From Albula goreensis (taxonomy: Eukaryota > Chordata > Actinopteri > Albuliformes > Albulidae): DNA of 64,000 bases. Below the pieces are notes generated by a model. That model did not search any database. It was given only the letters and a program-made list of their open reading frames with translations, and was not told the origin of the DNA. Of this stretch, positions 1 through 64,000 are shown one piece after another. Within the stretch, counting starts at the first letter, position 1. Each line of letters opens with the position of its first letter. The DNA lies in the NCBI GenBank assembly GCA_022829145.1, contig CM040763.1, positions 3,081,842-3,145,841 on the forward strand, in the 5' to 3' direction. The translations under genes were made by a program, and so were the position numbers.

Positions 1-1370
1 TGGAGAGGGGTGGAACATTCACACATTGTTCATGCCGTTAAAAGGACAACTGTTCAGGAAATGAGAAAAACTGGTTTATTTTGACATTACATGTCATATC
101 ATATTGCACATATATTCTTGAATAAACTCCCATTTGTCATTTGAGCCATGAAAAACTGACACAATATACAACTGACAATGCAAGCACTCAGTTCATTTGT
201 CAAACTCACAAACTTCAAATAATAAAGACATCTTTTGTTGTTTTATGTAGACAGTGATTCAACATCACTGCCTTTAATCGATGAAGCTCGTGGTAAACCA
301 CAACTTTATTCAGCTGCCAGTAATTCAGTCTGACTTCTGAGATTCTGAGATTCCATCTGAGCTCTGAGGGGATTTTGCTAACTGCATGTTCCACCCTGTA
401 TGACTCATACTCTCTATCACTCCATAAATCTCTTATCGATCAGCTTTTTGAAGTTAATGACTCACTGTTTCATCAGCTACTCCATGAGGTCTGTGCAGAT
501 CAAGTGGAACTTCAGTCTGACCAATTAACAACACAAGTCTCTTTGATTCCTCTTGCGAAAGAATAAAGACATTAAACATTACATCCAAAGACAGCCAAAA
601 TATAACGTATGACATACGTCATTGGGAAGGTCCTCACACAAATCTCATGTATGTTCTGTCTTGCCTGCAGAATAATTGGTGTGAGAGCATGTCTTGTGTC
701 AAAAATGAATCTTTCGTCTGTATCTGTAAAAACCTGTTTGAAGTGATGTCAATGGATTGTAATTCTACTACTTACCATTTCTGTGAATGGAGGCATCTTT
801 TGACTGGCAGAATACTGGATGATGGTGAAAAATCTACTGGTTTGTGTATCTGTCTAAATTCACAATTTTATATATGACATAATGTGTGATATAATATGTA
901 ACTGGATTTCTGAATCTTATTTTAGTTTCATCTATAGCCTCCACTGAATGTATGTATGCATCGCCTGAAGTAAGTTAGATGAATTGGTCCTTGTGTTAAT
1001 ATCCTGGTGAGATGCGACAAGGTTAACTTTATCTCCTGCACACTAAAGTTAATTGGAAGGTCTGACAATATGAATTACTCCACAGTGTCGTGAGGAAGGG
1101 CCAGACTGGCAGTGTGCAAACGCACTGAGACACTCCAGAGGACTGAAGGGTCAGCTCGGACGTTAAGTCCCAGAGGTCTAATGAGGCCGGTCTATCGGCA
1201 TGGCTCTTCTGTTTGAGCCGTCGATGGGGAGAGAGATCAATCAGAACGCGTGGTCCTGTTGTTTGTGCTCCGTTCTCTGGTCTCTCTTTTTCCTGAGGCT
1301 TCAAAGGAGCCATGTCCATCTGTGCAGCTAACAGCCCGACCAAGCTGACCACGTCTGATTAAAGACCCAG

Positions 1371-1680
1371 CTCACACACACACACACAAGCTCTCTCTCT
1401 CACACATACACACCCACTGATACACGCATGCATACATACACACGCATGCACATACACTCACATGCTCACACACATACACAAGCTCTCTCTCTCACACTCA
1501 CATACACACACACACACTGATACACGCATGCATACATACACACGCATGCATATACACTCACATGCTCACACACATACACAAGCTCTCTCTCACACTCACA
1601 TACACACACACACACACACTGATACACGCATGCATACATACACATGCATGCACATACACTCACACGCTCACACACACACG
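1371..1680 (+). repeat. CA-rich compound tandem repeat, unit 92-100 bp, three copies
   Basis: Each copy runs CACACAAGCTCTCTCTC, CACTGATACACGCATGCATA, CATACACACGCATGCA, then CACTCACATGCTCACACACA. AGCTCT recurs at 1389, 1481 and 1581. Open frames here are low-complexity artefacts. Confidence 0.9.
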
Positions 1681-1713
1681 GGAAATGATGTTTCCGAATA
1701 CCACTTTCTGAAA

Positions 1714-1757
1714 ATGCCATTGGCTGAATGCATGGAAACACATTCAGCCAATGGCAT
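1714..1757. repeat. Perfect 17-bp inverted repeat (hairpin)
   Basis: ATGCCATTGGCTGAATG (1714-1730) is followed after ten bases by its exact reverse complement CATTCAGCCAATGGCAT (1741-1757). Confidence 0.95.
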
Positions 1758-1917
1758 GGTATAGATGAGAGCTACATGCACTTGCATTCCTCCTGCCAGC
1801 TAGTTTTACCACTTTTCACCACACTCAGCATAAAATGAAAACACAGCTCATTTTAAATGTGATACTTCTCATTACTGTGCTAAGCGCTCACATGGAGTAT
1901 ATGGTGTCCTGGTGTAT

Positions 1918-1992
1918 CAATAATAATAATAATAATAATTATTAATAATAATTATTAATTACTATTACTATTATTATTATATTATTATTATA
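1918..1992. repeat. TAA/TTA-rich simple repeat
   Basis: Imperfect run of TAA, ATT and TTA triplets. Confidence 0.9.
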
Positions 1993-2699
1993 GTGGTAGG
2001 AGAAGAAGTAAAAGTAAAATAGAAAAAGCATGGGAAATTTTGTGGACCCTGTCACTATCACAGAAGCAGACACACCAAATGATATATACAACATTATAAC
2101 TATTAGAGTAGGATTTCCATAATGAAATTCTTTGTCCCTTTCAGGAGGTCCAGTATCATTTACCCATATCAAATATCTCTCTTTTAATTTGCCAGAGAGC
2201 CATTAAGTGTGCTTTAAATATGCATAATACGCGCCTGAAAACCAGTCCTCGGCAGTGTTATGAGTTCATAGATCTCCGATGGCCTCCAATGTGTCCACAT
2301 ACGGCCGCGCAGAGATTAACGCCATTCATGGGAGATATGAGTTTAATTTGATTTTCAGGCAGCGGGATCAGAGCTGTGGGAATGATGAGAAGCGGGTTTT
2401 CCAGCTCCAGGTCCTGGCGCGTGTGCATAACGGGCCCTCTGCCCGTACGCTCCCCGAACACGAAGCGCCGCACACAGGAGCGGTTCAGCAGACTTCCAAT
2501 GAATGATCTTTCTCTCCCATTGTGAGGAATTTCAGGACATCTTTCGTTCTCTGTCATCTTCCATGTCTCTTTACTCTTATTTAAAGGTTGTTTTCAGGGG
2601 TTAAATTTGTCTGTTGCAGCGCCACTGCAAGCATGCCAGTCATTGGCAACATATTTTCTTTTACAAATGAGAAGGTACAACAAGCTCTTGAACGTGCGT

Positions 2700-2700
<1 letters not shown>

Positions 2701-2776
<76 letters not shown>
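2701..2776. repeat. (CA)38 microsatellite
   Basis: Uninterrupted CA dinucleotides, 76 bases. Confidence 0.98.
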
Positions 2777-2777
<1 letters not shown>

Positions 2778-3110
2778 TCATGCTTTTACAAAATATTACC
2801 CATTATCAACGTAACTCCAGAAACGTGTTGGTTCGTTGGTTCTCCTGTTGAGTCACATTTGAAAAGTTATATAATATTTATTTTATATCATATTTATGTT
2901 TATCATATACACCAACACGCTTTGTCTTTGTCTTAGACAGTCAAGCTGTGAGCATATTAAAACCTTTTCTGTATGTTAATGGATATAAGGCACACTATTG
3001 CTAATTAAAAGGCTCTATAATGGCTCTGCCTCCTCCTGCTGTGTTCCTCTGGAGATGTAACCAGAGATTCTGAGCCATGCTTTACAGCCGGATTTCATTG
3101 AGAGTCTCCA

Positions 3111-3231
3111 GAATAAGGTTCTATGGAGAACCTGTGAGTGAGATCCATATCAAAGAAGAACCTTTAAGGGTTCCCCCAGCAGGACAAGCGAAGAACCCTT
3201 CAGGAACATTTTTTTTTCTAAGAGTGTATAC
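3111..3231. mobile_element. DNA-transposon-like fragment with GAACC/GGTTC repeats
   Basis: AAGGTTCTATGGAGAACCTG, AAGAAGAACCTTTAAGGGTT and CGAAGAACCCTTCAGGAACA, closing with TTCTAAGAGTGTA, are the wording of a common fish non-autonomous DNA transposon. Only one end (TAAGAGTGTA) is recognisable. Confidence 0.45.
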
Positions 3232-4570
3232 ACACACGCATTAACATGTACACAAATACTCACACATGCCTATGCAAATACACACACAGACACACATTGG
3301 CACATACTTTTGCAGACATTCACACACATACAAACTCACCTACTTGTATGCACACGGACAGCAAACATACAGTCAGTATTGCGGAGGTGCTGAGTAAAAA
3401 AACCGATTGACATAGTAAGGCAGTTCCTTACAAAAATGTTCCTTATGACTAAAAGGTAACTTCAATACAACAATAAACACAACTGTCGAGGAACAGTCAG
3501 GAAACAAGAAAAAATTGCACGCTGGCAAAATTTACCCTAACTTTTCTGATGTTCCAGGACCGTTCTGACGAGAGCAAATTTTTCATGGGGCTCTTTCCCG
3601 TCTCCCCCTGCAAGGGAGACGAAAGACGCCAAACGCAGAGGAACAATGGCCGCTTTGATCCGAGCGGATAAACGGGCGAGGGGGAAACCGTACCAGGAGA
3701 CGGAAGGCTCTAGATCCGTATGCAAATTTCCGTGACAGGAAAAATGAAAAGATAAATCTTTGGGGAACGTGCTGTAAGTTGACTGGGCAGGGGAGGAGGG
3801 GGAGGACGAGTGGTAAACAAGAAATAAATTAAGCTGGGTTACCCAGAAAGAGCGCAAGACGTGACATTTCACTCCGTTATATCAATAATAAAAGAGATTA
3901 TGGGTACCTTGAAAGGGTTACACAAATGAGACAAGTCAGGGGAAGGGTATTAAAAGAAAGGTGGCAGATGTCACCTAATACCGAGGCACAGACAGCTGTT
4001 GCTAAATTAATATTTCATGGCTTCCATAAAAAAATCCAGAACCAAGAAGTATTTCCCTTTCAAAGACATGTTTGAGTTTATATAGACAACGCCGTAACAT
4101 GTGAGATTGGCATGTCCTGGAATTCATTTGACTTTTTAACGAGCGTTGTTACGGTAACCATCTTTAGAATGCAGAGGAATAAAGAATGTTGATGTAAGAT
4201 CTCGTGACCTATATTACCTGTTCTACATTTCCCTACGCAACCTCCTTGACATGGTGTGTCTCCCCCCTACTTTTATTTGAAGTTCACCTCAAAAGACTAT
4301 TCATATTTCCTACTCTGTTAGATGGGAAAGCAATGCAAATGGTGGTAGTCTGATAATATATAATGTTGGCCAGTCTGTTATGGAAAATATTAGGTTATTA
4401 TAAATGATCAGTAGATGATTAAACTGAGCCTTTGAGATTTACATGGTTAGTTGAGCAAGATGAGATGAATAGAGAATAGGCACCCTAAAGTTTTGTTGAA
4501 TTTATCCATAACGTAATTGATGTGTAATCTTTTTGCACTGTAGACTGTAAAAGGTCCCCTGTAAAAATGC

Positions 4571-4758
4571 TCCTCTGTAATACTTTAGGATGTGAAATAG
4601 TCACTGGCTCTCTTGCAGTACTGTGTGTGACCTGTAGGGTGTAAAATAGTCAATGGATTTCTTCTGTAGTACCGTGTATAACCTGTAAGGTGTAAAATAG
4701 TCGATGGGATGGCTTTCTTCTGTAGTACCGTGTATGGCCTGTAGGGTGTAAATAGTCA
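4571..4758. repeat. Degenerate tandem repeat, about 50-bp unit, four copies
   Basis: Copies read CTTCTGTAGTACCGTGTATA, ACCTGTAAGGTGTAAAATAG, then TCGATGG, starting near 4571, 4609, 4660 and 4708 with increasing divergence to the left. A lone related copy occurs at 59487-59535. Confidence 0.85.
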
Positions 4759-7700
4759 CCAGCTCTCCCGGCTTAGTTGCAATGCTACTTGCATGGAGAG
4801 TTGTTGGTACACTGCTGCCTGAAGAAACATGGTAGGTAATTCCAATTTTGGGATAATAATTGAAAACAACAGATATCCACAGCTACAAAACAGATGCAGC
4901 ATCCCTCAGACACAACCACAGGCACTGGATTAACAAGCATTCACAGCGGGCACTTCTTAACTCGCTGGTAAAAAAAAAAAAAAGAAAAACAGCCTGGCAG
5001 TGTGGCAGGGAAATGTCTGATTTCTGCAGGTAGCTGTAAGCCCATGCTTCCTCCTCTGACCCACTGCCCTTTCAATCTGCGGTGAAATTTGCCTTGTTTG
5101 AAACTCCCAGCTGCTCACCAACAGGAAAGCTGGAAAGGAAATCTGCCAAAAAAATGTTTGCAGTGCTCTCCTTCGGGTCCGTAGATCTGACTGCCCTGTA
5201 AAAACCTAGTCCGTAGGCTGCTGGAAGATGGATTTTTGTTTGGCAGTGGGAGGCAAATCCCTCTGACAGGCTGCTGACACGTACGTATTCCACAGAGTCT
5301 GACACGCATCTGTATTCGCATGATTGTGGAGCATCCTGACGTGTGAAATTGAACTCCGTCTCTGCGCAGCGTAAGGTCAACAGGCAACAGCGGGCATGTG
5401 TGTGCAACATCCTCCTGAATGCAGTACCAGTGCAGCTGTGCACGGGGTTACAGTCAGTAAGTCTTTGACTTGACATGTTTTTGATAAGCTAAAAAAAATA
5501 CAGACCATTTCTGAAGCGCCTGTGCAGTTTTATTGCCATATACACCATAACCTAACATGTTGTGATTCAAGAGAAATATTAACAGAAGATTTAATGATCA
5601 GACATGTGCTATCCTTTGACTCATCTGGTCTTTTCCCATGTCCAGGTGTTTCTGTGAGACATAAGGACCTCAGTGAGTTTTGGATTGGGACTTTAATACT
5701 TGGAGAAAAATCCACATCCTAGGCTCAAGCTCTTCCATACTGGAAATAAATGGCACTCTCTCTGATAGATGGACCTTTTTGTCCAATAGCACTAGAGGCA
5801 ATATTCTGTCACAGACGCATTATTTTCCAGTGTTTTTTTAATGCATTACAGTGCCTTTAAATTGGATCTAGACCAGGTATTGTCCAAAGAAATACAGGTA
5901 TACTCTCATTTCAAGGCACTGTATTGTGCCTTAAGACCTGTATTGGGATTTTAGAAAAGTGAGTAAGTATTTTTTTTTTTGTTCGGTTTTAACAGCACGG
6001 TGGCAGCATTCTAATTCTGAACCAGCATGAAATCATGAAACTTTCAATCATTTTCTCTTCTGAATCTGAGCAGCGTAACAGAGGCACACGGCGACTGTTA
6101 ATGTTTAATGTGGCGTATGAAACATCTGCTGAATTCCTCATATTAGCGATTCTCTTAAAGCCGCTATTGAACTTCAGCTGACTCTGAATGCATGCAAAGC
6201 AACAAAGACAGAGAGAAAAAAAGGAGAAAATGGAGGCGCGCGCTATTGGGTTAGCCTCTCTGGTGTATGAATTACACATTGTTGTAAAATGCAGCAGGAT
6301 TCGGAATAAAGAGTTCCTGCTATAGTGTCTCAGTTTGTCCCTTGTCTCAGATGGGAAGAATATAACAGTCTATTGTTTCCTCTGCACAACAGTGATCAGT
6401 GACCATATTGATTCCGCTGGTTAATGATTCATTTCTCATTGTAAATAATGCATAATATGTTTATATGCCACAGATCACAATGGAAAAGCTGAAAACAAAG
6501 GGCTAGTGTCAATCAAATACACTTTTAAGCCATGTGCAACACTGTCAAATGGACTTAAATATCCAAAAGGGTATATTTGCATTTACATTTTAAATATCAC
6601 ACACTCAAAGGAAATGTTGTTGTAATACAAAGTTAGTTCTGATTGAACTGAAAAGGCCTTTAAATGGACTAACTTCATTTTATTGAATGCATCTCAAACA
6701 ATTTTATTTTTTATGTTGTTATGTACTTCATTCAACAAACATCTATCTTGTTGATATGATTATGTGATAATATTTATATTTCCCTTAGTAGAACAATGTT
6801 ACGAGTTTTGACTGGCTTCTTCTGGATCATTGTTTTCTTCCTCAGTTCCCAAATGAACAACAAATGAAGTCATTTCAAGATATGAGCATCAAATTCCCAA
6901 AAAAATCACCTCATTTTTTGGCATCTTCACGATTACATCAATACATACCTCAGTTTGCAGTTGAAATATTTCTACCTGCAGTATCTCATAAATATATCAC
7001 ACAGGACCAATTAACAACATGAGCAAAAGGTTGTATGTTCACTTTAGACGTGGCATTTTAAAGAGGAAGGAATGGCATAGGCTACCATAAGGAATCTATG
7101 CAGACACGAGCGTGATCTGTGAACATGTTAGAGGAGAGGTCTAAATCATTGTGATCTCCCTCATTAACATAGCATTACATCTGTACATCTCAATCCCAGC
7201 ATCGGAGGCTGTCTATTATTTTACACCTATGTTTATTTACCGGATTTGATTATTCCCGAGGTGTTACCAGTCCATCATACCAAGCTAGCGATATACGTGA
7301 CAGATAACATTTTTCATATCTATGGTAAATGTTATTCAGGAAAATATGGCTGTGGCAAAAGTGATGTTCATAACATTCTGTCATTCCCAGGATTTTATTG
7401 CCATTTTGTCACACAGTGTAAGCAATGAGGCCTTGCAAACAGGGGTATAAAATGAATCTTGACACCTGTAACTGAATGGTGACAGCTCTAATGCCTTCTG
7501 ACATCTCTGTGATTGAATGTGTTTTATAAATGTGGTCTAAATGTAATATTCAAATTCAATATAAATAGAAAATGTAAATAAATATTTTCATTTTTTTTCT
7601 CTCTGTGCATTTGTTACTGAAAAACAATTTTTTGTTATTCAAAATCCAGGTAACCATAACTGAAAATAATGCAAAACTGATAAATTGGGCTCTCTCCATC

Positions 7701-9181
7701 CAGTGAGGCTATATTGTGGGTGTATGCTTAGCTTTTCCCTACATTTATAAACTATGAAATCCTCACCATATACTAACCAAACACTAAGGTGTTTTTGTAC
7801 AGGACTCTTGTCCTCTCAGAGATTGGAAAGCTATTCTCAGGAATTGTACTTCTAGGTTTGGTTTTGCTGTTTATAAGTATTCAAAGTTCTGCTTTGTCTT
7901 GAGTCATTTGCGAAAGCTAAAATCAGGGTACAAGCTTACAGTAGTGAGGCAGTAGATGGATACACTGTAAAAAAAAAAAATCACCTTTAAATTTTTGACT
8001 GGAGTTTAAATATCCTGTTCAGAAGATTAGAGGAACAACAGCAGGCTTTGATCTCTGTTTAAATATCAGTGTCAACAACAGTGGCCATATTTAATGAGTG
8101 TTCACAGTGTCAAAGATATGATCAAGGTCTCTTTGCGGAGGGATGAAGAAGATAAAAGAATGAGAGTACATGAAAAATAGAGAAGAAAGGAAAAAGGAAA
8201 AGAACAGATTGACTGGCATCAAAACAGGTCAGGAGCTGAGGGGGAGTGTAGGAGATACAGCTCGTCACATGGAGAGCCGTGGATGATTAAAACCCTCCAG
8301 AGGCCGCAAACAGCTTTCATCCTCTCCGTTCATCAGCTCCGCACTGCAAATCATAATAAACCTCCATACCCGCATCCACGCACGTGTGTGTCTGTGTGTG
8401 TGCAATGCAATACAATACAAAAGGCTACTCTATACCTTACTGGTGTAGGTTCATAATTGCTTCTCCATCAGTACGAGTGCTTAAGTTAAAGTAGCTAGCG
8501 GTTCATAAAGGGCCCCGGTACTGTCATATATATTACCTACACCCGTCACTGTGGTCGATGCAGTTGTATCAAGTCATGTTTTAGATGGGGGAAGGGGGGG
8601 GAGGTGTAGTATAGTGGGTTGCAAGATTCCATTAAGATGCAGTGCGGTTGTGTATTTATGACTGAATTACCAGTTAGCACGCTAAAAAACAAACTCCACT
8701 TTATCAGCAGTAATTAGCCGGCGTGGTACGGATCCCCTCTCAGCACACAGAGTTTTAATTCACAATCACAGAACAATGTACCCATCTTTAATACAAACAG
8801 CAACCAGCGGGATGCTGAAGTTCTTACAGAAGTTCTCTCACAAACCTCGTGCTGTAAAGGATTAGATTCATGTAAGACGGAAGTGTGATACTCCTTCAGC
8901 TTTCCTAAATGAAGAAATGTAGTGAAAAGCAAAACATTTAAGAATTGCTCAAAATAAACAATGCAAAATGCTGTACATCTTGACTGACAGACATGCTTAC
9001 ACTTTAGACAGATGGGAGCTACATATAAGGCTGTCCAATCCATCATTTCCTATTCCAATGTACCAAATCCCCTTCCCCCACAAACCAAGTGTTCCACTAA
9101 ATCTAGCCACAGGGCGTGCTGGCTTTTGTCTACACCTCCTGCAAATAAATCCAGTTAAATGAAATATCTCAGGTCAGAGGC

Positions 9182-9315
9182 TCTCCAGGGTTCTGTCCTT
9201 CCACAGAGGTGGGTGCTGTCCATGGTGCTGTCCTGCCACAGACAATGTGCTGTCCATGGTGCTGAAGTGCTTCCACAGACACAGCGCTGACCATGGTGCT
9301 GAAGTGCTTCCACTT
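9182..9315. repeat. Degenerate minisatellite, about 45-bp unit, three copies
   Basis: Copies share CCATGGTGCTG and GTGCTTCCACAGACA (CTGTCCATGGTGCTGAAGTG near 9250, CTGACCATGGTGCTGAAGTG near 9288). Confidence 0.75.
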
Positions 9316-9449
9316 GTGACCAGATTGAGACAGGCTTACGCAACAGGTACCGTTGTTCAGTGTCAAAATGTTTTATTATGAACCTGTAAGAGCTTTCCAA
9401 CAAGAAATGCCTGTAATAAATGAACACCGTTTCTAAAGTTGGACTCACT

Positions 9450-9485
9450 TAAATGCATATTTTCAGTTTTGAAAATATGCATTTA
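9450..9485. repeat. Perfect 16-bp palindrome with 4-nt loop
   Basis: TAAATGCATATTTTCA (9450-9465) and TGAAAATATGCATTTA (9470-9485) are exact reverse complements around GTTT. Flanking GTTTCTAAA (9429-9437) and TTTAGAAAC (9482-9490) are also mirror images. Confidence 0.95.
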
Positions 9486-11200
9486 GAAACAGTATTGATG
9501 TTTTGATGGTTGAGACAACTTTTCTCGCTCTATTCTGATGCCTTATTTAAACTTCAAAGTAAAGTCATTGAATGAATCTACTGCCAGTGGTGTGTATCTT
9601 GGTCATTTTAATAAAATAGGCTTTGTATGGAGTATGAAAGCTCTCAAAAGCAATCCCCCACCTGTGTCTACAAATATCAAATAACCTTCCTGTTGAAGCG
9701 GTGAACAGTCTGTAGAGTATGGAGATAAGGGGGTGAAGAGTACTATATCCGATGAGATCTATATGCAATGAAGTCTTTATATAGTGGGATCTATATGCAG
9801 TGCAGACTATAACACAGTGAGGTTTGCTTACATATTTTCTCTTTCAAGCTCCAGTGCATCACAGGAGCGATGGCTATCTGATTACCAAGCTTTTTCTTAT
9901 TAAAAGATGAAATATTAAGCTGGCCCTTCTGGTTCCATTATTGAATGGGATCTAATTTACGGCCAGGCCCCAGACTCCTTTTTCATGTGCGTGTGAGTGA
10001 AATGTTGAAGAGGCCGGACCATTCGCAGAGCTGAGAGCCGGGAAGCGGGGCCGCTTATTTTCTCAGATAATGGAGAGCTGCTTAAGGAAACGGCAGCAAC
10101 AAAGCACACGCGCGTGTGTCACAACATTCAGCCTGTCTTTTATCAGGTCATATTAGAGGCCTTTTAGAGGCAGAGCTCAGCGGGCTTTCAGGGGAGAAAC
10201 CGTGAACGATAAGGAGTCTGTGAGGAGGGGACTGGTTATGGTCCATTAGGATGCTCCCATATTTCAGCTCCTATGTGCTTCAAACATTTGCTTTCCCGGA
10301 CCTCTGCCACTTAATCCTCCATCACGCCATTTTTACAGCCATCTCCTATGAAGGGGAACATGAGTGGAGCCAGAAACAACAAAAGCATTCGCCAGACACA
10401 TAGGCTTGGCTCAGTCAATATTTATCCTTCATTTTTTGGACGTAAATAAACAAAAGCATGGGTTTTTTTGTTTGTTTCTTCACAAGGTTTGAAAAAGTAA
10501 TTTTGGAAATCAGTGAACTCACCAAGCCGTGTGCGAAGCTAAACAAATATAAACAAACATTTCAATTTAAGTATCAGTTTCAAGGACACATTTTGATTGA
10601 ATCTAGGTTGTAAGGAATTTAAGAATTTGAATCACCCAGACCTGAGCCATGTCATTACGCCAGCCTGAAGCTGGGTTTACTTTGAACTGGAGTCAATATT
10701 CACCTGAATGGACACACCATCGTAGAGAGTACCTGCCCTTCATTCAGGTATAACTGTGCAAAGACCTGCAATCCTTCCACTGAAGTTCATATTATTCTTT
10801 GTTTTCCCTCTTCAGTAAGCTTGGTTCGATTTGTTCAGTCATTCAGTTAGCATTCAAGTCTGTGTTTTTGTCCTTAACTTTGACCTTCAAATAAATTTGA
10901 GTGTTCCTTCTTCTCTGTACAAACACAGTTTGACAAGTACATTGTTGTGATTGCAGAGCTGTGTTTGTTTGAAGCCCCTTTCACTCTTTCCCAAAAGTGT
11001 AAAAGAGGCATCAATAATTATGAAGACATTAAGTTAATACAGAATGAAGTCACTGAGATTAACAATATGGAGCAAACATCAGCAGGGATTTCAGAGTTTT
11101 AATTTTAATGGAACCATGCATGTAATTATAGATAACCGATAAGCTGTGTCTGTAAAATATATTGTTGAAGGACCCAAATCAAAATCATTTGACACAAAAT

Positions 11201-11203
<3 letters not shown>

Positions 11204-11289
<86 letters not shown>
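11204..11289. repeat. (CA)n microsatellite
   Basis: CA dinucleotides over 86 bases with one CG interruption near 11236. Confidence 0.97.
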
Positions 11290-11291
<2 letters not shown>

Positions 11292-12830
11292 GCACCGCTT
11301 CAATCAGTGTGAGCCACAGTTTACTACTGTTTACTACTCCACTGTTCTAAGAATCAGGCCATGTGACTCCAAAAATGGGCGGAGCTACCATATATTATGT
11401 GCACTGTTGTGTTCATTAGTCTCTTTTATGTTCAGTGTAAACATATTTTGTTTTTTGTTTCCGTAGTTCTAAGTTTTATCATTTAACAAGCTCAGCATTA
11501 AAACTATGGGATTATAGCGTATGAAAGCGAACAATGCATGAAAGTCTTTCTGAGTTGGTCGACTCCTCAGTCATATATTAAAAAGCAGTGATTTTATGTC
11601 AAAGCCATCCTAATTCTAACAGCTATTTCTATACGCAAGATCCACATTGAAGCTGCAAGTATTTCACTAATAGTGAATAGTGATAAGCAAAATGGAATGT
11701 TTTTTTTTTCAAGGTTACAAATGATAAAACCAATCAGACCAGCATTGCCAGTATCTATGAACACAGATTATAAAGAGCAATTATGAGATTGTAGACAATC
11801 ATTTTAAAAAAAATTAAAGCTATTGATTCATTTGGATGCAAATGTAACAGTTCTGAGAACTAATAATAATATTTTATAGAAAACATATACAAAGTTATTA
11901 TTAATGATTAACAACACATTTAATAATCATATATACATAGTCACTGTTTTTTGTCTGTTTAAACTTGGAATAAGTCATTTTTGTGTATTTAGACATGATG
12001 TAACCAATACACAGAAAGCACTGAATGGAATATATGTATCTCTTTGAGTGGCATTGCTGGAGACGTTAAGATATACCTGATACAAGAGTTTTGCACAAAT
12101 ATCTCAATATTCATATATATTCAATATTGTTCCCTTTTCTGTCATTGAGCTCGAGTAAATAACATTAATGTGGACACAGTGTAAAATACAGCCTGTGCAG
12201 CGGTGATAAAGAGAGCAATAACACTTATCACAGTCATTGTGTATGCAATATTTCAGTAATACACATTTTAATTTCCTTTGTATCACCTTCTATCTTGATA
12301 CTGCTATCAGCTGTGTGTTGTTAAAGTCTATAGTAGATGAAAAAGTAGGCCACTGTATCCTCAATACTGCATGTTGCATCTCTTCAGGGACCCAAAGAGG
12401 AATTTTAATATTGCTCCGCACATCAAATGATGAGCGATAAATACACATTATTCAAATAATGTGGATGTGAATATGTTCACACCCTTAAAAATTGATACTG
12501 TCCCATGAATAAGTCATTCAAACAGATGCCTCAGCCTCAGACCTGCTTCCTGCTCTTTCAGAACACATTTTATGAAGTTTACAGAGTTTACTGTGAGCAA
12601 ACAGTGAATTTCCTAACGTGCACTCGGTGGTCTGTATCTGAACAGGAACTTTGATTTGGCCAACATGTTGCTTTGTGCAGTGAAATGAGTTGGTGCCATA
12701 AACAGTAAAGAGGGTTTACCGCAGATTAGTCAGACTGGGAAGATGATAATACCAATCCACGGTAATGCTGTTAGACCTCACTGAGTAAGGATTAAAGGAT
12801 TCCCACTGCAATAGGAAAGTTAAGGGCGGA

Positions 12831-13088
12831 ATCTAATCAAACAAACTTCAAGGACAAATGCAATTCAATTAAAAAAACAGAATTTTCATTACAACATAAT
12901 GTTTCATCATAACATAATTACTCAACAAATTTAATAATTCCAGTTTCATTTTCAGAAACAAGCAAATCTTAATGTGCTCTTTTAATTATGGGATTGAAAA
13001 GCATTTACCCTTAAATAGACAACAGTATGCTTTGGTTGAATTGCATATGTCCTTAAAGTGACTACATGCATTTGATTGGGTAACATGC
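12831..13088. mobile_element. MITE-like inverted-repeat element, copy A
   Basis: The left end TAATCAAACAAACTTCAAGG then ACAAATGCAATTCAA is mirrored at the right by TTGAATTGCATATGTCCTTA then AAGTGACTACATGCATTTGATTG. The terminal inverted repeats are about 45 bp and imperfect, around an AT-rich core without coding. A second copy lies at 57470-57710. Superfamily is not determined. Confidence 0.6.
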
Positions 13089-13139
13089 TAACGACTGAAC
13101 AGGAGTGCAAATTTAACACAAGATAATTGTGTCTAAATC

Positions 13140-13360
13140 AGACTACACTGCATGTTAGGTATTTAGCAGATACCCTTATCCTCAGTGACTTACACAGCAG
13201 TCCATTGATAGAGCTGTATATTTACTGAGACGGTTCAAGTGCAGTGTATTTCCTCAAGGGTACTCAAGTGGCAATGTTCTGCCTAGGAAATGAACCTGCA
13301 ACCTCTGAGTTACAAGCCCAGCTCCCAAACCATTACACTATACTGTTGCCTTATACATAC
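13140..13360 (-). mobile_element. tRNA-derived SINE, near full length
   Basis: On the plus strand the tail (GGTATTTAGCAGATACCCTT ATCCTCAGTGACTTACACAG) comes first. The head ends at 13360 (GAACCTGCAACCTCTGAGTT ACAAGCCCAGCTCCC). This copy has a single, unexpanded head and so gives the ancestral form of the minisatellite unit. Confidence 0.85.
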
Positions 13361-14304
13361 TCCGAATATGACTCTTAGAAACCAGTGCAGAGTGTTAATT
13401 ATGCATTTGATTCTGATGTGGTTTACATCTGGAAGGGTAAATTGTAATTTGGGATAGGTGAATATAAAAATAATATTATCAAGGAAAATTTTGAATAAAT
13501 TTTTTTTTCCAGGGTTTTCATATCTAGGAGTCTTACATGTAATTTATGAAACTTGGAAATATGAACAAAGTATCCTTAAAAAAATGAAAAAAATGTCCCA
13601 TCCCTCTGGGAATGCTCTTAGCTAAGCCTTAATTGATCTTGAGGTCTCACAACTTTTTTTTAGGTCTGTGAGATATTATGTGTGTTATGGATTTATGTTG
13701 TTATGGATGTTCTAGTCTAAACATCTAGATCCATTATTATAAATTAAAAGGACGGCTTTGCCATCATGATACTAAATTATTTTTTGACATGACTTTCAAA
13801 TGACAACAACATGACTTTAAAAAACAAGATTGCTGCTGGGATTAGCAGCCTTTTGTTTACACTCACAGGACGGCATTGTGAAAGGAAACCGCGTCGCAAA
13901 CCCGTCACGCCGGCTGCTTTCAAATCTAACGCTGAATCTGTTTTCTTCTCACTTCAGACACAGAGGGATAGGTTTTTTTTTTTTTTTTTGCATGTTGGCG
14001 TTAATATCAGAAATCCGGAGACAGCCACGCGAGGACTTTCCAGTGCGTGGACGCGACCTTAAACTCTGGGTAATTTACATGGTTAATGAGGAAAACGTGT
14101 CCTTGCCAGGGGTCATTTTTAATCAATCCCGTGGACTTTTATTTCTGTCAGTTCAGCCAAACCTCTCTGCAGGAGCTCGGGTCGGACAGCTGGCAGACAT
14201 TTTCCAAAGGGATGATTTAGCGCCCCAGAACCAAACCTTTGCCCCTGCGCTAGCACGGACTCAGCTCTCTGTGCAACCAGGCAACCAATTTAAAACCTTT
14301 TTTA

Positions 14305-14475
14305 TTTTTAGCAGACACTATACTTTACAACTTTTGAGCGCCGTTCGTTTATATAGATGGTTATTTACCGAAGCAATTCAGTCGAGGTACCTTAGCTCAA
14401 GGGTGCAACAGAAGTGACCTAGCTAGGAATTGAACATGCAGCCTTTGAGTTTCAGCACAGTGTTGCTAATGTTCA
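14305..14475 (-). mobile_element. Diverged tRNA-derived SINE
   Basis: TTTTTAGCAGACACTATACT at the left and GAATTGAACATGCAGCCTTT GAGTTTCAGCACAG at the right follow the SINE tail-to-head order in reverse complement, with CTTAGCTCAAGGGTGCAACA between them. It is more diverged than the 13140 copy. Confidence 0.65.
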
Positions 14476-14616
14476 TTTGTCTGTTGGAGCCTGTTGTTTT
14501 AGCCACTATATGCACGGTTTCATCACATACATCCATGAGACCAAGAGCAGCACAAAATGGCAAACAGATCACCTCACTGTAACCCAGAGGATTGACCAAC
14601 AGTGTCTGAGAATGTT

Positions 14617-14750
14617 CCTGCTGTGTGCGTATCTCTGAAATTTCTGCTGTTAAAGAGTCCTATTCGAAGTGTGTACATGTCTCTGAGGTTTCTGCTCTGA
14701 AAGACCTCTACCTCTGGTGTGTGCATATGTCTGAGGTTCTGCTGTGTTCT
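14617..14750. repeat. Degenerate tandem repeat, about 55-bp unit, three copies
   Basis: Copies share GTGTGTACATGTCTCTGAGG TTTCTGCTCTGAAAGA and end in CCTCTACCTCTG-like text; three are visible, near 14620, 14668 and 14717. Confidence 0.75.
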
Positions 14751-15250
14751 TTGTGGTTGTAGCTTTGAATGATTATAGAGCATAATACCAGAGAGAGTGA
14801 AGCTTGCACTGTGTTCCAGACTGTCAGAGAGCCCTCTCTCTGGGGTTGTTTTGGGTCACTCTTTCATTAAGAACACATCACACCTAAACAGCACAGGTGT
14901 TCCTCCAGTCACTTTTCTCAGCCTAATAATCCACACTTCTAGGGACACAGAACTTCGTAGTTCTATATTCGTAGTTCTATATATCTTTGTAGTTCAGACT
15001 CTTTAAGTCTGAAAGTTTGTCCTTATGTTGCACAGTTGGAGTTGGAAATGGACCAGGACACATGATTGATGAGTTACTCTTAAGTCGAAATAATAAATGA
15101 AGCAAGGTCCTCCAAGGACCACCAAAGTACTGCCTGCCGCCGAACAACAACTGCACTGAGTTAACCTTTAAAAACCAAACAGTGTCTGACTGCTGCAGAA
15201 CTTACATTTATCTTCTTTCTGTGGAGAGAATCCAAAATACTTGGTACTTG

Positions 15251-15252
<2 letters not shown>

Positions 15253-15293
<41 letters not shown>

Positions 15294-15315
15294 CAGAGAG
15301 AAAGTGAGAGAGACA
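15253..15315. repeat. (TG)n(GA)n microsatellite
   Basis: Sixteen TG units pass into a GA-rich run. Confidence 0.97.
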
Positions 15316-15625
15316 CTCTATATTGTATTAAATTTCAAATTAGCGTACGTGTATGTGGAATAGAAATATCTCATGTGAAAGTTAACAATATGACTTCTAT
15401 CTCCTTAACCTACTTTAGATGAAAAAAAGGCAGCAAATCTAAGACACGGCAAAGTCAAAGTTACATCTTGCTGTGTAGATGTGTACCCCCTGCCAATAAC
15501 TGCAGTGTACAATCCACTGGAGAGACATCCCTGCTACCTTTGAAGTGCATTACAATGCAAGAATGATGTTCATGCAAATACAAGAAAGATGAATATCATC
15601 ACAACATCAGCTGTGTAAAGACTTT

Positions 15626-15830
15626 AGCTGTGTAGAGGTATTAGCCCTTTATGACTGTTAGCTGTGTAGAGGTATTAGCCCTTTATGACTGTTAGCTGTG
15701 TAGAGGTATTAGCCCTTTATGACTGTTAGCTGTGTAGAGGTATTAGCTCATTATGACTGTTAGCTGTGTAGAGGTATTAGCGCATTATGACTGTTAGCTG
15801 TGTAGAGGTATTAGCGCATTATGACTGTTA
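15626..15830 (+). repeat. 34-bp minisatellite, six copies
   Basis: Unit AGCTGTGTAGAGGTATTAGC then CCTTTATGACTGTT, starting at 15626, 15660, 15694, 15728, 15762 and 15796. Later copies change CCCTTTATG to GCGCATTATG or CTCATTATG. Confidence 0.95.
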
Positions 15831-17992
15831 CCTGTGCAAATGTATAAACTGGGCACAGATAATATGTTTGTAGATGTATTAGGTGAGTAAAAATATGATC
15901 TGTGGTCAGGTGACACCCTTAGAGGCTGAAAACATGTGTTTGCATCCTTATAGTCTGTGGTGCTGTCTCTCAACTTGTAGTGCTGAACTTCACTCACAGC
16001 AAAACAGACACGATTTTAACCACAACTACTTATCAAACTAAAATTTTTCCAGACTATGAAATGGGTAATTGAGAGGGATATGAAAGTCAAGATTCATTTT
16101 ACCACGCTCCTGCGTGCACATCATGCTCAATGCACGTTTTTATGAACATATTGTAAATGTGTACGATACATTTTTTCTCTCCATGACAACAAAATGTGTC
16201 ATATGGATCTGCGTTGATTCATATGAGAGTTTTCATTGTCTTGTGACATAAAACATGAAACATGGTCCCTGCGCTATGCTAATCAGATTCACATTACACC
16301 TCATATTATTTTTATGGCTGCCCAGTGTAAGCACTTTGTGGTAATGGACCAGTCCTTCACATCCTGCCACTTCAAATAGACTGCGGTGGTCTGTGAAAAG
16401 CAGGGGGTCGTGAATCTTTAAACCCGCACGCAGCACCCAATGAACGAACATTCCCTATTAAACCCTCAAGGTCAGCCATACGGCCGGCTTATTAATCTGC
16501 TAGCAGATCCTACTGCCTTCTGCATGTGAGATCGTCATACAGCGCTTCACACGGTCTGTGGAGGAATGTCAATTTTTGGATGGTCTTTCTTTGTCCTACA
16601 GTCTCTTTTTTTCACTTGCCACATGTGAGTGCATTATCTTCTGCCATTATCTAGATTACAGGGAGTCCGTAATGCTCTCAGGTTTGTCACTGTGGGCTTG
16701 AAATTAGTCCAGCGACACCAAGGCTGCTGTTCTCAAAATTGCAAATGAAAAAATACCCATCATGTGAAAGATGAAAGTGAGATATAAATAGAGTTTAGGT
16801 GTGCTGACACTAAAGGAGAAAGAAAATAAACTACTCAACCTTGGAATGGGAGGATAGCTATCATGACACAAAAAAGATGCAAAGCCCCCATATTTTATAA
16901 GTTGCTCAGCTGAATTAAACAAATAAGTGTTTTGCTGAAAAGCTCAAACCATTTTAATAGGTTGAGAGAGAGATCTGTGACTGACAGCTGTGGTACTGTG
17001 AGAGGTGGTGGGAGGGGCTGAGGTGCAGGCCCCTCCCACTTTGCTTCTCTCAGGATTCCTCCCCCCTCAGCCTGGGGAATCTACTGGGCCTTAGCAGCAG
17101 CCTCACTAACAGGTAGGCTCACCTGTAGAGGGAATGCCATCAGCCCAGGTGTGAGCCATTCCATTTTTAGGCCACCTGTAAAAGCATAGCCTGCCAGTGT
17201 TTTTTCTTTTTTATTTCTGCAGTCCTTTATGTTTGTGTTATTCCTTCCACTCACCACATCTGCCACTACTGTGCCCCATGGATAACAGCAGCTCCACCCA
17301 CTTTTTGGTGACATAATACCTCATTATCCAATCACTACGGCAACCTGCAGTATTCCGTGCCTGTGTGTGCCTGGAAGAGAAACACACATGCCTGGAGATT
17401 CATTCCTGAAACATCTCTCATACCCAGCAAGCACTAAATTAGCAAAATAATGAAGGTCTGGCAACTGCCGCTGCGCTAATCCTAGTCTACTGTGAAATTG
17501 CACTGTGATACAGATACAATGGAATTTATTTAAAAAATCAATTATCTTTTCTGGCACGCTAGGATTCATCAGGTCATACTCAATGCAGTAGTGTCACCGT
17601 TACTGTGGGCTTTTCTGAGGAACATAATGAAGGGAGAAATGGGAAAACCTTACATTGTGTTTACATTGTACTATAACATCCTTCATTCAGGGAAGCAGAC
17701 TGTTAGTAATTTGGGTGCTCGGTCAGGTGAGGACTGACCGAGTGAGGGAAGAGTAGAAGGAATTATGCTCATTTCTGACTCTGAGCAGAGATGCAATCTG
17801 ACATTCCGCTCCTCACTGGGACATGCTATTAGCTTCCAAAGAGGATATACAATACACAAGGACAATACAACTATTATAACACTTGAAGGACTGTATAGCA
17901 CACAGGTAGCTGGTAAACATTAGCAAATAAAGGAGATAAGGTATATTAAAAGCAGGGACCTCAAAAGTTGCTTGGAAGTGCAGGCACAGTTA

Positions 17993-18245
17993 TTAGCTGT
18001 GTAAATATATTAGCGGTTTATAGGTGCTAGGTTTGGAAATCATCTGTGGACAGTTACTAGTTATGTAATTACGTGAGTTGTGAGCAGCTCTTATGTGTGC
18101 AAATATCGTAGCTTTACACTGGCATGAGGTGTCTAATTAGCTGAGCAAATATGTCAGCTGTGTATGGATATTGTTTGTAGATGTATTATACGTGCAAATA
18201 TGTCATCTGTGTACAGGTGTCAGCTGTATTCAGGTGTTAGGTGTG
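17993..18245 (+). repeat. Decayed repeat related to the 34-bp minisatellite
   Basis: Words such as TTAGCTGTGTAAATATATTA GCGGTTTATAGG, GTCAGCTGTGTATGGATATT and GTCATCTGTGTACAGGTGTC echo the unit at 15626 with irregular spacing. Confidence 0.55.
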
Positions 18246-21200
18246 TCAGTCGATCGCCTGTGTGCAGACACTTAGTAGCCGTAAACACACATTGCAGTTG
18301 TCTTGGTTTGTGGTGCTGAAACACCTGTCGGCCGCAGAACACGCACACCTCTCTTTTACAAGCCGTGTTTTTGGCAGGAGAGCGTACAGATGCTGAGGTA
18401 TGCTAATTACAGGAGCTAACGCGTTTTCCCAGTGCATTCCTAGTGCTTAATTAACACCCGTCCTTAGCTCTGCGAATGTTAATTCTGTCTGCAGCAGAAG
18501 ATTTCATCTGTCTCGGCCACGGCCAACGCACAGCTGGGTCACGTTTTATTCAAAGAGCCTGTTTGTTCCATTAGAACGCCCGTGATAAATAAATGGCTAC
18601 CTGTTAATTAGGTGTGACTTATTAAGTTGTTATAATACTACTAATTAGCAGGTACTACATTGTTTCTATCAGGTACTATGGTGAATGGATCTTTCAGCTT
18701 AAACAACACAGGACAGCTTTAAAAGCAGACTTCTGGGACATTCTGAGTGTTTGTCTTGTTTTGAGATTTTACATGAAGGTTAGATGTTAAAATCATAATT
18801 AAATACAATTTAGTCTCTTCCATCGATAAAGATAGATCAAAAATGATTGTGAAACATTATCTATTACTAAAGATGCACACACTTTGATTAATAACTGAAA
18901 CTTTAAAGTACCAAATGAACATAAAAATATCTTGAAAACTGCAGACCTGCAGATGTGTAGGGCAACATCGGCATGAGAAAAGCAGCTCATTTAATTTAGG
19001 CTGAAAACAAAGCCTCATGGCTTGATGGCATCTCTTTATTGTAGGAGATAAAAGACTCCCACGTTATATCTGGCTCTGAAGTGCATTCAGCATGCTCCGA
19101 TATTACTTTGATCAAATGTTACCGAGCGTTTCAAAGAGCCACAATATGACCCTTTATGGTTTAATGCAAAATGAATGGATGCTGCATTCATTGCTACCTT
19201 ATTATCTTAAATATTGTTCGGGATATCTAAGGATGCACGCATTTGATTGCATTTTATTTAATGGTGACATTAAAATATATGATTACCCTCATTTACATTC
19301 TGATAAGGATTTTAGTGCACTTTGAAAAACTTCACTTGGGCTTTTTATTGAAAAAAAGTAATAAAAATGAACTAAATCCATGAATTAGAATCCTTTATGT
19401 AACATATGGCAAATTGCCCCCTTTTTGCTGCTCTTTCAATGAAAAAAAGATGAGATCTGGTTATTTCATGAAAAATGAATTGTAATTAGCTATTTGATTG
19501 CTGCAAAATATTCACATTTCTGTGTGTTTAATTGGACTCCAGTGAACTTGGCTGAGATTAAATGGAAACAACAAATGGCCATAAGGTCAGTGGGAAACAA
19601 CAAGCCGAAACAGGAACGAATTGATAATGACTGCGGTGAACGATAATTAATCACAAACATAAGAGCCATTTGGGTCGGCTGTTCCCTGTCTGGTGCTTCG
19701 GTGGTTTGTACTGTACCTCCTCTGTGCGGCATGAGAGCCAATAATTAGACACCATTTTAAAAGAAGAGATAAAAACTTAACTTTCCCTCTTCTGCTGTGA
19801 TGCCTCAACTGAGCCTTCAGCAACAGCGGGTTGACCTTTGATCCCACAGGGGTCATGACCTTTTGCTATGTTATCACCATAGATATAAAAACCTGGACCA
19901 ATCAGATGGTCAACTCTCATATTCTGCCTGCCCTCCATACTTCTTAACTAGAGTAATCTCGCCTGAGACATAGGTGTGTTTCAGTTCTTTTTATTACACA
20001 TTGCAGCTGTGTTTTAGTTGGCCACACCTCAAATCATATGGATCCATCAAACTGGAATTTTTCAGATGGAGTTGAACATCTGGTGAGTCTATAGAATCTG
20101 TGGCACCATCTGACCTTCAGTTCAGTATTCTTAACATTGAATGTTCTATCACCTTACTGCCAAAGCAGAAAATGACCATGGATAAGGCTGGGGCGATGTA
20201 GACACTGATCTGTAATATCGCACTGAAAAATCCTGTTTACCAACCAGGGCCTCCTTTGTGTTATCAAGAAGAGAAGATGAAATTAATGCAGTGTTTAGAG
20301 TAATCCATCAGGTTATAGTACAGAATCTGTGTCGCCACATCAGGGCTTCCTGAAAGGATGTGTACAATGGAAGTTATCAAAATCAATGGACGACCAATTT
20401 ACACCCAACACACCGTAACGCTCTCAGTTAACCAGTAATCGAAAACAAAAGGGGGGGGGGCAAATTTTGCTTAATGTCACGCAGATCGATGCGGGATAAT
20501 TACATCCAGATCTTAAAGCAAGGCTTTGAACGCATGTGAAGTCCTTTATAAACCATGGCATTTGCAGTTTGTCTGGTTAAGGTGGATATAATGAGCAGAT
20601 AATCTGAGAGAGAACGCAGAGGATCAACAATCTACTGTCTGTATACACGCCTTATAGCACATTAAGGCCTATTTAGAGTAAATCAACAACACAACGATAT
20701 TGAGGATCCCTGAAACAATATATATCCAGAAATATGTCTTCAGAGAGGGTCATCTCATTACAGGTTTGTCACCTCTGAAATCGGGGTTACAAGACCATGT
20801 GCTGCAGGATGTGCTGCTTGGTGTATTTGTGACCCAAGAATCCATAAACGTAATCCCCCCCTTTTTCCTGAGATAATGCACTAGAAATCTGTAGTTTTCC
20901 CTGTTCAGGGAAATGCTTTAAAGGTTATCGACAAACATTTATAACAGCTGCACTGCGCGGCCCTCATTTTAGCCAAGAACACGGGAGGGTTGGAGGGGAG
21001 GGCGGTGGGTGAGGACTGGGAACCCTATCAGTTTGACATTTCTGTCAGGACTGCTGTTTGAACCACTGGATGAATCTGACAAATGCCAGCGCTGTCATTG
21101 GCGCGGTTTTAATTATACCTGACTGGCCCTTTCAGCCTCTGCTAGCCGAACTTAATTAGCTCGCGCGGAGCGCTGCCACTCATGGACTTCGCCAGTTGGA

Positions 21201-21337
21201 ACAGCCCACACGGCCTCCGCAGCATTCAGATGGCATTTTAATGGTCTCTGTGTAGACAATAAGAATTAACAGACGAGTGGAGGGGAATGAGTTTCCTTTT
21301 TTTTTTCGACGGGGGGGACTGACAGACGGCCGTCGTG

Positions 21338-21415
21338 TAACGCGAGATACAATGCAACGCGTCTAACGTGCGGCACAATGCAATGCGTCTAACGCGCGAC
21401 ACAATGCAACGCGCA
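21338..21415 (+). repeat. 26-bp CpG-bearing tandem repeat, three copies
   Basis: TAACGCGAGATACAATGCAA CGCGTC (21338), then TAACGTGCGGCACAATGCAA TGCGTC (21364) and TAACGCGCGACACAATGCAA CGCGCA (21390). Each copy keeps two or more CpG sites. Confidence 0.92.
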
Positions 21416-23559
21416 GCACGTTGAGGATCTTAATGTGAAGCTATTGTGTTAATGAATATTGCAGGCCCCATCCTGCCTGGGGACTGCAGAGATGGAAGGA
21501 ATTCATTTATATCAGCTTCAACTATGCGGCTCGGAACCATCGCGGGAATGACGGGAGGAGAAAAAAACGGATTCTCTTCCTGTTACATTAAAATGGATAA
21601 TGTCGTGCTTTGCATTCATCTGCCTGGAGACAGTGATGAGAGAACGGGGTCTCATGACAACACAAATGGGTAGAACTGGTTATGCGTTTAGTGGCTGAAT
21701 GCACTGGTCAACACAGCTTCCGATTGGCTCAAATAAAGTGATTGACAGCTCGTCATGGCCACACCCATTATAAGGGATTCATGAAACTCACTCAAGCATC
21801 ACTACTGGAAATTCCCTTCCCTCCTCCTTTCCTCAAAACTGACAGATCCCATACAAACCAATTTAGTCACATCTACCAGCCTGAGAGTGCATCGGTAATG
21901 ATCGAGGCCGTTAGCTCATGTTAAACTTTTATCACGTTCAATCTCAGTAACATGATTTATGTCTCAAGCATATGAACAATCTCAGCCAATCACATCTGCT
22001 CTTCGTCTTTTTCCACCAGCGAAACAGTTTCGCACATACTAAATGCTTCTGTAAATCAAACCCATAATCAGGTATCACTTTGGACTGGCTGTTCCTTTGA
22101 ATATTTTATTTAAAACTTTAAACTTTTTTATTTCAGCAAAAATCCTAAATCCTTCAGAGACAACAAGGTCTTTAGCAGATGCAACACAAAGCCAAGATCA
22201 AGTGCGATCCAGTGCCGTGTATGCGCAGATAATGCATCCTATACTACTTACCATATTCAATGCACAGCTAACGCAGCCCTGACTGCGTTATGGTTTGCAA
22301 TGTTCTGGGACTTCAGGGTGGAAGATTTATTTACTGCCCTGTTTACGGTTTACGTCTTGAGGAGCTAAGGACGATACGCCTGCATGCCGAGACCTCTTTG
22401 TGTATGTATCGCCCACAATCAATTCACACAAGAGCTTATTCATCTAGTCAAGGATCGGCAATCAATATCCCATTTCCTAGGTCCATGTTCGCCACATAGG
22501 TGTTTGCTTACCCATTACCGAGGAGCCGGAAATGTTTACAGCCCCCAAAACTATATAAGGCCAGACTGAATCATTGATTTTAGGACATGAATACGCCTTC
22601 CATGGGAGATTAAAAAATAACTTCGCTGTAACAAATACAAGAGGTCTAAGTGTTCATGTTAAGTAAAAATGTTTCTCTCACTGTCCTGAGCCTGTTTAAC
22701 AAGCTGAATGCTTAGGCTTACACCTGAAGCGCTTCATGAACATCTCACGAATGAGATGTGTAGCTTCATGATTACTACATATTTCTTATTTAAATATGAA
22801 TCTGCATATCCGACGGACCTGGAGTGGGATATTCAGTCAGCTCTGGCACGCGCGAGGCAGTAAATCCACTGAAATGATTTAGTGAGAAGCGCTTTAATGA
22901 ACCGAAGGCACTCGAGTGTAAGGCAGTTTTAATTTAAATCTCCCTCTGCTTTCGCATCATTAATAATCATTTAGTGAGTCAATCTGAAACTAAGAGAAGG
23001 AAAGCACTTCCCCATAAGTAACAGGCGGGGTAAATAAGACACAATGCGACATACTGCTATGGGGCGGAAAGCTCTGACACTTGATTGTGCTGAGACTGAG
23101 ACTCACAGAATCAGCTCAGATCTAGAAAACAAAAAGAAGATGTCTTGGTAAAAAAAGTCAAGAAATTACCTGAAATTATCTTCATCTTCATATCTATTGT
23201 TTGACAACTAGTTTGACAGCTTAGCTTTTAGTTTTGACCAATGATATTGAATGCTACCATGCTGTAATACATATAATTGCAATCACATGATTTCATAGAT
23301 TGTGTGATGTGAATGACTATGTCACTTTTAATGGCAATGACTTCAGTGACAGTATTATCATGTTCAGTGTGTCTGTACAATCATATATTTTTATTATTGG
23401 AATGTGGAAAAACCCCATTAAAACCTGTGGATCTATTGCATGGTAAGTAGCTAGAGTCTGAACCTCATATTTACAAACACAAATCCACAGAGCTGAGTTA
23501 GAACTGGAGTGGCAGCTCCTCAATCTCACATATAGGAGTAGCTGTTCCCTTTCAAGTGC

Positions 23560-23600
23560 AGCATTACAATGTCTGCTAAATGCCAGTAATGTAACACAAT
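23560..23600 (+). mobile_element. SINE tail fragment
   Basis: ACAATGTCTGCTAAATGCCA GTAATGTAACAC matches the 3' tail of the window's SINE (GTCTGCTAAATGCC). Only this end is recognisable. Confidence 0.5.
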
Positions 23601-25571
23601 ATTTGAAATTGTTTTCATAAAGATAAACAATAATTTATTGTCATTTTCCAGTTATCACAATTTATCACACAATGACCTGCCTACGACTGTGCCTACTACA
23701 TGTTACCTAAAATAAGACCATCGACATTAACTTGGAACAAATACAGAGTCAAATTTACAAGTTGAATTTACAATATGTTACCAAAAAAGAGATGTATGAA
23801 AAGAGTATGAAAGCGTTTACGCTCCGTAACAGAGCAGAGAAGAGTTCACTTCCAGTAGCGTTTCATTGCTAGATTGAAATATAAGCAGATATGTACAGTA
23901 TCATTTTGGCCATTTTAGAAAAGTAAAAAAAGAAAAAAAAAAAATGTAAGGTTGGTTACAAACCAAAAGCAAATTGTTATATTGTGCGGCAGAGTACAGG
24001 AAAATCAAGTCATGGAAAATATGGATATTTGAACCAAGCTTTCAGAAGTTCTGCAAAAACTCAAACGAGATAAATGTGGGAAATCGTCTTTGCACAGAGT
24101 GGTTTGGGTATTGTGGCGGTGTGACGAGGTTGGAATGACAGCACAGAACTGTTAGAGAGGAAGTTTGACTTATTATTCTGGAAATGGGTCATCGCTATTG
24201 TTATCGCAGCCCCCTGTGATCCACATTTATGTGAGAATGTCATTATTGAAATTATTCCATAAATTATTAATAATGTTATTGGTTTGCATGTATGCATGAA
24301 AAATAAATGAGTTATTTCTTTACTGGTAAGGCGTTTAAAAAAAAAAAACATTTGGAGCGATAAACAAATCTACTGAAACAGAATTGTGTCAAAGTTGTTT
24401 TGGGTGGGTGGGTGGCCCAGGGGGTGGATAGAAGTATCTTACATTAACCAAAGTTTGGGCACTGAGACTTGAACACTTTGAGATGACAAAGGCAGATATT
24501 AATTTGAATGTATAAATACATAAACAACCTTTCTGAAATTCAACTACAAATCCTTGAGGACAGCGTCGTCTGTGCTTGTGTGTTGATTGTGTGGTTGTGT
24601 GGGAGCATGGCACTGTGAGATGGGACAGGTGACTACATTCTGAGTACAATCTTTTTCAGATGGGACTGCATTACCCATAACACCCGCATACAGCCCGTGA
24701 CCTGAAATGCCCAAGTTAAGCCTACACTCACAATACAAAGTTACCACTGATTTGGCCTTGATAATTGGTATCACAAGCTGGTGGCAACTATGCTAAAACT
24801 ACTGCAGAAACTCAAGAGTGAAGAAGCCAAAGCCTTGTGTTATCCAAACAGAGCAGTCTCAGCTGCTTAAGAGCTGTAATCGTTGTGAAGAGTTAGGAGA
24901 AAATGGAAACCAGCCGTTGCCAGAATCGTGTTGAGCCAGGAGTTGGGTTTTTTCTCGAGCCAAACTTGCGAGAGGCACAGGCAACGGCCAAACGAAAATG
25001 ACCGTTTTGCAGCGTGTAATGTTCTGATAGCCGTGAGCATTCCCAGGCAAGCTGTCTTCTGTGGAACGGTTAGAACAACCGTGAGGATGGTGTGGACCAA
25101 TGGAAGGAGGCCATGAAAGCTGCAGCGAAGCTCCCAGGATAGAGACACACTCATGGGATGGAGGAGGAAGATGGGTAGGTCAGTCCTGCAGTGAGAGGAC
25201 GATGAGGAGACTGTATCCATCGCCAGTGGTTGCTTAGCCATTGGTCACCTTTTTGGAGCAAGAGTGTGGGAACTATTATAGATGGAGGCGAGATGCCTCC
25301 CTGCCACACACACACATTCAGATTATATACGTTACTTCTAGACATGGGAAACCTGTCAAGGCTATCCCCTGGCCTTTCAACTGCTTCCTTTTGCCCCTGT
25401 TTTGGAATGCTACATTCTGTTGCTTGCTTAGTGTTGCGTAAAACCACAGAATCCTTGTTTCGTATGAACTGATTCCCTTGAATTCGTATGACTGACAGCA
25501 GGAGTTCAACAACTTTCTGAAGAGTCACGGGCTGCTGGTTTTAAAATTAAATGATTCCACCAAGCTAGGGT

Positions 25572-25873
25572 TGGTTTCCCAATAAAGTATGATTTTAGGA
25601 TGAACAAACTTGTTTAAAGAGGTTCTTCGGGAACGGATATTCCATCCACATGTGGGTTTCTCAAACCGACTCATTAGATGGATTCTTAAGTGGAGCTTTG
25701 AGTCTATGTACTGCCAGGCGATTTCACAAGACCTTGGCCATCTTGTAACTTACCAACTAACTAAAGAGACACTTTCCCTGTGGATGAGTTTGGGAAACTC
25801 ACGTTATTTTAAGAATGATCGTAAGAGGCATTTAAAGAAGTCTAAAGCATTTAGAAGGTTATGGGAAACCCAC
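25572..25873. mobile_element. MITE-like element with nested inverted repeats
   Basis: GGTTTCCCAATAAAGTATGA at the left pairs with the right-end sequence ending GGTTATGGGAAACCCACC. Inside lies a second pair, GTGGGTTTCTCAAACCGACT and GATGAGTTTGGGAAACTCAC. GGGTTTCCCAAA-type ends are common in fish MITEs. An 89-codon open frame across it is a by-product. Confidence 0.55.
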
Positions 25874-25920
25874 CTCTGATCAGTTAACTGCAGAGAATAA
25901 AAAAACGATTAAAAACTGCA

Positions 25921-25965
25921 GACCCTGTGAATCTCCAGGACCGGGGTTGGGAACCCCTGACTGTT
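25921..25965. mobile_element. hAT-like MITE end fragment
   Basis: CTCCAGGACCGGGGTTGGGA ACCCCTG matches the right terminal inverted repeat of a widespread fish hAT-type MITE (CTCCAGGACTGGAGTTTGAC ACCCCTG). The left part was not found. Confidence 0.5.
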
Positions 25966-26123
25966 CAGTACTCGATTTATAACAGTGTATGGCTGCAAAA
26001 TCTCGGCCACATCTTGAAATGTTGACGCAAACACGACTCCACAAAAACTTGAGTGGTATTTCAATGTTATGACTCTAGTGCGGCAACAGAAAACGTATCG
26101 GGCTCTAATTTAACAGCCAAAAC

Positions 26124-26808
26124 TTTATTTGGTGCAATGATTAAAAACACAGCATTATATTAAAAAAAATCTTGCATCATTTATTTGAAAACACAGATGT
26201 GTGCTCTATCTGTTTTGGAAAGAAACCACTGCAGCTATATAACTGTTACATTCTAGTTATGTGAAATTGACAACACATAGTTTTGAAGTAAATGCAGCAG
26301 CAAAATCTCAAGGTAATACAGTTTACTTTCCCATTGCACCATGAGTTTGGACCATTAAAGCAGAGCCTATAACTGGTTTGATGCGTTCACATGGTCCTGC
26401 CATCTTTCTAAATGGTACTCCATGTTTTAGGCTTAAGTTGAGCACTACAGTAACGTTGCTGTGATGAATTGCGTTCACAGGGAGACATTAGTCAGATATT
26501 AAATGCATAATAGAAAACAAAAAAATAATGAAGAACAGATTAAATAAATAATCAATGAAAAAGCTACTGAAAAAATCACCATGAAAAGAAAAAACCACCA
26601 GTTGAAAAAAATAGCTTACAAAATGTAGTTCAGGTTATAAAGTGTGAAAAATATTCTTTTTTCTTTTTTTTTCTTCTTCGTCTCATTCTCTTTATTCTCC
26701 TCCTACTTCTCATAAAAATGCCACATTGAACGAGGCAATTAAAACTCGTACCGCATGGGGTATTAGAATGGAGCTTTAGTCTTTTGAGAGTTTGTAACGT
26801 TCGTGTTT
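26124..26808 (-). other. pdzrn4: pdzrn4 3' UTR (extent uncertain) with poly(A) signals
   Basis: AT-rich sequence follows the stop codon. AATAAA hexamers on the minus strand lie at 26696-26691, 26185-26180 and 26129-26124. Any could end the transcript, and the two distal ones lie close together in an A/T-rich tract. The start of the UTR is certain; the end is inferred from the hexamers only. Confidence 0.45.
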
Positions 26809-27905
26809 TTATACGGTGGTGACGGACAGGAAGGCGTTGTGAACTTTCGGGTCCTCCGGGGCCCGGGCCCCGTGGGTCATGAGCTCTTGGATAGTCATCC
26901 AGTTGTCCAGGATCTTCCTGTTGCGCTTCTTCATCATCTTCCTGTGGCTGAGTTCTAGGATGCTGACCTCCTTGCGGGCGCCCTCCCCTCCGCTCTGCGG
27001 GTTCTCCCTCAGGCTCTCCAGCCGGCTCCTCATCATGAACTCCCGTCTCCTCCTCTGCTCCCGTGCCCGCAGGAGGTGCTGCTTGCGCTCCTCCTTGCTC
27101 CAGTACCGGCCCATCTTCAGCTCGCTGGCCGCGTCGTCGTCCGTGGTGGTCCCGCCGCTGCGTTCCTCACGGATCTTCAGAGCCCGCTCCCTGAGGAGGC
27201 GGTCCCGGACGGGCCGCTTGGTGATGTAGCGGGTGCCATCGCTCCGGATCTTCACCTTCCACTCCATCTTGGGCTCGGGCTTGTTCCCGCTGTTGCACAC
27301 GCTCAGTAGGCTGAGTTGGCTCTGGCCGTACTCCACCGCCGAGCTCTGCTGGATCAGGTGCATGTAGCTCTGGTAGTGCCGGGCGTGGGCTGGGATGTGG
27401 GCGTGGCGGTAGGGGGCGGGGCTGTGGTAAGGGGATGGGTATTGGCTGAGGAGGGTTGGGGGTGGGACTTGTCACCATCCCTGTGCTCCTCATTGGCCCG
27501 TGGAGGAGGCGTGGGCGGTGTGTCCGACCTACCGGGGGTGTTGCTCCTCTGGCCGATCGCGGGAGATCTTGGTCGGCCGGCGGCAGACGCGGCGATGGTG
27601 GAGGCGGTCGCCGTGGCGACCGCGGTGCTATGGAGGTTCTTCTGGTTGGTGATGCTGACGATCCTCTGCAGAGAGTGGTCGGGGGACCGGTCCATGGCCA
27701 GCGGGGTGCTCCGGCAGCTCTCCGCCGTATTGTACGCACTCGAGCTGTCCTTGTCCGACTTCTCCGGGTGCTCAGTGATGTCTGCCAGCTTGCCCCGCTG
27801 AGAGTCGCCCCAGGTGGGCTCCCCACGGCCCCGCCGACCCTGCTCTTTCCCAGCGGGAGACCGTCTCTCAGGACTGTGGTCCTGGGACAGGCGTAACTGG
27901 TGGGC
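26809..27905 (-). CDS. pdzrn4: pdzrn4 last coding exon, LNX3-homology C-terminus; frame interrupted once
   Basis: The exon starts after CACTTGCAG in phase 0 and ends at TAA (26811-26809). The first part reads AHQLRLSQ, then [20 protein letters not shown] and [14 protein letters not shown], diagnostic of PDZRN4 (PDZRN3 has NTGES). A variable Ser/Thr/Pro-rich stretch follows. The second part reads [17 protein letters not shown], then [34 protein letters not shown] and [14 protein letters not shown], and ends [11 protein letters not shown]. This basic, helix-rich block is the LNX3-homology region; the final TTV is a class I PDZ-binding motif. The two parts are in different frames. The exon is 1097 bases where a multiple of three is required, and the switch falls at a C-run (27457-27467), so one base is missing in this sequence. 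An assembly error is most likely; a true mutation would remove the conserved C-terminus. Confidence 0.95.
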
Positions 27906-28639
27906 CTGCAAGTGAGATCAGGACATGAGGTTAATAAACTGTAATAAATTCCACTTCACAAATATGAAATTGATTTTGGAAAGGTTTGCTTTGGGATCGG
28001 AAAAATGAACTCAATAAGATGTCTGAATTTGAGTTTATCATACCTATAAAGATTTCATTTTTTGCAGTGAAAATTTTATTAGTCCCACTTCACAATAATC
28101 AAATTAAAGTAATATAAAATCAAATTAGAATCTAATTAAAGTAATTAAACACTTCCAACAGAGAGAAGGGCACAGTCACAATGACACACTGTGAACCATA
28201 CACACATTATACGCACATACACACTGTACACTACACACAAACACAGTACCATGCCATATGCCATACACAATGGCTATACACATTCCACATCATAGACATA
28301 CATTCCACATTATAGACTGCACATTTCAGAAGCAAAACAGGCTTTTTGTTGTTTTTTTTGTTGTTAAATGTAAATAAGAGACAATAGTTCATCCCACTTC
28401 ATGATACATAGCCCTGACATGAAGGGTGCCAAACTCCAGCCCCGGAGAGCAGTTATACATGCTGTGTTCTACATACTGACTCTGATCTTGTGCATATCAT
28501 ATTATAAAATACTACATTATATTGCTGAACCAGTGTTTATAATAAGCATGTTAAGCTAGCCCTCTAAGCCTGGAGTTTGGATGTATTTAAGTTGAGGTTA
28601 TCTCAGCGGGAGCACACAGATGTTGTGTTTGCGTCGGAC
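27906..28639 (-). other. pdzrn4: pdzrn4 intron (last)
   Basis: This 734-base intron has donor GTCCGA and acceptor CACTTGCAG. It contains an inverted-repeat MITE (28424-28579) directly beside the donor and a CA-rich tract near 28190-28300. I see nothing else in it. Confidence 0.85.
28424..28579. mobile_element. hAT-like MITE in last pdzrn4 intron
   Basis: CCAAACTCCAGCCCCGGAGA GC at the left and CTCTAAGCCTGGAGTTTGG at the right are inverted repeats with an 11-base perfect terminus (CCAAACTCCAG). The element is about 150 bp with no coding and ends 60 bases from the donor of the 28640 exon. Confidence 0.65.
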
Positions 28640-29161
28640 CTGCATGATGTTCTGGCACTCCAGCTCGATGCTCCTGAGCTCCTCGTTGAGGAGGCGGAGC
28701 TCCCTCTGCACCCCGTCTCCCTCGGGCTCCGCCAGGGAGCACTCGATGGTGCTGCGCCGGCTGTAGAAGAGGTCGTACTCCCCGCTGTTTCGGATCTGGC
28801 ACTTCAGCTCCAGCAGCTGCTGGAAGCGCCCCTCCTCCTCCCTCTCCTCCTCCTCCTCTGCCTCGTCTTCCTCTTCCTCCCTCAGCGTCCGGTCAGGCCC
28901 TGGCTGGTGGTCGCGGTCTCCCCGCCTGTTGGTGCTCGACAGCGGTGCCACCCCCTGGCTGCTCCCTGCCACCGCCCTCCTCCGTCGTTCCCGCAGGCAC
29001 TGAGATAGACGCCTCTGGACTCGAGCCAGGACCTCCTGCTCCGAGGTGTCGTCGTGGCGACCGCTGTCGTCGGTCCGGCACACGCCACTGTCCTTGTCCT
29101 GGTTGTTGGAGGAGCAGGTGGCCGTGTCCGTGGTGATGTCGTCCTCTTCCGGTCTCCTGGG
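28640..29161 (-). CDS. pdzrn4: pdzrn4 exon: coiled-coil / acidic middle region
   Basis: This 522-base exon (174 codons, phase 0 at both ends) encodes residues 247-420. The segment TDTATCSSNNQDKDSG followed by CRTDDSGRHDDTSEQE matches PDZRN4 closely. A run rich in Glu (REEEEDEAEEEEEREEE) comes next. Then FQQLLELKCQIRNSGEYDLF and RELRLLNEELRSIELECQ follow, a predicted coiled coil I recall almost unchanged in vertebrate PDZRN4. Acceptor TTCTCTCCAG/CCC is good. The donor CAG/GTCCGA is weak at its third base, but the next exon resumes with AHQL where mammals have AHRL, so the junction holds. The acidic run replaces a Ser/Asn-rich stretch in mammals and is probably a lineage change. The region lies in the cytoplasmic scaffold part of the protein. 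Confidence 0.94.
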
Positions 29162-29179
29162 CTGGAGAGAAACAGACAT

Positions 29180-29214
29180 TAATTAATTAATTAATTATTA
29201 ATTAAATTATTAAT
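29180..29214. repeat. (TTAA)n simple repeat
   Basis: A run of ATTAA words, lying 18 bases upstream (in transcript sense) of the acceptor of the 28640 exon. Confidence 0.9.
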
Positions 29215-30552
29215 GTGTCAGAGCTAGCTCGAGTTATCACCGGGGCACTGCCGAGACCGAACGGCCATTCACCTTCTCTCGTCAGGCTCATACCTACTCT
29301 TCATTGTGACTGGAGTTCAAGCTGTCCACACACCGGCCACATTGCACACAGATACAGCTCAGAGGTCTGGTGTTGAATACTGAACTCACTGCGAACTATA
29401 TTCAAATGAGGCAAAGATCTACCGAGGCCAAATCTTTGCTTTGGGAGTTGCTTTGCAATTCCACACAGCCCAGTTGGTTTAGTATTATTTTGGAATGAAC
29501 AGAAGGGTTCTCATGGCAACCATGCATGTTACACTGTTTATGTCTCTGCCCCTCGGTTACAGTCTCCATAGCCTCAAATGCCAGGCTCATAAATATGACA
29601 TCATAACTGTGAGCCCAGCCACCAGGGTATTTGCTAATGAGCCCAATGGTCGGTTGCTTCCTCTGACTACTCACAAGTCTCTAGGGTGAGTTCATGATTC
29701 ACCTCTAGCAACCAGAAATTTGTCTGGAGTAGAGACAAAAGTAGAAGTAGCAGAAAACTACACACAACACAGAAACCCCTAAAACAGAAACCCGTGGTAT
29801 TGGGCTGCATATTGATTAGCCTCGTTAATTATATTTGTTTTAATTCCACTTTTTTTCATCTTTAAAGAGATGTCAATCTCGATGGGGCTTTTTCTTCTGA
29901 ATAAATAAAGGATAAATAAACAAACAAATTAATTAATTAAATACCACCATGCTCTCAGAGCCAGCTCTCATACTGTGAGGCAAACTCAGTCTAATCAAGA
30001 TGGGCAAAATTGTTTCTTATGCACATCATTCTTTCAGCTTCTTTCAAGGCGCATATTATTGTTCATATTCAAATAATAAGCACCCGGGCATCTCATTAAA
30101 ATGAAAAGAACAATACTGCATGCGTCTCCAAAAATCATATTCACTGAGTGAGATCATCGAGTCACTTCTCATTATGATGTGTGGCCCTTTGTGTGATTTT
30201 CTAAACACAGAAGATGAGAGATGGCCTGCTCTCCTCGCTGAACATTCTTGCATTCTGTGCTAGCATATGATATTTTGTGACCTATAAGAGCAGGTTTTCA
30301 CAGCTCATGACATCATCAACCGAGGGCAATGACATCACAAGGCCTGTAACATGTAATGTTGTCACAGGCTGTGACAGATGATGTTGGCTCTTACAACTGT
30401 AACTAGTGACAACATCGTCTGTAACAGGTGATTACTTCACTCCTGGCACAGTGACGGAGGATGACATCACCCCTTTGAACTGTAACGGATGATGACATCA
30501 TCTGTCACTGCCATATGACATCATGGTCCAACATATGATGGAATAAAAGCGT

Positions 30553-30600
30553 TCTGTAAACCGCTCAGGATAGGAGGATCCGCTAAATGCCGAAATGTGA
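30553..30600 (+). mobile_element. SINE tail fragment
   Basis: CCGCTCAGGATAGGAGGATC CGCTAAATGCCGAAATGTG resembles the SINE 3' tail (GCTCTGGATAAGAGCGTCTG CTAAATGCC). No head was found. Confidence 0.5.
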
Positions 30601-30682
30601 ATGATGGTGTTATTGAAGATACCCATATCCAGGTGACAGGCCTGTCGCCAGGTGATGATGTCACCTCTTCAGCCTCTCTCAC

Positions 30683-30799
30683 CTTCTCGGCCGCAACGTT
30701 GGCGATCTGAGCCTGCTCCTCCCTCTGCTCCTCAAGCATCTCCATCTTCAGCTCCTCCAGAAACTCGCTCTGTTCATCGTCCAGCCAGCCCTCGTCCAG
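30683..30799 (-). CDS. pdzrn4: pdzrn4 exon: acidic region after PDZ2
   Basis: This exon encodes residues 208-246, from LDEGWLDDEQSEFLEELKM to the last residues VAAEK. LDEGW directly after ARPEIQ is a hallmark of PDZRN3/4. The rest is a Glu-rich amphipathic helix. Acceptor CCATGGCAG/CTG is clear. I place the donor at AAG/GTGAGA (117 bases, phase 0) because it is the closest match to consensus. An alternative donor GAG/GTGACA lies 18 nt further (exon end 30665) and would add six in-frame residues (VREAEE), so either or both may be used. Confidence 0.88.
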
Positions 30800-32071
30800 C
30801 TGCCATGGGGGGAACACAAACGCAACATTACCCGCCATGCATGATTACTGGCAGAAACACACCCCTCAGCATCCAGCATGTCAGCCCCACAGACAGAACC
30901 CTCAACTTTGTGCCCGTAACTTTGACCTAAAAGGACTCTTTTCTACTCATTTCTCAAGTTTTCTACTCATAATCAAAATTATAAACTTATTTTAATTAAA
31001 CCCATACCAATATGAGTAATTTTTCCTATTCACATTTCTGTTTGAACTTTTGAACTGCTTTCAATTATTATGAAACACTGAAACTCTCAATCAGAGGTAA
31101 TCAATATCTCCATATTTAAATTTTATGAACACACAGATGTGTTATAATTAGAAAAGGAATACAGGAGAATCGGTTATTGCTCTCGGTTTATCTGTGCTCA
31201 GCAGCAAGTCTTCTGCACCCGGAGGCTTCCACTTCGCCCCGCATTACGGTGCCATTAGTTTTTATAGTTTACTATCAGAAGGCAATTACACTTGTGCTAC
31301 ATAAAAATAAAACATGAAGCCGGGCCAATACACTAATGTCTCATTACTTCGGGCGACGAGCTCCCAGTTAGCCCCAGCAAAATTTATTCCTGGAAATTCA
31401 TGCAGATTACCGTGTACAGTAACTCTTGTGCTGTGCTGTGATGTCATCGAAAAAAAAAAGGTGTGGGGGAGTGACCATAGAATGTTCATTTTCCTGGGGG
31501 GTTGTGGCGTATAGCTTGTCACTGTGGAGTCACTGCTGTAAAAGTGTGTGTGTGTGTGTGTGTGTGGGGGCATTGTCTACTCTGTGTGTAGGGTCTGCCA
31601 GTTTTTGTTTTTACATTAAAAATCAGATACCAATATACACCCAATAAAAACCGGATGAGATTTACCTCTGTAATCAGCTTTAATTTATCAATTAAGTTCA
31701 AGGCAACAGTGAGAACAAACATTCCATGCCACAACAACAACACAATGGCAACATATATTATTATTAGCCGCACAATTAACCAAAGACATAAAAAGTTACA
31801 ATAAAAAGGTTAACAAGGCTATTTCAATTTCTATCGGAGATCAACGGCCCTCTCTAGCCTATTTTACTTTCTGGTTTTCTTGAAAAAATATGACAAAAAA
31901 AGGAGTGCATAGTGGTTATGTAGATTATAGAACTAGCTGGAGAATCAATGCGCCACTCATTTACTTTCAAAATAGGACAGCTACGTCAAAACTGTAAAAC
32001 ATGCAAGAACGTACGTCACGAAAGTGTGGAATCATTTTAGAAGGTCTGTGCAACAGGTAAGCGTTTCTAAC
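30800..32071 (-). other. pdzrn4: pdzrn4 intron
   Basis: This is AT-rich unique sequence with a (GT)n tract at 31544-31566. No gene and no clear transposon were recognised. Confidence 0.8.
31544..31566. repeat. (GT)n microsatellite
   Basis: Eleven GT units. Confidence 0.95.
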
Positions 32072-32173
32072 CTGAATCTCGGGTCTGGCGACCAGGAGCA
32101 CCACATTTCCAGAAACTTCACTGGATAGCATCGTCACCGCCTCCTCACGGTCCTGCACGTCCTGTCCATTTAT
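32072..32173 (-). CDS. pdzrn4: pdzrn4 exon: end of PDZ2
   Basis: This 102-base exon in phase 0 encodes residues 174-207, starting INGQDVQDREEAVTMLSSE and ending VVLLVARPEIQ. It supplies the last strands and helix B (REEAVTML) of PDZ2, completing a domain of about 88 residues over three exons. The first helix-B residue expected to select the ligand class is Asp, Arg or Glu rather than His. This suggests PDZ2 is not a classical class I domain, though that is inference. Acceptor TTGTTTAG/ATA (a short TTTG repeat serves as pyrimidine tract) and donor CAG/GTTAGA are usable. Confidence 0.94.
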
Positions 32174-32375
32174 CTAAACAAACAAACAAACAAAAGATCA
32201 GATCATCTCCTCACCAGTTTTAAACACTTATGTACACTGATTTATCAAACCAAAAATGCTTCAGTAAATATTGAGCTGTATGAATGGCCTATATGTAAAA
32301 AAAAAATAACTGTGCAGATCACTCAAGGATCTTCTACGTTGCTATATTATTTTTTTTGGGGGAGGGGGCTCATTG

Positions 32376-32585
32376 TTATATGTTTGGGAACTAGGCTTGT
32401 GACCCAGAGACTGCAGGTTCAAGTCTCAGGTCAGGCACTGCCCTAAAACCCTTTAGCAAGGAACCATACCTTAAGTTCTTCAGCAAAATAGTCAGATGTA
32501 TTAATTAAAAACAATAAAATGTAAGCTGTGCAGGTCACTGTAGACCAGAGCACCTGCAGAAGGCCTGAATGCTAAATGCAGATGT
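32376..32585 (+). mobile_element. tRNA-derived SINE
   Basis: Head GAACTAGGCTTGTGACCCAG then AGACTGCAGGTTCAAGTCTC (box B-like GGTTCAAGTCTC). Middle GGCACTGCCCTAAAACCCTT TAGCAAGGAACC. The tail carries GTCACTGTAGACCAGAGCAC CTGCAGAAGGCCTGAATGC. Head and order match the other copies, with a diverged tail. Confidence 0.75.
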
Positions 32586-33066
32586 ACAAAAGGCAGGAGA
32601 AGGAAGAAGGGTCATTTTCTCCCAAAACACAAGCAGGGGTCCAGGTCATCGCCGGGGACGACGGGGCAGGAGTCCCCACCAACGGCAAGGGGAGCGCGAG
32701 TGTGCATGATAGGGAGGCCCACCATTGGCCTCTGATTGGCCATGGCCCCGCGAGCGAGCAGGAAGGGCCGTGTATCATAAAAGCATCCTCGAAACAACCA
32801 CATCTGGCAACACAATTAACTGGGCGCTGACAGCTGGTGTTCATCTTTTTCTGCAGAGAGTAATGGATCTGTCAGGGGGAGATAATAGCCTCGGTGCTCG
32901 CCGGGGCCCGCCGGAACCTTCCGGGGCTCTGAATCAGTCACACGGCGTGGCGAGGCCTCGCATCGCAACCGCGCCCCCACGAGACAATTAGAGCAACCGC
33001 TCGGCGGAGAGATTGCCCACAGGGGTGAAAAGAAGCCCCCCACCCCCATGTCTCTGTTTCCTTCAA

Positions 33067-33560
33067 CCAGCGCGGGGTTTCTCAAAGGGTTACACACCCA
33101 CACTTCAGTCCTCCCCCAACAAAAAAAACCTCAAACATTATTGCGGTTTAGGGCTGGGAGTGACTTCTCTTTGCTGCCTCCCTTTAAGAACCCCGGGGTA
33201 CACCCCCACCCCTCTGTGCCCCCTGTCCCCCCACCAAGAACTATTTGAAAACCCAAAAAATATTGTGGTTCTAGCCTCAGCCTGGCTTCGCCTTACAGTC
33301 TTCCTTTAAGCACTGTGTATTGAAGGGTTTCCCACTCTTTTCTCCCCCACCAAGAAAAAAAAAAAAAAAAAGAGAAACCTCAAATATTGTTCTGATTTTA
33401 GACTCTGCTGAAGAGTTTCACACCCACCCTTCAATCCCCCATCCACATACTCCTCCTCTTCGCCTTCCTGTACCCCCCATGGGTTGGCTCTAATGGTTAG
33501 ACTCCATTTCCTCCCAAACCACCTCCCCCCCCCCCAAAGAAAGCTCCTTAACATTCAGAT
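33067..33560 (+). repeat. Degenerate tandem repeat, about 125-bp unit, three to four copies
   Basis: Each copy carries AACCTCAAACATTATTGCGG-like text (33126, 33249, 33377), a CTTTAAG box and a C-run ending CCCCCACCAAGAA. The rightmost copy is the most decayed (CCTCCCCCCCCCCCAAAGAA). Confidence 0.7.
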
Positions 33561-34113
33561 TTGAGGAGCTCTTAGCCTGAGGGTCACTGGCCTGAGGGTA
33601 ATGGCACACACAAAATACTCTGATAAGACCAGACCCCCTCTCCTGCACAACCCCCCCAGTGCAGTTACTGAGAGTAAAAACAGCCTGGAGGAGGGCAGTA
33701 GAGGCAGAAAAGAGGGTGTTTTTATCGTTTTTCCGCTTGCCAACCCTCAAACACTGAACATTTCTCTCCCTCTCTCTCTCTGCTTCTCATTTAATACATG
33801 ACCATTAAAAATGAATGTAGCTCTGTAGCGCTGGAAGGCAATGCTAATTCAGCATGGGAGGTGCCGTGCGGCGACTCCGCCGATTTAAGACCTTCTGCAG
33901 GCAGTCGCTGAAGTCGTGTCGTGGATTACCAGTCGCGCTCTCCGTTAATACCATGCATACACACTGAAGGTCAAGAGTTCAAGCCCCAACTTTGGCTAGG
34001 CTTGTCTTGTACTCTGTTTTCTTCATGAGGTGGTGAACTCTAGCCTTAGAAAGTAGAAGCACTGCTATGCCTTTGCAGGAATAAGCATGGGGGACAGTAT
34101 GCTTTGCTGGTAC

Positions 34114-34176
34114 CTGCAGAATTCTGTCCCCTTCCCGGATTCGGCCATCTCTTGCTGCGATGCTGTTTGGCCCGAC
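34114..34176 (-). CDS. pdzrn4: pdzrn4 exon: middle of PDZ2
   Basis: This 63-base exon in phase 0 encodes residues 153-173, running from VGPNSIAARDG to REGDRILQ. The stretch is the PDZ2 segment with helix A and the conserved GDRILQ turn before the second exon break. Acceptor CCCTCTCCAG/GTC and donor CAG/GTACCA frame it. ARDGRIREGDRILQ is the PDZRN4 form, where I recall PDZRN3 as AKDGRIREGDRIIQ. The short size means it is missed by simple reading-frame scans. Confidence 0.94.
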
Positions 34177-36448
34177 CTGGAGAGGGAGAAAAACAGTCTT
34201 TATCTTAAGCTTTATAGCACTCAGCCAAACTCTTAAGCAAACAGCGTGATGAAGGCATGCTGTTAAAAAAAGCAAAAAAGCAAGGACTTTCAGACTCCTT
34301 CCTAGGTGAACCTGTGTGTACACTGGTATTTTCTCCAATGACAGCTGCAACCCCCCGAATCGCAACAACCGTTAATTATTCTTAATTAGACACTTGCATT
34401 GTCTATTAATTGATGGTTTACTCAAATAAGCCACGTGATTCCAGAAATAGCTATGCATGCCATTAAGAATAACTATATAGCTATGTTTACCATGAGGGAC
34501 ACAAAGCTCCTTTACTCGATGTGGCACGAAGGTGAGACTTTTTGAAAAGAGGACGGTAAGGGGATGAAAACACAATCAAGAGCACACCACTTTCATTCAT
34601 TCTTCTATTTCTCTACTATAATTTCATTCTGCTTGCCTCCATGAGTCCTAAACTTTATTAATCTCAAGCCACTGGTTGTCTTTCTGGAGCAATGCAATTA
34701 ATAAATAATTATCCTCATAAAGGTTTTGCGTATACGGTGACAGACTCTACACGCTTCCTGTCTCGATCGGGAGGCAATTTAGATAGTGTCAAACTGGATT
34801 ATGAATAGCGGTTTACGCTGTTTAACTGATTAAAAAAATTAATCTTCACAAGCACTCAGGACGTAACATTAATATGATTATGTGAGGGGAATCTCGACTG
34901 AAACGTTGTCTCCTTTCAGCCAATTACTGACTTTCAAACGGCGCTCAGCTGTGGGAATGAATGCACTGAGATTTCTTAGCGTTTGTAGTTCTGAATCGGG
35001 AATGTTTCCGGAGATATCCTGGGAGGAGCCTACATCCATGATCCTAAACATCTCTGCCATCAGTTTTAATAGACAGAGCATCATAAGACTCGAATGGGGT
35101 AACATTTTCGCGTGTCAAATCCAACCTCTGAAAATGTCTTTGAGTTAAATCTGTATGTTAAGTTAAACCAGTCCTTAGTTGTATCAGTCAGTCACATTTT
35201 TCAGGTTGTGGTCCAACCTACTGACAAGAGTACAAGATACAGGAGTAAAGAAGGTGGCAAATGATTCGTGAAGAACACAGGTTGAGCGAAATAGGTACCT
35301 GTAGTTGGGGCACTGTGTAATGGATGAGGAATGACTTGTAATGACTTCACCTGTCCCACTTTACCTGAATTTGGTTTAAATTTTGATATTGTTTCACAGA
35401 ACCCTTTGATGTGTAAATGAATAATGCAAAACAGAAGAGCTTGATATGTTGTATTTTGCTAGTGAATTCTAAGCAAAGCAGATGGCTACAACTGATTTAG
35501 ATGTTCAGTTTCCCTTATAAATAAGTATCTCTATTGATGTCCAGGAATGATCTATATTTTTTTAGCATAGCAAAAACACTGTTGCTAATGTTTTTCACCC
35601 AGCGATGGCGACTGGGCATTCACTGAGACAGATTTACGTCTCAGGACCAGCCTTGTGTAAAAAAAAAAAAAAAAAAATGTCCGCCAAAGTCCCCCTGGCT
35701 TGACTTTAACGAGATTGAACAAAGGGGCAGGTCCCACTCGAAACCGCAATTCGATTGTTGTCCTCGCCCATTTATTTCACTCTGTCCAAATAGCCTCGGA
35801 GTCGTCAATATCTCATGGGATTTCTACCAACTCTGTGTTCCATCTTTGTCGCACAGTTAGCACACCCCCCCCCACTCATTAACCACGATGCACTGCCTTT
35901 GCACGTAATCAGATCAGACGAGCTCGGTCTAATACAGACAGCCACTTCGCTACCACAGTAATCCTCTCCAAAGGCAAATTCACTGTACCCAGCTCAGGCT
36001 GCTGAACACAGATATGCAGCACGCACTACATTCAGAACCAAAAGCGTGGGAATAAAGGCAGGAGATCGCATTACGCTATCCACAAGATCGGATCGATGAC
36101 TTGGACCGCCATTTCAGTGTTGGCTAATTAACAAAAGAAGAAAGAAAAGCCCATCAGCTCAATCGCTCTCATTATGATCATGAAAGAGAACCATGCTTGA
36201 AATAATTAGATAGAAATACATTTATACCACAACATGCCAATATAAATCGAAACCAGTGTGTCATTTGACTTGTTTCAAACGATCTCAAAGTTTTGCTCTT
36301 TACAACTCAACATGACACAATGACTGGTAAAAATCAGTAAATTACTGGTGACATATGGTCGCTCCGCCCATTTTGATGTCATTAAACCTCAGTGTTCCAT
36401 CACCATGACATAGTGGAACTCCCTGTTCAACTAAGAGTTATATAATGC

Positions 36449-36534
36449 TGTCATAAGCATGATGTAACACCTGTCATAACCATTCATGAATGTGAACTGC
36501 AGCTCATGACAGATGTTATAACACTGTCATGCAT
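36449..36534. mobile_element. Imperfect palindromic MITE-like repeat
   Basis: TGTCATAAGCATGATGTAAC ACCTGTCAT is mirrored by CATGACAGATGTTATAACAC TGTCATGCAT across a spacer of about 26 bp. This TGTCATAA/ATGACAG wording recurs in fish MITEs. It is too short to classify. Confidence 0.45.
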
Positions 36535-37669
36535 CTCATTCCTCGAAATTAACTTTTCAATATTAGCAATTCTGCTTAAATTGACTTTTTAAATCAGAAT
36601 TTGAGTTAAGAGAATGTTCTTCTGTGTATTTCACTTCAGCTAAACTTGATTCAGATGTACATGTTGATACTGTTGCAAAGGATCCTGGGAATTTTTTCCA
36701 CAAAGAGCACTATATATGAGCTGCCTGTGCTGTGTTTTATTAAGTGAATTCTATACAAAGCCGGCAGTTACTACTGACTTAGATTATGGGTTTTCCTTCC
36801 ACGTTCAGCAGTGAATAGCCTGTGGGATTGAATTAGCATTAAAAAAGCATTTCCAAAGTAAAGTTGGATGGGATTGCTGAGGAGAATTGCTGCATATTGA
36901 CAACAAGTGGCAGTATGGCTCTAAGCGTTAAACAGCACGGTCTGACAATGCCTGCTGCTTCTTCCTGAAGACAAATGGAGCCACATTTGCAAATTCCAAT
37001 CTGCTGTAATAGAAAGCAGACACTTTTTCATTATGCTACTGCATGAGAAAATGATTGTTACTCGGTCACGCGCTCTCACTGTTATTATGTTCATTTCTGT
37101 ATTTACAGATGCACAAAAAAAAAAAAAAACACCACTCTCGTTCTATGTATTCCACTTTTTGCGGCTTGCAAAATGTTTTGTCCGCCAAAAAAACAGACAG
37201 CTATTTCCTTTTATTACATCATGGGGTTTAACGCATGCAAAGCGTAACAGAAAAGACGTGGAAAACATATAAAATGCCACAATTGATAAGACAGAAACGT
37301 GCTCCCCTACATCAATAATTCAGATAAAAAAATAAACATTTCATATTTCCATAATCCCCGGTGTAACGCATGTTTACAGTGAGGTTGGGTAATTCTAAGT
37401 CGGATCCAATATTATTCCGTTTTCTTTGAGCCACTGCATGTTGTCTTGTACTTACAGCTCAGATCAAGAGGGAACGAGCCCCAAAAAAACAACAACTACT
37501 CCAAAATAAATTCCAGCGTAAAAAATACATAACTGCGAAAATAAATGCATTTATATCTACATACATATTTAATGAGGCAGATTTTAATTTCAGCCATGTT
37601 GTGCCACTCACATTGTTTGCGTCAGACGTCTGAACTCGATCAGAAAAGACACGACTTCTGTTCTGATGC

Positions 37670-37796
37670 TGATTACATTGCATTACATTTTAGGCATTTA
37701 GCAGACGATCTTATTCAGAGAGACGTATTTAACCTGCATATTTTTGTACATGCAATCTGTTTATACAGCTAGATATTTTTACTGAAAAAGCTCAGC
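37670..37796 (-). mobile_element. tRNA-derived SINE body and tail
   Basis: TTACATTTTAGGCATTTAGC followed by AGACGATCTTATTCAGAGAG matches, in reverse complement, the common fish SINE tail (CTCTGGATAAGAGCGTCTGC, then TAAATGCC). It continues leftwards from minisatellite array 1 and gives the orientation (head right, tail left). The box B part of the head is not recognisable between body and array. Confidence 0.8.
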
Positions 37797-38492
37797 TCCC
37801 TATCCAGTATACTACACTGTAACCTCTGAGCTACAAGCCCAGCTCCCTAACCATTACACTACACTGTAACCTCTGAGCTACAAGCCCAGCTCCCTAACCA
37901 TTACACTACACTGTAACCTCTGAGCTACAAGCCCAGCTCCCTAACCATTACACTACACTGTAACCTCTGAGCTACAAGCCCAGCTCCCTAACCATTACAC
38001 TACACTGTAACCTCTGAGCTACAAGCCCAGCTCTCTAACCATGACACTACACTGTAACCTCTGAGATACAAGCCCAGCTCCCTAACCATTACACTACACT
38101 GTAACCTCTGAGCTACAAGCCCAGCTCCCTAACCATTACACTACACTGTAACCTCTGAGCTACAAGCCCAGCTCCCTAACCATCATACTACACTGTAACC
38201 TCTGAGCTACAAGCCCAGCTCCCTAACCATTACACTACACTGTAACCTCTGAGCTCCCTAACAAGCCCAGCTCCCAGCTAACCATTACACTACACTACAC
38301 TGTAACCTCTGAGCTACAAGCCCAGCTCCCCATAACCATTACACTACACTGTAACCTCTGAGCTACAAGCCCAGCTCCCTAACCGTTAGAATACACTGTA
38401 ACCTCTGAGCTACAAGCCCAGCTCCCTAACCATTACACTACAGTGTAACCTCAGAGCTACAAGCCCTGCTCCCTAACCGTTAGAATACACTG
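37797..38492 (-). repeat. SINE-derived 47-bp minisatellite, array 1
   Basis: About 14 copies of a 47-bp unit, CTACAAGCCCAGCTCCCTAA followed by CCATTACACTACACTGTAAC and CTCTGAG on the plus strand. On the minus strand the unit reads GTGTAATGGTTAGGGAGC and TTGTAGCTCAGAGGTTACAG, the 5' half of a tRNA-derived SINE head. The SINE body with its tail lies directly to the left, so the array sits inside one minus-strand SINE. Copies are mostly identical; a few near 38240-38290 are rearranged. Confidence 0.95.
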
Positions 38493-39261
38493 CCATTCAT
38501 TCTGGTAACATGAAAAGAGGGTTTGTGCTCTGCCAGAAAGTGAAAGGGATTCTGGGAGGAAAACCGCTCTTGTGAAACTTTGATTGTGTTTGGCGTACGG
38601 TGGAAGAAAATGGGAAAATGTGCCATTTTACACTCTGCAGGATATGGGGAGGGTGTCAGTCAGAACTAATTAAAAACCACAATTAAAATGTAAGAAGGGG
38701 AGGATCGTATCACAGACATGAGCTCCTCTTTGCACGAGGTTCGCTCTCCGTAGCTGTTTACACAGAAAGCTGTCTGGACTGGACTCCATTCAGCCTTTAT
38801 AATTGTGTTAACACTTTCCGTGCCAGTGTGTCATATCCACATCAGCAGTTTTCACCCTCCCTTCCAAAATGCATTTATCATAATGGACAATGGGAACAAG
38901 AAACATACATTTTCATGAACTGCGTTATTACAGAGCAACGGAAATTCATGACTGGCCGTTTGTATTGATTCTGGCATCGATTTCTATCCGCTTGCTTGGT
39001 TAGTGAAAGACTTGCCAATACGAAAGCCTTGCACTCTATTCATTATGTATGATCATGCAAGACACTCTGTATTAAATATTATTCGGCATATATGCATCTG
39101 TGGCATTTCTGAGGACTGATCCAATCAACATTCTCCCTTAACTTTGACCTTGCAAATGTTGTTTTCTCTCTTTTCAAAACCTTCACAAATTTATTTTACA
39201 AGCCAGACAGTATGCTTCTACCAAGCTTCAAAACTCAACAACGTACATAATTATTGATGAA

Positions 39262-39430
39262 CACAGGTTTACACATCCAGGCATTCTGCAGATGTCCTTT
39301 TCCTGGGTGACTAAGACACAGTTTCTGCACACATTACACAGCTACTGCAGCAGTCTGGGTCAGGTACCATGCTTGACGGCACGTCAGCAGTGCCCTGGAT
39401 ACAAGAATCTGCTGAAGGCCCCAATGTAAT
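39262..39430 (-). mobile_element. Truncated tRNA-derived SINE
   Basis: GGCATTCTGCAGATGTCCTT TTCCTGGGTGACTAAGACAC corresponds to the SINE tail in reverse complement, and GTACCATGCTTGACGGCACG TCAGCAGTGCCCTGGATAC to the middle. The tRNA head is missing. Confidence 0.55.
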
Positions 39431-39461
39431 ATGAACTTAACTTGCTGTCCGTAGCTCTCAC

Positions 39462-39560
39462 CTCACTGACGTAGATACCGATGTCTTCCTCGTCGTCCGT
39501 CCTGTAACACAGCGTAAGGCCTAGTTTCTCCTGGCTGTTCAGTCGACACAGTTCCACTTC
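39462..39560 (-). CDS. pdzrn4: pdzrn4 exon: first part of PDZ2
   Basis: This exon encodes residues 120-152, beginning [20 protein letters not shown] and ending [12 protein letters not shown] is the carboxylate-binding loop of PDZ2 (the GLGF position), followed by strand B (TLCYR) and strand C (GIYVSE). Acceptor CCTCTACAG/GAA and donor GAG/GTGAGA are both strong, and the exon is 99 bases in phase 0 at both ends. The reading matches vertebrate PDZRN4 almost residue for residue. It is separated by 5.3 kb of intron from the next exon and by 7.1 kb from the previous one. Confidence 0.95.
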
Positions 39561-40010
39561 CTGTAGAGGCAGAGAAAGATGAGCTCAGGCAGGGGTGGCA
39601 AACCCTGTTTCTGAAGGGCTGGTGTCTATGTGCGTTTATTATGTCTACAACAACAAAGCACAATGATTGGTTAATCACAGTGGAATATAGGTGCCAGCAG
39701 AATATGGTAACTCCACCCACTTTGTGATTGTGATGTCATAAAACTCTAGGAAGCAGTCTTTAAAGGTCGATATTTTTTGCACAACAGCACCTGGGATGTG
39801 ACCACAGACCTCAGCTTCCATTCAGTCTCACCTGTACAGGTGCATAGCCAGAACATCCAAGACATCAGACTGTAGAACATCAGGTTCGTTTTCTAAAAAA
39901 ACTCATCTATGCTAATCATTCCTCATTTATTCCACTGTTGGGGTTCAGTGGTGTTCTCCTTTTCTCCGAAGAAAAAGTTACAGAGGAAATGAATTATTCA
40001 TCGGATTTTC

Positions 40011-40038
40011 CTCAGAGGGACCGCGAAGTCCCTCTGAG
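40011..40038. repeat. Perfect 11-bp hairpin
   Basis: CTCAGAGGGAC and GTCCCTCTGAG flank the six-base loop CGCGAA. Confidence 0.9.
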
Positions 40039-41224
40039 CTTCTTGAGTTGGAATTCAGATTTTCACTCGGTCGTCCCTTCCAACTTTCCAAACTGCCTCT
40101 GAAGAACACGACCGAACACCCCAGAGGAAAAGCTCCCAAATTCTGCCTTTAAATCGCTCCACAGGATAATTTTCCTCAGCTCCAAAACAGGGGAAAATAC
40201 TGGAAATGAGACACAATTACTGCAAGAGGAATGCTTTCTTGTTTTTTAATCTATGCTGCCCATTTCAGCAGATTAATTCACAGCCAACATTTGGGTTTAA
40301 TAAATACAGCCCCCCCTTGTTCTGCATTCATTGAGATAATGTTCCTCTCCTGAAAATTACACATTAGTCATGAATTTCCCATGCTAAGCAGATCAGTGCT
40401 ACTGTACAAGCCATTAAATCTGAGATCAAAAGCAAAAAAAAAAAAAACAACGGGCTGGATTCACACCCTGCATTTGTCTCTCTCATTGGCACCATGCGGC
40501 CATTTGCGGCATGACCAGGCTTTTAATCAGCACAAACTGTAACAAATTAATGTCCCCGGCAAAAAAACAAAAATAAATAAATAAAAAGAATAAAAATAAT
40601 GACCCCAGCTTTGCGCTTTGCTTTGGGAACAACAAGAAAGACGATGGAAAGATAGCAGATAATAATGTGAAGCTGATATCTCACTGTCACCCATCATCAA
40701 CCCCGCCCACGATGTTTTTGTAAACAAAAATGAAAAATATTTGTTTGGGGGACAAGAATTACAGTGGAGGATACTCACAGAGTCTGTTATCGAGCTGATA
40801 ATTCCCCCTGCCCATTTTAAAAACAGAATATCACATTTTTGTACACAAAAACTGCTTTGTTTTGGAAACGACACAACAGACAGTGGTGTGTGACAACAGA
40901 TTATGTGTTAATACACGTGGCAGTTAAATATTATGTGATATTTACCCTTCAATTGTCATTCACAAGGAGAGGTATCTGCACACTTAGGAGGTGCTGCTTG
41001 CAGGTGTGTCAATCACAGAAGAAAGGAAGAAACTGCATGTGACAAGTGCATACTGCAAAAAGCGCTGTCTTTATTCACTTTTTCATTGCTAGACCTTAAT
41101 CAGAATGTGGAAACACACCGAGCACTTTCTCAAGTGATCGTCATTCTGCTGGGCAGAGAGGAAACAGACAACCAATTTGGGCGGGGAATCAGTCAGTTCT
41201 GCTCAGGTGAGAGTTTTTATGGCG

Positions 41225-41285
41225 ACGGAGAGTGCAGAGAGGGGAGAGCGGGAAGAGGAGAGGGAAGAGGAGAGGGAAGAGGGGT
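41225..41285 (+). repeat. Purine (GA) tract
   Basis: GGGAAGAGGAGAGGGAAGAG-type repeats of about 12 bp. Confidence 0.85.
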
Positions 41286-41579
41286 CTGGCACGCTGAGAA
41301 ATTCATTTCCCCTGACAGCTGGAGGCTGGCCGGTTACAAGTGCCAGGCTTGTCAGCACTTTGGATGAAAGAATCACAGATGGGGGGTGGTGTGGGGTGGG
41401 GGGGTGAGGGGCTGTGTTTCGGTGAGACACCTGATGTCTCTCCTCCTGCTAAGCCCCTCCCCCCTTCCCCCCCTGGGGGGAGGGGCTTCCTGGTGTTCCT
41501 CATCATCGCCGTGGCGACAGACCGTCAGTGGATCGTCGGGCCCAGGCTCGTCCTGCGAATTGCAGCCAGGCCCCACTCC

Positions 41580-41965
41580 CTCCGACCTGTCAGCCCACTT
41601 TACCTCTCCGTCTCACTCTATTTCTCCTGCCCTCTCTCTCCCTCTCTCTCTCTCTGTCTCCCTGCCCCTCTATCTTTCTCTCCCTCCATATCTACATATC
41701 CCTCTCTCTCACTTTCCCTCTCTCCGTCTTGTCAATCTCTGTCTTAAACCCTGTCTTCCTCCCTTCTGCTCTCCCAGCTTTCTGCCTTTGTCTCTCCCCA
41801 TCTTCCCTCTCTTTGTTTCCCTCTTCCAAACTCGATATTTCTCTCCCCATCTCTCTCTTCTTCTCACTCTCTGTTTTCTCTTAATCTCTTGATCTTTCTG
41901 TCTGTCTGACTCTCCCCTTCTCTCTTTCTCTTCTTCTCCCTGACTGTATTCCTCTCCCTCTCTAT
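41580..41965 (+). repeat. CT-rich pyrimidine tract
   Basis: Nearly 390 bases rich in CTCTCT and CCCTCTCT words. The open frames of 118-168 codons across it are low-complexity artefacts. Confidence 0.9.
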
Positions 41966-43789
41966 CTGATCAACTGGCTTTGGGTCAAACTTGGTTCATT
42001 GCACCTCGTCACATTTAGACAACGGGATTGCAATATATAATTTCAAAATTGTCAGCACGGGTCCAACTGAACATTAAGTGTCCATTTCTGGTGTCTCCAG
42101 GTCAGACCAGTGCACCTCCATCACGGTCCCATTTATTTTTGCCGGTTTGGTAATGGGGATGAGCAGTTCTCAGGATGCATAAGCCTCAAAAACGCTCACC
42201 ACGGTACAACAATACTTCATTTTAGCAATTAGCCACAATAAGAATGATGTATAGTCAAAAATGAATATGTGGTTCACTTACAGACATGGGAGAAGTAAAA
42301 GACTCTGACAGAAAATGAAGTACATGAAAATAACTGCTCCTGACATCTTTAAAAACAAAGCAAACTCATTTATGGAACCAGCCGAGGGCGAATGATCAAG
42401 AGTACCTCACTTCCTTCGCCTCAGAAGTTTATCGCCTTTCCTCATTACAGAACCTGAAGTAACTGTTTAATTAATTCCAACATGCACTGGAAGATGATTC
42501 CTGAGGTTAAACTAATTAATTAAGAAGGTAAATATATAGCACTGATCAGTTCATTATACATGGAATAAAAAGGAAAACAAACGGATGAGATTTAACCAAA
42601 ACCATGTAGGCTGAATCACATCAGAATTTAAATTACAACATTGTTCTACTTGAATATTTTATATTTTATTTGACAGAATCAAACATGCCCTTTGGAGTGT
42701 GTTGATTTTAAAATAGAATATTCTCTTGAAAAGACTAAGGTCCATTTTTGACTGTATTGCTCAAGCCCTTGAAGAGGCTAATGGCTTGATTTTTCAAAGC
42801 CATTCGCATATGTTAAAATTTTTGCATTATGATTTCAGTGAAATTATTGGAGCAAACAAACTACCTTAGTACAACACATGTGCTCATGTTTTTCTGCATC
42901 AGTAAAACAGTATTGCATGCACTACATACTTTAGTAGATCAGGCCCTGAGTAGGTTTGACTGAATCTACCCCATTGTGTTACAGGAGTCCTTGCTATGTG
43001 TAATTTTCCCATATTCCACTGCCTCGAAAGCACTGCACTGTCTCCAGGTACTGAGTGCCTGCGGTAGGAAAGCTGGAAAACTCTAGATTGTGGAAATGTC
43101 TGGGGAGCGTTCAGCGGCCTCTCCCTTCTGCTGCCGCATCCTTCTGACGAGCTCTCGGAGTTTCAGGCGGGATGCGGCCTCGGGTGGGAGCAGCGGGCGG
43201 ATTGGCGATAAATTAATGACGGCGATTATGTGATTAAAAGAGATTACCGCCTACTGTCGGCGCACGTCGGGTTCTTCTCATAATAATCAGGCCTTTGATT
43301 AGCGGGAGAGTGGAAGCGCGGGGGAAGAGGGCATGTGACGGCCACACGCAAGGCGAAGGAGCGGTCTCCGCCGCTGTACCCAGCTGGATAAAGGACTGCA
43401 AACTCCACGATCAAACAAAGATTAAGAGGGAGTGATGCACTTCAGTATGGGTACATTTCATCTGCACTGTACAAAAAAAACTCAAACATTCTCTTAATAT
43501 GTGTGTGAAGCATCTGATACTTCAAACAGACGGCTTGAATTGTCAGCTGTGTACAGTAAATGCTTCATCGCTCTGTCATCAACAACTAAACTCCAAACAA
43601 AAATACTTTGAAGAGCAATATAACAATGGATAACAATGCTTTTTGGAGATACAAGGTTTTTTTTTTTTTAATTTAATTTCAGCTGCACTCCATTTCATAA
43701 ATTTAGACTAAGATCTGTGTTTCAGCAAAGCACTGCTTCAAATTTGACCCTGCAAACTGCTGCTAATTTGACCCCCATAAGCTAAGAGC

Positions 43790-44070
43790 CTGAGCTGGAC
43801 CAGATCCAGATTTGACTGGGCCACAGTGTGCGCAAGTGGTCCAAACCCAGCCATAGTACCTAAAAGATGTCTGGGTGGAACTAGGACAGAGTAGACCAAA
43901 TAGGGGGCAGACCAGGGAGCACCAGGCAAGATTGGGCCAAACTGGACCAAGGCAAGCTCAAACATACCTAGATGGACTAGGCCAAAGTGGGCTATACTGG
44001 ACAGGAGCTGGACCAGATAGATCCAAATTGGCTAAGTTTCCAACAAAACCTTGAGCTGGACCAGGGCCAG
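43790..44070 (+). repeat. Irregular GGACCA/GGGCCA-rich repeat
   Basis: Words such as GAGCTGGACCAGATCCAGAT, TTGGGCCAAACTGGACCAAG and GATGGACTAGGCCAAAGTGG recur without fixed spacing, as in a decayed minisatellite. Confidence 0.6.
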
Positions 44071-44580
44071 AGCAAGGGAGAGGGAGAAGAGAACTGCATT
44101 GTGGGAACACTTTTTTTCCAAGAAGTTGTGGTCTGCCCCAGCTTTGACCTGGGGTGGGTGGGACTGGGGGGGTTAATGACACACCCCCCACCAATGCCAA
44201 CACCCCCAACTCCCCAGCTCACTGGACCAAAGGTGCCCATTTACCCATAATGCACCACTGAGCATAGCCATCCATGTGTTATCCGTCATCCTGACAGGAC
44301 TGTGGGACAGCAGGATCCATCCATGGGGGAACGCACAATTACTCACCCCCTCCTGCTGCACTGGAGACAGGGATACAGAGCATGCCTTCTCCCCCATTCA
44401 GTATCACAGCCCACAGACAAAACCCTTTATTCAGCGCTCAACGCCCTCACACACTGAGTCAGCATCCGCTTACGCCGGTCTGTCCCATCGATCTACATCA
44501 CACGGAGCCAACTATGTAATAACTGCTTGAGCATGATTTTAGCCTGGACTGAATCAAAGTTTGACCTTAACTTTCTTACA

Positions 44581-45397
44581 AGCCAGCTCTCCAACTATTA
44601 CACTACACGGTAACCTCTGAGCTACAAGCCCAGCTCCATAACCATTACACTAAACTGTAACCTCTGAGCTACAAGCCCAGCTCCCTAACCATTACACTAC
44701 ACTGTAACCTCTGAGCTACAAGCCCAGCTCCCTAACCATTACACTACACTGTAACCTCTGAGCTACAAGCCCAGCTCCCTAACCATTACACTACACTGTA
44801 ACCTCTGAGCTACAAGCCCAGCTCCCTAACCATTATGCTACGCTGTAACCTCTGAGCTACAAGCCCAGCTCCCTAACCATTACACTACACTGTAACCTCT
44901 GAGCTACAAGCCCAGCTCCCTAACCATTACACTACACTGTAACCTCTGAGCTACAAGCCCAACTCCCTAACCATTACACTACACTGTAACCTCTGAGCTA
45001 CAAGCCCAACTCCCTAACCATTACACTACACTGTAACCTCTGAGCTACAAGCCCAGCTCCCTAACCATTACACTACACTGTAACCTCTGAGCTACAAGCC
45101 CAGCTCCCTAACCATTACACTACACTGTAACCTCTGAGCTACAAGCCCAGCTCCCTAACCATTACACTACACTGTAACCTCTGAGCTACAAGCCCAGCTC
45201 CCCATAACCATTACACTACACTGTAACCTCTGAGCTACAAGCCCAGCTCCCTAACCATTACACTACACTGTAACCTCTGAGCTACAAGCCCAGCTCCCTA
45301 ACCATTACACTACACTGTAACCTCTGAGCTACAAGCCCAGCTCCCTAACCATTATACTACACTGTAACCTCTGAGCTACAAGCCCAGCTCCCTAACT
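44581..45397 (-). repeat. SINE-derived 47-bp minisatellite, array 2
   Basis: About 17 copies of the same 47-bp unit in the same orientation as array 1. Most copies are identical apart from scattered substitutions and one two-base insertion shared in form with array 1 (CCCATAACC). The flanks carry no recognisable SINE body: the left edge breaks after CTTACAAGCCAGCTCTCC and the right after CTCCCTAACTGTTATTG. Confidence 0.95.
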
Positions 45398-46217
45398 GTT
45401 ATTGTATAACACGACCCCTACAACCATCATTGTAATGCTGGAAATAAGCTGTGATGAACAAGTGTTACCTAAAGCTACCACATAACACTCCAGAACTTTT
45501 TCTATGATCCTGCGGCGACATTATCTCCTAATGCTTTATCTGGGGTACATAATTATCTATCAATGATAGCCCTGAGGGGGAGAAACAGAATATATTCAAT
45601 TGTGACATTCTGCCATAAGAATCCACTGAGGATGCTGTAATGCAGGGAGTGGAAGTTACCCAGCGTGGAGAATAACCTTCCGGGCATGAAATAAAAGACA
45701 GAGCGACAGAATGCACACCAGGGTTTAATAGGATTTGTTAATAGAAATGAGGCAGAAAGGGATGGCTCTTATATAATATTCGCACTGATTTAACACAGCC
45801 AGTGAGTGCGTAGACCTTTTTTTCTTTTTTTGCTGAACAGAATAAATTACCCTTGCTTGACGTATGGAGGCATTTGGAAAATTTACATGGTTTTTTTTTG
45901 GGGGTTAATCAGTCTGCGTCTCTCAATACGCCACAGTTTGCCTGGTCCTCAATGACGTGGAAACAAAAGCACATCAGTGCAGGCGAGCGCCGCATGGCTG
46001 CGTGACTGTGAGCGTCTATGTGACTCTGGGCTGTGGGCAGGAACGGTTTATTATTAGCTACATGATACGCAGTGGGGGGGGGGGAGGGGGATTTAATTGA
46101 GGCTTTTGATTTCATTAAAAAAAAAAAAAAAGTTTAACAAGGAAAGTACAAAATATTTTTCAGGTTCAATGCTGTCAGCAGAACAAGGTGCCGTAGATGG
46201 AAACTTTGGGGAAAGTA

Positions 46218-46372
46218 CACACTCCAAAACTAATATAAGGAAGTAAAGATTGCAAACAGAGAGTTGTCCAGGCTTGGAACAGTTTGCAAGGTCAGGTAGT
46301 AAAAAGCCAGAGACCCTTGGAGTGTTGAAGACCAGATTTGATGCAGTGCTGGACACTCTATACACTGCAGGT
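46218..46372 (+). mobile_element. CR1/L2-type LINE, C-terminal end of ORF2 (fragment)
   Basis: Reading the plus strand with one frame change gives RVVQAWNSLQGQVV and then ETLGVLKTRFDAVLDTL. This is the pattern at the very end of reverse transcriptases of the CR1/L2 group (RVV..WN.LP..VV, then F+..LD..L). Only this short 3' end is present; it is broken by a frameshift and ends before any clear 3' repeat tail. Assignment below the group level is not possible by eye. Confidence 0.6.
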
Positions 46373-46684
46373 AAAGGACACATCTGCACTGTGTTTTCCA
46401 TAAATATTCTCCATACTGGGTCTCTTATCTGTCAAACTCTCCTGAGCGGAGAACTCCAACCCAACGAATGTCAGCTGTCACACATAGAACCCTCTACCCC
46501 TTGGGAGCAGGTCTGTGAAGTCAATTAGAAAGCCCAAACCCACAGTCTTTCTGTTGATTAGAGAAGCCTGCGACACTGCTGTCAGGATGGGGGGAAGGTC
46601 AGGAGAGAGGTGGGGGAGAGGGATCAAAATGGCCACCTTGGAACTTTTTTATTAAGAGTGGTGTGAAGCCGGCTCGAGCCTCAC

Positions 46685-46787
46685 CTCATACTCAAACTCT
46701 TCAGTCCGCTCCGCGTCTGCCTGGACGGGCGAGAGGTAGTCCGTGCCCTCATAGAACTCGTGTTCCATCGTCTGGAGTGAGTGACAG
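46685..46787 (-). CDS. pdzrn4: pdzrn4 exon: PDZ1-PDZ2 linker
   Basis: This 103-base exon encodes residues 85-119, reading (S)CHSLQTMEHEFYEGTDYL and ending EEFEYE. It matches the PDZRN4 linker as I recall it (SCHSLHPMEHEFYED, then DFEYE before EVELCR). The acceptor is ATGACAG at 46788-46789; using it completes the split Ser codon left by the upstream exon. A second AG 16 nt downstream (46772-46773) would put the exon out of phase. The donor is GAG/GTGAGG. On the transcript the acceptor is preceded by about 250 nt of almost pure pyrimidine. The segment is acidic, has no domain of its own and spaces the two PDZ domains. Confidence 0.93.
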
Positions 46788-46794
46788 CTGTCAT

Positions 46795-47047
46795 AGAGAG
46801 AGAGGGAGAAAGAGACAGAAGAGGAGAGAGTGTGAATGAATGAGAGAGAGGGAGAGTGTGTGAGAAAGAGGTTGAGGAGACAGAAGAGAAGGAATGCAAA
46901 CAGTAAGAGAGAATTAGTGAAGAAAAAAGATGGAGAGAAAAAGAAAGGAGCAAGAAAAGGAGAGAGGAAGGTAGTGAAAGGGAGTGAAAAGGGAAGGAGA
47001 GGAAAAGAGATTCAAGAGAAAGAGAGGGAGGAAGAGGGAGAAAAGAC
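46795..47047 (+). repeat. Purine tract next to a pdzrn4 acceptor
   Basis: About 250 bases of A and G with few pyrimidines. On the transcript strand it is a polypyrimidine tract ending at the acceptor of the 46685-46787 exon. Confidence 0.9.
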
Positions 47048-47137
47048 CATGAGCCAGGCTGTCCCTCTGGGCACAGAGGCAGCTCCGCTCGTCCTTCGTC
47101 TGGACGCCGGGAGCGCTGAACCATGAGAAAGGGAGAC

Positions 47138-47298
47138 CTGTCAGGCCCTGCCCGTAGCCGTGGCGATGCCCTGACAGGCCCTGCCGTAGCCGTGGCGACG
47201 CCCTGTCAGGCCCTGCCGTAGCCGTGGCGATGCCCTGACAGGCCCTGCCGTAGCCGTGGCAACGCCCTGTCAGGCCCTGCCGTAGCCGTGGCGATGCC
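47138..47298 (+). repeat. 32-bp minisatellite, five copies, alternating types
   Basis: Unit CTGACAGGCCCTGCCGTAGC CGTGGCGATGCC. Copies alternate between CTGTCAGG...GATGCC and CTGACAGG...ACGCC starts and ends, giving a 64-bp higher-order period. The first copy has one extra C. Confidence 0.95.
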
Positions 47299-49704
47299 CT
47301 TGTACACATCAGAGGGACCCAGCAGTATGTGCTTATTTCACCTGCTCTGTCTATCTGACTTCAGTTACCTCACCCACTGCACAGAGACTCAGCCACTTCT
47401 ACCAGGTAAACCATCCTCATGATATCAAATGAAGATTTTGCTAATAAAATAAATGAAAAAAAAAAAGTTTTGTAAAACAAAACTGAGACTGCCAGCAGAA
47501 TGGAAAGTTGGCACGAATTTGGCACATTGATAATGAAGGGATACGATTGGTCTCTTCGCACGAAGAAACAAAGCACCATAAACCATAATTGCACAGTAAC
47601 GGTGAGGCAGTCATTTTTCTGAAAAGTGCAGCCTAAACTGGTGATTTAAAAAAGAGGAATAAAGACAGAGATATAGGTTCTCGTATTTAATTTTTGTCAA
47701 ACGCTTCTCCGCACACCAATAAGCACACTTGACCATTTTTGTTTACTAGGGTTTTCAGGAAAACAGACCCACTACAAGGACAAATCTGGGACGATAAATG
47801 TCACAATGTTTTAATGTGTTTGTCCAATAATATCTCATTCTGCATCTTTCCCAAGCATGCACATGCATAAAAAACATCAATATACAATTTTACGGTTTTT
47901 TGCTGAAATTAGGGTGGGAAAAAAAACCCCAGCTGTGCCCAGCCGTTTGTTGTACCTATAAAACTAGCAGTATTCTGGCTATCTTCACCTGATCCCACAC
48001 AAAATGGACAGACTGTCTGTGCTTTATGGTTTGAGGTAAATACAGTCAGACTCGTCCGCCGGTCATAAAGCTTCGGAAATAAACACCGCACCACATTGCC
48101 TGCTTTTATTGGTCCATTCGCTCTTAATCACCTTGTAAACTCTTCATTAAAGTGAATGAATGCGTCCGGCTTTGCCAGTTATTACATGCAGGTTTGGAAT
48201 GAAGTTTTATGCATTGTGGAGTTAGCTTATCATTGGCTTATCATCTGGACTGAAATGTTGCTGACAAAAAGCGGGCGCTTTGTATGGTTTCTGAAGCCTG
48301 GAAGCAACCTGAAGTAGGTTAAGTTCCAAAATAGAATTGAGTTAAAACAAAACCTGTCATTAATCTTCTCTTGCAAATAAATGCAAGAGACATAAATCAA
48401 ACATTAATAATCTCGTTTAACCCTGGTCATGGTAAGGGAAACAGAACTGAAATACAGCTTTCTTTTGACAGAAAAGTCAGTACAGAAGTAAGTTGGCTTT
48501 ATCGGTTAAGCCAGCACTGAGAGACCATAAGCAAAGACTTACATGAAAATGCTGAACTCAAACACATTGTTTAGGGAGTCAGGTACAGCAATGAATTTAA
48601 AACAATTAATTATCTGCAGCATATACATGACTCATTATCTCCCTAATAAACTCTCAGTCATTCACATTACCTTCACATCTTCATGTATATTCAGTGTTTA
48701 TCACCTTTCATTGTCCCCAAGGAAGAAACCTACATATTTCTCAAAGATAAACCTCCTTGAGTCCATGAGTTTCTACTCTCCACGAATGAGATCAAGGCAA
48801 AAAAAAAAATATTTTCTGTTGTTTCTCTTGTCCGTGTTTGTTGAGTCCCAGGAGGGCATCTGCAGAATTACATCCATAAGATTGTGGGAGCCTGTTTTCA
48901 GGCTGTCCTGCCAGGACATGGCAGCTTCTGGTTCTCATACACCAGGTGTCTGAGATTGTACAGCCTATAATATAATATTATATATATGTACTGGAATATT
49001 ATATCAAACCTAAATAAAATAGTTATTTGTAGTACTTTGACCTTTTAGACACTTGTTTAAATTCTGCAACTAACTTTTTAATTTTAAAGACGATTTATAT
49101 CATAATCAAAACAGTTCTTTCTTGAAACAATCAAAACAGTTCTTTCATATGTTTGTATACTTTTGTTAGTAACATGCTTTCTTGATATCAACCTGGGATT
49201 CTGCAGGTGTGACTTCAAAGCATGCACTGCAAGATTTCACCCTATGACAGACATGTTGGTCTGACTTTCGAGGACCTCAGGTTCCCTTGTAATGCAAGAC
49301 CATGACAGATGAAGTTGACTCTAAGGTCAGGCCGCTGAGCTGCATGCCACTGGAGATATTAGAGGCTGGGTGATATCATCAATGGGCGGGGTAGGAGGGG
49401 GCGAGGAACCGTATCTGTCTGTTTCAATTCTGAGGGAAACTGCAGGAATGGTTTGAAGTTGTGCCAGCATCTAACGTGTTAAAATATTTCATGGATTTGA
49501 CCCCATATATATAGGTTGGATCCTGCAGCAGCTACCTATTCTTATGATCCCCTGCAAGCAGATGACAGGGTATTGTCTGAAGAGGCCAAGTTGGTGTGCA
49601 TGGGTGACATCATTGGGAGGTGTGGGAGGAGGAGAGGAGAGGGTTGGGGGGAGGGGTTTGGGTGAAGGAGACGAGGTTTCAGGAAGTGGGGGTGGCAGTA
49701 GTAC

Positions 49705-49958
49705 CTGTCGGACAGCAGGAAGGGACAGATGTCGGGCACCGGGGGGGTGGTGGGCCGCAGTTTGGCGAGGGCCATGATGTGCTCGAAGGTGATGTCAGTC
49801 TGTGTGCAAACATCCACCAGCTGGACTTCCTGAGGGTTGCCATGGCTGCGGGAGGCGGGGTTCCGTCGCAGGACCTGCACCACTATGGGGTCCTTGGCAC
49901 TGCGGAACACTTCCACGGCCTCCTCGTGCGTCGCCTTGGAGATGTCCTTCCCATTCAC
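49705..49958 (-). CDS. pdzrn4: pdzrn4 exon: end of PDZ1 and following linker
   Basis: This is the most 5' coding exon of pdzrn4 that I can find in the window, and codes residues 1-84 of the partial product plus two bases of the next codon. It opens with [18 protein letters not shown], the last helix and strand of the first PDZ domain (about residues 1-33, ending VVQVLRR). A linker with [18 protein letters not shown] follows, a block I recall as nearly identical in vertebrate PDZRN4. The acceptor reads TTGCCGTAG before GTGAATGGG, and the donor is GACAG/GTACTA. The exon enters in phase 0, the junction where the human short isoform also joins its private first exon. PDZRN4 is a LNX-family protein with RING, zinc fingers and two PDZ domains, presumed to be a membrane-associated scaffold and E3 ubiquitin ligase. 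The paralogue PDZRN3 differs in the linker (ALTKMSS-type), so PDZRN4 is preferred. Confidence 0.95.
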
Positions 49959-50455
49959 CTACGGCAACAAAAAAAAAAACACAAAAACAACCACAGCGGC
50001 CTGTCAGAAAACACGTGCTACAAACAACCACAGGTTCCTGTCAAAAAACCATGTCCTAAATGAAACCACAGGGGCCCATTAAAAATCATAATGACTTTTA
50101 CACAGTTGGAGACTTTTTCTCAGGTGGAATAAAACAGAGAGTGAGCTTGGTTTGAAATTTGCAGGTTAGATTCCCACACTGGAGACAGTAGCCCTGTCCA
50201 CAATTTAACATCTTCACTGAGATACCTTTGGAGCTTGCCATTTTCATTTTATTTGAATAACACCTGTTGAAAAAACTAACTATACCGCAACTGGTCAAGT
50301 CACCCTTAAAATCATATTCATATTAGAAATACATTGAAAATATAATGAATCTCCATGAGTTTTAACTGGTAAAAAGAAAGGATGAAACAGGTCACCCTTG
50401 AAAAGATGTATTTAATCTCCATGAGTTTTACCTGGTAAGGTAAACAATAAAACAG

Positions 50456-50517
50456 ACACAAACACACATGTACATATACACTTATGTGCACACACACACA
50501 GACACACACACACACAC
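50456..50517. repeat. CA-rich microsatellite
   Basis: Interrupted CA dinucleotides. Confidence 0.92.
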
Positions 50518-51958
50518 TTAAACACATACTGCTCCTCATCTGTAAGGTAGCTTTACACTTCTACTATCCTGCTGCTTCTTTAACCCCCCCACCACCTATA
50601 ATCCCCCCCCACCTATACCCCCCACCCCAATGACTGCCCGTTATCATCATCCAGGCTTATTGGCCAAACCTCATTAGCACCTCCTTACAGTCCTTTAAAA
50701 AAATCACCCAGTGTCGTTTCCTTTATTGGAGGTTAATGGCACTCCCATTTCCACTCACTGACTCAAACGTATCGCGTCCCCGACAGAGTGTACACCACAG
50801 CCCCTTTGATTAAGCGGAAAATAATGACGTACTTTCTCTCCGCAAGGAAGGAGGTTATTCGTTACACAAAGACACCTGGCGGGGCAGCTCGAGTTCCCTG
50901 ATCATTGGGTAAAAACCGTCAGTATCCAGAGTTATGCTGACTCAACATTAGCCTGGCTAACTAGCATTTACTTTAGCCTTTTTGCTTATGCACTCGATGA
51001 TCTGGAAATCTTCTGCAAGTCCTATTAGCCTATATTAATCAAATGAATTCATGCATGGCCTCCATTTGCACATCACTCTGGAGTGTGTAGAAAGTCAATG
51101 CAATGTAATGTGTTTTGATATTTAATTTTTATATATGGCCAATTTCCTATGGTTAGATATAAAGAGAGGTAAAAATATTTTTGAATATTTGGCTAAGGGC
51201 ATGGTACATCCTGGGACCATGTACCCACTGGATATGTCCTAAACCTTTCCCAAGCCATAAATATAAATACCGAGCTACGTCTTTATTTTGGACCTTTTTG
51301 GCCAGTGGAGTGTGACCAAGCTATCCTTTTGGTGCAGGTTTTCTGCAGTCTGACCAGGCCCTGCAGATTTCTGATAACAGATCTGGTATCAGCAGTTTAG
51401 CATTTCACACCACCCCTCTATCATAGGATTCATTTAATCATAGTAACCAGTGATAGGACAATCACATTAGCCAATCACATCCCTGGAAACTGGGCACACT
51501 GGAGAATGACTGTGACATCACATGATAAATTAATCACTCTAATAACAATGAGCCCAAAAGCAGGTATGAAAAAAGGTCCAATAGACAGGGCTGTCTGTCT
51601 TCAGATTTATGGACTGGTCATGTTTTAGGAGATTTCTGGGGGGTGTGTGTGCCCCCATCCCTAGGGTAAGCATATTTCCCGAGGCTTAAATTGGGACACT
51701 GATCAAAATTAATAATGCCCCATGCAGCCAGCCTAAACAAGCTCCAGCTGTGTTTTTCTTCTGGGGGTTGTGCTAAGTGCAAAACCTTATGTATTGTCTG
51801 TCTGACCAGCTCAATACTATAGCTTAGCCGTCATTCAGAAAGATGGAAATGCCAAAAAAACCATCACACATTTTACACAATGCTGAAAATACATTTGACC
51901 TAAAATACATATTTGACCTCAGGGAAAACAGGATGTCCAGTCACCCTATCCCCAATTA

Positions 51959-51983
51959 TACACACACACACACACACACACAA
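51959..51983. repeat. (CA)n microsatellite
   Basis: About twelve CA units. Confidence 0.93.
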
Positions 51984-54845
51984 ACACCCATGCCATGTTT
52001 TAGGAGGTATATGGAGCATACACAACACCTCTCCCTCCCCCCGCTGCACCCACCTACCATTCAGGAAAAGGGGGGGCAGACAGGGTCATTATCGGCTGCC
52101 GGACCCACAGGGTCCCCTCACCTCACATGGGAGCTCATTTTGGGTCCTCTGACACCAGTCAGCTGCCCCCGACAGACAGACAACCGTGACCCCCCCCCCC
52201 CAACTGTCCATCTCCCATCCTCGGACCGTCCACACACCTGTGAGGTCAGTCACAGGAACCAGGCACGACCAACCCAATTACAATTTCCCTCAAGGGCCTG
52301 TTTTTTTTCCACCAAAATCACCAACTGTTATCGCAGGGATACCATGTACTGAATGATCCAAAAAGAGGACAAGCACCAGGGAGGGGGTGTTGGGGATTTG
52401 GGGGGGTGGGGGGTTCTGTGTTTGGGGCTGTTCCCTGTGTGACATCGTCCACATTTTATTATCTTCAATATTCCGCTTAATGTGTGTGATGTTAACAGGT
52501 TTTATAATACAGGTGGTCAGTAATCACAGATGTATTTACAGAAATTCAAACTATGCACATTTTTTAAAAATCAATCAGGACAGAATTACATCTTTTTTGA
52601 GCTGAAAAAGAGGATATATCTCCACAAAAACCATACGTGTGGTAACATGGGTTTTTGGAGCGTTGACCTTACAATCTGTTTCAAAATGACATGTTTTAGC
52701 ACCCACACAATCATACAAAAATATATATATAAATAAATAAAAATTCAACAAACGTGTGAAAATAACCCCTCTTCCATTACAGCTACAACACAGCCTCTGT
52801 AGGTCAACACCTCATACAAGGGGATATTAAGGAAAGATCGGTCTAAACATGGCCCGCAGCCGTGCTCTCTTATTTAAGAACAAAGGAATGCCAGAGTTTA
52901 TTGATGTGAGCGGGTCACGCAGCCCATATAGGCTCGTAATGTTTTATATTTGCCATTTAGTCATCCCAGCTGACACGCTGGCTGTGTTTCTTAACATTTT
53001 CCCAGCTGCAGTATACTTTCCATTAATCATAACTCCCATGGGGCGCCCCTTTTCTCCACAAAGACACCAGAACGCCTCACTCCCTCACACGCCGTCTATT
53101 AATGATCAGATAAACACAACTTATTTTTAGAGAGAATCGTGAATGTGGAGTCTTTCGTTGAATTAACATGGGGCCCATTCATTTTCCTAAATCACTTCAC
53201 TTAATCCAAAATCACTTTCCTGATCATTTCCTTAACTCTGGTGCTGGATTCTCAATAATATCTTTCAGCTGAGATAATGCTATGGTATTGTGTTTCATCT
53301 ACAGTCAGCAGGTCACAATTTGGTATACAGGAAACCCGACCTTCATAGTGATAAAGTAGCTTTATTTTTAAAGTGTTTAACCGCTGCTGGACTGGTGAAG
53401 AGCAGGGCACGCTATCAGGGTCTGCTACCCTTTACCGATCATTTCAATAATAGAATAATACATCCCGATGATGTAATTACAGCGCGATGACAAGAGTGAT
53501 GGAGAACACACCCGAATATGCTTGTTAGCACTCCACTGGATACGGACAATGATGAAAAGCAGCGGTAACGCACAGACAACGGTTCTAGATCGGTGAATAA
53601 ACGTCTCCGGTGATCAATTGGACACATCAGAGCCCACCATTCGTTAAGCGAATTGAATACATCCACGCTGCGGTGGGAAAATAAAGTTAACGCTCCATTT
53701 AATTCAGTAATGAGATCGAAACACGGGGAACTGCCTTATGACAATGAAATACCATGGAGACGGTCGCCGTGGTGTAACGCAGGAAACCGAAGATAAGGAA
53801 ACGGCCGAACAATCTCTGCGTACGAGGTTAACCCACCGAATACGATATTTCATGAACAAGATATTACAGTGAGTCACTTCTCTCCTTATTCTTTCTTGGC
53901 ACCGGCAATATAAAATGGTCTCATGCTCTTGAGCAGGGGGAAAAGAGTCTAAAAGGTGAAAAGAATCAGCTCTGGATTCAGCTTGACTCCAGCGAGATTG
54001 TAAATGAGCACCCTTCAGTAGAAAAGAGAGGTGATTTATTGGAAACGAGCTGCAGGGATCAGCTTCAGTTATGAGCTGTGACGGATCGACACAAGCCTCG
54101 GAGCGGCACGTGCACCAGCGTCTTGTCAGTTCAGAGACGTTGTGATACGCAGCCTGAAAAGCTGTGAACCTCCAGACTTAAGACTACTGATACCTTCGCA
54201 AGATCCCTGCAATCATATCCACACATTGTGTTTTTCAGACGTCATCATACCCTGGTGATTCTTTTCCACAGCTGTGCGATACAAAACAATACATCAACAC
54301 ACCTGCAATGTGAGCCTGTCAATGGGGATCGAGAGGTTTCTCAACATCATCATTATTTCTTGCATTCATTAACATTTTCAATAACACCTCAGAACCTTTG
54401 GCTGGCGCCAAGTTACCAGTTGGCAATCTCCAGTGTAACTAGTACCACAACGTACTTCTAAAGATGTTTTACAAATGCTATTTCCATAACCAATGCTGAC
54501 AAATAAACATCCATTAATATTTCACAATGTTAACTAAAAAGCACCCATTCTTAAACTGCAGCACAACTAATAAGTACCCATTATTATTACAACTCTACAC
54601 TAAAAACCCATTAACACATACAATGTTAACAGTAAACACTCATCAATACTGAGAAGCGCTAACAATAAACACACATTAATACAGTTCAGTGCTAAGAATA
54701 AATACCCATTAATACCGAGCAAGAAATGTCCGTTGATACGGCGAGTGGGTGCGCGACCTTTCCGTCAGGTGATGTTGCATTAATCAACGGCTGGAAAAAG
54801 AGGGTCAGTCAGGGCTTCTGCTTCCTGCACTGAGCGTCTGAGAGT

Positions 54846-54848
<3 letters not shown>

Positions 54849-54891
<43 letters not shown>

Positions 54892-54892
54892 T
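54849..54892. repeat. (GT)n(GA)n microsatellite
   Basis: Sixteen GT units followed by GA units. Confidence 0.97.
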
Positions 54893-55004
54893 GGCACTGG
54901 CAGAAAACTTCCTCACCCCTTTCCAGTGTCAGCAGTTGCTAAATAACATACATATACAGCAGTAATAAGACACAGTTAAAGAAGAGCTAAGAGAACTGAG
55001 ACAG

Positions 55005-55792
55005 TAGTGCAGTATAATGGTTAGGGAGCTGGGCTTGTAGCTCAGAGGTTACAGTGTAGTGTAATGGTTAGGGAGCTGGGCTTGTAGCTCAGAGGTTACA
55101 GTGTAGTGTAATGGTTAGGGAGCTGGGCTTGTAGCTCAGAGGTTACAGTGTAGTATAATGGTTGGGGAGCTGGGCTTGTAGCTCAGAGGTTACAGTGTAG
55201 TGTAATGGTTAGGGAGCTGGGCTTGTAGCTCAGAGGTTACAGTGTAGTGTAATGGTTAGGGAGCTGGGCTTGTAGCTCAGAGGTTACAGTGTAGTGTAAT
55301 GGTTAGGGAGCTGGGCTTGTAGCTCAGAGGTTACAGTGTAGTGTAATGGTTAGGGAGCTGGGCTTGTAGCTCAGAGGTTACAGTGTAGTGTAATGGTTAG
55401 GGAGCTGGGCTTGTAGCTCAGAGGTTACAGTGTAGTGTAATGGTTAGGAGCTGGGCTTGTAGCTCAGAGGTTACAGTGTAGTGTAATGGTTAGGGAGCTG
55501 GGATTGTAGCTCAGAGGCTACAGTGTAGTGTAATGGTTAGGGAGCTGGGCTTGTAGCTCAGAGGTTACAGTGTAGTGTAATGGTTAGGGAGCTGGGCTTG
55601 TAGCTCAGAGGTTACAGTGTAGTGTAATGGTTAGGGAGCTGGGCTTGTAGCTCAGAGGTTACAGTGTAGTGTAATGGTTAGGGAGCTGGGCTTGTAGCTC
55701 AGAGGTTACAGTGTAGTGTAATGGTTAGGGAGCTGGGCTTGTAGCTCAGAGGTTACAGTGTAGTGTAATGGTTAGGGAGCTGGGCCTATAAC
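55005..55792 (+). repeat. SINE-derived 47-bp minisatellite, array 3 (inverted)
   Basis: About 17 copies of the 47-bp unit in the orientation opposite to arrays 1 and 2 (AGTGTAATGGTTAGGGAGCT then GGGCTTGTAGCTCAGAGGTT). The last copy runs on into a SINE with a box B-like GGTTCAGGTTCC at 55806-55817. The array is therefore an internal expansion of the head of a plus-strand SINE. Confidence 0.95.
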
Positions 55793-55960
55793 TCAAAAGC
55801 TGAAGGTTCAGGTTCCAGGTAAGACACTGCTGTTGTACCTGAAAGAAAGATACGTCACCTGAATAGCTTCAATAAATATTCATCTAGGGAGGGGAAAAGT
55901 TTAAGTCACTGAATAAGAGAGTCTGCTGAATGGCAATACATTAAGTGGAGAGGCTGGCCC
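55770..55960 (+). mobile_element. tRNA-derived SINE, remainder after array 3
   Basis: The sequence runs from the last repeat copy through GGTTCAGGTTCCAGGTAAGA, CACTGCTGTTGTACCTGAAA and on to the tail AAGAGAGTCTGCTGAATGGC. Order and wording match the other SINE copies in the window: tRNA head, CACTGCTGTTGTACC, then GTCTGCT-AATGGC. Confidence 0.85.
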
Positions 55961-57198
55961 TTTGCTTCATGAGCATGTCTGATGAGCGCCTAAAATATAA
56001 TGTAGAAATGAAATGATGGATTATCACAGGCAGGGGTGCTGTACAGGCGTTTTGCTCCAGTTCTGTCTGCCGTTAAGGGGAACCCTGATCCCATCGCCAG
56101 AGGCCTGGAGATGGAGGAGGAGGAGGAGATACAGATATAAATGACACCACCTATCTCTAACGTTAGTCTCGTGGAAAACAACAAAAAAAAAGATCCAATT
56201 TCCAGCGCTCCCCCAAGGCGGTCTGACACGCCATGACTCCTGGCCCTGATTGGCTGTCGGGGCTCATACTCACACTGAAATGTAGAAGACGTAAGCACAG
56301 TATGGCAGTCTGGGGTTTGGTTTCCTTTGGTGGGCAGAACCTCAGCAAGGGCAGGTAGTCTTAGTGCTCCGCACTAAGTCAATATAACCTTTATTATTTA
56401 TTGAGAAATAAAAATATTGACTGGAAAAAAGCCAATATCAATGCTCTAGATTTCACTGAGGTTTTTAGTAAATTTTATGGCGAACTGTCAAGTCAAGCAA
56501 AAGAGACTTACATTATAGAAGGAGTTTCTTTTAGAATTTTATAATTCACTGGAGACAAACAAAGCTGCCAGTTGGAAAGAGTTTTTTTAATTCTAAAATA
56601 GAATAGCAGACACCTATAAAAATACTAAATGTCTGTATTGAATGAACTGCATATGACCTTAAAGAAACTGAGTGAATTTGATTGAATTCCAGGGATTGAA
56701 AACAGATAAGGGTGTATTGTATTGGCTGACATACTCTTACATCACAATGCACTCTACCAACGGTTTAAATGTGGTGCAGTTTTCTGACACAACGAGGCAT
56801 GTTGTCTTGTATATCGCACTGTGTTAAGCTCTGCTGTACCACAAAGCATCACACTCATTAATAAAACAGTGGTGCTGATTTTTCCCCCAAAATTCCTGTG
56901 TGTCCTGGCCCTTCCACAGCCTGACCGAGTCACAGAAAGAGGAGGAGTCTCTCAACAGCGTGCTGAAGGCCAGATGGGCGAATTAATCCACAATCAACAT
57001 CTGAATATTAACTACAGCATATAGTATTTAATAACAGCGCTCTGTCAACCGTGCACCTGATGGTCGCTCTCTCTGTAATGGCTTTTTTTTCTGTTTGATA
57101 TGCACACTAATGCCCACCAGCTGTGAACGCAGCGGTGGACTGGTGCATTGTGGGTAAAAATCGGCAGAGCCAGGCAAGTGTGGCAGGCCAGACAAGTT

Positions 57199-57224
57199 TT
57201 TTATTATTATTATTATTATTATTG
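57199..57224. repeat. (TTA)n microsatellite
   Basis: Eight TTA units after a T-run. Confidence 0.95.
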
Positions 57225-57469
57225 TCGTTTACAAGATCTATAAACTGAGTGAGCTCTGATCACAGTAAGTGGGAAGGTGGGGGTGGGGGTGGGGGTAGGG
57301 ATGGAGAGTTGGTGGGGTCTATTGGAGGGTGAAGTAAAGGTTGTGCAGCTGTCTTTTCCTGGAGTCCCTGAAAAATCACCGACAGTAACCCAGCATCTGT
57401 CAATAAGGCGTGATTCTGTTCACCTTTCCAAAACTACAAACTGAAATTCTGACTGAAATCCATGGGGCT

Positions 57470-57710
57470 AAGTTTAATCAAATGAACCGAGTCTCCTTTA
57501 GGGCATGCACAAATTCAATCAAAACTGACTTTAGTCTTTTTAAGGGCATATGCTAATCTGTTGTAGAATGAAAACGACATATGCGAAATGTTTGCCTTTC
57601 TCCAATATAACAGAAAATTCTCAAATAAACATGTTATAACGTAAGTCTGTTATTATTGAATTGGCTATGTCCTCAAAGATACTCGGCCCCATTGATTGGA
57701 TTCCCGCACT
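57470..57710. mobile_element. MITE-like inverted-repeat element, copy B
   Basis: Left end TAATCAAATGAACCGAGTCT CCTTTAGGGCATGCAC and right end ATTGAATTGGCTATGTCCTC AAAGATACTCGGCCCC ATTGATTGG form imperfect inverted repeats. They share wording (AATCAAA, CCTTAAAG/CCTCAAAG, TTGAATT) with copy A at 12831. Confidence 0.55.
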
Positions 57711-58317
57711 GGTCTTTGTGCCATGGGGTCTTTGTATGCTGGTGAGTCATTTGTCTGTTTACAACGGCGCCAATATAAGAGAATAAAAGAGAGAAGGTTT
57801 GCCTGTTGATGCACAGTGTATGGTTTCTCATTCGCTCACCAGCACCATCGACTGTAAACAAAAGCTGTTCCCCATGAATAATTTAGCAAAGAATTTCCTA
57901 ATGATAGCTGAAACTGTTTACAAATAAAGAGCACAGGGCTGCACTTTCCACGCTGAGCCAATGTAAATATCAGTCATTCGGTCAGGTTTTTTCAGCCAAG
58001 TCAAACCAGCGCGGGTGTACGCTACATGTTTACTCTTAATGATGTTATGTGTTGTTCCCATCCACCCCCCTCCCCTCACTCTGTTGACTCTATGCTTAGG
58101 CCAGCATGTGTGTGTGTGAAGTTGGACCAGGCGTGCGTGTCGAGCCGATGTCTTGGGACCCTGTTGAGCGAATGGCTTGATGGTCGTCCATCTGTCTGTG
58201 TTTACACTGGGATATTGGACAGCTGAGGAAAGCACATGTGAGGGGAGGGAAGCAGAGGACGAGGCACACACAACGTCTCTCTCCAGAGGGCTGTGGTCTT
58301 ATTGCACAACTGCACTC

Positions 58318-58735
58318 TGCCGTCCTGAAAGGACTGTGGGTTTATAACGCACACAGACTCTGCTGTCCTGAAAGGACTGTGGGTTTATAACGCACACAGA
58401 ATCTGCTGTCCCGAAAGGACTGTGGGTTTATAACACATTTATAATGCACGCAGACTCTCCTGATCTGATAGGACTATGGGTTTATAACACATTTATAATG
58501 CACACAGACTCTCCGGAACTGAAAGTACTGTTGGTTTATAAAACATTTATAATGCTCACAGACTCTCCTGAACTGAAAGGACTGTGTGTTTATAACACAT
58601 TTATAATGCACAGTCTTGCATGACCTGGAAGGACTGGGGTTTATAACACATTTATAATGCACAGACTTGCATGACCTGGAAGGACTGGGGGTTTATAACA
58701 CATTTATAATGCACACAGACTTTACAGAGATGCAG
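58318..58735 (+). repeat. 43-55 bp tandem repeat, eight copies in two length classes
   Basis: Short copies read GTCCTGAAAGGACTGTGGGT TTATAACGCACACAGACTCT GCT. Longer ones insert ACATTTATAATGCAC after TTTATAAC. Copies to the right drift to CATGACCTGGAAGGACTGGG. Remnants of the unit (ACTCTGCC.CCAAGA) continue to about 59190. Confidence 0.92.
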
Positions 58736-59486
58736 TCTTACCCCACAGCTGCACTCCGTTGTGGTCCTGTAGCAGAGCCAGACTCTGCCACCCAAGAGAA
58801 CAGTGGTTTTGCATCACCCTGGTGCCCGAGTGGACCATGGATGTTTTGCATAACCCACACTCTGCCGTCCAAGAAGACCGCAGTATTACAACACAACAGC
58901 TCTCGTTTGTCCTGAGAACAGGAACCAAAATGAACACCAGCTGGAACAATTTCCCTTCGGCTGGTAAAAAAAATAGCCAAATTTGACTTGAATACATTGA
59001 TTTTCTGGTGATTGTTTTTCATTATAGTCACTTTGGCTGTTTGATGAAAAAGGGCCTTTCAGAGCCTGAGGGAGAAGATAGTCATTTTAGCACAAAACCG
59101 CACTCTACTGAGAGAACTGTGGACGGAGAACCCTCTACCACCCAAGAGGAGCACAGACTTACAAAACAACTATACATTTAAAATGGCTGCATTCTCACAA
59201 TTGTACTGCCACTGAGCTGTCTCCCTTATGAAGGCAAGCTTAGAGAGAACGCAGTCAGGGACCAATAGCTATGGATTTGAGGCTATGACATCATCTAAAT
59301 GTGACCCAGACTGCACTGTAAAGGGACACAATTTGCCTGGTCCCTTTAGAGGTAGGGTGGGTTTTGACTTGGAAAGGGAACCACAGGTTGCTGCTAAATT
59401 TGTTCCACCTAATGACACATCTGGTGCCCAAAGGCAAACATTTGTCACCAGCGAGAGATACACTTCCCCTCCAAATTGTGCTAGGT

Positions 59487-59535
59487 CTCTCCTGTAGTAC
59501 TGTGTGTAGCCTGTCGAGTGTAAAGCTCTGCTCTC
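59487..59535 (+). repeat. Single copy related to the 4571 repeat
   Basis: CTCCTGTAGTACTGTGTGTA GCCTGTCGAGTGTAAAGCTC matches the unit CTTCTGTAGTACCGTGTATG GCCTGTAGGGTGTAAATAGT found 55 kb away. Confidence 0.75.
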
Positions 59536-62500
59536 TAGTAGCTTTTAGGTTTTAAAAAGTGTATATCTAGGTTAAGAAAAAAAGGAAAGAAATATAAAAG
59601 CATATACATAAAACACAACATATAACTACACAAATATATAGATAAATACAGGTTAAAAAAAAAAAGCCATAAAAATTACACAACCTGAGTTTCTGCCTTG
59701 GAGACTCGTGTATACCTGAGCACAAAACCCTCCTCGGACTGACGCACCTGTGGCTCTGAGCCCCTCGATCCGGTCAATCCGCGCTCCCCGCGGCCCGGTT
59801 TACGCCAATACCTGACTCCTCGTCGTCTCCTTGATTTTTTTTTCCCCCTCTCGGAGCGAGAAGAGAGCGATTCGCCATGATGAGTAACGCCAAGTAGCCC
59901 TGTCCTGACAGCAACGTCATGGCAGGGGGACAGGAAGTCACCCAAGCCCCCCCCGCCCCATCCCCCCAACCCCCCTCAGGGGCCCAGGGTCCACCACCAC
60001 GCCACTTTGCGCCATCGATCCACAGTGCTCATCAATACTTTAATAGACTGAGAGGAATCTGCTTAAGGGAGTGACAACATGACAGGAAGCTTAGGGCAAA
60101 ACCGCACACGTCTACTTAATTCACGCTCCTGAATAAAGTGATCTGTTTTCAAACATTCTGACGCCACAGGGGGAAATAAAATCATAAAGTGATATATTTA
60201 CCGCTTTATTTTTGAGCATTGGTCAGTGTCAAAAGAGTTTTTGTTTTTTTGTATTTAAAAATATGCTGCTTTGACTGTTCATCTTACACCAAAACCAGAC
60301 ATGAGCGGAGTCAAACGCTTCCATTCTTATGACGATGAGAGACCCGTATCAGCATTACTTTCAACAAATAAATAAGTAAAACAATGGGGCAATATGAACA
60401 CACAGGAAAATGCACAGAAATCCTTCAGTTTTGAGGCAGTTGTCCACTGTTGGTCTGCCGTCTGTAACCGTGCGCACTCTGTTTCTCTTGACCAGGCCGC
60501 TCTGTGTGAAGGGATCTGAAATGCCAGTGAGACCTGATGAAAGGGGAGTAAATAATAAATAAATGAGTAATACGCCTCCCGTCACAATGTCGCACGTCCT
60601 CGCTCCACGAAGCTGATGGGTGATTTATGTAGCGACAAGTGATTAATGTTTCTCTGCCACGCAATCAGCTCCAGGCCACAGACTCCACTGACTCCATAGA
60701 CGCCATTAACATTTTTATGCCACCAAATTAGCGCAGTTTTACCGCATACCGACGCTAAACTGCATCTTAATGAAATTATTTTCATTTGTCGTGCTCTATT
60801 TTTTTATTTTTATTTGGCACGTTAATGCTGCTGCCTCCTGTTCTCCCTTACTGCTTACTGTTTGCAATGGCTTTTCATAAGCACTCTCATACAGCACATT
60901 ACAGTGCTATTAATTAAATAAGCAAGGGGCTACCTCTGGTGTACCTACAGACTGAGTTTACCTGCAAAATCCAGGTGAGTTCTGCTTGCAGGTCTCTCTA
61001 AGTGGGAAGGCACACAGTACTGAAGGGCTGGGTGGAGCTTTGTCATCTTTCTAATGCAAAATGGCTGGTTACAGTGAGGCTCCATAGAGCTCAATGCAAT
61101 ACACTTACACAGATACAGAAGCAGATGAGGTTATTGAGGTTGTTTAACTATACGCATCATCTCTCCACCCTGGACCAAGAGATTTGTGGTGGGGTTTGAA
61201 AACAGTAAAAATACTTATAATCATAAACAAATCTGTATACGAAATAGGTCCAAGAATGTGTAGGAATGAACAGACTGTACTATATTTGCTCCAATAATTA
61301 AAGCACACCTTCTCTACCTTGTGACACTGTTGTGACAGTTATAAAACACAGGCCATGAAATCTTACAACAAGCTACATTGTCTCCACACTAACACAGCTG
61401 ACAGACAAACATGAGTTCAGTCCACACTAAGTCAATCAGCACATGTCTAATTAAACACAAGTGTCGTTATGTACAAATTAGTCCAGCAAGTTAATTCTAC
61501 TCGTTAGCCGAACTGATCAATTTGTGTTTGTGAAAACAAAGAGAGAAGTACATTTGCAGGGCACAAAGGCTATTCAAGTGTCTGCTTAGAAAAGCACCAA
61601 GAGCAGAATTTTGATAAACAACATGTAACGACACCAGTCATGAGTGAACTTGATCTTTGCATGTTTAAAAAAAAATCAATATCCGCAAGACTAAATAAGA
61701 AGAAAAAAAAACCTCCCTCAGCGAGAAACGGCATTAACCTGGGGAAAGGTGAGCTCCTGAGCCAGAGGTGGATGACTGCGGCCACGTCGTCGTTTCCATT
61801 TCAGCAAAAATGAGGGAAAAAAAGAGAGACAGGAGCTGCTGCACATACGCCTGGGTCTGAAATGTCTCATTTCAATAATGCGTGTCATGCTGAAAATATG
61901 AGCGGAGGGTTTGGTACAGTAAAGGCATTATGAGTACATAAATCAACCCTGGCCATTCAACAGCAGCATTTGAGCTACCCCCAGTGTTTAGGGGGGGTGT
62001 GCTCCGATGGCACGGAACAGCAGGGAAATGAATGGGCCACCTGGGAAATACGACAACCCCCACCCCCCCTTCCACGTTTCCACAGCGACAAAACAACTCA
62101 CCAGCCTTCCAGCCCCCCCCAGCAGTACACAACAGTCCTCTCAGCTTTTCCACACCAGGGTTTGCTGGGGGCCATTTTAACATCCCCATCACCAGAACAG
62201 ACCTCATCCTGTCAGAACTCATGTTGTAGTAGTGCTTTAGGACAAAATTTGACATTGGAAAGAAATTGTTCTCACAAAAATAAAATAACCGGGGAAAGAG
62301 CATGTTTGTGTGCGTGTGCCTGTGTTCGCGTTCGTAAACGTTTGAGCTAGTTGCGTCACTTTGTTACCCAGGCATGGAATCTATCAGCCATTGACTTGAT
62401 TTTCAGCCCCATGTAACCTGCAGGAATGCTATTGTGCTATTGCTGTCATTTCTCAGGCAAACACGCACTCTTCTTAATCGGCTTGTGTTTATCTGCAGTG

Positions 62501-63645
62501 GAAGTCAAAGATGCACACTGATTGGATAAGGACTTTGTGATGTTGGATCACATGAGCAGGAAAGAGCTCCCGACTTTGCTTTTTGTGTGGGGAGTACACT
62601 GGCCCTGAGTCACAGGACAACGGAGGGTTTCGTTTTTTTACAGCAGCTTATCGGTTAATATTTAACACCATTTCCATTTGACTAAATGCATAATCAAGCC
62701 AGTTATTTTTGCATTCTCCCAAACTTTTAACAAAGGATAAGTGATTTACCAAAAAAAAAAGCCAACTTTCATTTTTATGCATACAACACTCACTCCATGA
62801 GCCAAACTGCACAGAAATTGAAATATTCTGAAGAGGAGTAAGCCCACGTTAATGGACAGACAGATGCTGAAATAGAAAAGAATGAAATACCACATGATTA
62901 CCGCACCACAAGAGGTACAGACCACACAAAAGGATTCCCAAAGAAACAAAGCTTGACCACTAAAATCGGTTTAACGCCCAACTCCAACTCTGCATGCTGC
63001 ATCCGCGGCGTTGACAGGGCTTTGTATCCTTCAAACTGTGAAAATTAGTTACCTCCCATTAAACCAGATGATTAGATAAGAGGAAGTCATTTTATGCCAA
63101 TTTCTACGAAATTATGCAAATGTAGGTCATGTATCATACTTAAGCGACACAGCACACAGCATATCATTTCCAAACCCAGTTAAATGGAAATTTAATAACT
63201 CAAGGTTAATTAAACATGTGCGCTATGTAAAACTGATAAGACATACAGATTTAAAGTTCATTTCCAACTTGTCTACCCTTGACTTTTCATGCTAAATGTC
63301 TAAAAAAAAACTTTACACACTACACAAACTAATTAAAACCAACTTTTCCATGTGCGATACCCTATCTGGAGTTAAAGAAAGTTGGATATATATACAATAA
63401 AAGGCTATTATTACAGAACACAATCTATTGTAACCGACTGTAATCACGGCGTAACATTAAAATTACCAATAATTGTGATGTAATTATATGCGTTTTCTTG
63501 CAAGGCACTGTCGAGCTCTTTCTAATTGACTTATAATTTCAGTTTCATAGCAGGGGCTTCATTTCCAGCTTACAGCGCTTCATTATTAAAAACAGGGGAA
63601 GAAAACAAAACAAAGAGAAGAAGAGAGGAAAAATCCTCTAATTCA

Positions 63646-63800
63646 AGGGTGTCAGTCTCAAGTCCTGGAGGGCTGCAGCGCTGGCCGGGTTTCAGTGTGT
63701 TTCGACATCTAAACGATTAGCTTAAGTTGATTAGTTTTAGCTTATTGAAAGGAAACCACAATAACCAGCCTGCACTGCAGTCTTCCAGGGTATAAATCAG
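63646..63800. mobile_element. hAT-like MITE
   Basis: Left GTGTCAGTCTCAAGTCCTGG AGGGCTGCAG and right CTGCACTGCAGTCTTCCAGG G are imperfect inverted repeats of the fish hAT-type MITE whose ends also occur at 25921 and 28424. It is about 150 bp and non-coding. Confidence 0.6.
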
Positions 63801-63891
63801 GCCTTCTGTGGCATGTGATGGAAATGTTGGCTGTATTCTATTCTAGTCCGCTTTTCAAAAAGACAATGTATTTCTACAATGTATTTCATGA

Positions 63892-63945
63892 CCACACACA
63901 CACACACGGACACACACACAAAGCATGCATACACACACACACAAA
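63892..63945. repeat. CA-rich microsatellite
   Basis: CA dinucleotides broken by GG and AAAGCATG. Confidence 0.92.
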
Positions 63946-64000
63946 GCATGTCTGATCCCGTGTTAAATTGGTAGGCATTTAAAACTTTATCCTCCGACAC

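Follow-up and report, generated by a model that had tools for sequence, protein, structure and literature searches.

A tandem repeat built from the box-A half of a SINE head is concentrated toward chromosome ends in Albula goreensis and has probably spread by copying into old SINEs

The genome of Albula goreensis carries, at well over a hundred places and nearly all of them toward chromosome ends, a 47-bp tandem unit that corresponds to one half of the tRNA-like head of a SINE. The arrays that we aligned share one unit type, the SINE bodies attached to them are old and unrelated members of their family, and array and SINE meet in register at variable points. On the data of this one genome we favor, with a probability of roughly 0.6, an account in which SINE heads already present near chromosome ends received copies of a founder array through homologous recombination or gene conversion, and in which the arrays still exchange sequence.

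The window, by which we mean the whole 64,000-nucleotide stretch analyzed, lies at 3.08-3.15 Mb of a 25.9-Mb contig in an assembly of 932 Mb and 208 contigs. Tandem Repeats Finder recovers all three of the 47-bp arrays that a first-pass annotation of this DNA had claimed, with scores of 1149-1531 at the 47-bp period (strands are given in the direction of the SINE):

37788..38492, minus strand: array 1, 14.7 copies, 91% matches, the least regular of the three
44577..45396, minus strand: array 2, 17.4 copies, 97% matches, without a detected SINE body beside it
55006..55785, plus strand: array 3, 16.6 copies, 98% matches

The three share a single 47-bp consensus, AGTGTAGTGTAATGGTTAGGGAGCTGGGCTTGTAGCTCAGAGGTTAC. 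This unit had been read as the 5' half of the head of a tRNA-derived SINE, without box B, and that reading is borne out: it is 93% identical over 45 bp to the head of a SINE in the window (13300-13344), agrees at 44/47 positions with the consensus of 33 single-head SINEs, and comprises the box-A half of the head, ending just before box B. As in SINE-derived satellites (sSats), each array has four or more units in tandem, and the unit corresponds to only a portion of the SINE. Xenopus laevis Satellite 1 and the Hydromantes Hy/Pol III satellite are transcribed by Pol III. A Pol III-transcribed satellite of tRNA origin would hold box A and box B inside its unit; the unit here has box A without box B, and is a putative Pol III half-promoter only. 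Any remaining box B is part of the host SINE, and its nearest box A is the one in the last unit.

Free copies of the SINE are present in the window at four positions:

13149..13350, minus strand: free single-head SINE, ancestral at unit positions 35 and 46
14307..14460, minus strand: free SINE copy
32382..32571, plus strand: free SINE copy
39279..39412, minus strand: free SINE copy, between arrays 1 and 2

The body model was built solely from SINE stretches away from arrays. The tail of the body consensus folds into a hairpin with a GGAUA loop (z -2.5 against shuffles), and the family combines the tRNA-like head, body and GGAUA-loop 3' hairpin of a tRNA-derived SINE with an L2-type tail. Its head consensus (from the 33 single-head SINEs) and the array unit disagree at positions 9, 35 and 46, the first of which is polymorphic in single heads and array units alike. 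At position 35 the array unit has G and 31/33 single heads have A; at position 46 the unit has A, and the single heads have G in 28/33 and A in 4. Among the 30 readable heads, which are those anchored without gaps, G35 occurs alone in one and A46 in four, and the two occur together in none. The copy at 13149..13350, which had been proposed as an unexpanded parent of the arrays (13140-13360), is an ordinary free SINE with the ancestral bases, and its parentage is not supported.

Position 46 sits at the joint between units. The text before box B is GGTTGCAGG in most SINE heads, some SINE 5' ends read GGCAAC-AG, and the unit reads GGTTACAG at the joint, which looks like GGTT fused to ACAG, the alternative being a point mutation. 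The founding event may thus have been a fusion, within one SINE copy, of the end of the anticodon arm (GGTT) with the copy's own 5' end (ACAG); the resulting head-to-tail duplication of 47 bp, stopping short of box B, would then have grown into a minisatellite.

To compare arrays across the genome we searched it with array 1, a search that favors query-like sequence and gave 632 candidate places, the best 40 of which were scored. Thirty-five other loci from these, together with the three arrays of the window, make up a set of 38 arrays (36 loci, 17 contigs) and 1390 full units. All 38 arrays, which are the best-scoring of the 632 candidates, have one unit consensus, except that A9 leads in seven of them, and G35 and A46 are found together in 1359/1390 units. 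Variant A9 is present in every array (38/38; FST 0.048), and a one-base deletion at position 19 in 26/38. Units differ on average at 1.58 of 47 positions within arrays and at 1.69 between them, the homogeneity within and between loci that characterizes sSats. Units at the two array edges differ from the consensus by 0.041 and 0.048 per base, and inner units by 0.015, about three times less. The first-pass annotation had left open whether each array expanded independently or one seeded the others, and had named an alignment of units by array and a genome search for further arrays as checks. The first gives nearly equal differences within and between arrays and the second adds 35 aligned arrays to the window's three; the single unit type of the 38 supports seeding and, being absent from the 30 readable single heads, speaks against independent expansion.

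The main rival to copying, which we consider unlikely, is that many separate local duplications of heads took place toward chromosome ends, after which interlocus conversion fixed one unit type. Accounts much like it have been put forward for frogs (PMC10794172) and squamates (PMC10702118), in the portions of those papers that are accessible, and it fits the weak local structure that is seen in unit variation. The within-array distance of 1.583 lies below all 200 label permutations (minimum 1.609) and A9 frequencies are unequal between arrays (chi-square 100, 37 d.f.), suggesting that local growth or homogenization is also ongoing. However, no ancestral or different unit occurs among the 38 arrays, drawn with a bias toward the query from the 632 candidates, and steps between a single head and an array are missing from our sample of SINEs. 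This sample is the best 40 of 1123 matches in a SINE search, includes the window copy itself and likewise favors query-like sequence; 30 of the 40 have at most one head, 10 have 4 to 16 units, and none has two or three, as counted inside the short stretches fetched around each match.

Multi-unit blocks common to different arrays were also sought. The longest runs of unit types common to pairs of arrays average 2.95, no more than after within-array shuffling (2.84-3.08 in five shuffles), so no fresh transfer of blocks is seen. Taken with the similar differences within and between arrays and the low FST, these shuffle-like runs indicate good mixing of the pool down to single units. A single pool of variants of this kind would be maintained by short-tract exchange between arrays.

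The three window arrays resemble one another somewhat. A9 is found in 5/46 of their units and in 570/1344 units of the other arrays, a frequency as low being reached in 10/20,000 random triples of arrays, and arrays 1 and 2 have a TG insertion in common. This insertion is present in a further array (L031) too, and we therefore rejected an exclusive kinship of the three. The net divergence of array pairs less than 0.3 Mb apart is not clearly smaller than that of pairs on different chromosomes (0.043 vs 0.086, p 0.07).

Two of the window arrays adjoin a host SINE:

37684..37787, minus strand: host SINE of array 1, 3' half, body model positions 69-141 (nhmmer), with box B and the first half of the body missing
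55786..55936, plus strand: host SINE of array 3, the last part of the head with ancestral A35, then the box-B region, body and L2-type tail

Box B had been described as present once, beyond array 3, and this holds in that it is kept only there; the host of array 1 is without it, and array 2 is without a SINE body. Across the genome, 3' flanks are readable for 35 arrays and 5' flanks for 35, three arrays lacking each. A SINE body lies within 350 bp 3' of 12/35 arrays at E<1e-4 and of 15/35 at E<0.01 with leave-one-out scoring, and at these arrays the terminal unit continues into a SINE, as in sSats. The body has the orientation of the units in 15/15 cases and starts within 52 bp of the array in 14 of them (185 bp in L035). 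No SINE body was found in the 35 flanks 5' of arrays, nor in 350 control flanks shuffled in blocks of two. Whether each array sits in a SINE was a further check named in the first-pass annotation; 15 of 35 arrays have a body, and for the other 20 no body was found at E<0.01; at these it may have been lost or never have been present.

These 20 body-less arrays would be accounted for if extrachromosomal circles of the unit integrate into the genome, with or without SINE homology, as would the well-mixed unit pool. We regard this as highly unlikely, because circles alone leave unexplained both the SINE bodies, found only 3' and in one orientation, and the in-register junctions described below, unless their integration is itself homologous.

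The array-attached SINE bodies are old and diverse. The twelve found at E<1e-4 share 67-78% identity with the consensus and a mean of 65% with one another, and four free bodies share 70-79% with the consensus. In a tree of 45 of the 51 body rows (six rows with fewer than 90 columns were dropped), the 13 array-bearing bodies are scattered among the 32 free ones, with 11 label changes compared to 11.5 in shuffles and 246/500 shuffles as low, in a tree of low support with no strongly supported branch. Pairwise identity is 0.641 among array-bearing bodies and 0.675 among free ones. The uniformity of the arrays thus far exceeds that of their hosts. We rejected segmental duplication of larger blocks as the carrier of the arrays, because the flanks beyond the SINE (35 + 35, up to 1.2 kb) are not common to the loci: one match touches both of its arrays, and it is the SINE body.

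We also considered that the array arose inside a SINE source gene and was retroposed along with the SINE, the arrays having been homogenized since. Several arrays begin, by eye, at or near an apparent SINE 5' end, and arrays keep the orientation of the SINE, both of which would be expected from such an origin. It is nonetheless quite unlikely, and we rejected retroposition of an array-bearing subfamily, because the bodies form no clade, although tree support is low, and because array and body meet at differing places, from position 1 to position 95 of the body model. Retroposition alone would, moreover, not put arrays at contig ends while free SINEs spread inward.

The junctions themselves are informative. 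We assembled 16 loci, consisting of the ten multi-unit loci of the SINE search, five others, and array 3. The body starts near position 1 in 14/16, and with L042 and L024 being rearranged, 12 junctions are readable. In all 12 the last unit has G46, the base of the SINE. Position 35 has the host-type A in five (array 3 and L026, L059, L063 and L064) and the array-type G in seven (L056, L061, L062, L065, L067, L068 and L040), the body matches of four of these seven (L065, L061, L067 and L040) being weak, with E values from 3e-4 to 0.3. G35 at a junction could also come from mutation of the host, as in 1/30 heads. An in-register junction whose position varies inside the homologous stretch points to homologous recombination or gene conversion. 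Copying, rather than expansion in place, tends to be favored by the single unit type, by the absence of two- or three-unit heads from a query-biased sample and by the junctions with G35.

In describing chromosomal position we use contig ends to represent chromosome ends. An exact 42-mer across the unit joint has 4,184 matches genome-wide and its reversed control has none. The first 100 of these 4,184 matches in order of position all lie on contig C1 (72.1 Mb), with 24 at 0.27-2.17 Mb, 76 at 64.9-69.2 Mb and none between. We give next to no credence to the arrays being an assembly artefact: runs of N touch two of the 38 arrays (L012 and L038), in which the lengths may be wrong, but flanks differ between loci, and the reversed 42-mer finds nothing where the true one finds thousands of matches.

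Of the 36 array loci, 34 lie within 5 Mb of a contig end, compared to 9.7 expected. A rarer pattern, searched exactly or with one mismatch, has 100 matches, all of which were listed; dropping three with the ancestral TAACTC leaves 97 matches at 76 loci, and the position counts use the 75 that lie on contigs of known length, all but one locus on contig C21. Some of the 97 matches could be mutated single heads, and some of the loci overlap those of the array, SINE and 42-mer searches. Within 5 Mb of a contig end are 55/75 loci (19.9 expected), and within 8 Mb 69/75 (31.8 expected); of the six that lie farther in, five are clustered together on contig C2. The inner half of contigs holds 1/75 of these loci and 9/30 of the single-head SINEs. 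Among the best 40 of the 1123 SINE matches, 10/30 single-head copies and 10/10 multi-unit copies lie within 5 Mb of an end. A lean toward ends is seen in single-head SINEs as well (KS p 0.03), but array loci are nearer to the ends (p 9e-9 for the 36 loci, p 6e-8 for the 75). A preference for subtelomeres by the repeat, with the SINE itself more evenly spread, is a feature of sSats, and it is seen here with free SINEs that are slightly end-leaning.

Two coding features of the window are pertinent:

49857..49958, minus strand: exon for the latter half of a PDZ domain in a PDZRN3-like protein (1uhp, KIAA1095, E 2e-11)
33979..34371, minus strand: open frame with a PDZ-like stretch (Pfam PDZ_6, E 2.5e-4, below the Pfam cut-off)

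The exon matches KIAA1095, which is PDZRN3, with the next best match at E 3e-4, and is 71% identical over 34 aa to a human PDZ sequence. The 64-kb window yielded no convincing match to the domain's first half, and a Pfam search of six open frames of the window gave the one weak PDZ match. Arrays 1 and 2 lie between the exon and the PDZ-like stretch near 34 kb, and array 3 lies upstream of the exon and, in an intact gene, would be intronic. The three arrays seem to lie inside one PDZRN3-like gene, as would suit three separate local expansions of SINE heads there. This is a very remote prospect, since unit, joint and derived base are identical in the three arrays and in 35 further ones, a common joint that refutes separate expansions unless the joint arose many times. 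Nothing seen suggests that the gene is of importance to the arrays. A cluster special to one gene is not supported, given the 4,184 genome-wide matches to the 42-mer, and, of the first-pass reading as a whole, the origin in a SINE head without box B and the mutual seeding of arrays stand, whereas independent expansions and a gene-special cluster do not. The window has no match among viral contigs or in an Rfam search, and ARAGORN reports no full tRNA in it.

Under the favored account, units of the founder array would later have been copied into the heads of many old, unrelated SINEs. The likely route is that a break in or near a SINE head is repaired from an array elsewhere, out of register, with several units being copied in before the strand goes back to the host SINE; break repair is our proposed vehicle for this transfer. 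The near-confinement toward chromosome ends is probably due to frequent recombination and end-to-end contacts there, with a high recombination rate as the presumed cause. More tentatively, and with somewhat less than even odds in our estimate, the tandem repeat could be regarded as an enzyme-less mobile element that moves from chromosome to chromosome, landing in old SINE heads by homology and exploiting subtelomeric break repair. If so, dead SINE copies would be the targets of a second invasion, borne by recombination.

These arrays touch on two old questions, the origin of satellites from mobile elements and the likeness of arrays across chromosomes. In many arrays the attached SINE body serves as a clock, in that old, unrelated bodies beside near-uniform arrays allow site and array to be dated apart, and the bases at positions 35 and 46 are diagnostic of the point at which donor sequence gives way to host sequence. 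With all such junctions of one genome collected, one could estimate how fast interlocus gene conversion proceeds near chromosome ends, how long its tracts are and which targets it chooses.

SINEs with a tRNA head and an L2-type tail are known from other fish, including the HAmo SINE of carps and UnaSINE1 of the eel, with the GGAUA-loop hairpin described for HAmo and UnaL2; these are ordinary SINEs, and no head array is mentioned in the accessible part of the source (PMC2653535). In the anchovy Coilia nasus, 13 simple or tandem repeats lie beside SINEs, mostly in the 5' flank, including a 20-bp unit in 14 copies 8 bp from its SINE, but these are simple or flank repeats, and none of the 13, in the text available, resembles the SINE head described here (PMC6951006). 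Catfish have complex satellites that include SINE and tRNA pieces, according to the available portion of PMC11955569. No fish case of a SINE-head array appears in the accessible parts of PMC6868151 and PMC4698564, and none was found by title and abstract in a literature of which most subscription papers were outside reach.

Closer relatives are found among amphibians and reptiles, the comparisons here resting on accessible portions of the sources. Xenopus laevis Satellite 1 and the Hydromantes Hy/Pol III satellite derive from the tRNA-related region of a SINE-like element (PMC9659126), an origin like that of the Albula unit, although the latter is the box-A half only. In squamate sSats the terminal unit runs into a SINE, loci are homogeneous and subtelomeres are preferred (PMC10702118), and the Albula arrays are alike in these respects and in having a unit that is part of a SINE. 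The squamate units, however, are ~70-290 nt long, and a 67-nt snake unit contains box B, whereas the unit here is 47 bp, without box B, and in a fish; the authors call the restriction of sSats to squamates uncertain (PMC10702118). In Xenopus tropicalis and other frogs, a 52-bp part of SINE/tRNA-V is tandemly expanded only in subtelomeric copies, with intact SINEs genome-wide, and the expansion is proposed to be driven by recombination (PMC10794172). The Albula repeat is similarly a SINE fragment expanded in tandem near chromosome ends, but the frog unit comes from the 3' tail of its SINE and the Albula unit from the tRNA head without box B. Unlike the frog account (PMC10794172), the one unit type and in-register junctions described here point to a founder copied into old SINEs.

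The kind of repeat is thus already known, as SINE-derived satellites in squamates and as a subtelomeric SINE minisatellite in frogs, and our observations suggest that the phenomenon occurs in fish too. What is new here is a head unit with half of a putative promoter, the occurrence in a fish, and array-SINE junctions suggestive of homology-based spread.

Loci of the 47-bp arrays lie toward one end only in 16 of 23 contigs in the rarer-pattern tally, in which several contigs contain only one to three loci and the same locus may have been counted twice. Contigs C20 (8 loci, right) and C5 (7 loci, left) are examples, and seven others (C1-C4, C6, C13, and C24) carry array loci at both ends. The one-sided distribution would be accounted for if the chromosomes are acrocentric and bear their arrays at the end away from the centromere.

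Within the unit itself, G35 converts positions 33-43 from TAACTCAGAGG to TAGCTCAGAGG, which is nearer to a box A consensus, and because of this the 47-bp unit may contain two box-A-like stretches. At one genomic array locus (L032), the array continues on its 3' side, by eye, into an apparent inverted SINE tail (TTACATTACATTTGTTAGACACTCTTATC) in place of its own body.

Other minisatellites are present in the window and at the fetched loci, as follows.

Minisatellites other than the 47-bp arrays
Locus L028, 734 onward (contig C2), and locus L039, 888 onward (C3): 37-bp unit
Window 4586-4758 and locus L011, 4406 onward (C22): 51-56-bp unit (GTAGGGTGTAAAATAGTC...), by eye
Window 15620-15836: 34-bp unit, Tandem Repeats Finder
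Window 47137-47300: 32-bp unit, Tandem Repeats Finder
Window 58314-58721: 43/54-bp units, Tandem Repeats Finder

The 37-bp-unit minisatellite is common to two chromosomes with approximately 95% identity and lies near 47-bp arrays. The 51-56-bp unit of the window is found again on contig C22 when compared by eye, and regions of this kind may therefore often contain dispersed minisatellites.

The tetramers TGGG, AGGG, and ACAG are all present in the 47-bp unit, and the SINE head consensus contains TGGG and AGGG only, without ACAG. Chance may still account for the trio, since 4,058 of 200,000 shuffled units contain all three. These are the three tetramers that PMC10794172 describes as enriched in frog subtelomeric tandem repeats.

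One array cluster is located 10.5-11.3 Mb inward on the 50.2 Mb contig C2:

Contig C2, 10.56-11.31 Mb: array cluster (loci L025 and L042, plus five rarer-pattern matches)

No array lies in the first 10 Mb of C2 among the matches listed (the best 40 of 632 in the array search, and 100 for the rarer pattern). A chromosome fusion or inversion may underlie this cluster, or the contig may be misjoined there; decaying subtelomeric repeats are reported at old fusions in frogs in the same study (PMC10794172).
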